From NCBI RefSeq assembly GCF_900141815.1, contig NZ_FQYR01000006.1:1-64000 (forward strand): DNA of 64,000 nt. Direction: 5' to 3'. The notes beneath the pieces were generated by a model that saw only the letters and a list, made by a program, of their open reading frames with translations, was not told the origin of the DNA and ran no database searches. Numbering within the stretch: the stretch's first letter is position 1; each line of letters starts with the position of its first letter. This stretch comes from Rubritalea squalenifaciens DSM 18772 (GTDB lineage Bacteria; Verrucomicrobiota; Verrucomicrobiia; Verrucomicrobiales; Akkermansiaceae). The position numbers and the translations under genes are program-made. Shown here one piece after another: positions 1-64,000 of the stretch.

Positions 1-3000
1 GGCTCTACCGTGGCTACCGTGACCTCGAGCGACCCTGATGCCGGTGACTCCGCGACTTATGCGATCACGGCGGGCAACGACGGCTCCTTTGCTATCAACA
101 GCAGCACAGGTGTGATCACCACGGCAGCCGGTCTCGACTACGAAACTACCAGCAGCTACACGCTCACCGTAGAAGTAACTGACGGTGGTGGACTCACCGA
201 TACCGCCAGCGTAGGCATCGCCATCAACGACGTAGCCAACGACGACTCCGACAGCGACGGCCTGGCCGACGAATGGGAAATCGCCAACTTCGGCTCGGTC
301 TCCGCCACAGACGGCGCCAGCGACAGCGATGGTGACGGACTATCCAACGCCGAGGAAATGGCAATCGGAGGTGATCCTAACAGTAGTGACTCCGACAGCG
401 ACGGCTTTGCCGATGTGCTGGAAGTGACCGTAGGCACCGACTTGGCTGATGCCCAGAGCACCCCGGATTCCACCTACTCCGGACTCCACAGCTGGTGGAA
501 CCTCAATGAGGCGGCTGGTGCGACCACCGCACTGGATAACTCCGGCAGCGGCTTCCACGCCAGCGTCAACGACATCACCTTCAACGGCAGCGAAGCTACC
601 TTCGATGGTGTGGACGACGGTCTCAATGCAGGAACCGCTGCGGCGATTCTGGGAACCGGTGACTACACAGTTTCCGCCAAGGTGAAGACTGCTGCGGGCT
701 TCAGTGCCACAGGCACCGTCATCCAGCAGCGTGATCCAGGCGGCACTGGCTACCTCGGAGAGTACATGCTTAACGTGAACGCCAATGGTACGGTGACTTA
801 CTTCATCTACAACAACGGCTACCAGGTGAACTTGACCACGACTATTACGGTGAACGACGGCAACTGGCACCACATCATGGCTGTTCGCAGCGGTGGTACC
901 GTGACTGTCTACATTGACGGTGTGCAGGCTGCTCAGGGAAGTGGTACTGTGCAAGAGTTGCTCGCAAGAAGCGTGGCCATCGGCTACGACCATCGCGACA
1001 ACAACAAGTACTTCAACGGCTCCATCGACGACGTGCGTGTCTACAACCGTGCGGTAGGTAACCTTGAGTTCTATCCAAACAGCGCCCCGACCGCCAGCGA
1101 CGACACCTTCTCAGTGAATGAGAATGCCGCCGCGGGAACCAGCGTGGGCACCGTGATCGCTACCGATCCTGATGCGGGCGACATCCTCGCCTATGCCATC
1201 GTGGCAGGCAACGCAGGCGGCGAGTTCGCTATCGATGCCGGCACCGGTGCCATCACCACGACTGCGGCACTCGACTACGAGACAGCCAGCCAGTACGTGC
1301 TGACCGTGGAAGTGACCGACTCCGGTCTGCTCACTGACACCGCCACCATCACCGTGAACGTGAACAACGTGAACGAGGCTCCTGTAGCCAACGATGCCAG
1401 TGGCTCGGTAGCAGAAGATGCAGCCATTGGAACCGCAGTAGCCACTGTCACCTCCAGTGACGTGGATGCCGGTGACAGCGTGAGCTACGCGATTACGGCA
1501 GGCAACGACGGATCCTTCGCTATCGACAGTGCGACGGGTGCCATCACCACCGCCGCAGCACTGGATTACGAAGCCGCTAACAGCTACGCACTCACCGTGA
1601 CCGCCACGGATGCAGGTGGTCTCACCGATACAGCTACAGTCAATGTAGCAGTGACGAATGTGAATGAAGCGCCGTCTGTAGCCGATGCTTCTGGCTCTGT
1701 AGCCGAGGGGCAAGGAGCCGGTGTCGTGGTTGCCAGTGTGTCTGCAAGTGATCCTGATGCAGGTGATACAGTAGGATATGCTGTCAGCGGCGGTCCGTTT
1801 GCGATCGATTCCAGCGGGGTGATTACCACCACCGCAGCACTGGATTACGAAGCAGCGAACAGCTATGCCCTGACCGTGACTGCTACCGATGGTGGCGGCC
1901 TCACAGATACGGCAACAGTGAACATCGCCGTGACCAACGTCAACGAAGCGCCCGTGGCAAACAATGTCAGCGTGAGTGTGGCCGAGGATTCTCCTGCGGG
2001 TACCAGCGTGGCCACGGTGACGTCCACAGATCCCGATGCCGGGGACAGCGTGAGCTATGCCATCGCCGCAGGCAACGACGGCTCCTTCGCCATCAACAGC
2101 ACCACCGGTGAAATCACTCTAGCTGGCATGGTCGACTACGAAACTACCAGCAGCTACGTGCTCACGGTGACCGCTACCGACGGTGGTGGTCTTACAGGGA
2201 CTGCGACAGTAAATGTAACGGTGACTGACGTGGCCTTCGAGGACTACGACAGCGACAGCCTCGACGACAACTGGGAGATCGCTAACTTCGGCGACACCAC
2301 CAGTTCAGACGGTACAGGCGATGCAGACAACGACGGCTTGACCGACGGCGAGGAGTATCTTGCCGGAAGTGATCCTAACAGCAGCGACGGGGATGCCGAC
2401 GGATTCCACGATGTCCTTGAGATCAAGGTGGGTACCGATCCTATGGATGCACTCGATGCCCCTGATACCAGCTACGCTGGTCTCGAAGGCTGGTGGTCAC
2501 TGGACGAGTCCGTGGGGGCGACCTCCGCAGTGGATAACAGCGGCAACGGTCTCCATGCAGCAGTCAGCGGTGCTACCTTCAGTGGCACGGAAGCCAGCTT
2601 CGACGGTGTAAATGACTACATCACCACGGACCCTGGTCTGCTGAACAACCTGGGTGCCTTCACGATGTCCGGCTGGTACCGTTCCGGTCTGACCAACGGA
2701 AGCCGCATCGGCCTCTGGGGACAGAATGATGTGATCGAGTTCGGAATCAATGGCAACAGCTTGAGAGTCTGGACGGCAGGTGGCGGTAGCGCCTCAGCCA
2801 GCATTCCGGCAGTTAACCAGTGGCACCATGTTGTGGTGGTAGGTGACGGCAGTAGCCTGAAGATCTACATCGACGGTGTGCTCGCAGGCAGTGGTGGAAA
2901 TAGTGCCACCAGCTACGGAAGCTCTGCCTACAGCTTCAACATTGGTGGCGGCGGTGTCTGGGATGCCAGCGGAAACTCCTTCACCGGGGATATCAAAGAC

Positions 3001-3054
3001 GTCCGCGTGTACTACCGCGCAGTAGATATCAGCGAGTTCTATCCAGCACCATAA
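1..3054 (+). CDS. Cadherin/LamG/thrombospondin-3 multidomain surface protein, 5' truncated
   Basis: The frame is open from base 1, so the N-terminus (signal peptide and any catalytic domain) lies outside the window; 1017 residues are visible. In order, numbering from base 1: the end of a cadherin-like repeat (1-79), an Asp-rich thrombospondin type 3 stretch (80-157, DSDGDGLS-type calcium loops), a LamG/concanavalin-like jellyroll (160-358), four tandem cadherin-like repeats of about 95 residues (362-746) each with a DPDAGD-like and a LDYE motif, a second type 3 stretch (747-825) and a second LamG (829-1015). Such modules bind calcium and glycans and usually serve adhesion. No enzymatic motif and no recognised C-terminal sorting signal is visible; the protein ends in FYPAP. 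It leads an array of similar giant secreted proteins and ends in a clear hairpin terminator. The cell-surface role is inferred from the domains. Confidence 0.85.
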   Translation, partial: GSTVATVTSSDPDAGDSATYAITAGNDGSFAINSSTGVITTAAGLDYETTSSYTLTVEVTDGGGLTDTASVGIAINDVANDDSDSDGLADEWEIANFGSVSATDGASDSDGDGLSNAEEMAIGGDPNSSDSDSDGFADVLEVTVGTDLADAQSTPDSTYSGLHSWWNLNEAAGATTALDNSGSGFHASVNDITFNGSEATFDGVDDGLNAGTAAAILGTGDYTVSAKVKTAAGFSATGTVIQQRDPGGTGYLGEYMLNVNANGTVTYFIYNNGYQVNLTTTITVNDGNWHHIMAVRSGGTVTVYIDGVQAAQGSGTVQELLARSVAIGYDHRDNNKYFNGSIDDVRVYNRAVGNLEFYPNSAPTASDDTFSVNENAAAGTSVGTVIATDPDAGDILAYAIVAGNAGGEFAIDAGTGAITTTAALDYETASQYVLTVEVTDSGLLTDTATITVNVNNVNEAPVANDASGSVAEDAAIGTAVATVTSSDVDAGDSVSYAITAGNDGSFAIDSATGAITTAAALDYEAANSYALTVTATDAGGLTDTATVNVAVTNVNEAPSVADASGSVAEGQGAGVVVASVSASDPDAGDTVGYAVSGGPFAIDSSGVITTTAALDYEAANSYALTVTATDGGGLTDTATVNIAVTNVNEAPVANNVSVSVAEDSPAGTSVATVTSTDPDAGDSVSYAIAAGNDGSFAINSTTGEITLAGMVDYETTSSYVLTVTATDGGGLTGTATVNVTVTDVAFEDYDSDSLDDNWEIANFGDTTSSDGTGDADNDGLTDGEEYLAGSDPNSSDGDADGFHDVLEIKVGTDPMDALDAPDTSYAGLEGWWSLDESVGATSAVDNSGNGLHAAVSGATFSGTEASFDGVNDYITTDPGLLNNLGAFTMSGWYRSGLTNGSRIGLWGQNDVIEFGINGNSLRVWTAGGGSASASIPAVNQWHHVVVVGDGSSLKIYIDGVLAGSGGNSATSYGSSAYSFNIGGGGVWDASGNSFTGDIKDVRVYYRAVDISEFYPAP
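1084..2238 (+). repeat. Four tandem cadherin-like repeats (coding)
   Basis: Four units of about 275-305 bp lie end to end in one reading frame, with boundaries near 1381, 1675 and 1951. Each encodes a VAEDAAIGT-like opening, a DAGD calcium motif, an ITAGN strand, a LDYE motif and an LTDTATVNV closing strand. Similar units recur near 7560-8150, 11380-11660 and 16780-17060. The DNA similarity makes this a plausible site for unequal recombination. Confidence 0.75.
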
Positions 3055-3080
3055 GTGGGATAAATTTTGGTAACTGGTCA

Positions 3081-3112
3081 GCCCGTCACGATCCGTTCGT
3101 GGCGGGCTTTTT
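3081..3112 (+). terminator. Intrinsic terminator of the cadherin/LamG gene
   Basis: An 11-bp stem (3081-3091 with 3097-3107, one G-T pair) is followed directly by five T residues at 3108-3112. It lies 27 bp after the stop of the + strand gene and just before the convergent lactonase-like gene. Confidence 0.8.
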
Positions 3113-3129
3113 CTATGAAGACGAAAGCC

Positions 3130-4248
3130 TCAATCCGCTTTGATGAGGATACATTGTGGGGATGGAACTTCGATGAGGTGATCGGTGATTTTGAGGGTGC
3201 CGGTTTCCGTGTTTCTCTCAATGGCGAGGAGATTGTTGGAGTATTGCCCACCAGCGATGATCCATTTGCCTTTGGGGGTCAGGTTGAAATTGCGGGGAAT
3301 GGAGATCGGGAGTGAGAGGACTTGCTTGAGTTCTGGGGCGACTGCAGGATCATCGGTGATGGTGAGGTGTGAGAGGGAGTCCCGTTTTTTGAAGGTGATG
3401 TCCCGGTTGCCGGTGTAGAGGTGCTTGTTGTCCGGGCTGAGGCGGATTTCCGAGCAGGTCATCCCCTTAGTCTCTCCTTGAAGGACGTCGATAGTGCTGA
3501 GGAGTTTTAAGCTGCCAGTTTGCGCGTCGCGTGCAAAAGTAGAAACGGTGCAGGTAAGCTCGTTGAGGACGAAGAGTCTTTGGCCGTCTGGGTGAATGGC
3601 GATATGGCGTGGGCCGGATCCGGGAGGGGTGCTGGCTGAGGGTAGAGGCGTGAGCTCGGCTGTTGTGCTGTCGAGTGCGTAGCAGAGCACCTTGTCTGAG
3701 CCTAGATCGGCTGCGTACACGTGCTTGTTGTCCGGTGAAATGTAGATGGAATGAGCGTGCGGACCTTTCTGGCGCTGTGGGTTGATCGAGGATCCCTCCA
3801 GAGTGATGGTGCTGACACGCTTGGTGATCTGTCCGTCATCGCTGAGTAGATAGGAGCTTAAATGGCCACTGCCATAGTCTGCGGAGAGTAGGCACTTGCC
3901 CGTCATGTCTAGACTGACGTAGCAGGTTCCTCTGCCTCCTGAAGCTGACTCAGATGTCTTCTTCAATGTGGTTTTTCCGGAAAGCGAGTAACTGGCAACG
4001 GCTCCTGTTTTTTTGTTAGTTTCTGGATTTGTTAGTGAGAAGGTGCTGTAGAGGTGTTTCTGGTCTTTTGAGAATGCGAGGAAGGAAGACGTTGGCGCGG
4101 CGTGTGCCTCTTGCGCTTCGGCAAAGGCGCCAGTTTCTGTGGAAAAGTCTACTGTGTAGATGGAGGATTTTGTCCCCACGTAGAGAGTGAGATCACCCGC
4201 GGAGCAGGTGCCCATGAATAGAAGGGCTAGATAGCTGGATAGTTTCAT
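3130..4248 (-). CDS. Exported lactonase-family seven-bladed beta-propeller (Pgl/YbhE-like)
   Basis: The 372-residue product matches the lactonase family of beta-propellers, whose best known member is 6-phosphogluconolactonase. The repeated blade signature is visible several times: YVGT near the N-terminus, GPHAHSIYISPDNKHVY, GPRHIAIHPDGQRLFVLNE and EIRLSPDNKHLYTGNR. Length fits the family (about 340-390). An N-terminal hydrophobic segment ending in CSA (residues 1-17) looks like a signal peptide, so the protein is probably periplasmic and unlikely to be the cytosolic pentose-phosphate enzyme; many exported homologues have no proven substrate. The start ATG is preceded by CCATACTCCACTC and has no Shine-Dalgarno. 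It is transcribed alone, convergent with the upstream-numbered gene and divergent from the protease gene at 4658. Confidence 0.8.
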   Translation of the reverse strand: MKLSSYLALLFMGTCSAGDLTLYVGTKSSIYTVDFSTETGAFAEAQEAHAAPTSSFLAFSKDQKHLYSTFSLTNPETNKKTGAVASYSLSGKTTLKKTSESASGGRGTCYVSLDMTGKCLLSADYGSGHLSSYLLSDDGQITKRVSTITLEGSSINPQRQKGPHAHSIYISPDNKHVYAADLGSDKVLCYALDSTTAELTPLPSASTPPGSGPRHIAIHPDGQRLFVLNELTCTVSTFARDAQTGSLKLLSTIDVLQGETKGMTCSEIRLSPDNKHLYTGNRDITFKKRDSLSHLTITDDPAVAPELKQVLSLPISIPRNFNLTPKGKWIIAGGQYSNNLLAIERNTETGTLKITDHLIEVPSPQCILIKAD

Positions 4249-4657
4249 GAGTGGAGTATGGAGGAGGTGATTGTTTGGTGCAATCGGTCATTGTGTAATG
4301 AAGGTTTCCCGGTGGTGGTGACTGTGAAATGTTGAGGATAGATATGGGGTGTCGAAATTGAATCTATGTTTTCGATAATGCTGTGTTGGGTTTTGTTGAG
4401 TATTTCTATGTTGTTTAACTTAGGCGTGTTTTGAAATGGGTCTTGTCGTTTATAGCCATTCAAGAGGTTCGAGTTATTTGTATTATGTTAGCACTAATCT
4501 TAGTGCAGTAATGTAACCTATTATCTTTGGGTGTTATGTACTAGTGATTAGATGGTTCATTACCTGACTAGCAAAAGGAGGGGGTGGACTTGCTCTACGC
4601 GAAAGCCATGAGGTTATCGTGATAAAACACATAGAAACCCATACATAAACCCTACTC
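4249..4657. promoter_or_regulatory. Divergent intergenic region before metzincin gene 1
   Basis: This AT-rich 409-bp gap holds no supported gene; a 72-codon frame on the minus strand (4245-4463) has no codon signature. The stretch 4425-4480 is recognisably similar to 13575-13630 upstream of the paralogous gene, including TTGAAA at 4431-4436, the -35 box of a plausible promoter in the paralogue. A small hairpin lies at 4491-4506 (gcacta/tagtgc). If transcription starts near 4465, the leader is close to 190 nt. The stretch ends with the AAACCCATACAT motif shared with other leaders. Confidence 0.5.
4634..4646 (+). promoter_or_regulatory. Leader motif (CCATAC type), copy 1
   Basis: GAAACCCATACAT begins 24 bp before the ATG at 4658. 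The same 13-mer with one to three changes precedes the starts at 9042 and 13886 and, on the other strand, 30400. No Shine-Dalgarno is present between motif and ATG. It may act in initiation of transcription or translation; which is not decidable by eye. Confidence 0.45.
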
Positions 4658-7600
4658 ATGAACACGCATACGCTGTTTGGCGCGCCGCTTGTGGCCGCCA
4701 GTCTAGTGATGGCTGGGTCTTGCCTGGTTCAGGCGGCGCCCACCACCATTACTCAGTCGGTCACCTATAATGGAGAGACGATTACTCTCCAGTTGACCAA
4801 AGAAAATCTCCGAGGATCACAATTTGAGGTCCTCGTGCAGAATAGCAGCGGTACATACGATACGTATTCCGCTGTAGAAGAACGTTCCTACATTGGAACA
4901 GTTGATGAATATCCAGGGGCAGTTGCCTGCGGTATTCAGATGGATGACGGTACCTTCAAGGGTGCAGTTTATTTTGATAGAGGAGCAACCTGGTTTACTC
5001 AGGGTTCTTCTGTTACGGGTACTAGAGGAGACCAGTATACCAATTTCACGAATTTCCAGTACCCTTCAGCTTCATCTGTGACCGCTGGACAGGCGGGAAG
5101 TACGACCTACGGCTACGATGTGGGCATTGATGCCGAGTATGGCTACTACAGTGGGCCTGGTGGCAGCTCAACAGCCAAGACATTTGAGTTGATCGAGTAC
5201 AGTGTCTGCTTGAACCGTGCAATGTACATGAGGGATGCATTGCTGCGCCCTTATCTGGGGCGCATCATCATACGCTCAGACCAGACTCAGGACCCTTATA
5301 CGGGACTCGGCGGCGGGACATACCTCAGCGCTCTGAAAGATCACTGGAATGCCAATCATGCATCGGCTAACAGCGATCTAGTCGCCGGTGTCTGCCCAAG
5401 TAAAGTAGGTGGGGGGCTTGCGTGGGTTGGTGCCGTAGGTGGTGGTAATAAGTACTCAGTCAATGACAGCGGCAGCAATGGTCATTTTGATGTGATCTGG
5501 CGTCATGAAATGGGGCACAACTGGGGGTGTGGCCACTATGTTGGAGGGAGCCCTGAGGGCGCTGCTATCATGGGCGGTAATCAACCTGCTAGATTCTCCG
5601 GGTGTGAGGTGAATAAAATCCTCTCCCATCGGGATAATAGAATCGCAGCTGGTGGTATCCTTGATAATGAGGGTACTTACACGAGTATCAACTTGCCGCC
5701 GTATGCAGCACTTGATCCTGTAGAGGTCGAGATCGAAGCTGGTAAAGTGGAGACGGTCACCATTGATCCCTTGGCAAACGATTTCGATGCGAACGGACAT
5801 TCGATCTCCCTCAAGTCCTATGATGCGACAAGTAATCTGGGGTATCCGGTGACTGTATCTGTGGGTACGGGCGCCAATGGTCAGGATGAGCTGGTGTACT
5901 CTGCGCTCGGGGGTAGTGGTGTAGACTACATTTCCTACACGGTAGAGGACAGCAGTGGTCAGGAGGCCAAGGGTTACATTGTTATCAATGCAAAAGGCGT
6001 GACTCCAAAACTGTGGGAGCAAACCACGGATGCAGATACCTACGTGCAAGTAAACTCTTCCTCTAACTATGGTAGTGTGGATAACCTGTTCCTGAAGAAC
6101 AAGGGGCCAGGGAGCTCCTACACACGTGCAGGCTGGGTGCACTTTGACATCAGTGGCAAGAGCTTTGGCGAGGAAGCTACACTGGAGTTCACCGTTGATA
6201 TCTCCAGTAGTGCCGGAGTCATGGATGTATGGGGTATCGTCGATGGTGCCAATGGTGACCAGCTCGGCGTTGACTGGAGTGAGACAGGTCTTACCTACAA
6301 TAATGCTCCTGCGAACCCGGACTTTACCGAGGGAGCTCAGATGACTTACCTGGGGAGCTTTGATGCATCTTCTACGGCATCAGGAAGTACCTGTCAGTTC
6401 TCGAATGCAGCTCTGCTTTCATTCCTGCAGTCTGACAGCAATGGAGAGGTAACCTTCGTGCTCATGCGTGAAAACGGGCCAGATGGTAACTTCTCACTGA
6501 GGACCAAAGAGCATGCGAGTGGTGGGGCGCCTACTTTGAGCACCTCTTTCCCGTTAGCTTCGTATTCAGGTACGGATGCCTACGTGCGGAACGGTAGCTA
6601 TGCGAATGATAATTATGGCTCCGAATCTGAGCTAGCCGTGAAGAAAGATGGAAGCGGTTACCAGCGTGAGGCCTATCTCCGGTTTGACCATACTTCAGCT
6701 GCCAGCATTGGATCCGCGAAAACGCTGCTTACACTGACCGCGCTTCAGGTGCAGCCAGGGCAGGCCTATCGTGTCAGGCTGGTAGATGATTCCGGTGACG
6801 GCTGGGAGGAAGCCAGTGTGACCTACAATAACCGCGCTGCGGGTAGTGGGGTTGGCATCACATTCTATGCAGATGACATGACAGTAGGGTCTCCCTACAC
6901 GATTGACGTGTCTGAACTCTTCAATCAGGTCAGTAACACTAATGGCGCTGCAACCTTCCACATTGATGCGCTGAATCAGATCAGTACCGGGTTCACCCGC
7001 TTTGCCAGCCGTGAGAATACCACAGCGTCCTACCGCCCATCATTGGCGATCATTGATGCGGATCCACACGATACTTACGTTCGAAACGGTAGCTACGCGA
7101 ACACCAACTTCGGATCTGATGCTGGGCTCGTTCTGAAGAACGACGGGTCCTCCTACTACCGTGAATTCTTCCTGCGTCGTGCTTATGACTACAATGGAGG
7201 TAGCCCGGTGGCGGCTGCTACCCTGACTCTCACTCCGGTGGGTATTTCAGGGACACGTGATATCCGATTTCGTTTGTTAGATGATGCAGATGATGGCTGG
7301 AAAGAGGATGAGGTGACCTACAATAACCGTCCAACAGCGACTGGCAATGAAGTGGTCTTCTCCAGTAGTGCGCTGTCAGTAAACCAACCTTATTCCATCG
7401 ATGTGACATCCTTGCTGAATCAATCCATGAATGACAATGGCGTGGCTAGTTTTCTCGTGGATCTTCCTGGAAGCACAGGAACGGCTTATTTCACCATAGC
7501 CTCCAAAGAGGAAGCGAATGCAGCCTATCGTCCGGTGCTGAATGTGAACCCGAATGCCCCGGTCGCCAGCAATGGCTCAGCATCACTGGATACATCCGCT

Positions 7601-8617
7601 ACTGTGGGTGCTACGGTGACTACGGTCGCCGCTTCTGACCAAGATGCCGCAGATGTCTTGAGTTACGCAATCACAGCCGGTAATGGCGCTGGCTTGTTCA
7701 CGATCAATGGCAGCACGGGAGCCATCACGACTGCGTCTAGCCTGACTGAAGGACAATATGTCCTGACCGTGACGGTAACTGACAGTGGTGTACCTGCCTT
7801 GGCAGATACTGCCCAGATCACCATCGATGTGACTACTCCGGGAGGACCTTCTAACTCACCTCCGGTTGCGAATGATGCCAGCGGCTCGGTCGCCGAGGAT
7901 GCTGCCATCGGTACCAGTGTGGTTACGGTGACTTCTTCTGATCCTGATGCTGGAGATACTGCAAACTTTGCGATTACTGCCGGCAATACTGGTGGGGCAT
8001 TCACAATCGACAGCGGCACGGGTGAAATCACCACAGCGGCGGCTCTGGATTATGAAACAGTGTCCAGTTATTCGCTTACCGTTACAGTCACGGATGGTGG
8101 AGGCCTGACTGACACGGCCACCGTGACAATCACGGTGACTGATGTGAACGAGAACCCAGTGGTGACCAGTTATGGCAGTGATGCTGAGACCATGATTGAT
8201 GGCTCAATCATCGCTGGCTCTTATCTGGATACCCAGTCTTCGAACAATGTGAATGAGGTGCTACAGGAGGCAAAGACCAACGGCAAGCCATCCAGTCGTG
8301 TCTCCAGTCTTGAGCATACCTGGAGCTTCGATATAGGAGCGGGTGGTATTCTGGTGGAACTCAGTGTAGAGGCCTTCCACAGTGCGAACAGCGAGGGAGA
8401 CGACTTCGTCTTCTCCTACTCCACGGATGGCATCAACTTCACTGATCTGATCACCGTGACCAAGACGAGCGATGACAATACCGCGCAACTGGCGCCTCTT
8501 CCAGCAGGAGTCACAGGCACCGTCTACATCCGCGTGCTCGATACTGACCGCACCGTGGGCAATGGAAATCAAGATACCTTGAGTATTGATCACTTGAGCC
8601 TTGAAGTTACGGAATAA
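4658..8617 (+). CDS. Secreted metzincin protease with CBM96-like, cadherin and C-terminal accessory domains (paralogue 1)
   Basis: This 1319-residue zinc protease has a signal peptide (1-26, ending VQA). The metzincin domain (about 140-340) carries HEMGHNWGCGH at 283-293 (zinc ligands H283, H287, H293; catalytic E284) and a Met-turn candidate at M305 (AAIMGG). Next come an Ig-like domain (350-448), three CBM96/DNRLRE-type domains (about 451-630, 635-800, 803-965) recognised by the repeated DTYVRNGSYANTNFGS motif, two cadherin-like repeats (966-1165) and a C-terminal domain (1168-1319) shared with the protein at 9042. CBM96-type domains bind polysaccharides in known cases, so attachment to glycan-rich matter and digestion of associated protein is plausible. 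The paralogue at 13886 matches it up to the first cadherin and then diverges. The start is set by the signal peptide and the paralogue. Confidence 0.85.
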   Translation: MNTHTLFGAPLVAASLVMAGSCLVQAAPTTITQSVTYNGETITLQLTKENLRGSQFEVLVQNSSGTYDTYSAVEERSYIGTVDEYPGAVACGIQMDDGTFKGAVYFDRGATWFTQGSSVTGTRGDQYTNFTNFQYPSASSVTAGQAGSTTYGYDVGIDAEYGYYSGPGGSSTAKTFELIEYSVCLNRAMYMRDALLRPYLGRIIIRSDQTQDPYTGLGGGTYLSALKDHWNANHASANSDLVAGVCPSKVGGGLAWVGAVGGGNKYSVNDSGSNGHFDVIWRHEMGHNWGCGHYVGGSPEGAAIMGGNQPARFSGCEVNKILSHRDNRIAAGGILDNEGTYTSINLPPYAALDPVEVEIEAGKVETVTIDPLANDFDANGHSISLKSYDATSNLGYPVTVSVGTGANGQDELVYSALGGSGVDYISYTVEDSSGQEAKGYIVINAKGVTPKLWEQTTDADTYVQVNSSSNYGSVDNLFLKNKGPGSSYTRAGWVHFDISGKSFGEEATLEFTVDISSSAGVMDVWGIVDGANGDQLGVDWSETGLTYNNAPANPDFTEGAQMTYLGSFDASSTASGSTCQFSNAALLSFLQSDSNGEVTFVLMRENGPDGNFSLRTKEHASGGAPTLSTSFPLASYSGTDAYVRNGSYANDNYGSESELAVKKDGSGYQREAYLRFDHTSAASIGSAKTLLTLTALQVQPGQAYRVRLVDDSGDGWEEASVTYNNRAAGSGVGITFYADDMTVGSPYTIDVSELFNQVSNTNGAATFHIDALNQISTGFTRFASRENTTASYRPSLAIIDADPHDTYVRNGSYANTNFGSDAGLVLKNDGSSYYREFFLRRAYDYNGGSPVAAATLTLTPVGISGTRDIRFRLLDDADDGWKEDEVTYNNRPTATGNEVVFSSSALSVNQPYSIDVTSLLNQSMNDNGVASFLVDLPGSTGTAYFTIASKEEANAAYRPVLNVNPNAPVASNGSASLDTSATVGATVTTVAASDQDAADVLSYAITAGNGAGLFTINGSTGAITTASSLTEGQYVLTVTVTDSGVPALADTAQITIDVTTPGGPSNSPPVANDASGSVAEDAAIGTSVVTVTSSDPDAGDTANFAITAGNTGGAFTIDSGTGEITTAAALDYETVSSYSLTVTVTDGGGLTDTATVTITVTDVNENPVVTSYGSDAETMIDGSIIAGSYLDTQSSNNVNEVLQEAKTNGKPSSRVSSLEHTWSFDIGAGGILVELSVEAFHSANSEGDDFVFSYSTDGINFTDLITVTKTSDDNTAQLAPLPAGVTGTVYIRVLDTDRTVGNGNQDTLSIDHLSLEVTE
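8155..8614 (+). repeat. Shared C-terminal domain, copy 1 (coding)
   Basis: It encodes about 150 residues, of which the last 132 align without gaps to the end of the protein at 9042 with roughly three quarters identity by eye. Conserved blocks include NNVxEVLQE, RVSSLEHTW, VELSVEA, HSANSEGDDF and AQLAPLPAGVTGTVYIRV, and both proteins end LSLEVTE. It resembles a beta-sandwich; its function is unknown. Confidence 0.7.
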
Positions 8618-8641
8618 ACCTTCGGAAATCTAACGGGTAAA

Positions 8642-8675
8642 GGCCGTCATCGTTTATCGATGGCGGTCTTTTTTT
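8642..8675 (+). terminator. Intrinsic terminator after metzincin gene 1
   Basis: An 11-bp stem (8642-8652 with 8658-8668, two G-T pairs) with a 5-nt loop is followed by seven T residues. The preceding sequence resembles that before the terminator at 12969, so homology between the two genes continues past their stop codons. Confidence 0.85.
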
Positions 8676-8928
8676 GTCCCTGTGAGGGTTGGTAATATGG
8701 CTAAAACGGCTTAGAAGTAAGATTTATAAAATTAAGTGTTAACATTCATATAGCTAGGGGATCTATTTATAGTGAATCTTTTTGTCACGATTCTACCTGA
8801 AAAGGTCTATGTAGTGATGGAAAAGACAAGGCTTGGGTGAGAGCTCGCTTTTGTGGGCTTCTTAAACCACCTATCTGTAAATATTTGGATCTGCTAGCTG
8901 CTCCGCTAGGCAGCAGAATTCTTCGTGT

Positions 8929-8957
8929 TTGACATATCATTAAGATGATAAAATTAT
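8929..8957 (+). promoter_or_regulatory. Putative sigma-70 promoter for the gene at 9042
   Basis: TTGACA (8929-8934) is followed after 17 bp by AATTAT (8952-8957, 4 of 6 to consensus). The expected start near 8964 would give a leader of roughly 80 nt. Confidence 0.45.
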
Positions 8958-9021
8958 ATCAAATAAGTATTGATATGTGTTTTTTACTTAACTACTTGTG
9001 ATGGTGCTCTTCCCCTCGAGT

Positions 9022-9034
9022 TAAACCCATACAC
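9022..9034 (+). promoter_or_regulatory. Leader motif (CCATAC type), copy 2
   Basis: TAAACCCATACAC starts 20 bp before the ATG at 9042 and is followed by GTAAAAA. It is identical to the copy at 13858-13870 although the proteins encoded next are not N-terminal homologues. No Shine-Dalgarno is present. Confidence 0.45.
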
Positions 9035-9041
9035 GTAAAAA

Positions 9042-12000
9042 ATGAATAATAACCCAGCTCGCGGAGCGTGGAGGTACCTATGTGTGCTTCTCGTGTTCGC
9101 AACGACGGTGTTCGCCTTTTTGACGGGCGGGCGTAAAGATGAAAAAGCATCCGATGCGGATACTGGAGATGCTCATAGTAAAAAACTAACAAGTCAGGAT
9201 ACTGATAGTGTTCATACTGTGGTTCCTGGATCTCAGGCTTCCACGGAAAAGCCAGTTGGGCAAGTCAAGGTGCTTGCTAATAATGCGGCTCATAAGGGAT
9301 CCTGTGGATGCGCTTCTTGTGCCAGTGCTCCCGCTCAGGCGTCTGAGATAGCCAAGACCCAGCCGGAAAAAGCTGTGCCAGTAAACAAGGAGTTCATTTC
9401 CAAAGTGCTGAAGGCCGAAAAAGGATCTCCGGTGTCATTTGATCTGCCAGGTGGATCGGTGGCAAAAGGCCAGGTGGATTATTCTAGAGTGGAGAATGGT
9501 GAGGTTATGCTGGCTCAGGGCAAGCTCATTGCTCCTCAGTCAGGCTTCTTCTTCTTCCAGAAGCAATCCATGGATGGTGTGGCTGGTAAGATGGTGGGCG
9601 TAGTCCGCTTTGATGCTGGAGAACTAGCGTACAGTGTCACGGAGGGTGCAGATGGCGAGCCAGCTCTTGTTGAGCAAGAGGTGGATGCAGTTATTTGCCG
9701 GAACTACGCCAAAGATGCGCCAGCGGATGAAGCTGTCGTATTAGAAGGTCCAGAGGATTATCCCGAGGATCCAAGCATACCAGCCTACCAGAACGGTGTG
9801 CCGCGCTATGAGAGTATGCCAGGAGCTACTGCGGTCCTTTATTTGGATTTCGATGGCCAAGAAGGCCAGGTGGAAGGTTGGAGTGTTGTGGATGCTCTGC
9901 CATCAGGACTCACGCCGAAGCAGATCAGGGAGACTTGGGAGCATGTGGCTGAAGACTTTGCGCCATTCACGATCAATGTAACCACAGACAAGGCCGTCTA
10001 TGATGCGGCTCCTGAGAATAGCCGTCAGCGCTGTCTCATTTCACCAAGTAGCCCGGTGGGTTCAGGTGTAGCTTATCTGAATTCCTTCAACTGGACGGGG
10101 GATACTCCTTGTTGGGCGGGTTACCGCGGTAGCAAGGTAGGGCATGAAGTCACCTCTCACGAGTTCGGCCACACCTTACGCCTAAGCCACGATGGTAGAA
10201 CTGAGCCATCCGAGGGATACTTTGGTGGCTATGGCTCTGGTGAAACTGGTTGGGCACCGATCATGGGTAACAGCTACTACAAAGAGCTGACTCAATGGTC
10301 CAAAGGTGAGTACACCAATGCAAACCAGCTGCAGGACGACCTGGCGATCATCACCAATGACAATAACAACGTGGATTACAAGGTCGATGATCACGGGGAT
10401 AGTATTGGTGCTGCATCTCCACTTGCCATTGCAGGTGATGGCACGGTGACTGATGAAGGAATTATTGCCACTTCAGCTGATGCTGACGTATTCTCTTTCA
10501 CGACAGCGAGTGCTGGGCCATTGCATATTGCGGTGAATCCAGGGGGGCATGACTCCAATCTCGATGTCTTGCTCGAATTGTTGGATTCCTCCGGAAATGT
10601 CATTACCTCATCTAATCCCTCAGTGGATACCGATGCGACTATCTATCAGGCCAGTTTGGCTGCAGGTACGTACTACCTGCGTATTGACGGTGTAGGTAAG
10701 GGTGATCCAGCGTGGGGAGGGTACAGTGATTATTGCTCTCTCGGTCATTACAAGGTTCGTGGTAACGTGGGCAATGCTCTGGTGCCTCTTGTCTACTGGG
10801 CTCTGGATGATGAGACTGGCACGACAGCCAGTGACTCTTCCAGCAGGCAGAACGATGGTCTCCTCAGTGGTGGTACTACCTGGACTGTTGCCTCCAAGGA
10901 TGGGGGCGGAGCTTCTTTCGATGGTGTCGATGATCGAATCACTTGGACGATGACTGAATCTAACCTCGGTGCATTTACCGTGGCCTTTTGGGCGAAGAAT
11001 GGAGCCTCTGGACAGCCTGTCTATGATTCCGTCTTTAGTAATCGAACTCCAAATACTGGAAATACTTTCCAGATCGATATGGGGAATGGCTTCCAATACC
11101 GAGGTAGTGCGACTGCTTCATTTGGTTCGTCACCAGTCGGCACTTGGGTGCACCTGGCTGTTGTTTCAGACGGTGTAGACACCAAGCTCTACTATAATGG
11201 TGTGCTTACCCAAACTCTGGCAGGGGTGAATGATGACCTGTTCAACTCGGTGAACCTCGGCGTGAACCGGAATGAGGGAAGTTTCTTCCAAGGGCAAGTG
11301 GATGATTTCTATCTCTTTGACGAAGCTCTCACTCAGCAAGAGCTGCTCGGTCTCTCGGGAATCTCTCTCAACGTGGCTCCTACGGTGAACAACGCGACCT
11401 TTACAGTGGATGAAAATGATTCTGTAGGAGTCGTTGTCGGTACAGTCACTGCGAATGATGCAAATGCTGGCGATGTGATCACTTATTCCATCATCTCTGG
11501 TAATCATGGTGGTGAGTTTGTGATCGATGCAAATACTGGTGAGATCACGACTACGGTGAGTCTGGATCGTGAGGCTGTGGCTTCCTATCCGCTCATTGTC
11601 AGGGCGACAGACTCCGGAGGCTTGTCCAATACAGCTTATATCACTGTGGATGTAGTGGATGTCCCCGGTGATGATTCTGATGGCGACGGTCTACCTGATG
11701 ACTGGGAGCTTCAATATTTCGGAAGCACCGTGACGCAGGATGGTAATGATGACTCAGACGGCGACGGATTGAGTAATGACACAGAGCTTACCATTGGAAC
11801 CAATCCGGCCAACTCGGATTCCGACGGTGATGGCTTCAGTGATAACGTGGAATTCCTCAATGGAACCGACCCGAACGATCCTCAGGATTATCCAAACCAG
11901 ACACTGATCGTTCTCTGGAGTCTGGATGATGGCAGTGGAACCACGGCGATTGATGCCTCAGGTCTTCTGAATGACGGTCAATTAAGCGGTGGTACATCTT

Positions 12001-12947
12001 GGACTGTCAATGCGGTTGAGGGGGGCGGAGCTTCCTTTGACGGTGTTGACGATAGGATCACGCTGGATATGGCTGAGAGTAATCTGGGAGCCTTTACCGT
12101 GGCGTTCTGGGTGAAAAATGGAGCATCAGGTCAGTCGATCTATAGTTCTGCATTCTGTAACCATACGCCTAATGTAGCCAATACCTTCCAGATAGACATG
12201 GGGAATGGCTACCAGTATCGCGGCAGCCAGACTGCCTCCTTCGGTTCAGCTCCTGTTGGGCAATGGGTGCATCTAGCGGTTGTTTCCGATGGTGCGGATA
12301 CGACACTCTACTACAATGGCAGTGCGGCGCAGACCCTGTCTGGGGTCAACGATGACTTGTTCGACTCCGTGAACCTCGGGGTGAACCGTAATGTCGGTGA
12401 CTTCTTCCAAGGTGAAATTGACGAGCTCTATGTCTACAAGGAAGCTCTCAGCGGATCTGAGGTGGCTGCTCTGGCGAATCAGGCGCCCTCTACTGTAAGT
12501 TACACGAGCATCTCGGAGTCCACAGCTGTCGGCTCAATCTCCAGTGGGGATTATACAGATACAGCGACTTCCAACAATGTGCGTGAAGTGCTTCAGGAAT
12601 ACGTGACTGGCGGGAAACCGTCAAACCGCGTATCCAGCCTAGAGCATACCTGGACCTTCGATATCGGCTCCGGCGGTACATTGGTAGAGCTTAGTGTGGA
12701 GGCACATCACAGTGCTAACAGCGAAGGGGATGACTTCATCTTCGCCTATTCTACCGATGGCGCCAATTTCACCGACCTCATCACGGTAAGCAAGACGAGT
12801 GATGATGATGTGGCGCAGCTAGCTCCGCTCCCTGCGGGTGTGACAGGCACAGTGTACATTCGAGTTAGGGATGCCGACCAGTCCGCAGGAAACAATGCAC
12901 AGGATTCCTTGAGTGTGGACCAGTTGAGTCTGGAGGTCACCGAGTAA
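9042..12947 (+). CDS. Secreted metzincin-like protease with PPC, LamG, cadherin and thrombospondin-3 domains
   Basis: This 1301-residue protein is a second type of metzincin. An N-terminal hydrophobic segment (about 12-29) is a signal peptide or membrane anchor; a Cys cluster CGCASC lies at 88-93. A propeptide-like region precedes the catalytic domain (about 255-470), which carries HEFGHTLRLSHD at 373-384 and a later APIMG Met-turn candidate. The glycine normally found three residues after the second histidine is Arg380. Then follow a PPC domain (470-580), LamG (585-775), a cadherin-like repeat (780-880), type 3 calcium repeats (880-955), a second LamG (965-1150) and the C-terminal domain shared with the protein at 4658. 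It probably digests protein outside the cell while its modules bind calcium and glycans. The altered zinc motif makes activity less certain. The start ATG follows the shared leader motif. Confidence 0.8.
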   Translation: MNNNPARGAWRYLCVLLVFATTVFAFLTGGRKDEKASDADTGDAHSKKLTSQDTDSVHTVVPGSQASTEKPVGQVKVLANNAAHKGSCGCASCASAPAQASEIAKTQPEKAVPVNKEFISKVLKAEKGSPVSFDLPGGSVAKGQVDYSRVENGEVMLAQGKLIAPQSGFFFFQKQSMDGVAGKMVGVVRFDAGELAYSVTEGADGEPALVEQEVDAVICRNYAKDAPADEAVVLEGPEDYPEDPSIPAYQNGVPRYESMPGATAVLYLDFDGQEGQVEGWSVVDALPSGLTPKQIRETWEHVAEDFAPFTINVTTDKAVYDAAPENSRQRCLISPSSPVGSGVAYLNSFNWTGDTPCWAGYRGSKVGHEVTSHEFGHTLRLSHDGRTEPSEGYFGGYGSGETGWAPIMGNSYYKELTQWSKGEYTNANQLQDDLAIITNDNNNVDYKVDDHGDSIGAASPLAIAGDGTVTDEGIIATSADADVFSFTTASAGPLHIAVNPGGHDSNLDVLLELLDSSGNVITSSNPSVDTDATIYQASLAAGTYYLRIDGVGKGDPAWGGYSDYCSLGHYKVRGNVGNALVPLVYWALDDETGTTASDSSSRQNDGLLSGGTTWTVASKDGGGASFDGVDDRITWTMTESNLGAFTVAFWAKNGASGQPVYDSVFSNRTPNTGNTFQIDMGNGFQYRGSATASFGSSPVGTWVHLAVVSDGVDTKLYYNGVLTQTLAGVNDDLFNSVNLGVNRNEGSFFQGQVDDFYLFDEALTQQELLGLSGISLNVAPTVNNATFTVDENDSVGVVVGTVTANDANAGDVITYSIISGNHGGEFVIDANTGEITTTVSLDREAVASYPLIVRATDSGGLSNTAYITVDVVDVPGDDSDGDGLPDDWELQYFGSTVTQDGNDDSDGDGLSNDTELTIGTNPANSDSDGDGFSDNVEFLNGTDPNDPQDYPNQTLIVLWSLDDGSGTTAIDASGLLNDGQLSGGTSWTVNAVEGGGASFDGVDDRITLDMAESNLGAFTVAFWVKNGASGQSIYSSAFCNHTPNVANTFQIDMGNGYQYRGSQTASFGSAPVGQWVHLAVVSDGADTTLYYNGSAAQTLSGVNDDLFDSVNLGVNRNVGDFFQGEIDELYVYKEALSGSEVAALANQAPSTVSYTSISESTAVGSISSGDYTDTATSNNVREVLQEYVTGGKPSNRVSSLEHTWTFDIGSGGTLVELSVEAHHSANSEGDDFIFAYSTDGANFTDLITVSKTSDDDVAQLAPLPAGVTGTVYIRVRDADQSAGNNAQDSLSVDQLSLEVTE
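12484..12944 (+). repeat. Shared C-terminal domain, copy 2 (coding)
   Basis: This is the counterpart of the domain at 8155-8614, with the same length, the same terminal LSLEVTE and about three quarters identity over 132 residues. The upstream parts of the two proteins are not alignable as wholes, so the domain is a separate mobile module. Confidence 0.7.
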
Positions 12948-12968
12948 TCCTCTGAAATTCTCATTCAA

Positions 12969-13001
12969 GGCCGTCGCAACTTATGTTGTGGCGGCCTTTT
13001 T
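12969..13001 (+). terminator. Intrinsic terminator after the second-type metzincin gene
   Basis: A 12-bp stem (12969-12980 with 12985-12996, one G-T pair), a 4-nt TTAT loop and five T residues follow the stop by 21 bp. Stem base and flank resemble the terminator at 8642. Confidence 0.85.
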
Positions 13002-13031
13002 GATGTGTAAACTAATCAGTGAACGTATTAG

Positions 13032-13394
13032 ATGAAGGGTATCTACTCAGGTGTCCTGAGCAGCTACAATCCGAATACCAGTGGCACCTTCCAGATCGAT
13101 ATGGGGAATGGCTTCCATTACCGTGGTAGCCAGAGTGCTAGCTTTGGCGCTGCCCCACTCAATGAATGGGTGCACCTGGTGATCTCCTGCGATGGTACAG
13201 ATACCAAGCTTTTCTATAACGGTCAGTTGGTGCAGACCCTGACTGGTGTAGCGAATGACTTGTTTGATGGTATCCACCTCGGCGTCAACCGTAACCAAGG
13301 TAACTTCTTCCAAGGCTCCATTGATGAGTTCCGATTCTATAGTGGCGCTCTCACGGATAGTGAGGTAATCTCACTTTACGGTTCCTATAACTAA
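13032..13394 (+). pseudogene. Orphan half LamG domain, likely gene remnant
   Basis: This 120-codon frame encodes only the second half of a LamG jellyroll. It aligns from its first residues to the interior of the LamG at the C-terminus of the phosphatase-like protein at 27356-30400, sharing TFQIDMGNGF, YRGSQ, FGAAPLN, YNGQLVQTL, LFDGIHLG and NFFQGS. An in-frame TAG sits directly before its ATG, and it starts only 30 bp after the preceding terminator's T-run, so no upstream domain or signal peptide is encoded. It keeps its own strong terminator. The simplest reading is a remnant of a lost LamG gene after deletion or recombination. The frame is intact, so a small expressed protein cannot be excluded. 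Confidence 0.65.
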
Positions 13395-13404
13395 TAGGTA
13401 ATCT

Positions 13405-13447
13405 GCCAGCCCCGCTCACTGCTCTCGGCGGGGCTGGCTATCTTTTT
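13405..13447 (+). terminator. Intrinsic terminator after the LamG remnant
   Basis: A perfect 11-bp GC-rich stem (13405-13415 with 13428-13438) is followed by TATC and five T residues. It serves the short LamG frame or is what remains of the original gene's end. Confidence 0.8.
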
Positions 13448-13579
13448 ATTGATTAACAAACGCTCACGGACAGATTGGTCATGAGCTTTTTGGTTAAGGT
13501 GTAGATTCTGTTGCGGCTGAGCTGGGGGTGTTTGTATTTCGTTAGTTGTCTGTTATTTGTGTGAATTGTTGGTCGCGTT

Positions 13580-13608
13580 TTGAAATGTGGATTGTCGCTG
13601 GATAGTAT
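13580..13608 (+). promoter_or_regulatory. Putative promoter for metzincin gene 2
   Basis: TTGAAA (13580-13585) is separated by exactly 17 bp from TAGTAT (13603-13608). The block including the -35 box is similar to 4425-4460 upstream of the paralogous gene. Confidence 0.4.
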
Positions 13609-13857
13609 TCTCTGATTTGAGAGGTGATGTTAGTAGAATAGTTAGACCATTATATCATTCGCGATGCAAAGGGATGATAGATGGTGATCTAACATAGGCT
13701 TATAGGAAGCCTGATAATGATCTGACTAGCATCACTTATTCCTAGGGATGTCACCCTGCTCTCAATTGGGTGCCCCTGAGTTTGTGTGAGAAGACGGTAC
13801 AGGATCTCTTTCTGGTGCCGTAGGGTGCGTTGTGGCTGATGCCGTGGCCTCCCTAAC

Positions 13858-13870
13858 TAAACCCATACAC
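13858..13870 (+). promoter_or_regulatory. Leader motif (CCATAC type), copy 3
   Basis: TAAACCCATACAC lies 28 bp before the chosen ATG (13886) and is followed by GCAATAA. The sequence after it (AATAACCCTGCAT) also resembles that after copy 1 (CATAAACCCTACTC). Confidence 0.45.
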
Positions 13871-13885
13871 GCAATAACCCTGCAT

Positions 13886-16800
13886 ATGATTAATCGCACA
13901 TTGCTAGGCGTCCCGTTGATGGCCGCCAGTATCGTGATGGTTGGGTCGAGCCTGATTCAGGCGGCTCCCAGTACTATCACTCAGTCGGTCACCTATAATG
14001 GGGAGACAATCACTCTCCAGCTGACCAAAGAAAACTTACGAGGATCTAACTTTGAGGTTCTCGTTCAAAACAGCAGCGGCACTTACGATACGTATACCGC
14101 TGTAGATGAGCGGTCCTACATAGGATCGGTTGACGAATACCCTGGAGCAATTGCCTGTGGTATCCAGATGGATAACGGCACCTTCAAAGGAGCGGTATAC
14201 TTCGAAAGAGGAGGTACATGGTTCACCGAGGGCTCTTCTGTCACGAGCACACGTGGTATGAACTACGAGGATTTTACAAACTTCCAGTATCCGAGCGCAT
14301 CGTCCGTGACAAGCGGACAAGCCGGTAGCACGACCTACGGCTATGATGTAGGAATTGATGCGGAATACAATTACTACAACGGCCCCGGTGGAGGTTCCAC
14401 AGCGAAGACATTTGAATTGATCGAATACAGTGTTTGTCTGAACCGCGCCATGTACATGCGTGACGCATTGCTGCGTCCTTATTTAGGCCGAGTGATTATT
14501 CGCTCAGATGAGACTCAGGATCCCTACTACGGACTCGGAGGAGGAACCTATCTATCAACCCTGAGGAGCCATTGGAATGCGAATCATACATCGTCTAACA
14601 GTGATCTGGTGGCCGGTGTGTGTCCTAGTAAAGTAGGAGGCGGTCTAGCCTACGTGGGTGTTGTTGGAGGATCTAGTAAATACTCCGTGAACGACAGTGG
14701 CAGCAATGGTCATTTTGATGTGATCTGGCGTCATGAGATGGGCCATAACTGGAGCTGCAGTCACTACGTGGGTGGATCCCCAGAGGGGGCTGCGATCATG
14801 GGCGGCAACCAACCTGCCAGGTTTAGCGGGTGCGAGGTCTATAGAATGCTATCCCATCGTGATAGCAAGATCTCTGCCGGCGGTATTTTGGATAATGAGG
14901 GTACTTACACGTCCATTGACCTTCCCCCCTACGCAGCTCTCGATCCTGTAAGCTTGCAGATCGAAGCCGGCAAGGTGGAGTCGGTGAATATTGATGTGCT
15001 GGCGAATGACTTTGACGCCAACGGTCATAGCATTTCGCTGGATTCCTTCGACAGTACTTCCAAGCTTGGCTACCCGGTGACGGTCTCCGTCGGTACTGGT
15101 GCCAATGGCCAGGATGAGCTGGTATACTCCGCGATGGGAGGAAGTGGTTTCGACTATATCTCCTACACGATCGAAGATAGCAGTGGTCAGACCGCGAAAG
15201 GGTATGTCGTCATTAATTGCGAAGGGGTGTCTCCGAAGTTGTGGGAGTTGACAGCAGATGCTGACAGCTATGTGCAGGTGAATTCCTCTACAAACTACGG
15301 GAGCGTGGATAATATGTTCCTGAAGTACAAAGGCTCTGGCAGTTCATACACCCGTACAGGATGGGTGCACTTTGATACCAGCGGAAAGACTTATGGTGAG
15401 GAAGCTACACTTGAGTTTACCGTCGATATCTCCAGCAGTGCTGGACTTCTGGATGTCTGGGGAATCGTGGATGGTGCCCATGGTGATGAGCTAGGTACTG
15501 ACTGGAGTGAAAGCGGAATCAATCATGGTAACTCGCCAGCGAATCCGGATTTCTCTGAAGGAGCCCAGTTGACTTACCTCGGTAGTATCGATGCATCATC
15601 TGTAGCATCTGGGTCTAAGTGTAAGCTTTCAAATGCAGCGCTGCTTGCGTTTCTCGAGGCTGATACCAATGGTGAAGTGACCTTCTTGATCCAGCGTGAA
15701 AATGCAGACGCTAACTTCTCCTTGAGAACCAAAGAGCATGCCAGTGGTGGAGCACCTTCACTCAGCACCTCATTCCCTGTGGGAGGTTTCCTTGGGACGG
15801 ACACTTATGTCCGGAATGGTGGCTACTCCAATACCAACTACGGTACAGAAGATATCATGGCCGTGAAAAAGGATGGCTCTGGCTACCAGCGTGAATCCTA
15901 TCTTCGCTTTGACCTGACTTCGCTTAATGACATCGGTACCGGCAAAGTCCTGTTGAACCTGACTGCCATTCAGACCCAACCAGGCCAGACCTACCGCATT
16001 CGTCTAGTCGGTGATAGTGGTGATGGCTGGGCTGAGCAGGGACTGACCTACAACAACAGGACTGTTGGCAGCGGTACGGGTATCACCTTTAACGCCAATG
16101 ATATTACAGAGAATACTCCCTTCAGTATTGATGTGACTGAGCTCTTTAGCCAGGTGGCTAACAATAACGGAGCTGCCACCTTCCACATTGATGCCTTGAC
16201 TCAGATCTCTAGTGGTTTCACCCGTATTGCGACACGTGAGCACGCCACTGCGTCTTACCGTCCATCCATTACGATCATTGATCAGGATCCACATGACGCC
16301 TATGTAAGAGGGGGTGGTAGTGCGAATAGTAACTTTGGGTCAGACACCGGGCTGGTGCTTAAGAATGACAGTGCTACTTACTATCGGGAATTCTTCCTGC
16401 GTCGTGCCTATGATGACAATGGAGGCAATCCAGTGGCAGCGGCTACCTTGACGATGACTCCTGTCGGGGTTTCTGGAACCCGTGACGTACGTATTCGTTT
16501 GTTGGATGATGCTGACGATACATGGAAGGAAGGTGAGATCACCTATAACAACCGTCCATCAGCAACAGGTTCAGAAGTGACCTTCTCCGGTGGAGCATTC
16601 AGTACAAATGTACCGTATACCGTAGATGTTACCAGCTTGCTGAACCAGTCATTCAACAACAATGGTGTGGCCAGCTTCCTGGTGGATCTGCCGGGTAGTA
16701 CCAGTCAGGTCTATTATACGATTGCTTCCAAAGAGCATGCGACTGCAGCTTATCGTCCTGTTCTTAATGTGAACCCGAATGCGCCCGTCGCTTCGGACAG

Positions 16801-17983
16801 TTCATCTGATGTCAACTCAGGTTCCGTGATTGGTACTACTGCCGCGAGTGTAGGTGCTTCAGATGCAGATTCTGCAGACACGCTGAGCTATGCAATCACT
16901 GCCGGTAATGGTTCTGGCCTCTTTGCGATCAATGCGAGCACAGGGGAAATCACCACCACGGCAAATGTGGAAGTGGGGCAGCATGTCCTGACAGTATCCG
17001 TGACAGATAGTGGCGTGCCCGCTCTTGCGGATACGGCTACGATCACCATCAATGTGGTTACTGCGGATAGTGACAGCGACGGCCTGGATGACGGTTGGGA
17101 AGTGGCTACATTTGGTAGCACGACCCTGCAGACTGGTGGTGATGACTATGATGGAGATGGTCTCAGTAATGCCGCTGAAGTAGCTGCTGGTACGGATGTC
17201 TTCACCAGTGATTCCGATGCGGACGGTTACTCCGATGGTTTCGAAGCTGCTCAGGGAACAGATCCAGGTGACATCCTGGATGCTCCGTCCACTCTGTTGG
17301 TTTACCTGTGGGAATTCAATGGTACAGACTTCGCTGGAGGATCTACCGTGGATACCGTGGGGGGGCTCGATGCTGACTTTGTAGGAGGTGCCGCCTTGAG
17401 TGCTGATGGGACTGGGTTCTCTGGTCAGACTGGAGACAAGGCTCTTGATCTAGGAAACAATGGCGACGGCAAGTATGCAGAGGTGACTGGTGTCACTGCC
17501 CTGCAGCTCGCCAGTCAGAATGACCAGCTGACCATCAGCTTCTGGCAGAAGCTGGACCAGACTGGCGTGCAGATGAGTTCCTTCTGGGCCTACTCTCCAG
17601 CGAGTGGAGGTGATTATCGTGGCCTGCAGGCGCATACACCGTGGTCTAACAATAATATCTACTTTGACATGGGCTCTGCGGCTTCCAACCGTCGAATCTC
17701 ATGTCCTACTCCTTCCGGGACGACCTGGACGCAGTGGAACCACATTGCTTTGGTTAAAGACGGTGGTACTGCCAAGATCTACGTAAACGGGGTTCTTGCT
17801 GATACGGAGACAGGTAAGTCCTCTCTGTATACAGACTACACCAAGCTGATTCTCGGTGCCAATGGTACTGGTGGAAACAGTATGGACGGTCTGCTAGATG
17901 ACTTTGCCATCTTCAATACGGCGCTGAGCAGCAGCCAGATTGGTTCCTTGGCTTCTGGATCAGACCCTGCAAGTATCCAGTAA
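13886..17983 (+). CDS. Secreted metzincin protease with CBM96-like, cadherin, type 3 and LamG domains (paralogue 2)
   Basis: This 1365-residue zinc protease is the sister of the gene at 4658. The ATG at 13886 is chosen over one at 13832 because it gives a signal peptide (1-26, ending IQA) aligned to the paralogue and leaves the leader motif untranslated. HEMGHNWSCSH lies at 283-293, with H283, H287 and H293 as zinc ligands. The glycine usual at the eighth motif position is Ser290, where the paralogue keeps Gly. AAIMGG follows as in the paralogue. An Ig-like domain (350-448), three CBM96-type domains (about 451-965) and one cadherin-like repeat come next. From about residue 1060 it differs: type 3 calcium repeats and a LamG domain (1137-1350) replace the second cadherin and shared C-terminal domain of its sister. 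A matrix-binding extracellular protease is inferred. Confidence 0.85.
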   Translation: MINRTLLGVPLMAASIVMVGSSLIQAAPSTITQSVTYNGETITLQLTKENLRGSNFEVLVQNSSGTYDTYTAVDERSYIGSVDEYPGAIACGIQMDNGTFKGAVYFERGGTWFTEGSSVTSTRGMNYEDFTNFQYPSASSVTSGQAGSTTYGYDVGIDAEYNYYNGPGGGSTAKTFELIEYSVCLNRAMYMRDALLRPYLGRVIIRSDETQDPYYGLGGGTYLSTLRSHWNANHTSSNSDLVAGVCPSKVGGGLAYVGVVGGSSKYSVNDSGSNGHFDVIWRHEMGHNWSCSHYVGGSPEGAAIMGGNQPARFSGCEVYRMLSHRDSKISAGGILDNEGTYTSIDLPPYAALDPVSLQIEAGKVESVNIDVLANDFDANGHSISLDSFDSTSKLGYPVTVSVGTGANGQDELVYSAMGGSGFDYISYTIEDSSGQTAKGYVVINCEGVSPKLWELTADADSYVQVNSSTNYGSVDNMFLKYKGSGSSYTRTGWVHFDTSGKTYGEEATLEFTVDISSSAGLLDVWGIVDGAHGDELGTDWSESGINHGNSPANPDFSEGAQLTYLGSIDASSVASGSKCKLSNAALLAFLEADTNGEVTFLIQRENADANFSLRTKEHASGGAPSLSTSFPVGGFLGTDTYVRNGGYSNTNYGTEDIMAVKKDGSGYQRESYLRFDLTSLNDIGTGKVLLNLTAIQTQPGQTYRIRLVGDSGDGWAEQGLTYNNRTVGSGTGITFNANDITENTPFSIDVTELFSQVANNNGAATFHIDALTQISSGFTRIATREHATASYRPSITIIDQDPHDAYVRGGGSANSNFGSDTGLVLKNDSATYYREFFLRRAYDDNGGNPVAAATLTMTPVGVSGTRDVRIRLLDDADDTWKEGEITYNNRPSATGSEVTFSGGAFSTNVPYTVDVTSLLNQSFNNNGVASFLVDLPGSTSQVYYTIASKEHATAAYRPVLNVNPNAPVASDSSSDVNSGSVIGTTAASVGASDADSADTLSYAITAGNGSGLFAINASTGEITTTANVEVGQHVLTVSVTDSGVPALADTATITINVVTADSDSDGLDDGWEVATFGSTTLQTGGDDYDGDGLSNAAEVAAGTDVFTSDSDADGYSDGFEAAQGTDPGDILDAPSTLLVYLWEFNGTDFAGGSTVDTVGGLDADFVGGAALSADGTGFSGQTGDKALDLGNNGDGKYAEVTGVTALQLASQNDQLTISFWQKLDQTGVQMSSFWAYSPASGGDYRGLQAHTPWSNNNIYFDMGSAASNRRISCPTPSGTTWTQWNHIALVKDGGTAKIYVNGVLADTETGKSSLYTDYTKLILGANGTGGNSMDGLLDDFAIFNTALSSSQIGSLASGSDPASIQ

Positions 17984-18022
17984 GAACTCCGAGGAAATCT
18001 ACTCAGATAGATTATCATTCAA

Positions 18023-18057
18023 AGCCTGCTGACTCGCCTGAGTCAGCAGGCTTTTTT
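18023..18057 (+). terminator. Intrinsic terminator after metzincin gene 2
   Basis: A perfect 13-bp stem (18023-18035 with 18040-18052) with a 4-nt loop runs into six T residues. It separates the protease gene from the convergent symporter gene. Confidence 0.9.
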
Positions 18058-18074
18058 GCCGGTAGGTTCTTGGC

Positions 18075-19925
18075 TTAGTGATGGCTTGCTTCTCCTGCCC
18101 CGGATGGGATGTGGATGTTTTCCACCATTTCTTTGACCTCTTCAGGCGGATCTGGAGTCAGATAGGAGACAAAGAAGGACACGACGAAGTTGATGATCAT
18201 GCCGACGAAACCAATACCCTCAGGAGTAATGCCGCCTCTTGATTCGGTGGCGAAGAGGTATTGGTCAGGCGTGCCGTCCAGGAACTGGAAGTAGATGATG
18301 TACCCGAGGGTAAAGAGAATGCCACAGGCCATGCCGGCAATGGCTCCCTGTTTGTTCATGCGGCGGGAGAAAATGCCGATGAGCAAGGTGGGGAAGAAGG
18401 AAGACGCTGCCAAGCCGAAGGCGAAGGCGACTGTCTTGGCGATGAATGCTGAGGGTGGGTTGATGCCAAACCAGGTGGCTACACCGAGGGAGACGAAGGA
18501 GGCGATACGCGCGTAGTTCACCTCCTCTTTGTCTGAGAGGTCCGGCTTCACGATCTTCTTCATCAGGTCGTGGGAAATGGAGGTGGAAAGTACCAGTAGG
18601 AGTCCGGCTGCCGTGGAGAGGGCTGCCGCGATACAGCCAGCCATGAGTAGAGCGATCACCCACATCGGTAGGCCAGCCATGGATGGGTTTGCCATGACCA
18701 TGATGTCGTTGCCGAAGTAGAGCTCGTTGGGGTTACTCGTGTCGGCCTTGTTTGCTAGCAGGCGTTCACCGTACTGGCCGATACGCTGGTTCTCTGGAGT
18801 GTCTGCCGGAGGGAAAGAGGGTTTGCCGTTCTCGCTGATGAAGACTTTGTTGTTCTTCCCATTGTCCCCGTGAGCGGGACCATGGATGTTGATCTTGCCG
18901 TCGTTGTTCTTGTCTACCCAGGCCATTTGCCCTGTGGCTTCGAACTCCTTGAGCCAGGATGGGGCTTCGGTGTAACTCTTGCCATTGAGGCTTTCAATGA
19001 GGTTCACCCGTGAGAACGCGCCGATCGTCGGTGCTGTGAGGTAGATGACGGCGATGAATGCCAGTGTCCAGCAGGCGGAGCGGCGTACGGCACGGACGTT
19101 TTTCACGGTGAAGAAACGTACGATAACGTGGGGCAGGCCTGCGGTGCCGCACATGAGGGCGGCAGTGATGCAGAACATGTTCATCTCAGAGAGAGAACCG
19201 TCCGTGTACTTGCTGAAGCCTAGTTCGGTATTGATGTTGTTAAGCCTGTCCAGGAAAGGAACTGGAGGGACTCCGTCCTTGGTATAATCGCCGATCAGGC
19301 CGAGTTGTGGGATAAAGTTGTTTGTCAGAAGGATGGCGATGTAGATGGCCGGGATGGTATAGGCAAAGGCCATCACGCAGTACTGGGCCACCTGAGTGTA
19401 GGTGATGCCTTTCATGCCGCCGAGACCTGCGTAAAAGAAGACGATGGAGGCGCCAATCACCACGCCGAGGGGAATGCCGATGCCGAAGAGCTGTGAGAAG
19501 ACAACTCCGACTCCGCGCATCTGCCCCATGATGTAGGTCATACAGATGAAGATGGCGCAGAGCACGGCCACGAAGCGAGCGCTCTTGGAGTAATAGCGGT
19601 CGCCGATGAAGTCCGGCACCGTGGCTTTACCGAACTTTCTCAAGTAGGGAACCATGAGGACTGTCAAAAGGACGAAGCCTCCTGTCCACCCCATCAGGAA
19701 ACGCGAGCCATCATAACCAGAGGAGGCGACCACGCCAGCCATCGAGATGAAGGTGGCCGCGGACATCCAGTCCGCTGCAGTGGCCATGCCATTGGCTAGA
19801 GGGGAGACTCCGCCGCCAGCCGTGTAGTATTCCTTGGTCGAGGTGGCGCGGGATTTGATGGCGATGACGATATAGATGGCAAAGGAAATGCCGATGAAGA
19901 TGAGATTGAGCCAGTATTGTGACAT
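18075..19925 (-). CDS. Sodium:solute symporter large subunit (SSS family, VC_2705/ActP-like)
   Basis: This 616-residue inner-membrane protein has about 13 hydrophobic helices and the SSS family signature regions: [27 protein letters not shown] near the N-terminus, [10 protein letters not shown], and [17 protein letters not shown] later on. It resembles the acetate/short-chain organic acid branch (ActP, VC_2705), which takes up a small carboxylate with Na+. A large extracytoplasmic loop contains [12 protein letters not shown] (from D338), an EF-hand-like calcium loop. The gene 57 bp upstream encodes the matching small subunit, which supports assignment to the two-component VC_2705 branch. The substrate cannot be read from sequence; acetate, lactate or pyruvate are possible. 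The start is preceded by CCTACCTC and no Shine-Dalgarno. Confidence 0.88.
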
Positions 19926-19982
19926 GAGGTAGGAAAAGGTGAGGTGATAGATGCTTCTGGTAGATTCCTGGGCTTGCGGTGT

Positions 19983-20246
19983 TTACTCTTCTGAATAGCC
20001 GTACTTGCGGTCCAGGTTGTTCATCAGTGTGGCGTAGATGATGAGGATGAGTACGAAACCAATGATGGAGCCCTGCTGGGCCATCCAGAATCCAAAGGGG
20101 GCGTTGCCGATATTGGGCAGATGTTCATCCAGCCATTTGCGGAAGATGACTCCGCAGCCCAGCGAGATGATGAACCACGCTGCCAGCAGCGAGAGGGTGA
20201 TCAGTAGGGAGGTATTCCTGTATTTTCGCGGGCGTTCTACTTGCAT
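19983..20246 (-). CDS. Symporter small subunit (DUF4212 family)
   Basis: An 87-residue protein with two predicted membrane helices (about 14-33 and 53-75) and the family pattern of DUF4212/sodium-solute symporter small subunits: a charged N-terminus, SLLAAWFIISLGCGVIF, then FGFWMAQQGSIIGFVLILIIYA and a short charged tail. Known members are always encoded next to an SSS permease, as here, 57 bp ahead of the large subunit in the same direction. The ATG at 20246 is preferred over one at 20309 because the longer form adds 21 residues that do not look like the family. It probably stabilises or tunes the permease. Confidence 0.85.
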   Translation of the reverse strand: MQVERPRKYRNTSLLITLSLLAAWFIISLGCGVIFRKWLDEHLPNIGNAPFGFWMAQQGSIIGFVLILIIYATLMNNLDRKYGYSEE

Positions 20247-20380
20247 TGTTAGTGAAAACTGAAGTTCAGAGTAACTTAGACTCCTAAAGGTTTTGAAAAT
20301 CGGGGGCAAGAGGAGAATTTGCCAGCCGGTGGATTCCAGCGGGTAGTTGAAATTGAAGAGATGATACGCTCAATCTGATG

Positions 20381-20409
20381 TTGTCATCTGTTTTTCAGTG
20401 GTTTATAGT
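20381..20409 (+). promoter_or_regulatory. Putative sigma-70 promoter of PEP-CTERM gene
   Basis: TTGTCA (20381-20386), a 17-bp spacer and TATAGT (20404-20409) fit the consensus well. The expected start near 20416 gives a leader of about 50 nt containing a hairpin at 20424-20448 (gtcgtg/cacgac plus an inner ctc/gag). Confidence 0.5.
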
Positions 20410-20467
20410 ATTATATCCTAAAAGTCGTGTTCTCTTCAGGAGCACGACAAAACCCCAAGATTGATTC

Positions 20468-21283
20468 ATGAAAACCCCATCTATCTGTGTGCTGCTCGCG
20501 GCATCCACTCTCTGTGCGCATGCGGCTATTGTCTCTTCTTACAGCGCTGGTGTAGATCCGACGGCGGGTACCACTGGGGCTGCCGACCCTCTTTCCCAAG
20601 GCTGGGCTGCCTCGACAGGGTCTCCTGGGTCCTTCAACTATGGTGCAGACTCAACCAATGGTGGCTGGCGCATTACGGACGGCACTGCTGGGGGTGCGTT
20701 TTTCTACCAGCAAAGTTTGTCCGGCTCTGCGGTGACAGAGATGACCTCCTTTGGCTGGACGGCCACCTGGACGACGGCGGTCAACCGGGATGCTGTCAGT
20801 AGTTCGGGGGTGCCTAACGGTGTAAACGACTACTACAACGCAGGATCTAACCAAAACAACAATGCCTTCTGGCTGGAGGTGGCGGGTAATTACCTTTATG
20901 TACTCTCCTTCCAGAGTGATGCCGACGGCGATATCTTGATCTCTGATGGTACCAATACTTTCGATATTACTTCTGGGGTCGACTCTCTGAGTGACGAGCT
21001 GGGTACTGGTGCTCCTTCGGTCACTTACGTGACTTTCACCTTGAGCTATGATGTAGGCGGCGGGCAAGCTAGCCTGAGCGATAGCCTGGGTGGGAATCAT
21101 GGGGTCGTGGCAACCTCCGGATCTGGTAGTACCAATCGTATTGTCTTTGGAGCCACGAGTAGTGGAGGACAAGGGTCAACCACCTGGAACTCAATCAGCG
21201 TGGAGTCGATCCCTGAGCCGTCCTCGCTCGCTTTGTTAGGTGCTGCGGGATTGCTTGGTCTGACCCGCAGGCGACGCAAGTAG
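20468..21283 (+). CDS. PEP-CTERM sorting-domain protein
   Basis: This 271-residue exported protein has a signal peptide (about 1-19, ending AHA) and a canonical C-terminal sorting tail: VESIPEPSSLAL, a hydrophobic helix LLGAAGLLGL and TRRRRK. Such tails are recognised by exosortase, which removes them during export to the cell surface or into extracellular polymer. The body (about 25-245) is Gly/Ser/Thr-rich, Cys-free and beta-strand-like, and could be a LamG/jellyroll-type fold, but no known family is recognised. It has its own promoter and ends at a hairpin shared with the convergent opgH gene. No exosortase gene lies in this window. Confidence 0.85.
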   Translation: MKTPSICVLLAASTLCAHAAIVSSYSAGVDPTAGTTGAADPLSQGWAASTGSPGSFNYGADSTNGGWRITDGTAGGAFFYQQSLSGSAVTEMTSFGWTATWTTAVNRDAVSSSGVPNGVNDYYNAGSNQNNNAFWLEVAGNYLYVLSFQSDADGDILISDGTNTFDITSGVDSLSDELGTGAPSVTYVTFTLSYDVGGGQASLSDSLGGNHGVVATSGSGSTNRIVFGATSSGGQGSTTWNSISVESIPEPSSLALLGAAGLLGLTRRRRK

Positions 21284-21298
21284 CTCAACGTGGTCATT

Positions 21299-21332
21299 AA
21301 AAAGCTCCAACCTGCAAGAGGCTGGAGCTTTC
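21299..21332. terminator. Bidirectional terminator between PEP-CTERM gene and opgH
   Basis: A 12-bp stem with one mismatch (aaagctccaacc at 21301-21312 with ggctggagcttt at 21320-21331) has five A residues on its left side and a short T-run on its right. It can end both convergent transcripts. Confidence 0.7.
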
Positions 21333-21337
21333 TTGGT

Positions 21338-23461
21338 TTAGATGGCTGCGGAAACTTCTCTGATCGAGCGCCTCCACCATGGGCCGAGGCGAGCATCAGG
21401 TCTCAGCCAGGATTCGCGGTGAAGCCAGAGCATGCTATCGATGTCCGAGAGTACTTCCAGAGTCTCAGCGGTATCCAGGGAGGCTGGTCCCTCGAGCAGC
21501 AGGCGGTTCGCCAGGAGTTTTCGCTTGGCGGTGATCTCCAGGTCGTCCTTGGGGGCATCTGGCAGGCTGCCATAGACCTTGCTGCCTCGCTGCATACGGT
21601 AATGGTTTTTGCGGAGGAGGGAAATGTGGACTGCATTCAGGAAAGGATCCAATACGGCGGCAGTGATCCATCTGAATTTCTTCTCCTCGGAAGCGGTGTA
21701 ATTCAGGGTGTCCGTGAGTTCCTTAGGCGGGCTGAACTCCGTGGGAACCATGAAGAGTCCCTCGCGCTTTGCTTCCATGCCCAGCTCCAAACGGCTGGTG
21801 AGTACCGAGATCGGGATACTCAGCCAGAGGCCGAGTAGTACAGGGAAAAGCCACCAGAAAAGAACGGGGCTGGTGAAGCCTGCCGCGAGGCCTGCGAGAA
21901 TGCCAATTAGGCTCTGAAGGCCATGAGCAGAGAGAGCTTCGTACCAGTTGGTTCCTTGTGCTCCACGACGCTGGGCAGACCAGCCGACCGTTTTGCCGAT
22001 GATATTTCCAATCACGAAGCGACTGAAGAACATCATCATGATGGGGGCGATGAGTGCGGACATGAGGGTCTCCATGATGGTGCTAGTGCAGGCATTGAAC
22101 CATCCGCCAAAGCCATCTTTGCGCTCATTGTCGAAAGCCAAGTCAAACAGGCAGAGTAGCTTTGGTGTGAAAAGTAGAAAGAGGGTGATACCCAGTAGCA
22201 TGATTCCGGCCGGGTTCGCAGCCGGGATATACATAGAGTTGATTCCTGCGTCATAGACTCTCCAGAAACTGACCATCATGAAGAGTAGCCAGAGTAGTGA
22301 GGACAGGTAGCAAAGAATACCGTTGGCCAAGTGTACTCTGGTTTTGCCGCGAAGACCCTTTGCCAACAGGAGCATGCCGTGTTGCATATTACCCTGACAC
22401 CAGCGCTGATCACGCTGAGCTGATTCCACGATCCCTTGCGGCCCCTCCTCGTAAGAGCCGTCTAGGTCATGAGCGAGCCAGACGTCCCAGCCAGCACGGC
22501 GCATGAGCCCGGCCTCTACGAAGTCGTGTGAGAGGATGTGCCCACCGAAGGGCTTGCGGCCAGGGAGTTCGGGGAGGTCACAGTACTCCATGAAGGGGCG
22601 GAGGCGGATGATGGTATTGTGGCCCCAGCAGTTGCCGCCGTTGCTTTGCCAGAAGGCGAGACCTTCCATGAAGACGGGAGCGTAGAGCTGATGGGCGAAT
22701 TGTTGCATGCGGCCATAGAGCGATTCTCCGTTCACGAGTGAAGGTACGGTCTGGATGATGCCCACCTGCGGGTTGGACTCCATGCGTTTGAGCATTTCCA
22801 CAAGGCACTTGCCGGTCATGATGCTGTCCGCATCCAGTACCACCATGTAGCGGTAGCGTGTGCCCCAGGTGCGGCAGAAATCGGCCACGTTACCGCTCTT
22901 CTTGCCTGCGTTGTTAGATCGGCGGCGGTAGAAAATCCTCTCTTGGGCCTTGCATTCACGGCAGAGTTTGACCCAGGCTGCTTCCTCCGCCACCCATTGT
23001 TCTGGTTTGTTAGAGTCTGAGAGGATGAAGAAGTCGAAGCGCTCGCCGTGCTCTTCTTTGTTTACAGAGTCGAAGATGGCGCGGATGCCGGAAAAAACGC
23101 GTTCCACCGGTTCATTATAGATGGGAATAATGATGGCGGCTCTGGTGGTGTCCCGGATCTCGATCTCATCATCGGAATCTCGGATGGCAGATGGCATCCA
23201 AGTAAATTTGGATTTCATACGGCGCAGGGTGAAGCCGACGGCTGCATGGGTGAACCCGAAGGATAAGTAGGCAAAGAGCGTAGTGAACAGAATCCAGAGC
23301 AGGGTGGAGGAAAAGGTCCAGCCTAGACGCCATAGATAGTCGGCCATGAGGTATGAGCCCACGGAGCTAATTACGACGACGATGGAGAAGAAGGTAAAAG
23401 TGGGCCAGAAGTTGACAGAGCTTGGCTGGACTCTGCCTTGGCCGGAAGATTCGTTACTCAT
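21338..23461 (-). CDS. opgH: Glucans biosynthesis glucosyltransferase H
   Basis: A 707-residue inner-membrane family 2 glycosyltransferase that polymerises glucose from UDP-glucose into the linear backbone of osmoregulated periplasmic glucans. Diagnostic parts: two N-terminal helices, AAIIIPIYNEP opening the GT domain, KKSGNVADF, DAD at 210-212, SHDF at 311-314 and QRDQRWCQGN at 349-358, then a C-terminal membrane block. The ATG at 23461 starts 11 bp after the upstream stop; a start at 23509 would overlap that gene and adds a Ser-rich stretch. Compared with E. coli OpgH (about 850 residues) the N-terminal cytoplasmic region is much shorter, while the small gene just upstream encodes a cytoplasmic domain with one helix. 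It forms an operon with that gene and opgG. Confidence 0.92.
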   Translation of the reverse strand: MSNESSGQGRVQPSSVNFWPTFTFFSIVVVISSVGSYLMADYLWRLGWTFSSTLLWILFTTLFAYLSFGFTHAAVGFTLRRMKSKFTWMPSAIRDSDDEIEIRDTTRAAIIIPIYNEPVERVFSGIRAIFDSVNKEEHGERFDFFILSDSNKPEQWVAEEAAWVKLCRECKAQERIFYRRRSNNAGKKSGNVADFCRTWGTRYRYMVVLDADSIMTGKCLVEMLKRMESNPQVGIIQTVPSLVNGESLYGRMQQFAHQLYAPVFMEGLAFWQSNGGNCWGHNTIIRLRPFMEYCDLPELPGRKPFGGHILSHDFVEAGLMRRAGWDVWLAHDLDGSYEEGPQGIVESAQRDQRWCQGNMQHGMLLLAKGLRGKTRVHLANGILCYLSSLLWLLFMMVSFWRVYDAGINSMYIPAANPAGIMLLGITLFLLFTPKLLCLFDLAFDNERKDGFGGWFNACTSTIMETLMSALIAPIMMMFFSRFVIGNIIGKTVGWSAQRRGAQGTNWYEALSAHGLQSLIGILAGLAAGFTSPVLFWWLFPVLLGLWLSIPISVLTSRLELGMEAKREGLFMVPTEFSPPKELTDTLNYTASEEKKFRWITAAVLDPFLNAVHISLLRKNHYRMQRGSKVYGSLPDAPKDDLEITAKRKLLANRLLLEGPASLDTAETLEVLSDIDSMLWLHRESWLRPDARLGPWWRRSIREVSAAI

Positions 23462-23471
23462 GTGGCGATTG

Positions 23472-24077
23472 TTAACGTGTGAAGATGAAGATGAGTAAGA
23501 TCGTGGCACTGAATGCCAGCCAGAGTGTCCACTGGGCAGCCGTCTTCCGCATGGCGATACCCTCGAGAGTCTGGCTTGCTTTTTGGACGATTCCTAAATC
23601 GATAGGCTTGGGGTACATCTCGGTAAATGAGAACTTGGGGTTGGCTACCAGGTAGGCCTTCTGCATCTTTTTCTTCAGATCGTCAGGGACCGGTTCATCA
23701 TGCAGGAACACATGTTGCCACGGAGTGTCTGCCTCCAAAAGCATGAGCGCGAGACGGCCTCGGGCAGAAAGGCGGTCGATGGGTTCTTCCTCGTTATCTC
23801 CCAGTACTTTTCTGAACCATTCCACGAGGAGGCGATCGGCCTCCTCTGCGGCTAGCTCGACGGGGAGGCGGCTTGGCTCCTGCTCGTGGCGCGTACTGGC
23901 TTTGCCTAGCACTTTGTAGACGAGTGAGCTGAGGAGAAGCTTGTTGTCGATATGAAGGGCAAGGAAATAGGTTTCTATTTTCCTGTAGGCTTCATTCCAC
24001 TGTTCAAGGGTCTCCTCGCAGTCGGCCCAGCGCCCGCATGCGGAAGAAATATTCAAGGTGTCCACTGATAACTCCAT
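23472..24077 (-). CDS. Small membrane-anchored protein between opgG and opgH
   Basis: A 201-residue protein with no recognised family. Residues 1-180 are helical, charged and soluble (many Glu, Lys and Arg; LAAEEADRLLVEWF). A single hydrophobic helix at about 182-199 ends the protein in FTR, so the soluble part probably faces the cytoplasm as a tail-anchored protein. It overlaps opgG by 25 bp and ends 11 bp before opgH, so its expression is bound to glucan synthesis. Because OpgH here lacks most of the long N-terminal cytoplasmic region seen in E. coli, this protein may supply that part in trans (inference). The E. coli region also regulates division through FtsZ, but no such motif can be shown here. 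Confidence 0.7.
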   Translation of the reverse strand: MELSVDTLNISSACGRWADCEETLEQWNEAYRKIETYFLALHIDNKLLLSSLVYKVLGKASTRHEQEPSRLPVELAAEEADRLLVEWFRKVLGDNEEEPIDRLSARGRLALMLLEADTPWQHVFLHDEPVPDDLKKKMQKAYLVANPKFSFTEMYPKPIDLGIVQKASQTLEGIAMRKTAAQWTLWLAFSATILLIFIFTR

Positions 24078-25588
24078 ATCTCAGAAAGGTTGGTTTGATT
24101 GGGGAGATCTTTTAGGAGGCAGTGTATCTGGGTGGGCTGCGTGGGATTCTGGTTCAAATCCAAGATGAATGCAACACGCCATCCTCCTGTATGGGGATTT
24201 TTGAAACACTGCGTCTCTGTAACCTTGGTTCCGCCGGTGGAGCTGACTTCGGCGGTGATGTTTGTGTTATCGGGAAGTTTGTTGAGATCTGGACCTGAGA
24301 AATCGAGGACAAAACGCCTGAGCGTTTCTGTCCCGGGAAGTTTCTCGATTCGAGTTGCGATGACCTGATTTGGGGAGAGCTGCTGCTCATGCGTTTTTTC
24401 CCAGCAGAGGCAGTAACTATAGCGGAGAGAGTCTCCTGCCTTGGGTGACTGGGCTGGTTGATAAAAGCTCACGATGTTATCCATGGCTTCATTGTTCGTG
24501 GGGAGCTCGATGAGCCGGATGCCGCCGGATGGCCATTCTCCTGAGGGTTCTACCCAGGTGCTGGGGGCCCTGTGCTGAGGATTCCCCAAATCCTGGTAGT
24601 TGTTAAAATCACGATCACGCTGCAGCAGTCCGTAGCCAACGAGTTCTTTGGCGTTAAACAGGGCATTACGAATCGCGTGATGATTGTAGAGCGGTCTCCA
24701 GAGAGTCTGCTGGTTGCGGTACTTGAGGAGTAGGCCGTCCGAATCATGAACCTCTGGTCGCCAGTCTGGGAAGGTGCGCTCACGGTGGTTTTCACCATAC
24801 CAGAACATGGAGGTAAGTGGAGCGAGTCCCAGGCACTTGACTTCCTTACGGAAAAAGAGCGAGACGGTGATGGCTGCGCGGGTCGTCTCACCGGGGTGGA
24901 TGATGAAGCGGTAGGCTCCAGTCACGCTGGGGCTGTCCAGTAGCGCGTATAGTGTGAAGCTCTTGTCCTCGGGCTTGGGCTGGATGAACCAGTATTCGGT
25001 GAAGTCCGGAAATTCTTCTGCGGCGCCGGGAGTGACAGAGTTGAGAGCTAGTCCTCTGGCTGAAATGCCATAGCTTTGGTCTTTGCCGAGTAAGCGGAAA
25101 TAACTGGCTCCCACGAAGGAGCCTAGTTCGTCGTATTGGCCCTGCACGTCATTGAGCGGATGTAGGATTCTGAAACCGGCAAAGCCGTCTACATCGAACT
25201 GGGTTTTCTCGAGCTCAGGGATATCTTTGTAGTCGAAGTATTTTTTATCGAACGCGAGTGGACTGCTATTGCCGTCGTAGTCTACAATATTCATTTTGAC
25301 CGGCTTCAGGAAGCGGTAGCCGGGGTGCATGAACTGAAGACGGAAGGGTAGCTCTTGCTCTGCCCAGAGAGTATTTTCCTGGGATGAGCGGATCAGTCTG
25401 TATCCATCGTAATCCAGTTCTGAGAGAGATTTCTCCAGCGGTGCTGGAGCTGAATAGGCTTTGCTGGCTTGTTGTTTGGCTTTGCCTTCAACGGTCTCAA
25501 AAGTAAACGGAGCCCCTAATGCAGAGAAAAGAGGAAGCAGAAGGATGGTGGGGCTAATGACTAGCGCAGAGAGAATGCTGGATCCCAT
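24053..25588 (-). CDS. opgG: Periplasmic glucans biosynthesis protein G
   Basis: A 511-residue exported protein of the MdoG/OpgG family, which works with OpgH to branch or release osmoregulated periplasmic glucans. The ATG at 25588 gives a hydrophobic signal peptide (about 1-26); an upstream TTG at 25612 is less likely. Family hallmarks after the signal are FTFETVEGKAKQQASKAY, LSELDYDGYRLIRS, LPFRLQFMHPGY, FAGFRILHPLN, SYFRLLGKDQSYGISARGLALNS and FPDFTEYWF. Length fits the family (about 490-520). The gene heads the opgG-small protein-opgH operon and its end overlaps the next start by 25 bp. Confidence 0.92.
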   Translation of the reverse strand: MGSSILSALVISPTILLLPLFSALGAPFTFETVEGKAKQQASKAYSAPAPLEKSLSELDYDGYRLIRSSQENTLWAEQELPFRLQFMHPGYRFLKPVKMNIVDYDGNSSPLAFDKKYFDYKDIPELEKTQFDVDGFAGFRILHPLNDVQGQYDELGSFVGASYFRLLGKDQSYGISARGLALNSVTPGAAEEFPDFTEYWFIQPKPEDKSFTLYALLDSPSVTGAYRFIIHPGETTRAAITVSLFFRKEVKCLGLAPLTSMFWYGENHRERTFPDWRPEVHDSDGLLLKYRNQQTLWRPLYNHHAIRNALFNAKELVGYGLLQRDRDFNNYQDLGNPQHRAPSTWVEPSGEWPSGGIRLIELPTNNEAMDNIVSFYQPAQSPKAGDSLRYSYCLCWEKTHEQQLSPNQVIATRIEKLPGTETLRRFVLDFSGPDLNKLPDNTNITAEVSSTGGTKVTETQCFKNPHTGGWRVAFILDLNQNPTQPTQIHCLLKDLPNQTNLSEIWSYQWTP

Positions 25589-25691
25589 CGAGGTAGTGTA
25601 GATGGCGTCCAACTACTTGACGAGGAGGAATATGCAAGCACGAAATTTGCTCGCCTGAAGACTTCCAGACGAGCGGGGAATGAGGTGGTGA

Positions 25692-26255
25692 TTACTGTGC
25701 GGGCGACAGAGTCGCCTGAATATCAAGCTGGAAGCGCGGGTCGATCATCTGCTTGGGCGCGTCCTTGGGGAGAGGGCGGTAGTCTCTGAGTCTGAAGGTA
25801 GGGCTCATGCTGAGCTTCATCAGAGATCCATCCATGCTCCATTCAGCGTTGAATGTTGCTGGTTTGCTTTGTCCTTCGAAGGTCCATTTCCCGGAGATCT
25901 CGATTTCATGGTTAGATGATTTCTTGATCTCCTCTGATTGGAAGGAAATGGTTTTGGTCTCGGCGAACTGATGAGATTTTGCCAGTTCCTGGACGAAGGT
26001 TTCCTCGGAAGAACTGAGCTGGTTGATCTGGATCTCGAACTTCAGGCTGGCGGGAGCATCTTCCACGGGGCCGGACGTGGTGAGAGAAATGGGAGCCTTG
26101 GCGGAGAGAACTGGATTGGGCGGGGCGAGCCTCAGTGTCACGGTGCTGCCTTCCTGGCTTTGGTAAGTTTTGGGCTTAGGAGGAGCTGGCTTGCTAGGGC
26201 GCTGGCAGGATGCCAGGCCGACGAAGGCAAGGAGTGCAAGGAAACGGTAGATCAT
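25692..26255 (-). CDS. Lipoprotein with divergent YceI-like domain
   Basis: A 187-residue lipoprotein: the signal ends in a lipobox (LASC) with the lipidated cysteine at C17, followed by a Pro/Lys-rich linker. The body resembles the YceI fold weakly, with alternating strands, a central SGKWTFEGQSKPATFNAEW segment like the GxLTIxGxTKPVTL strand of YceI, and a final strand QLDIQATL. YceI-like proteins form lipocalin-type barrels that carry isoprenoid or other lipids; that role is only a guess here. Its ATG overlaps the stop of the upstream membrane-protein gene (ATGA), so the two are translationally coupled. It lies 103 bp ahead of opgG. Confidence 0.6.
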   Translation of the reverse strand: MIYRFLALLAFVGLASCQRPSKPAPPKPKTYQSQEGSTVTLRLAPPNPVLSAKAPISLTTSGPVEDAPASLKFEIQINQLSSSEETFVQELAKSHQFAETKTISFQSEEIKKSSNHEIEISGKWTFEGQSKPATFNAEWSMDGSLMKLSMSPTFRLRDYRPLPKDAPKQMIDPRFQLDIQATLSPAQ

Positions 26256-27115
26256 GACTCGAGAGTGTTTTGTTTTTGTTGATTAGCGATCAGTAGTCCC
26301 ATGATCAGTGGGAGGGCCCAGTGTGGTGTTCGCACCAGTGTCTCAAAGAGCCACGGGTCGATGCCGTTGAATTTTTCAGCTGGGTTGTAGTGGTTGACTA
26401 CGCGGGCAAGTGCGGTGACAAAACCCCAGAAGACCATGTAGTAGAATGAATACTTACGGATGCTGGCATAAGGAAGGAAGATGAGTGCTGCGGCAATGAA
26501 GTCCAGATAGCCAGCAGCAAGCAGGAAGGATTTGGAGATCCCCTCGGAGAGGCCGAGAATGTTCATGGACATCGTGACGAAGTTGGCCGGTACCGGGTGG
26601 TGGCCTACGGCATAGAGTCCGTGACCCACAAAGGTGAGGGCAATGACTGCTTTGGAAATCCAGTCAAAGCTGTTAGCTTCAATCCCTCTGCGAATGGCGA
26701 TCAATAGGAGCAGTGGAGAAAAGGCCTGTAGAGCCATTTCTATCAGCATGCCGATCTGGTAGTCCTTTCCGTGCCAGGCAGCAAAGGCATGTAAAATGGT
26801 AAAGAAGGTGGCGACTACCAAGATGTCTGTTAGTCGGCGTGTATTCTTGCTGACGAAGAGGGCAGCTCCTCCGGCGACCATGAGGAAGATGCCAATGGCG
26901 CGGAACAGGAAGGTAATGTAAGGATCCGAGGTCTGGGAGAATTGAGCCCAGTCCATGTGCAGGAAGTAGTCGACCAGAGGGGTCATCCACTTTTCGGTCC
27001 AGAAGATTTCGCGCAGTGGGCAGTTCCAGCGGAGGTAGAGCCAGCCTCGGCAGAAAAGTGTGAGGAAAGTGGCGATCCTAAGGAGCCACATGAATGTCCT
27101 GTTGGTAAAATTCAT
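26252..27115 (-). CDS. Multi-pass membrane protein of unknown function
   Basis: A 287-residue integral membrane protein with about seven hydrophobic helices. The first follows the N-terminus closely and the last ends near TPHWALPLIMGLLIANQQ. The helical layout with short loops is reminiscent of DoxX-type proteins, but no signature is clear enough to claim it. The ATG at 27115 is preferred to one at 27145 because it is preceded by CCTCACTC, as at several other starts here, and begins directly before the first helix. It overlaps the lipoprotein gene by 4 bp (ATGA), which suggests a two-gene unit upstream of opgG. Confidence 0.6.
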   Translation of the reverse strand: MNFTNRTFMWLLRIATFLTLFCRGWLYLRWNCPLREIFWTEKWMTPLVDYFLHMDWAQFSQTSDPYITFLFRAIGIFLMVAGGAALFVSKNTRRLTDILVVATFFTILHAFAAWHGKDYQIGMLIEMALQAFSPLLLLIAIRRGIEANSFDWISKAVIALTFVGHGLYAVGHHPVPANFVTMSMNILGLSEGISKSFLLAAGYLDFIAAALIFLPYASIRKYSFYYMVFWGFVTALARVVNHYNPAEKFNGIDPWLFETLVRTPHWALPLIMGLLIANQQKQNTLES

Positions 27116-27257
27116 GAGTGAGGTTTGTGAGTTTAGTTGAACCAAAAAGCCTGCTGAAGGCCAGAGATAACTTGGGGAATAGAGGGGGAAATGTTTCCTT
27201 TGCCCCGTTCTATTCCGTGGCGATTCCGCCAGATAGACTTGTCAGTTGTCTGAGGGT

Positions 27258-27289
27258 AAAAAATGTGGCTAGCACGATGCTAGCCACAT
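27258..27289 (-). terminator. Intrinsic terminator of phosphatase-like gene 1
   Basis: A perfect 12-bp inverted repeat (27263-27274 with 27278-27289) with a 3-nt loop is followed on the minus strand by six T residues (27258-27263). It lies about 65 bp past the stop of the gene at 27356. Confidence 0.85.
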
Positions 27290-27355
27290 GGGTTTGTAGG
27301 TAGTGATACGATGGCCGGATATCAGGTGGATCCCCGACCATCAGATATCAAATGC

Positions 27356-30300
27356 TTAATAGGAGCTGTAGAGGGTGGATACTTCACCGTCTGTGAGGGC
27401 ACCATCGTAGAACCTGAAGTCGTCCACAGAACCCTGGAAGAAGTTTCCTTCATTTCGGTTGGTGCCGAGGTGGATACCATCAAATAAGGTGTCGGCTACT
27501 CCGCTCAGCGTCTGAACGAGCTGACCGTTGTAGTAGAGTTTGGTGGTGGAGCCGTCACAGGAAACAACCAGATGAACCCAAGTATTCAGCGGAGCGGCAC
27601 CAAAGCTTACGGTCTGGCTACCACGGTATTGGAAGCCATTGCCCATATCGATCTGGAAGGTGCTTCCAGTATTTGGGGTGTGGTTGCTGAATACAGAGGA
27701 GTAGACGCTTTGACCATCTGCTCCAGATTTCGCCCAGAGGGCTACAGAGAAGGAGCCTGAGTTTGTAAGGTCGAAATCGGCACGGTCATCTACCCCGTCG
27801 AAATCGAGTGCTCCTCCTGTGACTCCAGAACCAGACCAAGTGGCTCCAGAAACGGTGCCGTCGTTAGAGTTTCCGCTGGAGTCTGCAGCCACAGTTCCAG
27901 AGGTTTCATCAAGATTCCAATGAACAAGGTTTGTCGCTGGTGGTGGTGTAGGACCGCCGGCGCGTAGCAGCTTCATGCTCAGGTCAAAGCTGATGTCCGA
28001 ACTGGATGTGTTTTGGTTGTGGATTTCCACGGCGATGAGGTTGCTGCCTTCTACGAGCTGGCTGCCGTCGACAACCACATTCTCGACAGAGTTGTCCGCT
28101 GAGAAAGTGCTAGTTCCTGTTAGGTAGTCGATCGGGCCGGAAGGCAAAAGGGAAGTCCTGTGTACTTCGACGCCGTTGATGTAGATTACAGCGGCATCAT
28201 CGTAGAGGAGGTCAAACTCAACTCCTGTAACACTCGCAAGGTCGGATACGTTTACTACCTTACGGAAGTAGTAGGTGATGTGACCACTTTGTACGGCTGT
28301 TGCTTCATCTCCATCGCCAAAGCCAAGCTGGGCGTTGCCGGATGGCCAGGTCTCGGTGACTCCAGGCTGGCGCCAGGCTGTGCCTTGGTCAGAGCCGTCG
28401 TCTTTGTAGTTCCAGGCGGAGCCGTAGGCGAATACAGGCTCGATGGTTGGATCAGCATGGTCGTAGCTAAGGGAAGCTCCTGAGAAGGAGGTGGTTCCTT
28501 TTACCAATACGTAGTAGATGCTGTTAGTCGGAGAAGTCACAAAAGCGGACTCCTCGTTGTCTGCTCCGGTGGAGGAGAGGTCGAAGTCCGTTGTGGTGGG
28601 AATGCCGCCGGCCTTCACATAGATGTCTGCATTGCCAGTACCACCAGTGAGGGTGATATCCAGATCATAGGAGCCCTCTGGGAGCGTGATGCGGTAGAGC
28701 AGTTCGTCCCCAGCGTTTCCTGCTAGACCAGTTTCGGCGACTTCTTTGCTGAGGTTGACAATCGGCGTGCTGGTTCCGCCATCGCCTGGCACCGTAAGAA
28801 CCGTGCCGGAGGATGGATTCCAGAGCTGGAGGTTTGTCGGGATGGCAAACGGATCAGCATCAGTGTTGCTGCCGGTATTGGCTTCCTGATTGTTGACGAC
28901 GATGGTGCGGAGATCGATGCGGTCATCAAACACCTGCACCCAGTCGAAGCTCATGAAGGAGCCTGCGGCGAGAGTCCAGGTCTTGCTGTCGTCAGCCGCG
29001 CGGAGTGGGGCACCCCAGCAGCCTTCACCAGTGTAGATCGTGGCATTAGGATCAGAGGCAGAAACCTCGATGAAGCCTTCGTCACTGCCTGTACCCGTGG
29101 AGGGCATGAGTGGAGCGGTGCGCTTGACGACGTGGGAGTCGGACTCGAAGACGAGATCCATACCGTGGTCGTAGAAGAGCTGGGCCCAGTTGTTGTATTC
29201 ATCAGAGCCTTCGGATTTGGCGGACTGGTGAGGGCGCATCGGCTTGTGGTAACCAGCAGTCAAATGGCGTGTGGTGACGCTGTTATTGTTCAGGTCGTTC
29301 TGAAGCCAGCTGAGCTGGGTGCCACCAGCGGACATCTCAGAGTTGAGCACGTAGTAGCGCATCAGGTTTCCGCCGATGTTGATGGCGTAGTAGTTGTCGC
29401 TCGTGGTGTCGAAGAGGTTGTAGACGGTCTGGTTTCCGCCGCTCTCGTGATTGCCGCGGTGAGGAAGGATTGGGAAAACTCGGCCATCTGAGGTGATGGT
29501 TTCCTGCCAGTCGTCGAGCCATTCCTGCCATTCGATGTTGTTGTCACTGTTGATCATGTCGCCAGTGAAGGAAACAAAGAGTGGGCGGAGCTTGCCGACG
29601 AGACGGTTGGCCTGCTGGCGTGGAGTGCGGTTGTTACGGGAGTCACCGCCGGCACAGAAGGTAAATGGCTGTGGTGTATCCGGTGCGGTGCGGAAGTAGT
29701 AGCGCTCACTGACTCCGGAGCCGTCTTGTACTAGGAAGTAGTAGTTCGTGTCAGGTGTGAGGCCTGAGAGGCGTGCGAAGCAGTTGTCCATGCCACGGAA
29801 GCTGACTTGGCGGTCGACGGTCTTGCTGAAGGCATAGCTGCCTGCGTCTGTGCCGTGGTCCACGGTATCGTAGTAGACGGTGCCGGCATTTCCAGAGATC
29901 TGCTCCCAGCCCACAGTTGCCGTAGTGGATGGATCATTGACCCAGACTACCCGGTAGCGTTGTGTGGCAGATGCTCCGCCGGATCCGTTAGGATCGGTAA
30001 TCGTGGCCGTAAGGGTGTAGCCAGCATTTCCATTATCGGTTGTATTGACGCCGATGTGGTAGGTTGCGCCGGGTACCAGAGCCGGGGATGAGTTGGCATC
30101 GATTACGACGGACTCGTTAGAAGTGGGCATATTCGGGCGGAAGTCCCAGTCGTTGGTCGTGGGGTTAGCGCCTTGTTTGATGTAGAGGTCGCCATCCTTG
30201 TTGTTTGTGCCAACAAGATCGACTTCGAGCATGGTGGCTGTGGATGGTACCTGGATGGTGTAGTAGACCCAGTTGTTCTTTCTGACTGAGTCAGTAACCG

Positions 30301-30400
30301 TCGAGCCGCTGGTGAGCGGCGTCTGTGCCAGCGCGAGCGGAGTAATCACCGCGCAGCAACCGAGCATGGTCGGTAATAGGGTTATTGGTTTTAGTTTCAT
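27356..30400 (-). CDS. Secreted purple-acid-phosphatase-like protein with PPC, DDG-type and LamG domains (paralogue 1)
   Basis: A 1014-residue exported metallophosphoesterase. Signal peptide 1-25 (ending ALA); PPC domain (27-135); a fibronectin-like strand-rich domain typical of the N-terminus of purple acid phosphatases (147-245); calcineurin-type phosphatase domain (247-475) with GGDSR (D253), FTGDMIN, GNHE at 316-319, GYHKP and ESDSH. The last motif replaces the usual GHxH, so one histidine ligand has become Asp. Then a second PPC (545-650), a domain with YKDDGSDQGTAWR (656-820) and a C-terminal LamG (832-1014). It probably hydrolyses phosphate esters outside the cell, with accessory domains holding it to glycans. 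It is the first of three paralogues in tandem. CATCCATACAC lies directly before the ATG. Confidence 0.8.
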   Translation of the reverse strand: MKLKPITLLPTMLGCCAVITPLALAQTPLTSGSTVTDSVRKNNWVYYTIQVPSTATMLEVDLVGTNNKDGDLYIKQGANPTTNDWDFRPNMPTSNESVVIDANSSPALVPGATYHIGVNTTDNGNAGYTLTATITDPNGSGGASATQRYRVVWVNDPSTTATVGWEQISGNAGTVYYDTVDHGTDAGSYAFSKTVDRQVSFRGMDNCFARLSGLTPDTNYYFLVQDGSGVSERYYFRTAPDTPQPFTFCAGGDSRNNRTPRQQANRLVGKLRPLFVSFTGDMINSDNNIEWQEWLDDWQETITSDGRVFPILPHRGNHESGGNQTVYNLFDTTSDNYYAINIGGNLMRYYVLNSEMSAGGTQLSWLQNDLNNNSVTTRHLTAGYHKPMRPHQSAKSEGSDEYNNWAQLFYDHGMDLVFESDSHVVKRTAPLMPSTGTGSDEGFIEVSASDPNATIYTGEGCWGAPLRAADDSKTWTLAAGSFMSFDWVQVFDDRIDLRTIVVNNQEANTGSNTDADPFAIPTNLQLWNPSSGTVLTVPGDGGTSTPIVNLSKEVAETGLAGNAGDELLYRITLPEGSYDLDITLTGGTGNADIYVKAGGIPTTTDFDLSSTGADNEESAFVTSPTNSIYYVLVKGTTSFSGASLSYDHADPTIEPVFAYGSAWNYKDDGSDQGTAWRQPGVTETWPSGNAQLGFGDGDEATAVQSGHITYYFRKVVNVSDLASVTGVEFDLLYDDAAVIYINGVEVHRTSLLPSGPIDYLTGTSTFSADNSVENVVVDGSQLVEGSNLIAVEIHNQNTSSSDISFDLSMKLLRAGGPTPPPATNLVHWNLDETSGTVAADSSGNSNDGTVSGATWSGSGVTGGALDFDGVDDRADFDLTNSGSFSVALWAKSGADGQSVYSSVFSNHTPNTGSTFQIDMGNGFQYRGSQTVSFGAAPLNTWVHLVVSCDGSTTKLYYNGQLVQTLSGVADTLFDGIHLGTNRNEGNFFQGSVDDFRFYDGALTDGEVSTLYSSY

Positions 30401-30413
30401 GTGTATGGATGTT
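30401..30413 (-). promoter_or_regulatory. Leader motif (CCATAC type), minus-strand copy
   Basis: Read on the minus strand, AACATCCATACAC abuts the ATG at 30400 and matches 10 of 13 positions of the motif before the protease genes at 9042 and 13886. Confidence 0.4.
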
Positions 30414-30694
30414 CAATTTAGGTATTGGACGTGGGCACTTGCCCGATACCTAACAAAGCAAGAAAAGGTTACGCTAAGGTTACGGGGTGGTGGTGAATTC
30501 GCGCAGAAATTGGGAGGTTTGCGTGTCGAGGGATAGTCTGAATGGCTGTAGTTCCTTGGGCTGTATAGCTTGGTGAAGTTTTTGTGTTATAGCTTGTTGT
30601 TGGTTCTGGTGTGCTGAATTTAAAGTTTGAGGTTGTCGAATAGCATACACCTCATGATGAGGTGTCTCTTGAGGCTATCAGGCAAAGGGCACGG
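30414..30694. promoter_or_regulatory. Intergenic region upstream of phosphatase-like gene 1
   Basis: No gene is supported in this stretch between two minus-strand paralogues. It contains a perfect 19-bp palindrome at 30647-30665 but no convincing -35/-10 pair by eye. Confidence 0.35.
30647..30665. promoter_or_regulatory. Perfect 19-bp palindrome, candidate operator
   Basis: ACACCTCAT, a central G, and ATGAGGTGT form 9-bp perfect arms about 247 bp upstream of the ATG at 30400. No T-run follows on either strand, so it is not a terminator. It could bind a dimeric regulator. Confidence 0.35.
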
Positions 30695-30726
30695 AAAAGG
30701 GAATGAGCTTCGTAAAGCCCATTCCC
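30695..30726 (-). terminator. Intrinsic terminator of phosphatase-like gene 2
   Basis: A 12-bp stem (30699-30710 with 30715-30726, one wobble pair) is followed on the minus strand by four T residues (30695-30698), 34 bp beyond the stop at 30760. Confidence 0.75.
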
Positions 30727-30759
30727 CTCTCTAAGTTACGCTATGAAAATGTAGTGAAA

Positions 30760-32379
30760 TTAGTCTCCTGGTACGGTGAGGACCGTGCCGGATTCCGGCT
30801 CCCAAAGTTCCAGGTTGGCTGGGATGTTGAACGGTGTCTCGTCTGTGTTTTGGCCTACCTTGGCTTCTTTGGCGGAAACTTTAACCGTGCGTAGCTCGAT
30901 GCGGTCCTTGTGGACATGAGTCCAGTCAAAGCTGTTGAAGGTGCCAGCGGCGGCGATCCATGGCTTTAGGTCTTGGGCTGCACGCAGAGGTGCACCCCAG
31001 CAGCCCTCACCTGTGTAGACGGTGGCTTTCGGGTCGTTGGAGGATTCAATGAATCCCTCAGTGCTGCCTTCGCCATTGAATGGTCTGACGGGCTTGGTGC
31101 GTTTCACCGCGTGTGAGTCGGACTCAAAGACTAGATCCACGCCGTGCAGGTAGAAAAGGGGAGCCCAGTGGTCATACTCGTCGGTACCTTCTTTTTTAGC
31201 TGCGACAACGGGGCGCATCGGTTTGTGGTATCCGGCGACAAGGTGTCTGGTCTTGCTGGAATGAGAGCGAAGGTCTGTCTGTAGCCAGTCGAGCTGTTCT
31301 CCGCCAGCACTGATCTCAGAGTTCAAGACATAGAAGCGCATCAGATCACGGCTGAAGTTGAGCGCGTAGTAGTTGTCCGGGGTGGTATCAAAGAGATTGT
31401 AGATGGTACTATTGCCGTTTCTCTCGTGGTTGCCCCGATGTGGAAGGATAGGAATGATGCGGCCATCATGGGTGATGGTTTGCTGCCAGTCATCCAGCCA
31501 TTCATGCCACTCGACGGAGATGTCTTGGTTGATCATGTCGCCAGTGAAGGCGACGAAGAGCGGGCGAAGCTTGGAAACGAGGCGGTTGGCTTGTTGACGA
31601 GGTTCCCGGAAGTTTCGTGAATCGCCTCCTGCGCAGAAGCTGAATGGTTTCTGTTCTGTTGCGGCGGTCTGGAAGTAATAGCGGTTGCTGGTGCCTGACT
31701 GGTCTTGGATGACGAAGTAGTACTTGGTGTCTGGCTGGAGTTTTTCCAAGCGGACGAAACAATTGCGCATGTCGAAGTGTTTGATCTCGCGGTCGACGGA
31801 CTTTTTAAAGGTATACTTGGAGGCGTCTGTGCCGTGGTCCTGGGTGTCGTAGTAGACTGTGCCAGCCTCGCCGGAGATTTGCTCCCAGGCTACTGTGGCT
31901 GTCGTGGCAGGGTCATTAACCCAAGTAATGCGGTAGCGGCGGGTAGCGGATGGGGTGCCGCCATCACTGTTTGGTAGAATGAATGCCGCACGGAGGCTGT
32001 ACTCGGCTTTCTTATCCAGCTGGCTGCCTACCGCGATGTGGTAGGTGGCGCCAGGGACGAGTTTAGGATCTGAGTTTGCATCGATGGTGACTAGCTCGTT
32101 GGCTCCTTGTACGAAGGGGCGGAAGTCCCAGTGATCTCTGGTAGGTTTTCCATCCTTGCGGATATAGAGGTCCGTGTCCTGATCTGGCTTTACGTTTGCC
32201 AGTGAGACCTCAAGCCCTTCTGCGTTTTCTGGTACTTGGATCGTGTAATGGACAAGACGTGACTTGTTGACGGCGTCTCTGACGGAGATTCCGTTATTCA
32301 GAGGTGTCTGGGCAGAGACGTTTACGCTGAGTAGCGTAAAGACTGCCGCAGAGATCGTGAGGAAATGACTGCGTTTCAT
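30760..32379 (-). CDS. Secreted purple-acid-phosphatase-like protein, short form (paralogue 2)
   Basis: A 539-residue exported phosphatase-like protein and the minimal version of the family here: signal peptide (about 1-23, ending VSA), one PPC domain, the fibronectin-like domain and the calcineurin-type domain, with no C-terminal accessory modules. It ends at SGTVLTVPGD, exactly where the paralogues continue into PPC or DDG-type modules. Metal motifs are the same: GGDSR, FTGDMINQD, RGNHE, GYHKP and ESDSH. The ATG at 32379 is chosen because it opens directly into the signal peptide; the frame is open further up to 32430 but that stretch has no signal character. It is flanked on both sides by its paralogues, each with its own terminator, so it is probably transcribed alone. 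Confidence 0.8.
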   Translation of the reverse strand: MKRSHFLTISAAVFTLLSVNVSAQTPLNNGISVRDAVNKSRLVHYTIQVPENAEGLEVSLANVKPDQDTDLYIRKDGKPTRDHWDFRPFVQGANELVTIDANSDPKLVPGATYHIAVGSQLDKKAEYSLRAAFILPNSDGGTPSATRRYRITWVNDPATTATVAWEQISGEAGTVYYDTQDHGTDASKYTFKKSVDREIKHFDMRNCFVRLEKLQPDTKYYFVIQDQSGTSNRYYFQTAATEQKPFSFCAGGDSRNFREPRQQANRLVSKLRPLFVAFTGDMINQDISVEWHEWLDDWQQTITHDGRIIPILPHRGNHERNGNSTIYNLFDTTPDNYYALNFSRDLMRFYVLNSEISAGGEQLDWLQTDLRSHSSKTRHLVAGYHKPMRPVVAAKKEGTDEYDHWAPLFYLHGVDLVFESDSHAVKRTKPVRPFNGEGSTEGFIESSNDPKATVYTGEGCWGAPLRAAQDLKPWIAAAGTFNSFDWTHVHKDRIELRTVKVSAKEAKVGQNTDETPFNIPANLELWEPESGTVLTVPGD

Positions 32380-32532
32380 GTGAGTAGAGATGGTGAGGTG
32401 AGGTTGGGGAGCATGTGTGCCCCCATCCATACGTCACAAGATAGCGTATTTTAACGAGATATTATAAGTAATTTGCGCATGATTTATGTGGTCCTGCGTC
32501 CATGCTCTATTTTGAGGCGTATCAACGGGCAC

Positions 32533-32563
32533 AAAAAAATGTGGTCAGGAGGCCTGACCACAT
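32533..32563 (-). terminator. Intrinsic terminator of phosphatase-like gene 3
   Basis: A perfect 11-bp stem (32539-32549 with 32553-32563) and seven A residues at 32533-32539, which read as a T-run on the minus strand, lie 40 bp past the stop at 32603. Confidence 0.85.
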
Positions 32564-32602
32564 GAGGTTATCAAAGAGTTCCTAGCTTACGATCTGCAGA
32601 GA

Positions 32603-35272
32603 TTACTGCGCACTGCGGTTGACCAGCATGTTCAGATCGAAACTGATGTCCGAGCTGGAGGTGTTCTGGTTGTGGATCTCCACAGCAATGAGGTTGTTTC
32701 CTTCTACCAGAAGGCTGCTGGCGACATTCACGGTTTCGGTGGAGTTGTCAGCGGAGAAGGTGGAAGTTCCTGTCTGGTAGTTGATCGGGCCGGATGGCAG
32801 CAGTGAGGTTCTGTGAACTTCTGTGCCGTTGATGTAGATCACCGCGGCATCGTCATAAAGAAGGTCGAACTGAATGCCGGTAATGTTACTGACATTTGTG
32901 ATGTTCACTTCTTTACGGAAGTAATAAGTGATGTGGCTTCCTTGAAGGGTAGTGCTTTCATCACCGTCGCCATAACCAAGCTGGGCGCTGCCGGATGGCC
33001 AGGTCTCAGTAACGCCGGGTTGACGCCATGCTGTACCTTGATCTGAACCGTCGTCCTTGTAGTTCCAGCTAGCGCCGTTGGAGAAAATGGTTTCGTCCGT
33101 GGTGCTCGGCGGAGGAGTTTCTCCAGAGCGAGTGGTCAGCATTTGCAGGTCGAAGCTGATGTCCGAGCTCGTGGTAGAGCGGTTGTGCACTTCTACTGCG
33201 ATGAGGTTGGCTCCCTCTACGAGGAGACTTGGGCTGACGCTGAAGTTCTCCGTGGCGTTGTCACTGGAAGTAGCAGTTGATGGAGTATTGTAACTGAAGT
33301 TAGTTCCGGCATCCATGGTGGCGGTGCGGTGCACTTCGGTACCGTTGATGTAGATGATGGCTCCATCATCAAAGAGCAGACTGAAGTCGAGGTCGGTCAC
33401 GTCAGCAACATTCGTGATGTTGATTTCCTTGCGGAAGTAGTAGGTGAGGTGGCTGCTCTGCAGAGTGGTCGTTTCATCACTATCGCCGTAGCCAAGTTGA
33501 GCACTGCCAGAAGGCCAAGTCTCAGTGACCCCGGATTGACGCCATGCGGTGCCTTGGTCGGAGCCGTCATCCTTGTAGTTCCAGGAGGAACCGAAGGCGA
33601 TGGTCGTTTCCTGGTTACCAGGATTAGGGTTGCCGCCTGTGCTGTCGTCACCCGGAACGGAGAGAACGGTGCCGGAGGCTGGAGTCCAGAGCTGAAGGTT
33701 GCTCGGGATGGCGAACGGGTCGGCATCTGTGTTGCTACCAGTGTTGGCTTCCTGGCTGTTTACTACCACAGTACGCAGGTCGATACGGTCGGAGTATACC
33801 TGTACCCAGTCGAAGCTGTTGAAGGAGCCCGCAGCAAGAGTCCAGTTCTTGCTGTCGTCTGCTGAGCGGAGTGGAGCACCCCAGCAGCCTTCACCTGTGT
33901 AGACGGTAGCATTTGGGTCAGAGGAGGAAACCGCGATGAATCCTTCGTCACTACCTGCACCAGTGGAGGGCATGAGTGGACCTGTACGCTTAACGACGTG
34001 GGAGTCAGACTCGAAGACGAGGTCCATGCCGTGGTCGTAGAAGAGCTGAGCCCAGTTGTTGTATTCGTCAGAACCTTCGGATTTGCCTGACTGGTGTGGG
34101 CGCATTGGTTTGTGGTAGCCAGCACAGAGGTGGCGTGTGGTGCCGCTGTTGCTGTTCAAGTCGTTCTGCAACCAGCTGAGCTGGGTGCCGCCTGCACTGA
34201 CCTCTGAGTTGAGGACATAGAAGCGCATGAGATCGCCACCGATGTTCAGTGCGTAGTAGTTGTTAGAGGTGGTGTCGAAGATGTTGTAGACAGTCTGGTT
34301 GCCACCACTCTCGTGGTTACCACGGTGAGGGAGGATTGGGAAGATGCGGCCATCAGAAGTGATCGTCTCTTGCCAGTCATCCAGCCACTCCTGCCATTCT
34401 ACGGCAACATCACTGTTGATCATGTCGCCGGTGAAGGCAACGAAGAGTGGCCGAAGCTTGCCAACAAGGCGGTTGGCCTGCTGGCGTGGAGTACGGTTGT
34501 TACGGGAGTCACCGCCAGCACAGAAAGTAAATGGTTGAGCTGTGGCCGGAGCGGTGCGGAAGTAGTAACGGTCACTGACGCCTGAGTTGTCTTCGATGAC
34601 GAAGTAGTAGTTGGTGTCAGGGGTGAGGCCGCTGAGGCGTGCGAAGCTGTTATTCATGCCGTGGTAGGAAACCTGGCGGTCGACAGTCTTGCTGAAAGAG
34701 TAGTTTGCAACCGTGGTGCCGTGATCGCTTGTGTCAAAGTGAACGGTGCCTGCGCTGCCAGCGACCTGCTCCCAGCCGATAGTGGCTGTGGTGGACGGGT
34801 CAGTTACCCAAGTGACACGGAGACGGCGTACGTCTGCTGCACCGCCAGGATTGCCGCCACCATTAGGATTGGTGACTGTCGCGGTCAGGGTATAGCCGGC
34901 AGAGCCCTTGTCTGCCGTGTGGATGCCGATGTGGTAGGTAGCTCCAGGGGCAAGCACCGGGTTGGAGTTGGCATCGACAGTAACGGACTCGTTACTGCTG
35001 TTTTGGTATGGGCGGAAGTCCCAGTTACTAGTAGTAGGGTTAGCTCCCTGACGGATGTAAAGGTCAGCATCCTTATTGTTCGTGCCGACGAGGTCGACTT
35101 GAAGACCTGTGCTGGTGGATGGAACTTGGATGGTGTAGTAGTTCCAGTTGTTCTTACGAACTGAGTCTGTGACTGTGGAGCCACTCGTCAGTGAGGTTTG
35201 TGCTGCCGCTACTGCTGTTAGGCAGGCGAAGCTACCGATCATAGCCGGTATCAGGTTTGTTTGTTTGTTCAT
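32603..35272 (-). CDS. Secreted purple-acid-phosphatase-like protein with two DDG-type domains (paralogue 3)
   Basis: An 889-residue exported phosphatase-like protein. Signal peptide about 1-24 (ending AAA), PPC domain (26-130), fibronectin-like domain, and calcineurin-type phosphatase domain (about 245-475) with GGDSR, FTGDMINSD, RGNHE, GYHKP and ESDSH. In place of the second PPC and LamG of paralogue 1 it carries two copies of the domain with YKDDGSDQGTAWR (about 560-715 and 725-887), each ending in SSDISFDL. That domain has an alternating-strand pattern like a jellyroll and occurs in many secreted planctomycete and verrucomicrobial proteins; glycan binding is a guess. The sequence before the ATG (AACACCATA) weakly resembles the CCATAC leader motif. 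Confidence 0.8.
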   Translation of the reverse strand: MNKQTNLIPAMIGSFACLTAVAAAQTSLTSGSTVTDSVRKNNWNYYTIQVPSTSTGLQVDLVGTNNKDADLYIRQGANPTTSNWDFRPYQNSSNESVTVDANSNPVLAPGATYHIGIHTADKGSAGYTLTATVTNPNGGGNPGGAADVRRLRVTWVTDPSTTATIGWEQVAGSAGTVHFDTSDHGTTVANYSFSKTVDRQVSYHGMNNSFARLSGLTPDTNYYFVIEDNSGVSDRYYFRTAPATAQPFTFCAGGDSRNNRTPRQQANRLVGKLRPLFVAFTGDMINSDVAVEWQEWLDDWQETITSDGRIFPILPHRGNHESGGNQTVYNIFDTTSNNYYALNIGGDLMRFYVLNSEVSAGGTQLSWLQNDLNSNSGTTRHLCAGYHKPMRPHQSGKSEGSDEYNNWAQLFYDHGMDLVFESDSHVVKRTGPLMPSTGAGSDEGFIAVSSSDPNATVYTGEGCWGAPLRSADDSKNWTLAAGSFNSFDWVQVYSDRIDLRTVVVNSQEANTGSNTDADPFAIPSNLQLWTPASGTVLSVPGDDSTGGNPNPGNQETTIAFGSSWNYKDDGSDQGTAWRQSGVTETWPSGSAQLGYGDSDETTTLQSSHLTYYFRKEINITNVADVTDLDFSLLFDDGAIIYINGTEVHRTATMDAGTNFSYNTPSTATSSDNATENFSVSPSLLVEGANLIAVEVHNRSTTSSDISFDLQMLTTRSGETPPPSTTDETIFSNGASWNYKDDGSDQGTAWRQPGVTETWPSGSAQLGYGDGDESTTLQGSHITYYFRKEVNITNVSNITGIQFDLLYDDAAVIYINGTEVHRTSLLPSGPINYQTGTSTFSADNSTETVNVASSLLVEGNNLIAVEIHNQNTSSSDISFDLNMLVNRSAQ

Positions 35273-35671
35273 TATGGTGTTATCATGTTCATTGCCCTGT
35301 GATGAGACTTCAGGCAGTGATTTACTGCGATGGGGTGCAGCAAAAGGGGTAGATGCATAGGGATGATGTTACTTTCAAATAGCTGAGTATGTGAGCGATA
35401 ATCCAGATGCGTCGTTCTTTGAGAGGGGTTTGTATCATTAGAGAGGAGGTATACAAAGTGACGAAAGTGTTGGAATGATCTGTCTATCTGATTGTGACAG
35501 AGTTGATTGAGGTTTTTTGTGTGACATGTTCTAGTGTAAGTGTCTCGTGTTCAGCGAGGTGAGTGGTTAGAGGGGGGCTCGGGGTGAGTGGGGTGTCCTG
35601 TTTCGACTTGTTAGATAGGGCTCTGTGACAATTTTCAGTCTTGACCAGATGAGTAACTTCGAGCGCTAAAC
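35273..35671. promoter_or_regulatory. Intergenic region upstream of phosphatase-like gene 3
   Basis: No gene is supported in this 399-bp gap between two minus-strand phosphatase genes. It contains an inverted repeat tctgtc-N11-gacaga at 35479-35501 and a looser tttgta/tacaaa pair near 35429-35458. No hairpin with a T-run was found for the gene ending at 35672. No convincing Pho-box direct repeat was seen. Confidence 0.35.
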
Positions 35672-36649
35672 TCAGTGAGAAATCTCCGAAAGGCGGAGGG
35701 TGTGGGTGAGTATGATGTTCTCCTCAAGGTCACGCACGGTGAAGGTGGCGCTGGGATCCTCGGACCATTGGAAAGTAATGGATGCGTAGCTGTGTTTTGC
35801 GTGGGCTACTTGAGTTCTGTACAGGTTTGGTAGATGATCCTCGTCCTGGTTGATGCCGGCATGGGTCCATTCGTGGACGGGGTAGGAGAGGAGGTCATTG
35901 CGCTGAGATGTTTCGGCAAAATGTTGGTCGCCTGAAATAAAGATGAGGCCGCTGGTCTTCTTTTGGCGGAGTAGCGAGAAAAGCCTGTCTTGTTCAGTGG
36001 GGACATCAGCCCAGCCTTCGAAGCGGGTGCCGGAGGGGAGGAGAACTTGTTGGGAGGACACGATGAGGCGAAACTCAGAGGCTTTATCCAATTGCTGAGC
36101 TAACCAGAGCCACTGTTGCTCATCGAGTACACGGGTATCAGAGTTGGCGTAGCGGGTGTCGAGCATGATGACTTGGACACGTTTGCCAACTGGTCCGAAG
36201 ATTTGAGCTGAGTATACTCCGGGCTGGCTGCGGACTTGGGGGGCGTCTGGGAAGCCCCAGAAGTCCATGAAGATCGTTTTGGATTCATCGCGCTTCGGGT
36301 AATGGGCCCCGGCAGAGTCTTGGCCTAGATCGTGGTCATCCCAGGTGGCCATGGTGGGGATGTGCGAGATGGCTTGGAAGGCTTCCAGTTCGGCGAGTTG
36401 TAGATAGTCCTGCTTCAGCTGGAGCATGCTGTCGGTATCGGCATAAATATTGTCTCCCATCCAGAGCATGAGATCAGCATCGAGTGTCGCATATTTATCT
36501 AGTGCTGGAGCAGGCTCGTAATGGCGGAGACAGGCTAGGATGCCGATCGTTTTCAGGGGCTTGGTAGTTTCACCGCTGGCGGGTGATACGCTGGATGGCA
36601 CTCTGGAGAAGAGCGTGATGATGAGTCCGATAAGCAAGGTGAACCTCAT
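35672..36649 (-). CDS. Exported PhoD-like alkaline phosphatase/phosphodiesterase
   Basis: A 325-residue exported metallophosphoesterase of the PhoD type. N-terminal hydrophobic segment (about 4-22); then the family motifs MGDNIYAD (64-71), WDDHD (103-107) and SGDQH (239-243), which hold the metal ligands in PhoD-like enzymes (GDNxYAD, WDDHD, SGDxH). It is shorter than Bacillus PhoD (about 550) and lacks its N-terminal beta domain, as in many PhoD-like proteins of Gram-negative marine bacteria. It probably releases phosphate from mono- or diesters in the periplasm or outside. It sits directly upstream of the three purple-acid-phosphatase-like genes in the same orientation. No Tat motif is evident. 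Confidence 0.85.
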   Translation of the reverse strand: MRFTLLIGLIITLFSRVPSSVSPASGETTKPLKTIGILACLRHYEPAPALDKYATLDADLMLWMGDNIYADTDSMLQLKQDYLQLAELEAFQAISHIPTMATWDDHDLGQDSAGAHYPKRDESKTIFMDFWGFPDAPQVRSQPGVYSAQIFGPVGKRVQVIMLDTRYANSDTRVLDEQQWLWLAQQLDKASEFRLIVSSQQVLLPSGTRFEGWADVPTEQDRLFSLLRQKKTSGLIFISGDQHFAETSQRNDLLSYPVHEWTHAGINQDEDHLPNLYRTQVAHAKHSYASITFQWSEDPSATFTVRDLEENIILTHTLRLSEISH

Positions 36650-36845
36650 TCCGAAACCCTATGTAATGTGGGGCCCGGGTAGAAGGTGTCTGTGGTGTCA
36701 AATTAGCCAAGGATAGGGAATATAAAGTGGAATGTCGTGGAATGAAATGAAGCAAGCGAACGGGCTGTCGTATGGAGAGTAACCTGATTTCTAAATGGTT
36801 CTCCGCCCATTTTGGAAGTAGGATAACCTTTCACGTATTGTTGGA

Positions 36846-39800
36846 ATGAGAACCACTTTTCAGAAAAACGGGCTTCGCGCCTTAGGAGGATCTATTGTCT
36901 TGTTTACTAGTATTGCAGTCATGGCTGAGGAGGTGAAGTGGCCACCTGTCAAGTCGGCCTCGATCCAGTTGAGCAAGAAAGGAGAGGCTCAGAAAGCTGC
37001 GGCTGGTAAAGAGCTGTGGGAGGCGAGTCAGGCGCACATGGTGGCCAAGGGAAGCGCGCAAGGATTGCTACTGCTAGAACCTGGAGGAAAGATTACTCGG
37101 GAGCTTCCTGTTGACGTTGCCTCGGAGAGTTACCTGTGGCTGTCTACAGAAATAAGAGGAGTTGTGGGTAAGGGTGATAAGCCGGGTTCTGTGATTTTAT
37201 CCGTGTCTGAAGCTGGTCAGAGAGAGGTTCTTACTTGGCGTACGGAGTCTGTTACTCAGACGGCTCAAAAATCAGAGAGTATAGGCATCAGGGCGCAAGC
37301 GCCTTATCCGCATAACCGGCGTGTGGCGGACCTTGCCGTGGATGGCAACCGTGGGAGCGAGTGGGTTTCCGTTTATCCTAGTGACTGGCAGAAAGAATTG
37401 GCTGTAGAAATCGAGCTCGACAGTGCGGAGATGATAGGTGGTTTGGCCTATCTCCCGAGACAGGGCTCATTGAGTTACGGTCAAATATACAGCTATGAAA
37501 TTCAGGTCCGACCCAGCGCGAATGATCCATTCGTGACCGTCGCCAAGGGAGACTGGGATGAGACGAAGAAAGAAAAGCTAGCTCAGTTTGATAAAGAGGT
37601 GTTAGCAAAAACGATCCGCTTGGTCGGGCATAAGACCAAGTCAAATGCTAAGCCTGGTCAGAAAGCTCAGATTGTTCTCTCCGCCTCAGAGATTCGCCCT
37701 TTGTATGCTGGGGAGCAAAAGGAAAAGGCCAAGAGTCAGCTCTTGAAGTCGGTGTTAGGTGCAGAGGATATTTCCCGCCTTCAGGGAAAGAAGGTGAGCG
37801 TGGAGATCCAGAATGTGGGGAGTGTTCCAATTTTGTTAGGTAAGCTTTCTCATGGGCTTCAGCCATTAGATCTGCCAAAAAGGAAATACAAGCCGCGTCA
37901 CAGCCAGTTCATCGACTTGAATGCCATTGGGTTGGTGTGCAGGACATGTCCCGCAGAGCAGTGGCCTGTTTCTCAAGTGTTTTCCATTACGGAGGGCCAG
38001 CCTTCCAGTAAGTCTGAATTAAAGCTCGGAGATTTGATTGTCGGGGTTGGTGGTGAAGATCTGCAAGCACCCGTGCTAAATGCCACACGTTATCCTTTGG
38101 CAGAGGAATGGATGAAGCGTCATCACGAGGCCGTCATTGCCCGTCATTATTTCAAGGCTCTGCAAGGTGGTGGCGTGCTGAGTTTTGAGGTGATTGATCC
38201 GCGCAGTGGTCAGCGCACTGAAAAGGTGGTGAAGCTGGATCATGTGAGCGGTTCTGACTATCAAGGATTCCCGTTGGCAGGTGCGGCTGCTGACCAACTT
38301 TATCAGGACTTGATTGACCGGATTGTAAGAGACCAGAAGCCAGATGGCTCCTGGGGGACCATGCCAGCCAACAGTGATGAGATGTATGGAATATTGGCTC
38401 TCTTGGGAACGAAGGATCCGCAGCATCGTGAGCGTATCTACAAGGCTGTGGATTATTTGCTGAAGCACGAAAAGCCCAGTGCGCATTCCAAGTATCTGGG
38501 CTTGTGGGGGACCGCCTTTCAGACGATTGCTTTGGGGGAATACGCCTTGGCCACAGGAGATCCAAGGGCGGTGGCGTGGCTCGACCAGATTTGTACAGGG
38601 ATCACACAGGGCGGCCATGTGAATAAGAACTACTATTTTACTTACGGGCATGACCTGCGGGTCCTGCCTTACGGATCAGGCGGCTTGATTGCTCCTTTGT
38701 CCCACTTTGTGGTTGGTGATGCCTTGGCTGTTAGGCTGGGTGTGAAGTCCAGAGCTTGGGATTATGCGGGGCCCTATATCAAGGCAGCCTGGGCGGGTAA
38801 GCGTCCCTATGGTCAGCAAGCGATTGGCTATGGTGCGCCCTCGAGTGGTGCTGGTGCGGACCAGGCTTGGTGCCGCAGTGGCCTGATTGGTGTGGCTGCT
38901 ACGATCTATGATGTAGAGCCTGAAATGCGCAAGGGTATCGCCGGCTTTATGAGAAATCAATATGGCTTCATGCGCCGCAGTCATGGTTACGGAAACATTG
39001 GCTGCTACCTGGGGCTGATGGGCTTGGCCGGTACGGACAAGGAAGCTTTTGAGGAGGTCATGGAGGCGATAGCTCCCATCATTGCCATGCAGTGGAGGCG
39101 TGGACAGGGGCTGCTCCATGTTGAGCCGCAAATCACCAATGTTGCCTGTGCAACAGGCAAGGGTAGTGAGGATGCCTATAGTTATGCGATGGCTGTTGTC
39201 CTGAGTATCAGAAACCAGGGACTTCATGTGACAGGCGGAAAAGAGGTCAACTGGATGCCCTATCCCAAGGGCACGAAGCCTCCGGCTCCACAGCTGATTT
39301 GGAAGGAAGGTGGAGTGGATGTAGCTAGTGCCTCGATGTTTAACTTTGTCACCGCCGTTCATACGACTGATGGGACTCAACCTACCGCCACGAGCCCAGA
39401 GTGGAAGCCGGGAATGCTGGTCGAGAGCGAGACCCTGACGGTAGCATACAAAACCAAGGAAGGTGTCGTGGGAAATGCTTCTACCATTACCAGTGATGCT
39501 GGTGATAGTCCGGCCCGCTGGAAAGTAGTCGAAGCTGATCTTGGGTTTCCCAAGGAAATTGTTGGGCTGGACTCGGACGCGTTTTCTCTGGAGAGAGCGC
39601 AGTATGCATTCGACGGGAATCCTACCACGGCGATGCGGAGCAACACGTCTAATACCAACAAGGGGCAAAAGCTCTGGACGGTTACAGTGGATCGAAGAGG
39701 CGCGGCCGCCGGAAAGAGGTCCGGCATTCTATCCATTACCTTTCCCCGAGCTCAGAAAGAGCGCAAGACCGTCGATGACTCCGTGAAACATGTCTGGATC

Positions 39801-39971
39801 GAAACCAGTCAGAATGGAACCACTTGGACGACTGTGTTCCGCGGTGAAGTTCCCGAGGACCGTAAGATTGTTCCAGGCGGGCAGCTAAAGTCACGCTACA
39901 TGAGGTTTCACCTGAGCAGCTATGGAGGGAATCTGATTATGCCGGATCCCGTGTTTAAATTCGCGAAGTAG
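36846..39971 (+). CDS. Secreted alpha/alpha-toroid protein with discoidin-like and PDZ-like domains
   Basis: A 1041-residue exported protein with signal peptide about 1-27. Order of recognisable parts: F5/8 type C (discoidin)-like domain with AVDGNRGSEWVS (about 155-285); a PDZ-like segment with LKLGDLIVGVGGEDL (about 378-465); a helical region (466-800) with QKPDGSWGTMP and repeated glycine-rich turns like the alpha/alpha toroid of prenyltransferase/squalene-cyclase folds; a segment like the chitobiase C-terminal domain, TTDGTQPTATSPEW (about 815-885); and a second discoidin-like domain with AFDGNPTTAMRSN (890-1041). The PDZ plus toroid layout resembles the DUF6288 family, for which no activity is known to me. 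The DxDD or QW motifs expected of a true terpene cyclase were not found, so it is more likely glycan-binding or glycan-acting. It precedes the operon at 40102 by 130 bp. Confidence 0.6.
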   Translation: MRTTFQKNGLRALGGSIVLFTSIAVMAEEVKWPPVKSASIQLSKKGEAQKAAAGKELWEASQAHMVAKGSAQGLLLLEPGGKITRELPVDVASESYLWLSTEIRGVVGKGDKPGSVILSVSEAGQREVLTWRTESVTQTAQKSESIGIRAQAPYPHNRRVADLAVDGNRGSEWVSVYPSDWQKELAVEIELDSAEMIGGLAYLPRQGSLSYGQIYSYEIQVRPSANDPFVTVAKGDWDETKKEKLAQFDKEVLAKTIRLVGHKTKSNAKPGQKAQIVLSASEIRPLYAGEQKEKAKSQLLKSVLGAEDISRLQGKKVSVEIQNVGSVPILLGKLSHGLQPLDLPKRKYKPRHSQFIDLNAIGLVCRTCPAEQWPVSQVFSITEGQPSSKSELKLGDLIVGVGGEDLQAPVLNATRYPLAEEWMKRHHEAVIARHYFKALQGGGVLSFEVIDPRSGQRTEKVVKLDHVSGSDYQGFPLAGAAADQLYQDLIDRIVRDQKPDGSWGTMPANSDEMYGILALLGTKDPQHRERIYKAVDYLLKHEKPSAHSKYLGLWGTAFQTIALGEYALATGDPRAVAWLDQICTGITQGGHVNKNYYFTYGHDLRVLPYGSGGLIAPLSHFVVGDALAVRLGVKSRAWDYAGPYIKAAWAGKRPYGQQAIGYGAPSSGAGADQAWCRSGLIGVAATIYDVEPEMRKGIAGFMRNQYGFMRRSHGYGNIGCYLGLMGLAGTDKEAFEEVMEAIAPIIAMQWRRGQGLLHVEPQITNVACATGKGSEDAYSYAMAVVLSIRNQGLHVTGGKEVNWMPYPKGTKPPAPQLIWKEGGVDVASASMFNFVTAVHTTDGTQPTATSPEWKPGMLVESETLTVAYKTKEGVVGNASTITSDAGDSPARWKVVEADLGFPKEIVGLDSDAFSLERAQYAFDGNPTTAMRSNTSNTNKGQKLWTVTVDRRGAAAGKRSGILSITFPRAQKERKTVDDSVKHVWIETSQNGTTWTTVFRGEVPEDRKIVPGGQLKSRYMRFHLSSYGGNLIMPDPVFKFAK

Positions 39972-40101
39972 GGTAGGAGCATTCTTTCTGCACCTTTTGG
40001 ATCATCCTTGTCTGGATGGAGTGTGGTGTTATGAAGTGGGGAATGGCGGAATCTGTAAAAATAGCTGCCAGTACCCATTTCATTAACTTGCTACACGCAA
40101 A

Positions 40102-41970
40102 ATGAGAATACTATTAACTCTACTCTGCTTAGGAACCCTATCCGCATTGGGTGTCCTGGGATCTGAAACGGCAGACCGCTCACTATTCACAGAATATGGT
40201 GTCTGTACCTCGATGAAAAACTATGAGTCTGTTAGAAGGTCGGGATACGATTATATTGAAACCGGTGTGCGGGGACTACTGAAGCCTGAAAGCAGTGATG
40301 CTGAGGTCGTAGAAGAGTTTCAGAAGATCAAAGAAGCCAAGCTTCGTATTTTAGCCTGTAATTCGTTTTTGCCAGCGAAGTTCAAGTGTGTGGGGCCAGA
40401 GGCGAATCATGAAGAGATTCTTCAGTATGCGGAGGTGACTTTCCGCCGCGCCAAGGAATTAGGGGTGAAGGGGATCGTCTTCGGTAGTGCCAAGGCCCGT
40501 AAGATGCCAGTAGGGGTTCTGCGTGAGGACGCGGTGAAGCAATTTGTTGATCTACTAAAAAAGATGGCTCCTCTAGCTGAAGCCCAGGGAGTGGAGATCT
40601 GGATCGAACCGCTCAATACTGAAGAAGATAATTTTATCAATACCATGGTGCAGGGCAAAGAGATTGTCGCTGCGGTAGATCATCCCTCTGTCGGGTTAAC
40701 CTGTGACTTGTTTCACATGGCGCGCAATGGAGAGGGGCCTGAGAATATCATCATAGCCGGAAAATACATCCGTCACTGCCACATCGCGGAGAAGGAAAAG
40801 AGAACTGCTCCTGGAATGAAGGGTGATGATTTTACCCCGTATCTGAAAGCGCTGAGAAAAGTTGGGTACCATGCTGAGATCTCGATGGAATGTGGCTGGG
40901 ACGATTTTGAGAAAAGACTGCCCATGGCTCTGGATTACCTAAAGCAGCAGGTTAATGATCACTCGACGACTAAGCGTGGCATGTTGACCTTCAACAACCT
41001 GCCGCTGGGGAGTCTGCGCAAGCCACTCGTGATGCGGACCTTCATGCCCTTTGCCGGTCTGGAACCCTCAGTCTTACCGAATCATCACAAGGGTGCGAAG
41101 TCCCCGAAGTACAACCCCGCCTTGGGCAAGGATGTGGAGGGTGAGTATCTACCAATCTCAGGCTTGCCTGCTGCGTTCGGGGTAAACTACGGCAAGCATC
41201 TGTCTTATTGCTGGGATACCGTGGAATGCCGATTGATGTATGCCTGGAGCGATGGCTTCTTGGATATGGAGAACTATTGGGGGCAACCGGAGCGTGGTAA
41301 TCGCCAGTCTTTTGGGTATGTTCCAGAGCTGAGAGGTGACATGTTCTACCGGGCTCAAGGAAGTCACCCGGTGACGATCAATGGTACCTCTGTGTCCTCA
41401 CCGCAATATCAGGGTTATGCGGTGAAAGGGGATGTGTTAGATTTTGTCTATAAGGTGGATGGCGCAGAGATACATCAGCAGGTAAGGCCGGCCAAGCAGG
41501 CGAATAGGTTTGAAATTACACTAACTCTCCAAGGGTCTGGTAAGCTGGGATATCGTGAAGAGAGGGGAGTCAGTGTGGAAGTGATTTCGGACAAGGAAGT
41601 AAAAGTGGTTTACCAAGGTGCTGTCATTGCACGCTATGAGGCTGCGAAAGCGGAGGATATTCTGAAAGGGAAGGCAACTGCGAAGATGGGCGAAAAGGTC
41701 TTTGCGAAGATGGCCTGCATTACTTGCCACTCGCTGGATGGCTCGAAGAGCCATGGTCCTACTTTACAAGGATTACATGGGAGCAAACGTGCCATCACAG
41801 GGCTTAAAGAAAAGGTGCTGGCGGATGATGCGTACATCAAGGAGTCGATCAATAACCCTAACGTCAAAGTTGTGGAGGGTTACCCAGAGAATTACATGCC
41901 GGTGTTCAAGATGAACCCAAAAGAAGTGGAGAGTTTGCTGCTCTTTATCAAAACACTGAAGAAAGACTAA
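40102..41970 (+). CDS. Exported sugar isomerase/epimerase-like TIM barrel fused to cytochrome c
   Basis: A 622-residue exported fusion. After the signal peptide (about 1-20), residues 25-285 form a xylose-isomerase-like TIM barrel (AP endonuclease 2 superfamily). The usual metal ligands are in order: E169 (IEPLN), D202 (CDLFH), H227 (CHIAEK) and E263 (SMECGW). Residues 295-520 are a beta-rich domain (PLGSLRKPLVMRTFMPF, SYCWDTVECRLMYAW) known next to cytochromes in planctomycete-type proteins. A C-terminal cytochrome c domain has CITCH at 539-543 and a likely Met ligand in NYMPVF. An extracytoplasmic isomerase tied to a heme domain suggests redox coupling to the next gene, a sorbosone-dehydrogenase-like propeller starting 4 bp after the stop. 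Substrate unknown; keto-sugar chemistry is inferred. Confidence 0.8.
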   Translation: MRILLTLLCLGTLSALGVLGSETADRSLFTEYGVCTSMKNYESVRRSGYDYIETGVRGLLKPESSDAEVVEEFQKIKEAKLRILACNSFLPAKFKCVGPEANHEEILQYAEVTFRRAKELGVKGIVFGSAKARKMPVGVLREDAVKQFVDLLKKMAPLAEAQGVEIWIEPLNTEEDNFINTMVQGKEIVAAVDHPSVGLTCDLFHMARNGEGPENIIIAGKYIRHCHIAEKEKRTAPGMKGDDFTPYLKALRKVGYHAEISMECGWDDFEKRLPMALDYLKQQVNDHSTTKRGMLTFNNLPLGSLRKPLVMRTFMPFAGLEPSVLPNHHKGAKSPKYNPALGKDVEGEYLPISGLPAAFGVNYGKHLSYCWDTVECRLMYAWSDGFLDMENYWGQPERGNRQSFGYVPELRGDMFYRAQGSHPVTINGTSVSSPQYQGYAVKGDVLDFVYKVDGAEIHQQVRPAKQANRFEITLTLQGSGKLGYREERGVSVEVISDKEVKVVYQGAVIARYEAAKAEDILKGKATAKMGEKVFAKMACITCHSLDGSKSHGPTLQGLHGSKRAITGLKEKVLADDAYIKESINNPNVKVVEGYPENYMPVFKMNPKEVESLLLFIKTLKKD

Positions 41971-41974
41971 GGAG

Positions 41975-43462
41975 ATGAAAACTACACTGAATTATCTAAC
42001 GGGATTAGTGACGCTCGTTTCTTCTGTGTGCCTGGCTGCACCTGCGTTTGAAGACTATTACCAAATCGAAAGAATCGATTTGCCTCAGGATGTTCCGCCG
42101 GAGGTCGGGGCAGTGCAGTTTGACTCAGAGGGGAAACTCTATGTGGCGCTGCGCCGCGGGGATATCATCACGGCGGTTCCAGGCGAGCAGCCTGACCAGT
42201 TCCAGTGGAAGCTCTTTGCGACAGGGTTCCATAACCCATGCGGCATGGAGGTCGTTGCTCCAGGTCATATTGTGGTGAGCCAGATGCCTGAGCTCACGGA
42301 TGTGAAGGATACGGACGGAGATGGCGTAGCCGATTCTTATCGTTCACTGACCAGCGAGTGGGGAGTCAGTGGCAACTACCATGAAACGAATGAGATCTGC
42401 CCGGATGGCGAGGGCGGCTACTATATTGCGGTGGGAACTGCCTCACACAATGGGCCTACTTTTGAGTACCTTCGTGGGGACTATTCCAAGATTGGCAGAC
42501 GTGGGCGTAATTTTTCCTCAGTGAAGTGGAAGGGCTGGGTGCTCCATTACAAGAAGGACGGCTCGGTAGAGCCCTTTGCCAAAGGCTTCCGCATGCACAA
42601 TGGCATCATGCGCGACAAGGATGGCAACATCTGGTGTGGGGACAACCAAGGCGACTGGCGGGCGACGACGCCGATCTACCATGTGGAGAAAGACCATTTC
42701 TACGGGCATCCCTCCAGCTTGGTCTGGGACCCGAAGTGGCCCGAGGGTAAAGATCCTCTGAAGATGTCTCTAAAGGAGATCAATGAGATGCGCACCCGGG
42801 CAGCCGTTTTGGTGCCTTACAAGGAATTCAACCGTTCAGCGTCCGAGCCTATCCAGATTCCAGAGGGCTACGGTCCGTTTGCGGGACAGATCCTGGTGTT
42901 GGATAACAATGGGCAGCGGATCACCCGGCTGATGCTGGAGAAGGTGGACGGAAAATTCCAGGGCGCTTGCACGCATTTTATCGATAGTAAGCAATTGCTC
43001 TCCGGTGGGAACCGGGCGGTGTTCAGTCCTGATGGAAAATACCTCTACACAGGACACACAGTGCGGGGGTGGAGCCGCCCTGCTGAGGGGCTGATGCGGA
43101 TCAGTCTGAAAGAGAAGATTCCTTTCGATGTGAAGATGATGCGTCTGACGAAGGAGGGCTTTGAGCTGGAGTTTACGCAGGATTTGAAAGCGGATACTGC
43201 GGCGCTTGCTGACTTTAAGGTGCATTCTTACCGCTATGAGCCAAAGTGGTCTTATGGTGGTCCCAAGATGGGTCAGCGTAAGGAGGCCGCGGTCTCGATG
43301 AAAATGACGGCAGGGAACAAGCTGAAGCTTGATATTTCAGGGTTGGAGCCGGGCAGGGTCTACCAGCTGGATCTCGCCGAGGGCGCTGATCTGGAGAGCC
43401 AATCGGGCCAGAAATTGCTCAATCGCAGTTTTTGTTACACCTTAAATTCTCTCATTCCGTAA
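41975..43462 (+). CDS. Exported sorbosone-dehydrogenase-like beta-propeller
   Basis: A 495-residue exported protein with signal peptide about 1-21 (ending CLA). The body is a six-bladed propeller of the glucose/sorbosone dehydrogenase type: EVGAVQFDSEGKLYVALRRGDI, GFHNPCGMEVV, DTDGDGVADSYRSL (calcium loop), ETNEICPDGEGGYYIAVG, GFRMHNGIMRDKDGNIWCGDNQGDW and HPSSLVWDPKWPEG. In characterised relatives this fold holds PQQ; cofactor ligands cannot be assigned here with certainty. There is no CxxCH motif, so electrons could pass to the cytochrome c domain of the protein encoded 4 bp upstream (inference). GGAG lies directly against the ATG with no spacer, so coupling to upstream translation is likely. 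The C-terminal 100 residues form a separate beta domain ending the protein. Confidence 0.75.
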   Translation: MKTTLNYLTGLVTLVSSVCLAAPAFEDYYQIERIDLPQDVPPEVGAVQFDSEGKLYVALRRGDIITAVPGEQPDQFQWKLFATGFHNPCGMEVVAPGHIVVSQMPELTDVKDTDGDGVADSYRSLTSEWGVSGNYHETNEICPDGEGGYYIAVGTASHNGPTFEYLRGDYSKIGRRGRNFSSVKWKGWVLHYKKDGSVEPFAKGFRMHNGIMRDKDGNIWCGDNQGDWRATTPIYHVEKDHFYGHPSSLVWDPKWPEGKDPLKMSLKEINEMRTRAAVLVPYKEFNRSASEPIQIPEGYGPFAGQILVLDNNGQRITRLMLEKVDGKFQGACTHFIDSKQLLSGGNRAVFSPDGKYLYTGHTVRGWSRPAEGLMRISLKEKIPFDVKMMRLTKEGFELEFTQDLKADTAALADFKVHSYRYEPKWSYGGPKMGQRKEAAVSMKMTAGNKLKLDISGLEPGRVYQLDLAEGADLESQSGQKLLNRSFCYTLNSLIP

Positions 43463-43498
43463 TTTTTGAAATCTGGCAGCGTAATCATAGTTTGTACG

Positions 43499-44698
43499 AT
43501 GCCAGATACTCTCTTAACGAATGAGGCTGCGGAACCATCTGCAGTGGATGACATCCAGGTGACCGAGGCTTTGGATAAAGCCTCGGTGGAGAAGGAGGAG
43601 CGTAAGTCTAAAAGGCTGCGCTCGCTGGATGCATTGCGTGGTTTTGATATGTTTTGGATCGTGGGTGGTTCAGCTCTTGTGGCTGCGCTGGCAAAGTTCA
43701 CTCAGTGGCCATGGCTGGAGAGGATGGCTCAGGAGTTTCAGCATGCGAAGTGGGTAGGCTTCACCTTTTATGATCTGATCTTCCCGCTGTTTCTCTTTCT
43801 TGCCGGGGTGGCCATGCCCTATTCTCTGGGGGGCAAATTGGAGCAGGGGGCATCTAGGCTCCGGCTGACGCTGAAAGTCTTCAAGCGAGTGCTTTTGCTG
43901 GTCTTGCTGGGAATCGTCTACAATGGGGGCTTGGCGCTCAAACCGCTGGCTGAGACGCGTATCTGCAGCGTGCTGGGCTTTATTGGAGTGGCCTATGGTA
44001 TCGCAGCTCTGGTGTTTATCTACAGTAAGCCACGGTTTCATATTGCCTGGGTGATCGGCCTGTTACTGGGTTATTGGATTTCTTTGCAGCTATTCGGGGC
44101 ACCGTTTTACGAAGGTGGCACCTATACTCCAGAGGGATCGTTAGCGGGTTATGTGGACAGGAATCTCTTGCCCTGGAAGGTCTATGCGCTGCATTTTGAC
44201 CCTGAGGGGGTGCTGGGGATGATTTCTGCCGCAGCCCTGCCCTTGGGGGGTGCGATTGTCGGGCAGCTGCTGCGTGCGGACAAACCACGCGACTGGCAGA
44301 AGGTGATGGTGCTGCTATTGGCAGTGCCCATCCTGTTTGGAATTGCCGCTTTGTGGAGCGGCTCCATGCCCTTCATCAAGAAGATGTGGACCAGCTCCTT
44401 TGTAGTGCATTGCATGGCGTGGAGCGTGCTGCTGACAGCGGTCTTTTATCTGGTGATTGATGTCTTGGGGCTGTGGCGCTGGTCCTACTTTTTTATCATC
44501 ATCGGCCTGAATCCGATCACGATTTATCTGGGTACGCGCATCATTGATTTCTGGGGAGCGAGTCAGTTCCTCTTTGGCGGGCTGGCTGGCAAGTACGAGC
44601 AACCCTTGCAAGGGGTCATACTCGCTGCGGCCTATTGTCTGACCTGGTGGATGGTGCTATGGGCCATGCATCGTAAGAAAATGTATCTACGAGTCTGA
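43499..44698 (+). CDS. HGSNAT-like membrane acyltransferase (DUF5009/COG4299 type)
   Basis: A 399-residue integral membrane protein with about ten helices. The N-terminal cytoplasmic tail is followed by RLRSLDALRGFDMFWIVGG, the signature of the heparan-alpha-glucosaminide N-acetyltransferase-like family, then FYDLIFPLFLFLAGVAMPYSL and RVLLLVLLGIVYNGG. Members move acyl groups across a membrane onto sugars; the human enzyme acetylates glucosamine of heparan sulfate. The ATG at 43499 is used; the frame is open to a TTG at 43466, which would add 11 residues of no clear value. It follows the propeller gene by 36 bp and shares 1 bp with the next start (TGATG), so it belongs to the operon and may acetylate or deacylate a sugar handled by the two exported enzymes. 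Confidence 0.8.
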   Translation: MPDTLLTNEAAEPSAVDDIQVTEALDKASVEKEERKSKRLRSLDALRGFDMFWIVGGSALVAALAKFTQWPWLERMAQEFQHAKWVGFTFYDLIFPLFLFLAGVAMPYSLGGKLEQGASRLRLTLKVFKRVLLLVLLGIVYNGGLALKPLAETRICSVLGFIGVAYGIAALVFIYSKPRFHIAWVIGLLLGYWISLQLFGAPFYEGGTYTPEGSLAGYVDRNLLPWKVYALHFDPEGVLGMISAAALPLGGAIVGQLLRADKPRDWQKVMVLLLAVPILFGIAALWSGSMPFIKKMWTSSFVVHCMAWSVLLTAVFYLVIDVLGLWRWSYFFIIIGLNPITIYLGTRIIDFWGASQFLFGGLAGKYEQPLQGVILAAAYCLTWWMVLWAMHRKKMYLRV

Positions 44699-45273
44699 TG
44701 AGTAAGGAAGTGACACACGATCTGATGCCTCCTGTGAAGAGCCCCAATGGCTGGGCGGATACGCTGGTGGGCATATTGGTGCGCACCGTATTGGTGACGG
44801 CCCTGGTAGTGGGCGTGATCTGGGGGCTGCGCTGGTGGGCGATGTACAAGCCGGTGATTCATCCGGATGCTGCTGGCCAAGTCGAGTTGAAGGCCAAAGA
44901 TGCCCAGCTGCATGGCGAGCCTGAGATCCGCTACAATCTTTACGAAGGTAAACCAAACATCGGCTGGTGGAATGAGGAATCACAGTACCTTTCCTGGAAG
45001 ACGAAAGGCGTAAGTGCTGGTTCCTATCAAGTGGTGCTGGAATATTCCCGTGCCCCCGAAGCCAAACTTCAGCTGGAGCTTAAAGCTGGTGAGCAGACTT
45101 TGCTAGGCGAGGTGCCTCCTACAGGAGGCTGGGGCAAATGGAGCGAGCTCTCTCTTGGGGTGCTGGAGCTGAGTTCTAGCGAGGTATCGGAACTTGAATT
45201 GAGAGCCATAACTCCGGACGGAGGTGAGGTCGTCAATCTGGTGAGGGTGACTCTCACTTCGGTAGGTGAATAA
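44698..45273 (+). CDS. Membrane-anchored beta-sandwich protein
   Basis: A 191-residue protein with a 20-residue cytoplasmic tail, one membrane helix (about 24-47, LVRTVLVTALVVGVIWGL) and an extracytoplasmic domain. The ectodomain, with YLSWKTKGVSAGSYQVVLEYSR, GEQTLLGEVPPTGGWGKW and LELRAITPDG, follows the strand pattern of the beta-sandwich often attached to alpha-L-fucosidases and sulfatases as a CBM-like domain. No catalytic motif is visible. The start overlaps the acyltransferase stop by 1 bp, and a large terminator hairpin follows, so it ends the operon. It may hold a glycan near the membrane for the acyltransferase; this is inference. Confidence 0.65.
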   Translation: MSKEVTHDLMPPVKSPNGWADTLVGILVRTVLVTALVVGVIWGLRWWAMYKPVIHPDAAGQVELKAKDAQLHGEPEIRYNLYEGKPNIGWWNEESQYLSWKTKGVSAGSYQVVLEYSRAPEAKLQLELKAGEQTLLGEVPPTGGWGKWSELSLGVLELSSSEVSELELRAITPDGGEVVNLVRVTLTSVGE

Positions 45274-45362
45274 TTTTTCGAATTATTTGCTGAATCGAGA
45301 AAGAATCCCCTGTCTGATCAGTATAGAAATGCGGGCAACTTAGCCCTTGGGTTTTATTGGCT

Positions 45363-45422
45363 GGCCGCGTTGACTTCAGATTTTATGGGTTTTTTCTGAA
45401 GCTGACGCGGCCGCTTTCTTTT
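45363..45422 (+). terminator. Large intrinsic terminator of the isomerase-cytochrome operon
   Basis: A 17-bp imperfect stem (45363-45379 with 45396-45412, two wobble pairs and one mismatch) with a 16-nt T-rich loop is followed by GCTTTCTTTT. Confidence 0.7.
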
Positions 45423-45452
45423 CCAGCATTCAGTTACGCCTGTGAGGCTACG

Positions 45453-45486
45453 AAAAAGACCCGCCGGAGATATCCTGACGGGTCTT
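45453..45486 (-). terminator. Intrinsic terminator of the sulfatase gene at 45514
   Basis: AAGACCCG (45456-45463) pairs with CGGGTCTT (45479-45486), with a partial inner stem. Five A residues at 45453-45457 give a T-run on the minus strand. It lies 27 bp past the stop. Confidence 0.75.
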
Positions 45487-45513
45487 GGATGAAATGAGTT
45501 GGGGACTTCCGAT

Positions 45514-47541
45514 TTAGTGGGAAAGTGAAGCAGCAGTGATGGCTACCGCTTTGTCTGCACCCGGTGCTTTCCAGAGGAGTGGTGCTTTCGTGGCCTTACC
45601 ATTAGCTCGGACGGTGAGCGTGAATGGGTGGTAGCCAGCGGTGAGCTTGAGGCTGTTTGTTGCGTGTGCTGGTTCCGGTGAGTCGGTATCCAGGGTGAGG
45701 ATGTCATGGATGCGGAGCACGCCATTGACACCTTCGGCAAACTCGAAGCCGTAGGAACCGTCTTTCTCCACCTTGAGGTAGCCGCTGAACTCGATATTGC
45801 CTTTGGTCTCGGAGATGCTGAGGTCACCGGCAGTGGTTGTCTTGGCATCTGTCAGGCGATAGGCGTATGCGTATTGCTTGTCGCTTGCTTTCTTGGTCAC
45901 ACCGGGAGTGGTCTTCGTGATGTCGAGGGCGGCCACAGCGAGTTTGTCGTATGGACGCTTTGCTGATTTTTCTACTCCGTGAAGGCGGGAGACGGCTTTG
46001 ATCCAGTGTTCCTGAGAAGGGATGCCCGGCTTGCCGGCGAGGTTGTTTTCCTCACGAGGATCTTTGGTGACGTCAAATACCATGAAGGGGGTGTCAGGCT
46101 TGGTGGTGTTGTAGCGGATAGCCTTGAGCTTACCCTCGCGGACGACCTGCATTTGACCACGCTTGGCGCCTTGACGGGATTTCGGGAACTCAGCGTATTT
46201 CGGAGTGCCACCACCAACCGTGTATTCCACGTAGATAGTAGATGGTTCCTGCTCGCCTTTGCCCGTCAGTGATGGGATGAGTGAGGTGCCGTCAGCGATG
46301 GCTGGAATCGGTGTGCCCGCTGCATCACAGAAGGTGGCCATCCAGTCGTTCATCTGGGATGGTAGCTCGGTTTCGCTACCAGCCTTGATCGCTTTGGGCC
46401 AGCGGACGATGGCGCCCGGGCGAATACCTCCCTCCCAGCAATCACGCTTGATGCCAGTGAAGGGGCCGAAGCTATCGAAGAATCCAGGCTGAAGGTTTTC
46501 CTTGATGTAAGATTCCTTGGATGGGCCGTGGTCACTGGTGAATACAATGAGGGTGTTCTCATCCATGCCGAGGTCCTTGAGGGTCTGGATAATGTCCTGC
46601 ACCGAGTTGTCGATACGGCGGATGGAAGAGGCATAGCGCTTGGAAACGTTGGTCCAAGGAACGAGTGGCGTGCTCGGGTCGCTATCATGATCATACATCT
46701 TGTCCGCGTAGTCAGGGTGGATGTAGTTGTCCGGGCTGTTGTTAGCCGTGTTGATCATTCGACCTTTCTTGCCGATCCACTGGACACCACCTTTGACGCC
46801 ATAGCCTTTCGGGTAAGGAGAGGTAGCGATTTGTGTCGCTGCGTGTGGGGTGTCGTAGGACAGGAAGAGGAAGAAAGGTTTGTCTGAAGATTCTTTCTTG
46901 TGGTCTACGAGCCACTTCTTGGTCGCCGCAGTGAAGAGGTCCGTGGTGTAGCAGCCTTTCAGGCCTTCGCTGATTTCATTGTCCTGCTCCCAGATTTCGG
47001 TGCGCTTGTTTTTGAAGTGGATTTGGTCGTAAGGGTAGTGCTCGTGCCCATCGCGGTGGCGTACGCCTCCCAGGAAATAGTCGAATCCGCGCTTGGTCGG
47101 GTAGGATGGCCACTCGGTGGAGTTTTTTCCTTTGCCTTGCAGGCCCCACTTGCCGATGAGAGCGGTATGGTAGCCCGCCTGCTTGAGTGTGGTGCCAAGC
47201 GTTGGCTGGTTTGGCATGACCTTGTCGAACTGGTTGTCACGGATCGGTGCGTTGCCCTGGTGGCGGCCCATGAAAAGGGAGGCACGGGATGGTGCGCAAA
47301 CGGGAGCCGCACAGTAGTGTGCATGGAGAAGCATGCCTTCAGCGGCCATCTGGTCGATGTGTGGTGTGCTGAACCAAGGCTGGTCTGGCTTGTTGGCTTC
47401 CTTGCGTTGGTTTTGCCAAAAGACACCGACGTCACCATATCCAAGATCATCGCAGAAGATGAAGAGGATGTTTGGCTTCTCCTGGGCTACCAGGGGTGTT
47501 GAGACTAGTGCTGATAAAAGCAGGTTCTTTAAGATGCGCAT
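45514..47541 (-). CDS. Exported sulfatase with C-terminal PA14-like/beta domain
   Basis: A 675-residue type I sulfatase. Signal peptide about 1-19 (ending LVA), then NILFIFCDDLGYGDVG with metal ligands D31 and D32, and CAPSR at 82-86, where C82 would be turned into formylglycine by a maturase (not in this window). LIGKWGLQG and FVFLSYDTPHA-like segments complete the arylsulfatase A-type core, and VFTSDHGPS is the later metal site. The core ends near 560; the rest is an extra beta domain with KVEKDGSYGFEFAEGVNGVLRI, like PA14-type glycan-binding domains. The ATG at 47541 directly opens the signal; the frame is open to 47619 but that part lacks sense. It probably removes sulfate from algal polysaccharide or mucin-like glycan. 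It is divergent from the phosphoesterase at 47694. Confidence 0.9.
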   Translation of the reverse strand: MRILKNLLLSALVSTPLVAQEKPNILFIFCDDLGYGDVGVFWQNQRKEANKPDQPWFSTPHIDQMAAEGMLLHAHYCAAPVCAPSRASLFMGRHQGNAPIRDNQFDKVMPNQPTLGTTLKQAGYHTALIGKWGLQGKGKNSTEWPSYPTKRGFDYFLGGVRHRDGHEHYPYDQIHFKNKRTEIWEQDNEISEGLKGCYTTDLFTAATKKWLVDHKKESSDKPFFLFLSYDTPHAATQIATSPYPKGYGVKGGVQWIGKKGRMINTANNSPDNYIHPDYADKMYDHDSDPSTPLVPWTNVSKRYASSIRRIDNSVQDIIQTLKDLGMDENTLIVFTSDHGPSKESYIKENLQPGFFDSFGPFTGIKRDCWEGGIRPGAIVRWPKAIKAGSETELPSQMNDWMATFCDAAGTPIPAIADGTSLIPSLTGKGEQEPSTIYVEYTVGGGTPKYAEFPKSRQGAKRGQMQVVREGKLKAIRYNTTKPDTPFMVFDVTKDPREENNLAGKPGIPSQEHWIKAVSRLHGVEKSAKRPYDKLAVAALDITKTTPGVTKKASDKQYAYAYRLTDAKTTTAGDLSISETKGNIEFSGYLKVEKDGSYGFEFAEGVNGVLRIHDILTLDTDSPEPAHATNSLKLTAGYHPFTLTVRANGKATKAPLLWKAPGADKAVAITAASLSH

Positions 47542-47693
47542 GATTTCTAGGTGTTGAGTGACACTGTTACACGAGAAGATGACGCAAATTGTCACGTCGT
47601 TAACCTTTTTGCAAAACATTGATGGATTTTGACACGTTTCTTTTATTTAATTGAAAGTTTTCTTCGGGAAACTAGGTTCTATTGATCAGAGTT

Positions 47694-48656
47694 ATGAAGA
47701 GAAGATGTATGTTGAAAATGCTGTCGGCTGGAGCGTGTGGAATAGCCTTGCCGCAGGTGGTGCTGGCGAAATTCGGCCGATTAGCCAAGCCGGTGAAGCT
47801 GGGAGTCATCACCGATTTGCATCAGGATGTGATGCATGATGCTCCACAGAGGCTGGATGCCTTCCTCGCTACAATGAAGAGGCTGAAACCGGATGCTCTA
47901 ATGCAGATGGGGGATTTCGCGGTGCCAAAGAAGAAGAATCAGAAGGTGGTGGATTCCTTTAATCAAGCTCACGACACGGTGATGCATGTGATCGGTAACC
48001 ACGATACGGATGGAGGATACAAGAAGGAGCAGGTGCTCAAGGCCTGGGGGATGGAAAAGCGCTACTATAGCAAGGATGTAGGCGGACTACGCTTTCTCGT
48101 GCTGGACGGCAATGACAAGGGGTCTCCCACCCACAAAGGTGGCTACGCCAGTTATGTAGGTCCGGAGCAGGTGCAGTGGCTGGAGAAGGAACTGGAGGCG
48201 TATGATGGCCCCGTGGTCGTCGCATCTCACCAGCCCTTGGCAGGACATTATGCGGTGAATAATGCCAAGCAGATTCAGCAGATTCTGAGCAAGCATAAAG
48301 ACAAGGTGGTGATCTCCATCAATGGTCACTCGCACATTGATTGCTTGCTGGAAATCGAAGGGGTGCATTATCTGCATATCAATTCCGCCTCCTACTATTG
48401 GGTGGGAGGGAAGTACAAGCATGAGAGCTATTCCAAGGAAGTGCACGCCAAACACAAGTACATTGCCGCGACCTGTCCTTACAAAGAATCAGTCTTCACG
48501 ATGCTGGAGTTTGATCCTGCCGCAGGGGTGGTCAAAGTCCAGGGAAGGATGAGTGAGTGGGTGGGTAAATCCCCTCAGCAATTGAATGTCCCAAAAATTG
48601 CAGAAAAAGAGAAAGAAGCCGTCATCGTACCCGGTATAAGAGAGCGGACAATCTAG
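47694..48656 (+). CDS. Exported calcineurin-like metallophosphoesterase
   Basis: A 320-residue metallophosphoesterase with the full ligand set: DLH (D41, H43), MGD (D74), GNHD (101-104), SHQ (H179) and GHSH (211-214). The N-terminus MKRRCMLKMLSAGACGIALP has paired arginines before a hydrophobic stretch, which suits Tat export, though the consensus is incomplete. The ATG at 47694 is preferred to a TTG at 47682. Unlike the three phosphatase-like proteins at 27356-35272 it keeps GHxH intact. The promoter must lie within the 152 bp separating it from the divergent sulfatase gene. Substrate unknown; sugar phosphates or phospholipid head groups are possibilities for this broad family. Confidence 0.85.
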   Translation: MKRRCMLKMLSAGACGIALPQVVLAKFGRLAKPVKLGVITDLHQDVMHDAPQRLDAFLATMKRLKPDALMQMGDFAVPKKKNQKVVDSFNQAHDTVMHVIGNHDTDGGYKKEQVLKAWGMEKRYYSKDVGGLRFLVLDGNDKGSPTHKGGYASYVGPEQVQWLEKELEAYDGPVVVASHQPLAGHYAVNNAKQIQQILSKHKDKVVISINGHSHIDCLLEIEGVHYLHINSASYYWVGGKYKHESYSKEVHAKHKYIAATCPYKESVFTMLEFDPAAGVVKVQGRMSEWVGKSPQQLNVPKIAEKEKEAVIVPGIRERTI

Positions 48657-48685
48657 TCCGTGTAGGGTTTTTTATAATCAACAAA

Positions 48686-48739
48686 TCAGCCACGCTTTCT
48701 CCTTTTTTAATGGGTTTTTACTGGAGGTAGCGTGGCTGA
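48686..48739. terminator. Inverted repeat between convergent genes, possible terminator
   Basis: TCAGCCACGCT (48686-48696) pairs perfectly with AGCGTGGCTGA (48729-48739) across a 32-nt loop containing T-tracts. The right arm lies inside the 3' end of the gene at 48718. Neither side is followed by a clean T-run, so the terminator role is uncertain. Confidence 0.4.
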
Positions 48740-50676
48740 ACTCTTTCCCGCTCCAAGCGATTGAAAATCGATGTCATGATGCGCAGGTAGAGTTCGTCTC
48801 CCAGGATGGAATCCTCGATGCCAGCGTCTATGTTAGGGTTGTCGTTCACCTCGATCACATAGGGCTTTCCGCCGACTTCCTTGAGATCCACGCCGTAGAG
48901 ACTGTCTCCAATAAGTGAGGAAGCCTTGACTGCGGTTTTGAGAATTTCTGCAGGAACCTGGTTGATGGGGATGGACTCGAAATTTCCAGAGAAATCCTCT
49001 GGGTTGCTTTGCTCCCAGTTATAGATCTGCCAGTGGCCGCGCGCCATATAGTACTTGCAGGCAAACAGGGGGGTGTTGTCCAGGATGCCAATGCGCCAGT
49101 CGAACTCGGATTCGAGGAACTCCTGGGCAATGACGAGATCGCTTTGCTTGAAGAGAGACTCAAGTTTTTCATGGAAAGCTTCGACGGACTCTACTTTGTA
49201 GACGCCCAAAGAGAAGGTGCTCTCAGGTAGCTTAAGCACCAGAGGGAAACTAAAGAGACTGACGAGCTCTTTGGTGATGGAGTTCTTGGTGAGTAGCCAG
49301 GATTTGGGCTGACGAATGCGTGCGCGGTTGAGGCGCTCGTGGAGATAAATTTTGTTAGAACATAGAAGGATGGACCAAGGATCATCCAAGACAGTGAGAC
49401 CTTCCGTATAGGCGTGACGTGCAAAACGGTAGGTATGGTTTTCGATGGCTGTGGTCTCGCGGATAAAGAGCGCGTCAAACTCGCAGATGCGTCGGTAATC
49501 GAGTTTGCTGACAAACTCGACAAAGAAGCCCACCTTCTCAGCTGCAGCTTTGAATTTTTCGAGAGCGACCAGGCAGGATGGTGGGGTCTTCTCGTTGCTG
49601 TCTGTTAGGATGGCTAGATCGTACTTGTGCTTCTTGAGCTGTTGGCGGTAGTGACGTTTACGCTGGAAGTGGCTAATCAAAGATTGCTCCAGTAGATCTC
49701 TGTGCTCAGCAAATACCTTGGTCGGAGAAAGAACACAGACCTTCTTCACCAATAGCTCTCCCTGGATTTTCTTCAGAGTCAGACTGAAGAAGGGGATTTC
49801 GAAAAGGCGGAAGAGTTTGCGGGCAATTTCCTCGTGAGCTTTCTCCGGAGAGTTGCCCAGAATGACGGTGATCTGGGTGGACTCTCCTTCTTGAAGGGTG
49901 ATCTTTGGGCGGGTGCCAATTTCATCGAAAACGCTCTGGGCAATCCCGATGTTACAGCTGTCCTTGACGGTCATCACCGTCGGGGTGATGCGCTGATTGC
50001 GGGCTGCAGCGAGCAGGGAAACGTAGTATCCTGTGCTGTGCGTTTTATAGGAGTTGCAGAGATTGAGCACCTGGAGACGCTTGGCATTTTTGAAGCGAGA
50101 GGATGTCAGGTAGGTTTCTGCCGAGACCACCTCCACATTCTCCAAATGAAGTGTCCACTTCTTGAGCTGGTCTACGACGATGATGTTTTCCGGAGCTGGC
50201 GCAGAAGTGTCGGTCAGGTGCAGGCTATGTACCATGCGGTAGGCCGGTTCACCGGGGGCATAGTAGTCGCCCAGTACCTTGTTGAGCTCAAAGTTCTGTT
50301 TCTGATACCAGCAGATGAGCTTGTGGTTGTTCGCATCTGCCTCAATCGAGACTTTCTCGAATCCTGCCAAGGAGGCAGCATGGAGGATGTGCTGCACGAG
50401 CCCGGCCCCTGCACCTGAGCCGCGGAAGTCCGGATGGATGGCGAGTGAGTAGATACGCTGGCTTTGCTTGTAGGCAATAACGACAGCTGCCCCGATGGGG
50501 ATGGTAGTCTCGTCCGCGAGTATTTGCCCAATGATGTAGGTGCAATGTTTAGGGCTGATGATGCTGGTACGCAGGGAATTGCGCGAGCATCGCCTGTGAG
50601 GGGGGAAGGACTGTTCTTCTAACCAAACGAGGAAATCGAGGTCCTCTAGTCTGGCGCTTCGGATGTTTGTACGCAC
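48718..50676 (-). CDS. GNAT acetyltransferase - RLAN - RimK-type ATP-grasp fusion
   Basis: A 652-residue cytoplasmic fusion. Residues 1-150 are a GNAT acetyltransferase (IYSLAIHPDFRGSGAGAGLVQHIL with the acetyl-CoA loop, then EADANNHKLICWYQKQNF). Residues 190-330 resemble the RimK-like ATP-grasp N-terminal (RLAN) domain (LQVLNLCNSYKTHSTGYYVSLLAAAR). Residues 360-640 are a RimK/glutathione-synthetase-type ATP-grasp ligase ending in YVIEVNDNPNIDAG with the metal-binding E-x-N. Such enzymes join amino acids or add them to a peptide or protein using ATP, here perhaps on an N-acetylated substrate. The start is GTG at 50676, directly before the GNAT strand NIRSARLEDL. It resembles Ngg of N-acetylglutaminylglutamine synthesis in layout, but no asparagine-synthetase-like partner is in the window. 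Confidence 0.8.
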   Translation of the reverse strand: MRTNIRSARLEDLDFLVWLEEQSFPPHRRCSRNSLRTSIISPKHCTYIIGQILADETTIPIGAAVVIAYKQSQRIYSLAIHPDFRGSGAGAGLVQHILHAASLAGFEKVSIEADANNHKLICWYQKQNFELNKVLGDYYAPGEPAYRMVHSLHLTDTSAPAPENIIVVDQLKKWTLHLENVEVVSAETYLTSSRFKNAKRLQVLNLCNSYKTHSTGYYVSLLAAARNQRITPTVMTVKDSCNIGIAQSVFDEIGTRPKITLQEGESTQITVILGNSPEKAHEEIARKLFRLFEIPFFSLTLKKIQGELLVKKVCVLSPTKVFAEHRDLLEQSLISHFQRKRHYRQQLKKHKYDLAILTDSNEKTPPSCLVALEKFKAAAEKVGFFVEFVSKLDYRRICEFDALFIRETTAIENHTYRFARHAYTEGLTVLDDPWSILLCSNKIYLHERLNRARIRQPKSWLLTKNSITKELVSLFSFPLVLKLPESTFSLGVYKVESVEAFHEKLESLFKQSDLVIAQEFLESEFDWRIGILDNTPLFACKYYMARGHWQIYNWEQSNPEDFSGNFESIPINQVPAEILKTAVKASSLIGDSLYGVDLKEVGGKPYVIEVNDNPNIDAGIEDSILGDELYLRIMTSIFNRLERERVQPRYLQ

Positions 50677-50782
50677 GTATTTAGAGCCACTTGGCTAAAC
50701 GTTTTCTATAGAAGTTTAGAGGGGCCTAGACGAGAAAAAAGTGATCTTTGATCAGGAGTGCTTTCTTGGAGGAAGCGGGTGT

Positions 50783-53700
50783 TTATGGCTGGTTCTCCAG
50801 GCCGTTGCCAGTACCGCCGCCGAGAGGGCTTACGCTGACTTTGATGAAGCGGCGTGGGGCTTCATCGAGTGGGAGGTTGTCGCGGACGCGGTAGGTGTTG
50901 TAGGTGGCGTTGCTTCCGATGAGTTGAGGGGTGTTGTCTGGGGTGTCCCAGTTCTGGAGGTCATTGCCATTCTGGAAGTAGAAATAGAGAGCGCTGTCCA
51001 GTGAGGAATCGACATCGATCTCATAGGTCATGTAGGTTTTGCCGTTGTGCTCGGTGGTGCCGAGTCGCATGCCGGGTGGTGAATCGGGTACGTCTGGTTG
51101 GGTGCCGCGCAGGAGCTCCAGTGAGTTGGGGATACCGTCGCCGTCTGGGTCAGCATTGAAACCGATGAGGGCCGGGTTGCCGTGGCCTTGGAAAGGTCCT
51201 CCTGCTTTGGTGAGTTCAACGAAGACCACTTCATCGTTATTTTCTAACACATTTCCAACGTGGATGGTGACAGGCACGCTGCTGGAGAGAGGGGTGGAGT
51301 AGTTGTCTGTAACCTGAACCAGCAGCTGGTGAAGCGGGGTGGATTCGAAGTCGAGCGCCATGGTGGTGGTGATTTGTCCCGTTGTGGCATTGATGGTGAA
51401 TGCTCCGAGAGTATTGCCTGAAATGATGCTGTACTGGATGGACTGCCCGGCATCCACCTCGGTGGCGCTTACATTGCCCAAGACGGTTCCTCCCGCTTGG
51501 TTTTCCGCGATGTTGAAATGGTAGGCTGGAGCATTGAAGGCCGGAGGGGTGTTGTCACTGACCTGCTGGTAGGGCATGAGGTAGCTGCCGCCGATGACTT
51601 GATAGCTGGTGCTGCCGGGTGTCTTCCAAGCTATAGCCAGATGATCGCTGCCACTGATGTCATGATGCAGGGCGGAGATGTAGTAGAGTTTGCCTGCTTC
51701 CAGCAAGATGGGTTCCGATTGTTGGGAAGCGGAGGCCTCCCACTCTAGGGCTTCTGTGAAGCTGGAAACCATGGCGACCCTGGTAGCGCTTGAGGCGAAG
51801 TGGTTGGTGCCCAGCCACAGCTCGCTGGAATCATCTGATGCAATGGAGAATGAATAGAGGCCTGTCTTCGTAGGTACTAGATAGCCATGCATGCGGGCGG
51901 CGAAGTTGTTGTCCCTGTCGCTGCTGGCTTGGGCGGAGCTGAGAGTGGTGGAGCCATTGGGACTCTGCGGATAGCTGGCCCAGCTGCGGAGATCATCGAT
52001 CGAGCTTCCAGTGAAGCCGGACCACCATTCATAGGTGATGCTTCCCGTAGCGGTGGAGGTGAGAACCTCATGCTCGGTAAATTCGTTCGGGAAGCTGCCG
52101 CTGCTGAGCAGGGTCCAATTGCTGCCGGTGGTGCTGGCATAAAACTGATAGTCGGCAATGCGGCCATTGACCCCATTTGAGCGGGGAAGCTGGCGGAAGC
52201 CACGCACGTAGTGAGAGCTGATCATGTCGATCACGATTTCATGTGGCGGTGGTGGGTCGACAGAACCTGCCCACTCGGTGTGCCAGATCGTGCCGGGGTT
52301 GCCATCGATGGCATTGCCGATGGCTCCATTCTCAGCAGAGAGTTCCTGGGAATCCGTAGAAGCGATCCAGTTGCTGCGGTCGATGGGAGCTCCCGAGGAA
52401 TCTAACACATTAAACTCGGCAATAGAAGTCCAGGCGTTGTTATTGACCTCACGAGTGGCGACGAGTTTGACGTAGCGGTAGGGGCCCATCGAGGGATCGA
52501 TATCGCTGAGGTCACGCGCAATGTTCGCGATGTTCCAGGAAAAGGAGGTGCTGTCTGCATTTCCGGCAGTGTCTTTGACTCCAATAGTGACATTGTGATC
52601 TCCATGTGAGGTGGGTGAACCGGTGATGACTCCTGTGTCCGGATCGATAGAAAGTCCGGCTGGGAGGCCGGTGGCGGAGAAATAGAGAGTATCGTCCTCC
52701 GGGTCTGAGGCTGAGATTGGAAGGGAAACGGCCACATGCATGCTGCTGCTCTGTGTGCCCGGGGAGGTGACCATGGGTGCTTGGTTACTGGATGTTGAAG
52801 GGGCGCTGGTTTCATGGTCGTCAATCTGCTTCAGGTAGGCAACGAGTTGGTTGAGTTCGGTATCTGTGAGGGAAAAGAGGTCGCCGTGCTTGCCGCTGAG
52901 GTTTTTGCTGGTGAGTACTTCCTCGAGGGTGGCTACGCTGCCGTCATGCAGGTAGGGGGCTCCATTCCAGAGACCGCGGAGTGTCGGGGTGTCCAGTCCG
53001 TCGAGCTCGCCGCCAAGTCGCTGGCCGCTGCTGGAGAGTAGGGTTCCGACATCATGGCGGACGAGAGAAGCGCTATCGGTGTAGCTCTCTCCGGAATGGC
53101 AGCTCGCGCAGTTTTTGCTGCGGAAGATTTCACGGCCCGCGATGGCATCCGGGGTTAGCTCGCCATTGGACTGTCGGTGCGGGCTGGTGCCCACGTCGGT
53201 TAGAGAAGCGATGTAGGCTTTGAGGGCATCCAGATCATTACTGATACCGGATTTGCCCTGGCCTAGAGGCTCGGAGCGGGTTCCGGTATGGAAATCCGTA
53301 TCGCTCATGAGGCCGGAGCCGCCGGCAAGCCCGCGGATCTGGCCTTCAAAGTCCTGTACTTCATCGAAGTTGGCTGACCAGTGCAGTGGGCCGTGGCCGA
53401 CTCCTTTGCCGTTCAGGTCGATGGTATTGCGAAGTCCTTCTCCCATGCCGGTGAAGTCCCAGACCCGGCCATCGTGTCCACCATCCAGATGGCAGCTGGA
53501 ACAGCTCATGTAGCTTTCCTGGGAAAGGCGCGGGTCGTCCGAGTTGTAGAAAAGCTGTTTGCCGAGCAGGACGTTTGAGGCAAGGGACTCGCTGGTGACT
53601 GTGCTGACTTGGGCCAGCTTGGGCGCGGCGCCGCAGATGGAGGCGCAGGCGATGGCGGTATTGAAGACGGACACGTCTCTCGACATGAAGTTGTGCACAT

Positions 53701-56416
53701 AGAGGCGTGAACCATCCTCACTGAGGGCAAGTCCGTCAGGCGCGATACCTCCGGTGGCAAAGGTGTAGCTGCTAGCCGGGTTGTAAGCATCTACCACCCA
53801 GATGGTGGCTGATCCGTTGGTCGAAAAGAAGACCTGGTTTCCATAGGGGCTATAGACGGCAGCTGTGGCGAAATCATTGTTGTCAAAGTCAATCCGGGAG
53901 GAGGCGTTCTCGAGTCCGGTGTTGAGGTTGATGCCCGTCGCCATGCTGCGCACGGTGTGCTCAAAGGTGAGTTGCTGGCCGTCACGGAGCATGCCGCGGA
54001 AGATATTGTCCTTCTTGGCGGGCACATAAGCCTGAGTGAGATCGGGTGACAGTGAGAGGGTGCCGAGGTAGTTGGGTAGGCCGCGCCCGTTGGTTAGGGA
54101 GTCGGGCTCCATGACGGGAGGCAGCGAGGTGGTGTTTGCGATGGTGAATGTAGAGGTGTTGATCGCGGTGACTTTCCCGGATTCATCTGGGGAAATAAAA
54201 CGAGCTACCCAGAGGCGGTTACGTGAGGGATCGAGAGCTAGGGCTCTAGGCCAGGGGCCTACTTCGATTGTGCTGATGACTTCTCCAGTGCTGGCATTGA
54301 GTTTGGCGACTTGCTCCTTACCTTCAAGCGTGACGTAGGCTGTGTTGTTAGGGGTGTCTATGAGAATCGCGTGTGGGGCACTGGCATAGGGGAGAAAATG
54401 GGTGCTGAAAAGGTTTCCCGTGCTGCGGTCGATCACGCTGATGGTGGCGCTTTTCTTATTAGTGACCCAAAGCTTGTTGCCGGGGGCGAGTGCGAGTGAC
54501 TTGGGGTTATTGCCCACATTTGTCTCATAAACCAAGCTGTGTGTATTGGCGTCAATGGCACTGACGGAGTTGTTATCCGGGTTGACGTTCCAGACCAGAT
54601 CGTTGTCGCCATCGAAGATGATAGTGGAGCTGTTAGTGGGTGGGGTAGTAGCAATGGGGTTGTGGATGACCTGCACCGAGGTGGCTTTGGTGGTGTAGGT
54701 TTGACCGTTCAGCCGGGTGCTTACGGTGACGACGTGGTTGCCAGCGGTGCTGTAGGTGTGGCTGGATGCGGTGGTGCTGCTGAAGGAGGTGACAGGGGAT
54801 CCGTCTCCGTAGTCCCAAGAATGTTCCAGCGAGAAACTGCCCGGGTTGTCTACGCTCAAGCTGAAGTTGATGGTGGACCCGGTGACTTGGGGAGTCTGGG
54901 TGTTTACGGTGATATCGTAGGTACTGATGGTATCTCCGGTGGAAAAGGTGGCTACCAGTGTCTCGGCGGGGATGGCATTTCCGGCTTGGTCTGTTAGTCC
55001 GTTTGCTGCGAGGACGACTTCATAGGTCTGGTTAGGTGAAAGGTCATTATCCGGGCAGAAGTTGACGATGCCGAACATGGAACTGACGGTGCCAGGGACG
55101 GGGTTGCCACCAAACTCGCGGATGAAGAAATTGCTGGGAGTGACGGATTTGGTGTCTACGAAGTCGGTGAGGCAGATGCCGACGCGAGATTTGATGTGGA
55201 CGTTGGTAGCACCATCCGAGGGGGAGACGAAATTGACTTCCGGCGGGCGGATGTCCTTTTCATGGTCGTGAATGCCGATGATGAGTTTGCGGTCGTTGTT
55301 GTGGTCGCTACAGACGGCGGCGAGGTTTCCCAGCGGAGTGCTGAAGGCATGGTCGTCGATGAGGCCGGAGTTGATACGTTCGATTTCCTGGGTGTTCGTT
55401 CCATCCAGGCGCCACTTGGTGAGTCCTGGATAGTGGCCGATGAAGAGATATTCGTCCTTACCAAATCCGTACTCGGGGCGATCGAGCCCAGGGTTCGGGT
55501 TGAGGGTCACAGAGGTGATGTTCTGCGGGTCAGAAAAGTCGTGGGCAATGAGGGGGCTGCCGCCGCCATAGAGTTTGCTCCCGTAGACAAAGGGGTGGTA
55601 GCCCATGGGGCCGCTGAATTGGTTTAAGATCTGCGGGCTCGTGGGGTTGCTGATATCCAGAATGAGAGCCTGGAAGTTGCCGCCGACTGATGCGGTGGTG
55701 CACACGAGTAAGTTTCCAATAGGAATCACCGAGCGGATGGTAAGGTTCGCCAGTTGGGAGCGTGGAATGGTGGTGAGTAGCTGGGGGCTGGCGAAGTTCG
55801 AGGTGTCGATGATCATCAGGCCGTTTGAGCCAGTAGGAGCCCACATGTACTTGCGGCCTTGCCAGCCTGCGGCAAAGGAATAGCCATCATAGTCTGAGGC
55901 ATTGGTGATGCCAGGGTAGGAGTAGCGGCTGACTACCCGGGGCTTGGGATCCGATGGATTGTCGTAAAGTGGGGAAAGATCCAGAATGCAGTATCCCACG
56001 CTCGTATTGCGGCGCTCGGTGATCAGCGCGTAGTCCCCGGAAACTGGAAGGTGGTGCTCCTCGGCGAAGTCCCCCACATAGTCAAAGCTACTCGAGTCAT
56101 GGTAGGTGCTGGGGTAGTCGCGGGAGTCGAAGACAGTGGTGAGATTGGTGGGATCCGAAATGTCGTAGAGAGCAAAGGCTCCTCTGTCTCGGCCGCCTCC
56201 GCCATCAGCTCCCATGGGAACAAAGAGGTAACCGCGGTGCATGCAAATGGCGCTGATAGCTTTTCCCGGATCATTCAGGGAAAGAACGCTGCCAGACTCA
56301 GACGGGGCGTAGTCGATATTCGGGAAACCGGGGCCATCCTGAGCTTGGGCAAGTGCCGACACGATGACAGCAACAGCTGCCACCAGGGGGCTGGTGGATT
56401 TTTTGAATCTGAGCAT
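50783..56416 (-). CDS. Giant exported di-heme peroxidase-like protein with two propellers and adhesive modules
   Basis: An 1877-residue exported protein; the ATG at 56416 opens the signal peptide (ending AQA), in preference to 56458. Order: LVIVD-like beta-propeller (about 30-390); Big_5 Ig-like domain (395-490); PKD (500-595); YncE/YVTN-type propeller (600-930) with TNKKSATISVID and AYVTLEGKEQVAKL; a MauG/cytochrome c peroxidase core (940-1220) with heme sites CSSCH at 972-976 and CASCH at 1103-1107; putative Ig (1235-1320); discoidin-like domain with AIDGNPGTIWH (1325-1470); PA14 (1475-1620); a cadherin-like repeat; and a calcium loop DPDGDGIPN near the end. MauG-type cores oxidise proteins or reduce peroxide through two c-hemes. 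Sensing or oxidation of a surface substrate is inferred. It is transcribed alone. Confidence 0.8.
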   Translation of the reverse strand: MLRFKKSTSPLVAAVAVIVSALAQAQDGPGFPNIDYAPSESGSVLSLNDPGKAISAICMHRGYLFVPMGADGGGGRDRGAFALYDISDPTNLTTVFDSRDYPSTYHDSSSFDYVGDFAEEHHLPVSGDYALITERRNTSVGYCILDLSPLYDNPSDPKPRVVSRYSYPGITNASDYDGYSFAAGWQGRKYMWAPTGSNGLMIIDTSNFASPQLLTTIPRSQLANLTIRSVIPIGNLLVCTTASVGGNFQALILDISNPTSPQILNQFSGPMGYHPFVYGSKLYGGGSPLIAHDFSDPQNITSVTLNPNPGLDRPEYGFGKDEYLFIGHYPGLTKWRLDGTNTQEIERINSGLIDDHAFSTPLGNLAAVCSDHNNDRKLIIGIHDHEKDIRPPEVNFVSPSDGATNVHIKSRVGICLTDFVDTKSVTPSNFFIREFGGNPVPGTVSSMFGIVNFCPDNDLSPNQTYEVVLAANGLTDQAGNAIPAETLVATFSTGDTISTYDITVNTQTPQVTGSTINFSLSVDNPGSFSLEHSWDYGDGSPVTSFSSTTASSHTYSTAGNHVVTVSTRLNGQTYTTKATSVQVIHNPIATTPPTNSSTIIFDGDNDLVWNVNPDNNSVSAIDANTHSLVYETNVGNNPKSLALAPGNKLWVTNKKSATISVIDRSTGNLFSTHFLPYASAPHAILIDTPNNTAYVTLEGKEQVAKLNASTGEVISTIEVGPWPRALALDPSRNRLWVARFISPDESGKVTAINTSTFTIANTTSLPPVMEPDSLTNGRGLPNYLGTLSLSPDLTQAYVPAKKDNIFRGMLRDGQQLTFEHTVRSMATGINLNTGLENASSRIDFDNNDFATAAVYSPYGNQVFFSTNGSATIWVVDAYNPASSYTFATGGIAPDGLALSEDGSRLYVHNFMSRDVSVFNTAIACASICGAAPKLAQVSTVTSESLASNVLLGKQLFYNSDDPRLSQESYMSCSSCHLDGGHDGRVWDFTGMGEGLRNTIDLNGKGVGHGPLHWSANFDEVQDFEGQIRGLAGGSGLMSDTDFHTGTRSEPLGQGKSGISNDLDALKAYIASLTDVGTSPHRQSNGELTPDAIAGREIFRSKNCASCHSGESYTDSASLVRHDVGTLLSSSGQRLGGELDGLDTPTLRGLWNGAPYLHDGSVATLEEVLTSKNLSGKHGDLFSLTDTELNQLVAYLKQIDDHETSAPSTSSNQAPMVTSPGTQSSSMHVAVSLPISASDPEDDTLYFSATGLPAGLSIDPDTGVITGSPTSHGDHNVTIGVKDTAGNADSTSFSWNIANIARDLSDIDPSMGPYRYVKLVATREVNNNAWTSIAEFNVLDSSGAPIDRSNWIASTDSQELSAENGAIGNAIDGNPGTIWHTEWAGSVDPPPPHEIVIDMISSHYVRGFRQLPRSNGVNGRIADYQFYASTTGSNWTLLSSGSFPNEFTEHEVLTSTATGSITYEWWSGFTGSSIDDLRSWASYPQSPNGSTTLSSAQASSDRDNNFAARMHGYLVPTKTGLYSFSIASDDSSELWLGTNHFASSATRVAMVSSFTEALEWEASASQQSEPILLEAGKLYYISALHHDISGSDHLAIAWKTPGSTSYQVIGGSYLMPYQQVSDNTPPAFNAPAYHFNIAENQAGGTVLGNVSATEVDAGQSIQYSIISGNTLGAFTINATTGQITTTMALDFESTPLHQLLVQVTDNYSTPLSSSVPVTIHVGNVLENNDEVVFVELTKAGGPFQGHGNPALIGFNADPDGDGIPNSLELLRGTQPDVPDSPPGMRLGTTEHNGKTYMTYEIDVDSSLDSALYFYFQNGNDLQNWDTPDNTPQLIGSNATYNTYRVRDNLPLDEAPRRFIKVSVSPLGGGTGNGLENQP

Positions 56417-56571
56417 GCGCGATTGAGTATTGCGGTGTGAAAGCAAGGGCTTCCCCATGCTTATCTAATATACTGGCATAAAGTGATGCAAAGGTTACCG
56501 AAAAAGTGATCTATTTTCAATTTTTTGGATTTGTGACCAATTCTTTATCAATGGTTTGAGGTGTGTTTATG

Positions 56572-56599
56572 AAAAAGCCGTTTCAGCAAGGAAACGGCT
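56572..56599 (-). terminator. Intrinsic terminator of the second PEP-CTERM gene
   Basis: AGCCGTTTC (56576-56584) pairs with GAAACGGCT (56591-56599). Five A residues at 56572-56576 form the minus-strand T-run, 34 bp past the stop. Confidence 0.85.
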
Positions 56600-56632
56600 T
56601 CAGGGTATGATCTGAGTTGTGATGGAGTGTGC

Positions 56633-57298
56633 TTAACGGCGACGGCGCAGGGCGAGGCCGATACCGGCTAAGCCGATGAGAGCTGCGCTGGAGGGCTCTG
56701 GTACTGCAGCAGTTCCTGTGAAGCGGACTTCGGACCATCCTAGGCGATTGCCTCCGTGGTTGGTCATGTTTGAGAACTGGATGTAGCGTACACCGTTTTC
56801 CGTGATGTTGAGTACTTCAGCATTGAAAGGAGCCGACCCTGCTGAAGCCTCGGCAAAATTGAATGCAGTGTCGGAACCGAATACCAGGTCTTCCCCCGCG
56901 AAGGAAAGGGTGGCGGAGGCGAGCCCTCGGTTGCGGTATTGATCGTCACCATTGTAAATTTCGGTGTAGTTCCAGAAGACGAGGTCTTCGAGATCATAAA
57001 CAGCTCCCAGATCGTAGGTTACTGTCTGTCCTGCCCAGCTGGAGTAACGTCCTGAGACAGTTTGAACCGCCGGGCCTGCATTGTTACCTACTTCATGGGT
57101 AGGGTAAGTGCCAGGTAGAGCATCTCCAGTCTCCACGAGGGTGGAGTCAGAAAGACCGCTGCCGTCGATAGTACGGTCAAAGCCGTCTGCGCTAAAGTCG
57201 ATGGTCCCAGTGGCTGTCACGGAGATGGGGTTGATGACTACGGCTGCCGATACAGAGCTTATCAGGGCTCCGCTTAGCATGAGAATAGTGATTTTCAT
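56633..57298 (-). CDS. PEP-CTERM sorting-domain protein
   Basis: A 221-residue exported protein with signal peptide about 1-18 (ending VSA) and a C-terminal exosortase tail: AVPEPSSAAL, a hydrophobic helix IGLAGIGLAL and RRRR. The body contains VTYDLGAVYDLEDLVFWNY, VRYIQFSNM and RLGWSEVRF, the strand pattern of a discoidin-like (F5/8 type C) carbohydrate-binding domain often found in PEP-CTERM proteins. It is probably exported and attached to surface polymer. CCATACGC lies 12-19 bp before the ATG, and no Shine-Dalgarno is seen. Only the tail type is shared with the PEP-CTERM protein at 20468; the bodies differ. Confidence 0.85.
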   Translation of the reverse strand: MKITILMLSGALISSVSAAVVINPISVTATGTIDFSADGFDRTIDGSGLSDSTLVETGDALPGTYPTHEVGNNAGPAVQTVSGRYSSWAGQTVTYDLGAVYDLEDLVFWNYTEIYNGDDQYRNRGLASATLSFAGEDLVFGSDTAFNFAEASAGSAPFNAEVLNITENGVRYIQFSNMTNHGGNRLGWSEVRFTGTAAVPEPSSAALIGLAGIGLALRRRR

Positions 57299-57517
57299 AG
57301 GTGTTGAATGCGTATGGTGATTGTGTTTCTTTGAAAAAAATTACTCTAAGAGAAACATGAGGTGTATGATTGGTTATCGGATGTTTCCTTGTAAAGGGTA
57401 AAGTTTCTCATGTGGAAACTTTGTGGTGTCAGTAGAGCCAGGGGAGGTGTATAGGGGGTAATGCGAAAACTGCCTCGTATTGAGCTATCTGGGTGCAAGT
57501 GAGAGGTTTCGCTGATC

Positions 57518-58690
57518 CTAGACCAAGTGAGCGCCTCGCGCTGGTTTGGCCACGATGATGTCAGGTTTGTGGCCTGTTTCCTCCATGTAGCGTGAGCTGA
57601 GATGGGCGATGAATTGGCGGGTGTGGGAGGAATGGCAGAGGGTGATGGTAGAGCCACCAAATCCACCTCCCGTCATGCGTGATCCTAGTACTCCTCCAGC
57701 GGGTCCGGCTTCCTTCGCAAGATCGACCAGTAGGTCTAGCTCCGGGCAGGAGACTTCGTAGTCATCACGTAGCGAGGAATGGCTGCGGTACATGAATTGG
57801 CCGAAAGCGAGGAAATCATCGTCTTTGAGAGCCTTGGTAGCGTCGATCACCCGTTTGCTCTCGGTGATGATGTGGCGTGCGCGATGATAAATACGTTCCG
57901 GGCAGGCTTTTTCGAGTTTAGGTAGGTCAGCCAGAGACAGATCCCGCCAGCTAGTTTGACCACTGCGGCGAAGCGCCTCTTCGGCATCGGCACGGCGCTT
58001 GGCGTACTCTCCATCCGCCAGCGAGTGGGAAACCATGCTATTGCAGATGACGAGGTCCAGGTCGTTGCGTTCGAAGGAGATGAGGGAGGCTTCCTCTGCC
58101 TTGCAGTCGATCAGAACGAGGTGCCCTTCTTCGCCGTAAGCCGAGGCGAACTGATCCATGATGCCGCAGGGCATGCCAGCGAAGTCGTGCTCCGCCTTTT
58201 GCGCGAGCAGGGCTTTTTCTTTCTTGGTAAGGATATGGCCGGTGATTTGTTCCAGCAAGGTGGCGAAGGCTACTTCCAGAGCGGCGCTGCTGGAGAGACC
58301 GGCACCGAGTGGGATATTGGTGCTGATCTGGGCGTTAAAGCCAAGAGGGCGTGGACTGTCGAACTCCAGGAAGCTGGCGAGGACGCCCTTGAGGTAGTTT
58401 GCCCAGAAAGGTTCTCCGGGGTTGACGGGTTCCCGCAGGTCGATGGTAGTGCGAGGGAATTTCTTGCCGGCATCAAGGGTGATAAGATGATCCTCTGCTG
58501 CTGGGGCCGCAGCGATCAGGGTGTAGAGAGGCAGAGCGCAGGGGAGCACGAAGCCATCGCAGTAGTCGATATGCTCACCGATCAAGTTGACGCGCCCGGG
58601 AGCTGCGGCCAGGAGCGTGGGGGTGCAGCCGAAGTTCTTCTCGAACTGGGCGGTGGTGCGCTCAATGAGATGGGGTAGTCCCGAAGCCAT
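57518..58690 (-). CDS. galK: Galactokinase
   Basis: A 390-residue cytoplasmic GHMP kinase that phosphorylates alpha-D-galactose to galactose 1-phosphate at the expense of ATP, the entry step of the Leloir pathway (EC 2.7.1.6). All three family motifs are present: GRVNLIGEHIDY (32-43, the galactokinase signature with substrate-binding residues), the ATP loop PLGAGLSSSAA (127-137), and GSRMTGGGFGGST near the C-terminus. Length fits the family. It starts 17 bp after the YchJ-like gene in the same direction, so the two may be cotranscribed. No galT, galE or mutarotase is seen beside it. With the sulfatases and hydrolase nearby it suggests galactose-containing glycans as food. Confidence 0.95.
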   Translation of the reverse strand: MASGLPHLIERTTAQFEKNFGCTPTLLAAAPGRVNLIGEHIDYCDGFVLPCALPLYTLIAAAPAAEDHLITLDAGKKFPRTTIDLREPVNPGEPFWANYLKGVLASFLEFDSPRPLGFNAQISTNIPLGAGLSSSAALEVAFATLLEQITGHILTKKEKALLAQKAEHDFAGMPCGIMDQFASAYGEEGHLVLIDCKAEEASLISFERNDLDLVICNSMVSHSLADGEYAKRRADAEEALRRSGQTSWRDLSLADLPKLEKACPERIYHRARHIITESKRVIDATKALKDDDFLAFGQFMYRSHSSLRDDYEVSCPELDLLVDLAKEAGPAGGVLGSRMTGGGFGGSTITLCHSSHTRQFIAHLSSRYMEETGHKPDIIVAKPARGAHLV

Positions 58691-58707
58691 CGGTTAATAA
58701 ACTACAG

Positions 58708-59175
58708 TTAGCCCTTCGCGTCGAGGTACTTCCACTTGCCTTTGAGTTTTTTAAAGCGTGACTTCTCGTGGTGCTGGAGGAGCTTGCCCTCGTGGTGGAG
58801 GGTGGCGACGAATTCGACCTTACCCTTGTTGTCTGCCTTCTGGCCTTTGCTGGTACTGAGGATCTTAAGCGAGCGCCACATCATGTCAGGCATGGTCTGT
58901 TCCAGCTCTTCGCGGATACCGCGTGGGCGAGTATCAGGATGCTGGGTGCCGACGAGGTAGTCAGCCAGACGGAAGAAGTAGGCGGTGTAGCGGGAGCGCA
59001 TGAGTTGCTCCGCAGTCTCCGGCGCACGTTTGCCTGTATGGTAGTCACGGCAGCAGTCGACATAGGCTTTGCCACTACCGCAGGGGCACTCTGTTCTGAG
59101 GCGGATACGCAGGACACGTTCCTGATTATTTTCCTCCTGGGACTCTTCTTCTCGTGGTGCTTCGTTCTCCTCCAT
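58708..59175 (-). CDS. YchJ-like SEC-C motif protein (UPF0225 family)
   Basis: A 155-residue cytoplasmic protein of the YchJ/UPF0225 type. A Glu-rich N-terminal tail (1-20) is followed by the SEC-C zinc motif CPCGSGKAYVDCC (Cys30, 32, 41 and 42), then the family core with AETAEQLMRSRYTAYFFR and DYLVGTQHPDTR and a C-terminal NTF2-like part ending GKWKYLD. SEC-C motifs bind zinc and contact other proteins, as at the SecA C-terminus; the job of YchJ is not established. The charged N-terminal tail is longer than usual. It lies 17 bp upstream of galK. Confidence 0.85.
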   Translation of the reverse strand: MEENEAPREEESQEENNQERVLRIRLRTECPCGSGKAYVDCCRDYHTGKRAPETAEQLMRSRYTAYFFRLADYLVGTQHPDTRPRGIREELEQTMPDMMWRSLKILSTSKGQKADNKGKVEFVATLHHEGKLLQHHEKSRFKKLKGKWKYLDAKG

Positions 59176-59252
59176 AGGTGTGAAGTGGAGGGAAGCATAG
59201 AATGGGGGAGAGGGGAAGAATAAGGATGAGGGGATTGCGCACGATGGTGCGG

Positions 59253-59831
59253 CTATAATGTGGAGGTGCTTAGTCGGAAAGCATTGTCTTTCCAGCTAAG
59301 GTACCCAGCTGGATTGCCAATCCTGTAAACGGCTTTTTCATTTTTGAGTGTGTCTTTGAGATACGGGCCACAGGGGCTGGGAACCTGGTTGAATTTGAAC
59401 CACCAAGTCCGAGTTTGTTCGGGAATGGCAGTGCTGGTGATGTTGATCCATTGCCCTTTCTCGAGACGGTAGACTAAGGTGTCCGATTCACTTGGAGATG
59501 TGCCGATGCCGTGGGGGCGGGCGGTATGGCTGGCTGCAATCGTGCGTCCTGATTCGTCCTCGAAAAGGCGCAGGAAGAACATGGATGATGGGTCTGGGTA
59601 GCGTTCCGGACTATCACTGTAGTAGTGTAGTGTCCGTGCGGTGGTGTCGACGCCTTCATGCTTCGGCATGAGTTCGATGAATGCCTTCCTCCCCTTGTGT
59701 GACATGCCGGCTACTGCGTCTGGTGGTAGCGTACGGATCGCGTCGGGTAGCGAGACTGGGGAGTTGAGCTTGGAGCTAGTGCTGCAGGAGGCCAGGACTA
59801 TGGCTGCTGGGATGATCGTGTAACGAAACAT
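59253..59831 (-). CDS. Hypothetical lipoprotein
   Basis: A 192-residue protein with a short lipoprotein signal: hydrophobic 5-15 and lipobox LASC with the lipidated cysteine at C16. The mature part (SKLNSPVSLPDAIRTLPP onwards) contains two segments with clear beta character, TARTLHYYSDSPERYPDP and TLVYRLEKGQWINITSTAIP, but matches no family I recognise. It has no close partner: the next gene downstream starts 78 bp away in the same direction, and the sulfatase gene at 59996 is divergent. Confidence 0.6.
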   Translation of the reverse strand: MFRYTIIPAAIVLASCSTSSKLNSPVSLPDAIRTLPPDAVAGMSHKGRKAFIELMPKHEGVDTTARTLHYYSDSPERYPDPSSMFFLRLFEDESGRTIAASHTARPHGIGTSPSESDTLVYRLEKGQWINITSTAIPEQTRTWWFKFNQVPSPCGPYLKDTLKNEKAVYRIGNPAGYLSWKDNAFRLSTSTL

Positions 59832-59995
59832 GGTTTTGCAAAACGGGGTTCACTGTCCTGTTTAGCACGCCATGCTTTGGTTGGAAAGATTAAATGCTGG
59901 AATAGCAGCATTTGTGTGTTCTCTACAATTTGTGTCTTAGGTGTACAAGTATGGCTGCTTCGCGGGGTATAGTGGGTGTAATCAGGTTATTTATG

Positions 59996-61540
59996 ATGTA
60001 TCAATTTACCAGGAGAATGGGGTCAAGAGTAGGTGCTGTGCTAGCTGCAGCGATGGTGAGTGTGGCGGCGCAGGCAGCGGAGAAGCCGAATATCATTGTG
60101 ATCCTGGCGGATGACATGGGGGTGGACTCGGTGGCGGAGCTGAATGAAAAGCTGGGTATCAAGACGCCTCACTTGGATAAGATGGTGAAGGGGGGGATTT
60201 CCTTCGGGGATGCCCATTCTGGCTCGGCGGTGTGTACGCCGACGCGTTATGGCGTGCTGACTGGTCGCTATGCCTGGCGCAGCCGTTTGAAGTCAGGGAT
60301 TGTCGGGAAGTGGGAACGTCCGCTGATTGAGGAAGGTAGACTGACTTTACCGGGAATGCTGAAGGAGCAGGGCTATGATACGGCCTGCATCGGCAAGTGG
60401 CATCTGGGCTGGAACTGGCCGAAGAAGGGGGGAGGCTACACCCAGAAGCAGGGTGAGATTGATTTTACGGGTACGATCGAAGGCGGAGCGATGGGCTGTG
60501 GCTTTGATTACTACTTCGGTGACGATGTGCCGAACTGGCCGCCCTTTGTGTGGATTGAAAATGGAAAGATGAGCGGAGTGCCGGATACGAACCTTAAGTT
60601 TGCAGCGCACTATGGATCTAACAATGGTATAGGCCTGAAGGGCTGGAAGCTGGAGGACGTGCTGCCGGAGATTACACGCAGGTCCGTGAAGTACATCGAT
60701 GAGAAGGCGAAGACGGATGATCCGTTTTTCCTCTATTTCCCGATGACTTCCCCGCACACACCGATTGCTCCCTCAGAGCAGTTCAAGGGCAAGAGTGGCA
60801 TCAGTGCTTACGCGGATTTTCTGATGGAGACGGACTGGTGCGTGGGTCAAGTGCTTGAGGCGGTAGAGCGTAATGGAATCTCTGAGAACACGCTGGTGAT
60901 CTTTACTACGGACAACGGTACCTCGCCGAAGGCAAAGTTCGAAGAGCTGCGTGAGAAAGGTGTGGAGCTGCAGGAGCACTGGCGAGGATACAAGGCAGAT
61001 GCCTTTGAGGGCGGACACCGTGTGCCGTTTATCGCCGTCTGGCCCGGGGTGATCAAGCCAGGCGCCAAGAGTGAGCAGACTATTTCTTTGGTAGATATCA
61101 TGGCTACCTGTGCGGACGCTACTGACTACAAACTGCCAGAGACCGCGGCGGAGGATAGTGTTAGCCTGTTAGAGGTCTTCAAGGATCCTAGTGTTACCAA
61201 GCCGCTGCATGAGGCGGTGATTTGTCATTCGATTACAGGGCAGTTTGTGGTGCGCAAGGGTAGGTGGAAGATTCTCTTCTGCCCGGGTTCCGGCGGCTGG
61301 AGTGCTCCCAAAGATGCTCAGGCTAAGAAGCAAGGGTTACCGGATTGGCAGCTCTACGACCTGGTGAAAGATCCAAAGGAAATCAACAACCTCGTAAACA
61401 CCAATCCAGAGGTGGTGGCAGAGCTGAAAGGGATTCTGAAAAAGTATGTGGAGCAAGGCCGTTCTACGCCGGGTGCCGCCCAGCCTAACCACAACCAGCA
61501 GAACTGGTGGCCACAGCTTCCCTGGCAGAAGGGGGAGTAG
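59996..61540 (+). CDS. Exported sulfatase (CTPTR type)
   Basis: A 514-residue type I sulfatase, numbered from 59996. Signal peptide about 1-27 (ending AQA), then PNIIVILADDMGVDS with metal ligands D39 and D40, and SAVCTPTRYGVLTGRY with C80 as the formylglycine precursor in CTPTR; threonine takes the place of the serine in the classical CxPSR. CIGKWHLGWNWP, FPMTSPHTPI and FTTDNGTSP follow as in arylsulfatases. An ATG at 59993, or one at 60017 with AGGAG one base away, could also be the start. It lacks the extra C-terminal domain of the sulfatase at 45514 and is probably a different subfamily. It is followed by a regulator gene and lies opposite a hydrolase-like gene, which suggests a small glycan-use locus. 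Confidence 0.9.
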   Translation: MYQFTRRMGSRVGAVLAAAMVSVAAQAAEKPNIIVILADDMGVDSVAELNEKLGIKTPHLDKMVKGGISFGDAHSGSAVCTPTRYGVLTGRYAWRSRLKSGIVGKWERPLIEEGRLTLPGMLKEQGYDTACIGKWHLGWNWPKKGGGYTQKQGEIDFTGTIEGGAMGCGFDYYFGDDVPNWPPFVWIENGKMSGVPDTNLKFAAHYGSNNGIGLKGWKLEDVLPEITRRSVKYIDEKAKTDDPFFLYFPMTSPHTPIAPSEQFKGKSGISAYADFLMETDWCVGQVLEAVERNGISENTLVIFTTDNGTSPKAKFEELREKGVELQEHWRGYKADAFEGGHRVPFIAVWPGVIKPGAKSEQTISLVDIMATCADATDYKLPETAAEDSVSLLEVFKDPSVTKPLHEAVICHSITGQFVVRKGRWKILFCPGSGGWSAPKDAQAKKQGLPDWQLYDLVKDPKEINNLVNTNPEVVAELKGILKKYVEQGRSTPGAAQPNHNQQNWWPQLPWQKGE

Positions 61541-61616
61541 CTAACTTCTATGAAGCGGTTCCTTTAGGGTGCCGCTTTGGCTGGACAGGTTTGCGTTTAT
61601 GGGGTTTATTTTTCGT

Positions 61617-62696
61617 ATGTCGAAGCCGATCGAACGCAAGCCGCTAGCCGTAGTCCTAGCAGACAAACTCGAGGAAGAGATTCGCACAGGCCAATTGAAG
61701 GGCTATGTGGCGGGAAGGAGAATTCTGGCAAAGCGTTACGGCGTGAATGAGAAGACGGCCTCGGCTGCTTTGAATGTGTTGAGTAAGAAAGGGCTGCTGG
61801 CTGATGCTGAGTCAGGCAAGCGGCGTAAGATCATTACTCAGGACATTAAGCCTGCGGCCAAGGCAGCCAGCAAACGTCTGCTGATCCTGCATCAAGCGAA
61901 TACACCGCTACCCGTGGAGGACGTTCTTCTCTTGAGAGATGTGCAGGACAGTTGGGAGGCAAACGGCGGACCTGTCAGCTGGGCGAGGGTAGATTTTGGC
62001 CGTTACAAGAAGCCGGGTCGAGTGCTTGACGGGGTGATCGATCGTTATGGGGCGGATGCTGTCGTCCTGATGTCCCCGACGGTACATTGGTCTACCGAGG
62101 CAGCGAGAAGGTTACCCACTTTTCAATTTGGAGGGGCGTTCTCTGCGAACCCCAGTTTAAGTTTGTGTAGCTTCGCCTTGGATAGTGAATTGGTCCCCTT
62201 GATTCAGTTTTTTGTGGATCAGGGACACAGGAAGATCTTTGTTCCGACACCTAACGAAGAGTTGGTCAATGCGATCCAGAATGCCTACCGGAGCGTGTTT
62301 GGTGATTCCATGACTCAGTCCGAGATGGATGAACTGGTGCAGGTGTTTCCCGAGAGGGTGCCTCAGGCATGGAGGGGATACTGGAAAAAGGCCTTGATGC
62401 AGGTGAACCCGACAGCGGTCATGTTGTTAGATGACAATGCGATGCTCTCGCTCTATGGTTTTTGCGCGGAAGTGGGTATCAAGATTCCCAGAGATTTGTC
62501 GGTACTGAGTTTGAGTTACGATGAGAGGTTCGAGTGGATGCAGCCGGTTCCCGTGATGACGCGCTTTCCGATCAAGAAGGCGATTAAGCTTTTCAAAAGC
62601 TGGATGCGAGGAGGCTTGGAGTCCGTAGGAAAGAACTTCTTGCAAGTTGAGTTACGGAAGGGTGAAAGCATAGGCCCGGCGCGTAAAGGAGTCTAA
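61617..62696 (+). CDS. GntR-type regulator with LacI-like effector domain
   Basis: A 359-residue transcription factor. Residues 8-75 form a GntR winged helix (LADKLEEEIRTGQLKGYVAGRRILAKRYGVNEKTASAALNVLSKKGLL). Residues 88-359 resemble the periplasmic-binding-protein fold of LacI/AraR effector domains (PTAVMLLDDNAMLSLYGFCAEVGIKIPRDLSVLSLSYDE is typical of the LacI family). The layout is that of AraR and similar sugar-responsive repressors common in Verrucomicrobia. The ATG at 61617 gives MSKPIERKPLA directly before the winged helix; the frame is open to 61569 but adds a hydrophobic stretch unlike the family. It likely responds to a sugar and controls neighbouring sulfatase or hydrolase genes. 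Confidence 0.85.
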   Translation: MSKPIERKPLAVVLADKLEEEIRTGQLKGYVAGRRILAKRYGVNEKTASAALNVLSKKGLLADAESGKRRKIITQDIKPAAKAASKRLLILHQANTPLPVEDVLLLRDVQDSWEANGGPVSWARVDFGRYKKPGRVLDGVIDRYGADAVVLMSPTVHWSTEAARRLPTFQFGGAFSANPSLSLCSFALDSELVPLIQFFVDQGHRKIFVPTPNEELVNAIQNAYRSVFGDSMTQSEMDELVQVFPERVPQAWRGYWKKALMQVNPTAVMLLDDNAMLSLYGFCAEVGIKIPRDLSVLSLSYDERFEWMQPVPVMTRFPIKKAIKLFKSWMRGGLESVGKNFLQVELRKGESIGPARKGV

Positions 62697-62708
62697 GCGG
62701 TGAACAGA

Positions 62709-62744
62709 AAAGCCTGCCGTACCAAGTGTACTAGCAGGCTTTTT
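62709..62744. terminator. Bidirectional terminator between regulator and hydrolase-like gene
   Basis: AAAGCCTGC on the left pairs with GCAGGCTTT on the right, with an inner GTAC/GTAC stem. T-runs follow on both strands, so it can stop both convergent transcripts. Confidence 0.8.
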
Positions 62745-62797
62745 ATTGCAGTGAGTTATCGACGTCACGAAACGATTTCGTGTACTGGTTATGTGAG

Positions 62798-64000
62798 TTA
62801 TTTGAAAATCACATAAGAGAATCCCTTAGCTGGAACCTTGATAGTGATGAAGGCTCGCTGGTTGGAGTCCAGTGTGGTGCTCTCGGCTTGTTTGCCATCG
62901 ATGCTGAAGCGGACATTGCCGCTCAGGCCAGCATAGTAGAGCGGGACGGCGATCTGCTTGGTAATTTCTTTCTCCGTGGGGTTGAAAACGGCGAGAAGTG
63001 CTTTTTCCTTGAGCTGGGGATTGACGTGCAGCATCCAGTCGAGATCGAGCCCGTCCGCGCGTCGGCCATGGATGAGATCGGATTCAAGAATGTCGCGGTG
63101 CATCTTGAACCAGGAAACGACTTCAGTGACCATTTGCTTGGTGTCCTCCGTATCATAGATGCGAGTTCCGCGGTAGCAGGCCTGCACTCCGAGCGCGAGA
63201 TTGGAGAGCATCATGGTCTTGTAATGGGGGAGGTGCTCCTTGAGTGGCTCAATGGTGGCCGCTGCGCCGCCGCCATGGTACTGAGTGAGAGGGACGAACA
63301 TCCAGCCCATGGAGGGAGTTTTGAGCCAAGTGCCATCATAGATATTCTGGCGGGTGTGGATGCGCTGCATGGCACGTGGGAGGGACCAGTTCACTTCGCG
63401 GTATCCCATGGTGCATTTGTTAGCCCCGTTGAGGTAGTAGTAGTCCGGGAAGTTCATGAAGACGCCTTTGGCGCGGAGGTGCTTGAAGAAATCTGTCCAA
63501 AGTCTCCAGTGCACCCAGCGGGAATCGCTCAGGCCCTTCTGGAGTGGTGGGCGCGCAGTGGTGTCTTCATCACCAGGGTAGGTGCCGTCGTTCTCGAAGA
63601 CGGTGAATCCTGTCTTGTCAAAGCAGTTGTAGAGCTTGGCGAGGTATTTTTGCCCCCATTCGCTGGTGATGGACGGGCAGTTGCCGTGGGTGGGGCGGAC
63701 TCCCTTAGGTGGAACGATGTCGTTGCCGCCACCTATGCGGCGGGAGGAATAGAGTGAGTAGGAGCCCAGATCGATACCCTTGCTCTTGGCGTAGTCGTTC
63801 ACCTCTTTCCATTGGGCAAGGTAATCAGGAGAATCGTTCTCCATGTTGAAGCCGGAGCCGAAGGAGAGAATCACCATTTCAAAACCAGTCTCCGCAGCCT
63901 GGTCGATGGCAGTCTTGACGACCTTTGGGTCGGAGGACTTGCAGTGAAGCATGATCGGGTTCTCTGTGACCCAGGGAGCGATGGTGCGGTAGAGTTTACG
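62798..64000 (-). CDS. Glycoside-hydrolase-like (alpha-galactosidase-type) protein, 5' truncated
   Basis: The frame stays open on the minus strand to the window edge (the last codons before an internal Met at 63952 read RKLYRTIAPWVTENPI), so this is the C-terminal 400 residues of a longer protein. The visible part looks like the second half of a TIM barrel, with TGFEMVILSFGSGFN, AKSKGIDLGSYSLYSS, KTGFTVFENDGTYPGDED and KGVFMNFPDYYYLNGANKC, followed by a small C-terminal beta domain (LLAVFNPTEKEITKQIAVPL) like that closing alpha-galactosidases. Acidic residues in FENDGTY and FPDYY are at the ends of strands and could be catalytic, but this is unproven. It sits beside a sulfatase and sugar-responsive regulator, with galK nearby. 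Confidence 0.55.
   Translation of the reverse strand, partial: RKLYRTIAPWVTENPIMLHCKSSDPKVVKTAIDQAAETGFEMVILSFGSGFNMENDSPDYLAQWKEVNDYAKSKGIDLGSYSLYSSRRIGGGNDIVPPKGVRPTHGNCPSITSEWGQKYLAKLYNCFDKTGFTVFENDGTYPGDEDTTARPPLQKGLSDSRWVHWRLWTDFFKHLRAKGVFMNFPDYYYLNGANKCTMGYREVNWSLPRAMQRIHTRQNIYDGTWLKTPSMGWMFVPLTQYHGGGAAATIEPLKEHLPHYKTMMLSNLALGVQACYRGTRIYDTEDTKQMVTEVVSWFKMHRDILESDLIHGRRADGLDLDWMLHVNPQLKEKALLAVFNPTEKEITKQIAVPLYYAGLSGNVRFSIDGKQAESTTLDSNQRAFITIKVPAKGFSYVIFK

Follow-up and report, generated by a model that had tools for sequence, protein, structure and literature searches.

The window (the whole 64,000-nucleotide stretch of DNA that was analysed, from the marine bacterium Rubritalea squalenifaciens DSM 18772) holds four packed plus-strand genes between 40102 and 45273, followed by a strong terminator, as the initial annotation had mapped them. 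The features of this region are as follows:

36846..39971, plus strand: P1, a protein with F5/8 type C and DUF6288 domains (Pfam matches)
39971..40102, plus strand: gap between P1 and P2; a very stable hairpin lies just 5′ of the P2 start codon
40102..41970, plus strand: P2, barrel, DUF6797-like region and mono-heme cytochrome c (Pfam, motif positions, model m906ab3d82998, fold matches)
41975..43462, plus strand: P3, exported-looking beta-propeller with a predicted PQQ sugar-dehydrogenase fold (profiles, model, residue conservation)
43499..44698, plus strand: P4, NagX/HGSNAT-like transmembrane acetyltransferase (profiles, aligned catalytic His)
44698..45273, plus strand: P5, N-terminal anchor (by eye) and CBM6/CBM35-like sandwich (profile matches)
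45359..45423, plus strand: intrinsic terminator closing the four-gene cluster (folding energy)

P2 and P3 are separated by 4 bp, with the Shine-Dalgarno-like AGGAG in TAAGGAGATG sitting on the P2 stop codon; the P3/P4 gap is 36 bp, counted to the P4 ATG at 43499, and P4 and P5 overlap by 1 bp within TGATG. An alternative TTG start for P4 at 43466 is also open. The large terminator reported earlier is borne out by folding computation (−33.6 kcal/mol and z −5.68 for 45345–45425; the tail is U-rich); 45359–45423 is absent from the terminator list of the promoter scan mentioned below, its loop being longer than that scan allows. We infer that P4 and P5 are carried on the same transcript as P2 and P3. 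The hairpin between P1 and P2 (z −5.02, a single copy in the genome) may set P1 apart from P2, or it may regulate P2. A promoter scan gave 6 sites as against 9.1 in shuffled sequences, that is, fewer than after shuffling, and this result was set aside.

The product of the first gene, P2, consists of a signal peptide (recognised by eye), a xylose-isomerase-like TIM barrel (approximately residues 28–286), a DUF6797-like region (approximately 296–520) and a mono-heme cytochrome. The barrel matches AP_endonuc_2 at 113.9 bits (Pfam cut-off 31.1) and the cytochrome matches Cytochrom_C at 35.3 bits (cut-off 21.3); the c-type heme attributed to this gene corresponds to a single CxxCH (CITCH, Cys539–His543) in the latter domain. 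The match of the middle region to DUF6797 (PF20601) is marginal, at 20.1 bits by hmmscan with a cut-off of 24.9, which counts against the module reading developed below; a second scoring gave 22.4 bits, or 26 with neighbours in frame. In structure matching of P2 the result rows were filled by the barrel, and the barrel resembles ketose 3-epimerases and the 3-keto-glucoside 4-epimerase YcjR. The E/D/H/E metal ligands, described previously as intact, are indeed all present in the alignment (E169, D202, H227 and E263), as are a second glutamate six residues past the first ligand (E175) and an arginine (R234), which we take to be epimerase-type residues. Judged by these residues, the P2 barrel would be a metal barrel of the ketose epimerase type; against IolO (5-keto-L-gluconate epimerase) it scores 86.5 bits, below the NCBIfam equivalog cut-off of 300.

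The pairing of P2 with P3 recurs well beyond this genome. In loci from 78 named contigs, adjacency being counted over 77, a propeller lies directly 3′ of the DUF6797-cytochrome in 71, and all six misses are contig ends; the P2/P3 adjacency is far above chance. A same-strand barrel flanks this pair in 28 of the 77 loci (17 upstream, 11 downstream), and the remaining barrel matches occur in 5 loci only, all on the opposite strand. The profile behind these counts was built partly from barrels that lie beside the module; a second profile of eight barrels (seven own-genome paralogues and the window's barrel) placed 27 of 78 adjacent, 17 upstream and 10 downstream, with the same 5 elsewhere on the opposite strand. 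Because 49 of the 77 loci, including P3's closest relatives (L069–L072), have no adjacent same-strand barrel, the barrel is optional, which also weighs against the reading developed below; in one locus (L077) ThuA stands in its place. In the loci with an upstream barrel, L074 excepted, barrel and cytochrome are separate genes, Rubritalea profundi included; an apparent 1.7-kb insertion in the R. profundi cytochrome gene is a run of N, and there is no fusion there. The three-part version is likewise found as separate genes in Pelagicoccus sp. SDUM812005. In the barrel tree the L074 barrel is sister to that of the window (97/88), and a wider group of 12 around the window's barrel (83/91) is not starred; 16 of the 35 inner branches are starred, 5 are open, and several branches of the tree are long (L074, own paralogues). 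Further points against it are that several adjacent barrels (L110 and Opitutales groups) have no visible signal peptide, and that the position of H227 holds Q in the L110 group and E in L136, L139 and L141, in an alignment whose differing rows include that of L005, read on the wrong strand.

The same parts also occur in single chains. A further 17 proteins match DUF6797, two of them below the Pfam cut-off: in 13 the propeller is part of the same chain, and for the other 4 the gene encoding it adjoins or overlaps. Of the 13, four additionally contain both barrel and cupredoxin. An electron carrier, either cytochrome c or cupredoxin, is present in 13 of the 17; L205, L207, L208 and L216 have no electron-carrier domain within the protein itself. 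The genome that holds the window encodes two DUF6797-propeller proteins with a 3-keto-disaccharide hydrolase domain (DUF1080, PF06439), located next to a cytochrome c gene, as well as another with a cupredoxin. In the class, at least 19 of 285 genomes encode a barrel-like segment and a propeller within a single open frame (hand count, with at most two candidates scored per genome). Four single-chain barrels that were inspected lack the metal ligands and score under the Pfam cut-off, which again counts against the module reading.

P3 was described as a propeller without heme, and a motif search found no CxxCH in it. Its model matches the PQQ sugar dehydrogenase 3a9g with Z 29.4 (rmsd 2.9, 296 aligned), the first six rows of structure matches are all PQQ-type sugar dehydrogenases (Z 27.1–29.4), and sGDH entries extend down to Z 23.1. 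The predicted structure thus has the quinoprotein propeller fold of PQQ-dependent sugar dehydrogenases, at approximately 12–16% identity and with the C-terminal region past residue 380 outside the match. A profile search of solved-structure sequences returned mainly designed ‘Pizza’ propellers, matched by single repeats, and the residue mapping therefore depends on a single weak alignment by hhalign, with E. coli Asd (YliI; probability 42.6%). Through it, two Asd residues, presumably the catalytic His and the PQQ-site Arg, correspond to H136 of P3, kept in 41 of 43, and to R206, kept in 43 of 43; in the same weak alignment Met replaces the Asn that follows the arginine.

We propose, at roughly an even chance of being right, that P2 and P3 together make up the two-gene version of a redox module found in Verrucomicrobiota and Planctomycetota, in which extracytoplasmic, cytochrome-linked sugar oxidation is coupled to metal-dependent rearrangement of the keto-sugar, with P4 and P5 standing apart. 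Beyond the cytoplasm, an exported P3 would oxidise a sugar or glycoside at a hydroxyl group via a quinone-type or other cofactor, and the electrons would reach the respiratory chain by way of the P2 c-heme. The P2 barrel would rearrange the keto-sugar while this is still near the dehydrogenase; epimerisation is the likeliest reaction, elimination a less likely one. Oxidation at C3 to a 3-keto-glycoside is favoured, the chemistry of the module being probably of the 3-keto type, and DUF6797 may act as a docking or scaffold domain that links the parts. From the pathway of isomerisation, oxidation and acylation put forward in the initial annotation, this proposal keeps the barrel, propeller and c-heme as a unit, in line with the adjacency counts and single-chain fusions, and drops the third step.

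It is possible, if rather doubtful, that P3 is instead a structural scaffold or a propeller with metal-dependent lactonase or hydrolase activity, and that the cytochrome is fed by another enzyme, for example an oxidoreductase of the Gfo/Idh or GMC type. The model is also matched by lactonases and DFPase, at Z ~23, and in L134 the propeller is followed by a Gfo/Idh gene. In addition, PQQ synthesis was not recognised: the window's own genome has no TENA/PqqC-family match and matches PqqE only far below the cut-off, and no PqqC-type gene was recognised in 145 family genomes, where the positive controls gave no match either. E. coli Asd provides a precedent for the use of external PQQ. The six leading structure rows, the conservation of the Asd histidine (through the weak alignment) and the recurrence of electron-carrier domains in DUF6797-propeller proteins argue against a lactonase or scaffold and for a dehydrogenase.

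With P3 as the dehydrogenase, the barrel could still be a 3-keto-glycoside beta-eliminase like CGE, OGE and LgdB1, which would make the module a periplasmic oxidise-then-cleave substitute for a glycosidase. Consistent with this, paralogues have a 3-keto-disaccharide hydrolase or ThuA in the barrel's place, and the available sections of two papers describe elimination of 3-keto-glycosides by enzymes annotated as sugar phosphate isomerases (PMC10628242, PMC7676230). The same portion of the former places the catalytic His of AtOGE two residues past the first metal ligand (His132/His134 spacing; PMC10628242). In P2, however, Leu171 occupies this position, two residues past E169, where the catalytic His of OGE and CGE stands. 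Given also the presence of E175 and R234, presumed to be of the epimerase type, we consider an eliminase unlikely and retain epimerisation as the preferred chemistry.

The original four-gene pathway, in which one sugar is isomerised, oxidised and then acylated outside the cytoplasm with P1 as the binding partner, now appears improbable. Its appeal lies in the tight packing, the single terminator and the nature of P4, which is related to sugar acyltransferases as first noted: P4 scores 288.1 bits against NagX (equivalog cut-off 480, not reached) and keeps the catalytic His, H82 of the product starting at ATG 43499 being aligned with HGSNAT H297. The substrate proposed for HGSNAT/NagX is an amino sugar in the periplasm, according to the available part of one paper (PMC9007349). 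Nonetheless, homologues of P4, P5 and P1 were found in 0 of the 78 module loci, and the P3/P4 adjacency was seen in the window's genome only. A propeller match was obtained in 72 of the loci, and in 59 of these the sequence runs on for at least 1.5 kb past it. A DUF6797-cytochrome and a NagX homologue are both present in 21 of the 145 family genomes (hand count), many of which are fragmented, and lie within 15 kb on one contig in the window only. Three other genomes have P4-P5 pairs with no P2/P3 homologue along the stretch that was covered. Conservation across genomes, the check suggested for the four-gene set, thus holds for P2 and P3 as a two-gene module and fails for the four; the four-gene pathway with its acylation step, unsupported by the 78 loci, is rejected. 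P4 probably has a function separate from that of P2/P3, and P5, the supposed membrane-anchored sandwich partner (a hydrophobic N-terminal segment by eye; CBM_35_2 and CBM_6 matches under their cut-offs), is better regarded as the partner of P4; the two would form a separate acetyltransferase pair. P1, suggested as a glycan-binding partner, is likewise rejected, given its absence from the 78 loci and the strong hairpin between P1 and P2. An annotation or assembly error as the source of the P2 fusion, as the separate barrel and cytochrome genes of R. profundi and the other upstream-barrel loci except L074 might suggest, is highly improbable in light of its uninterrupted 622-codon frame and the likewise uninterrupted 631-codon barrel-DUF6797-cytochrome fusion of L074, in another genus.

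The two-gene redox module invites a broader and more tentative suggestion: a respiratory sugar route in which a propeller dehydrogenase with an unrecognised cofactor passes electrons via DUF6797 to a cytochrome c or cupredoxin, keto-sugars are made outside the cytoplasm, and interchangeable, repeatedly recruited tail enzymes (TIM barrel, 3-keto-disaccharide hydrolase, ThuA) cleave or rearrange them. If true, such a route would take the place of NAD-dependent Gfo/Idh or GMC 3-dehydrogenases, would conserve energy at the oxidation step, and would be previously undescribed in Verrucomicrobiota/Planctomycetota. These bacteria have many unassigned genes for cytochromes and propellers, and the recurring combination of propeller, DUF6797 and electron carrier, together with the keto-sugar enzyme families, offers a testable role for such genes: sugar oxidation outside the cell with withdrawal of electrons, followed by breakage or rearrangement of the product. 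The literature searched held no mention of DUF6797, and no account of the module was among the matches listed.

It is informative to compare the proposed module with known systems. In the Caulobacter LacABC system, a periplasmic lactose 3-dehydrogenase with a DUF1080 3′-ketolactose hydrolase, as the available part of one paper presents it, oxidation is extracytoplasmic and a second exported protein acts on the 3-keto-sugar, as proposed here (PMC9007349). The DUF1080 domain (PF06439) of that system also occurs in the window's genome, within DUF6797-propeller proteins. The LacA dehydrogenase is a GMC flavoprotein, whereas here a propeller would take the dehydrogenase role and a TIM barrel in one chain with a cytochrome would act second. 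P3 shares its predicted fold with Asd, sGDH and the AA12 pyranose dehydrogenase, and in the weak Asd alignment the His and Arg line up as well, but it differs in having Met for Asn at the PQQ site, in its low identity and in having its heme supplied by P2. Likewise, the P2 barrel has the fold and metal-ligand pattern of ketose 3-epimerases, IolO and YcjR, but is exported-looking and fused to a cytochrome, and P4 shares the active-site His of NagX and HGSNAT but is paired with an anchored CBM-like protein. Finally, TIGR02604 proteins and the ‘Planctomycete-specific’ cytochromes, for which a carbohydrate role has been suggested without a mechanism in the available part of one account (PMC5615132), combine a propeller relation to P3 with a c-type heme in the same bacteria. 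P3 scores 42.5 bits against TIGR02604 (PVC-type heme-binding CxxCH; cut-off 122.2) and, without a CxxCH, is not a member; the heme here is instead on the barrel-DUF6797 protein.

The gene map proposed in the initial annotation holds in its coordinates, its gaps of 4 and 36 bp and its 1-bp overlap, and the large terminator said to close the cluster is likewise present. Within the 4.32-Mb, 17-contig genome of Rubritalea squalenifaciens, the features of the cluster are as follows.

36846-39971, + strand: P1, an F5/8 type C and DUF6288 protein; ends 130 bases 5′ of P2
39971-40102: very stable hairpin directly 5′ of the P2 start codon (stretch -50.5 kcal/mol, z -5.02)
40102-41970, + strand: P2, xylose-isomerase-like barrel, DUF6797-like region and cytochrome c; open frame, 4-bp gap to P3
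41975-43462, + strand: P3, propeller; 36-bp gap to P4
43499 (ATG) to 44698, + strand: P4, NagX/HGSNAT-like acetyltransferase; alternative open start TTG at 43466
44698-45273, + strand: P5, anchored CBM-like protein; 1-bp overlap with P4
45345-45425: strong terminator fold (RNA folding, -33.6 kcal/mol, z -5.68)

The hairpin before P2 occurs in one copy only in the genome and is a possible attenuator or P1 terminator.

The two proteins at the head of the cluster were also correctly described as an isomerase-like barrel with intact E/D/H/E ligands joined to a c-type heme, followed by a sorbosone-dehydrogenase-like propeller without heme. In Pfam scans, P2 matches the xylose-isomerase-like TIM barrel family (113.9 bits) and cytochrome c (35.3 bits); the region separating the two gives a marginal match to DUF6797 (20.1 bits against a cut-off of 24.9). 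Alignment identifies the metal quartet as E169, D202, H227 and E263, with E175 and R234 also in place, and the single CxxCH lies at residue 539. The nearest solved structures to the barrel in a fold comparison are ketose 3-epimerases, and YcjR, a 3-keto-glucoside 4-epimerase, is also among the matches. A motif scan of P3 found no CxxCH, and its score against the PVC CxxCH-protein propeller family (42.5 bits) is under the cut-off of 122.2. Its structure model is confident (mean pLDDT 89.7), and in a fold comparison PQQ sugar dehydrogenases come first (3a9g at Z 29.4, E. coli Asd at 27.1); lactonases and DFPase score about 23. When P3 is aligned by profile to E. coli YliI, a weak match, H136 falls on an Asd histidine and R206 falls on an arginine, which in Asd serve as catalytic base and PQQ ligand, respectively. 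H136 is kept in 41 of 43 aligned propellers and R206 in all 43. Genome searches, one of them lacking a working positive control, recognised no PQQ genes.

The association of these two protein types is recurrent. One contig scan, for which the query was an alignment of 18 DUF6797-cytochrome proteins, returned 78 loci, which represent a sample only because the scan relies on short conserved patterns. Profile re-scanning recovered the DUF6797-cytochrome in 77, and in 71 of these a propeller lies directly 3′ on the same strand; in the remaining six the stretch ends at most 557 bases further on. A same-strand barrel adjoins this module (DUF6797-cytochrome and propeller, with or without barrel) in 28 of the 77, 17 times upstream, including the fused locus L074, and 11 times downstream of the propeller. 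It is absent from that position in 49, including the four loci with the closest relatives of P3 (L069-L072), and the five other barrel matches are all on the opposite strand. Since the first profile contained barrels from beside the module, the count was repeated with a profile of eight barrels from the R. squalenifaciens genome only, giving 17 upstream, 10 downstream and five elsewhere, the latter again all on the opposite strand.

The co-occurrence expected of P2 to P5 as steps in one sugar pathway stands for the P2 and P3 types and fails for P4 and P5. P4 scores 288 bits against NagX (cut-off 480), and one of its histidines aligns with HGSNAT H297; P5 starts with a hydrophobic segment and matches CBM_35_2 and CBM_6, in both cases under the cut-off. 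A profile scan found homologues of P4, P5 or P1 in none of the 78 loci; it reached at least 1.5 kb beyond the propeller in 59 and at least 3 kb in 52 of the 72 loci with a propeller match, and on the other side 65 of the 78 loci had 3 kb or more ahead of the cytochrome gene. Of 145 family genomes, 52 contain a NagX homologue and 21 of these, by hand count, also a DUF6797-cytochrome homologue; apart from the window, the closest such pair on a single contig is separated by 15 kb, many genomes being fragmented. Three genomes belonging to a single genus carry P4 and P5 homologues side by side, and no P2 or P3 homologues were found in the 11-15 kb stretches around them. Given these stand-alone pairs and the null result at the module loci, P4-P5 looks, from gene order, like a unit of its own sitting behind P2-P3 in R. 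squalenifaciens, which argues against a P4 acylation step, or a part for P5, in the P2-P3 pathway. The suggestion that P1 is a partner fares no better, given the absence of its homologues from the same loci.

The gene facing the cluster in convergent orientation (45514-47619, - strand) encodes a sulfatase that matches SGSH_C and ends in a PA14-like region, and sulfatase-like genes also lie near NagX-like/CBM pairs at L167 and L168; this arrangement resembles the sulfamidase-HGSNAT pairing of heparan breakdown. Elsewhere in the window, 57518-62696 holds a galactokinase (- strand), a second sulfatase and a periplasmic-binding-type regulator, and is possibly galactan-related. Three neighbouring genes at 27356-35272 (- strand) share a similar pre-peptidase C-terminal-like start, and the two that were scanned match the purple acid phosphatase N-terminal domain. 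Two similar giant exported-looking proteins (4658-8617 and 13832-17983) carry reprolysin-like peptidase, CBM96 and cadherin domains.

The same core is found in other architectures. The R. squalenifaciens genome encodes four DUF6797 proteins besides P2, in paralogous modules on contigs C9, C4 and C5, with the propeller parts assigned by profile.

L181: cytochrome c-DUF6797 gene, then propeller gene
L182 and L183: 3-keto-disaccharide hydrolase, DUF6797 and propeller fused in one protein each, preceded by a PA14-cytochrome c gene
L184: DUF6797, propeller and cupredoxin

The Pfam DUF6797 model matches in 8 of 194 phylum genomes and therefore detects only part of the family. Among all 17 matches outside R. 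squalenifaciens (L219 and L220 being under cut-off), 13 have the propeller within the DUF6797 protein itself and four have it encoded by a neighbouring or overlapping gene; a cytochrome c or cupredoxin domain is present in 13 of the 17 proteins, and a domain scan of L205, L207, L208 and L216 found neither. Four proteins of 1150-1355 aa (L212, L214, L217 and L218) combine barrel, DUF6797, propeller and cupredoxin in one chain, two with a laminin-G-like domain. The barrels in these chains may have a binding role rather than a catalytic one, since they score 21.8 to 30.1 bits, under the Pfam cut-off of 31.1, and Asn or other residues occupy the metal-ligand positions. A single-chain query matches in 68 of 285 class genomes at E 1e-60, and a barrel-like segment and propeller share one open frame in at least 19 of the 285 (hand count, at most two candidates scored per genome). 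ThuA takes the barrel's place at L077; at L078 the propeller is fused to a DUF6807 domain on its C-terminal side (1559-4000), with a barrel gene lacking a visible signal peptide 3′ of it. Propeller genes in other Opitutales loci are similar in length. Immediately 5′ of the module, three Roseibacillus-type loci (L103, L117 and L123) each have an RmlD-like gene and what by eye is a small lipoprotein-like gene.

In a tree of 38 barrels, the two fused barrels, from the window and L074, are sisters (97/88, with a long L074 branch) inside a wider, unstarred group of 12 (83/91) that also has L134 and L138 (Planctomycetota), L136, L139 and L141, all beside the module, plus five not beside it. Two further clades, the L110 group on the upstream side of the module and the Opitutales group on its downstream side, both have good support (100/99), so that at least three barrel clades adjoin the module, on either side. 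In Rubritalea profundi, barrel and cytochrome are two separate genes. By eye, twin-arginine signals start the adjoining barrels of L134, L136, L138, L139, L141 and R. profundi, and Sec-type signals those of L074 and the window; none was seen on the adjoining barrels of the L110 and Opitutales groups, which may for this reason act in the cytoplasm. Where P2 has H227, members of the L110 group have Q, while L136, L139, L141 and five solo rows of the alignment have E.

The P2-P3 module is best read as a cytochrome-linked system that oxidises a sugar outside the cytoplasm and has its own keto-sugar enzyme. A redox role for the propeller is suggested by the cytochromes or cupredoxins that recur with it, and oxidation of a sugar or alcohol by its fold. 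That the product is a keto-sugar is suggested by the partner domains, namely 3-keto-disaccharide hydrolase, ThuA and barrels resembling keto-sugar epimerases. That product would be epimerised by the barrel rather than eliminated. AtOGE and CGE carry out elimination with a catalytic His (PMC10628242); this His is missing from the P2 barrel, and from the active-site residues we favour epimerisation. No mention of DUF6797 was found in the literature searched, nor any account of the module among the matches listed for combinations of barrel, cytochrome, cupredoxin, propeller and PVC, subscription papers being largely excluded from both. For ‘Planctomycete-specific’ cytochromes, a carbohydrate role has been suggested without a mechanism (PMC5615132). 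A known parallel to the scheme of oxidation followed by keto-sugar conversion is LacABC with DUF1080 in Caulobacter (PMC9007349).
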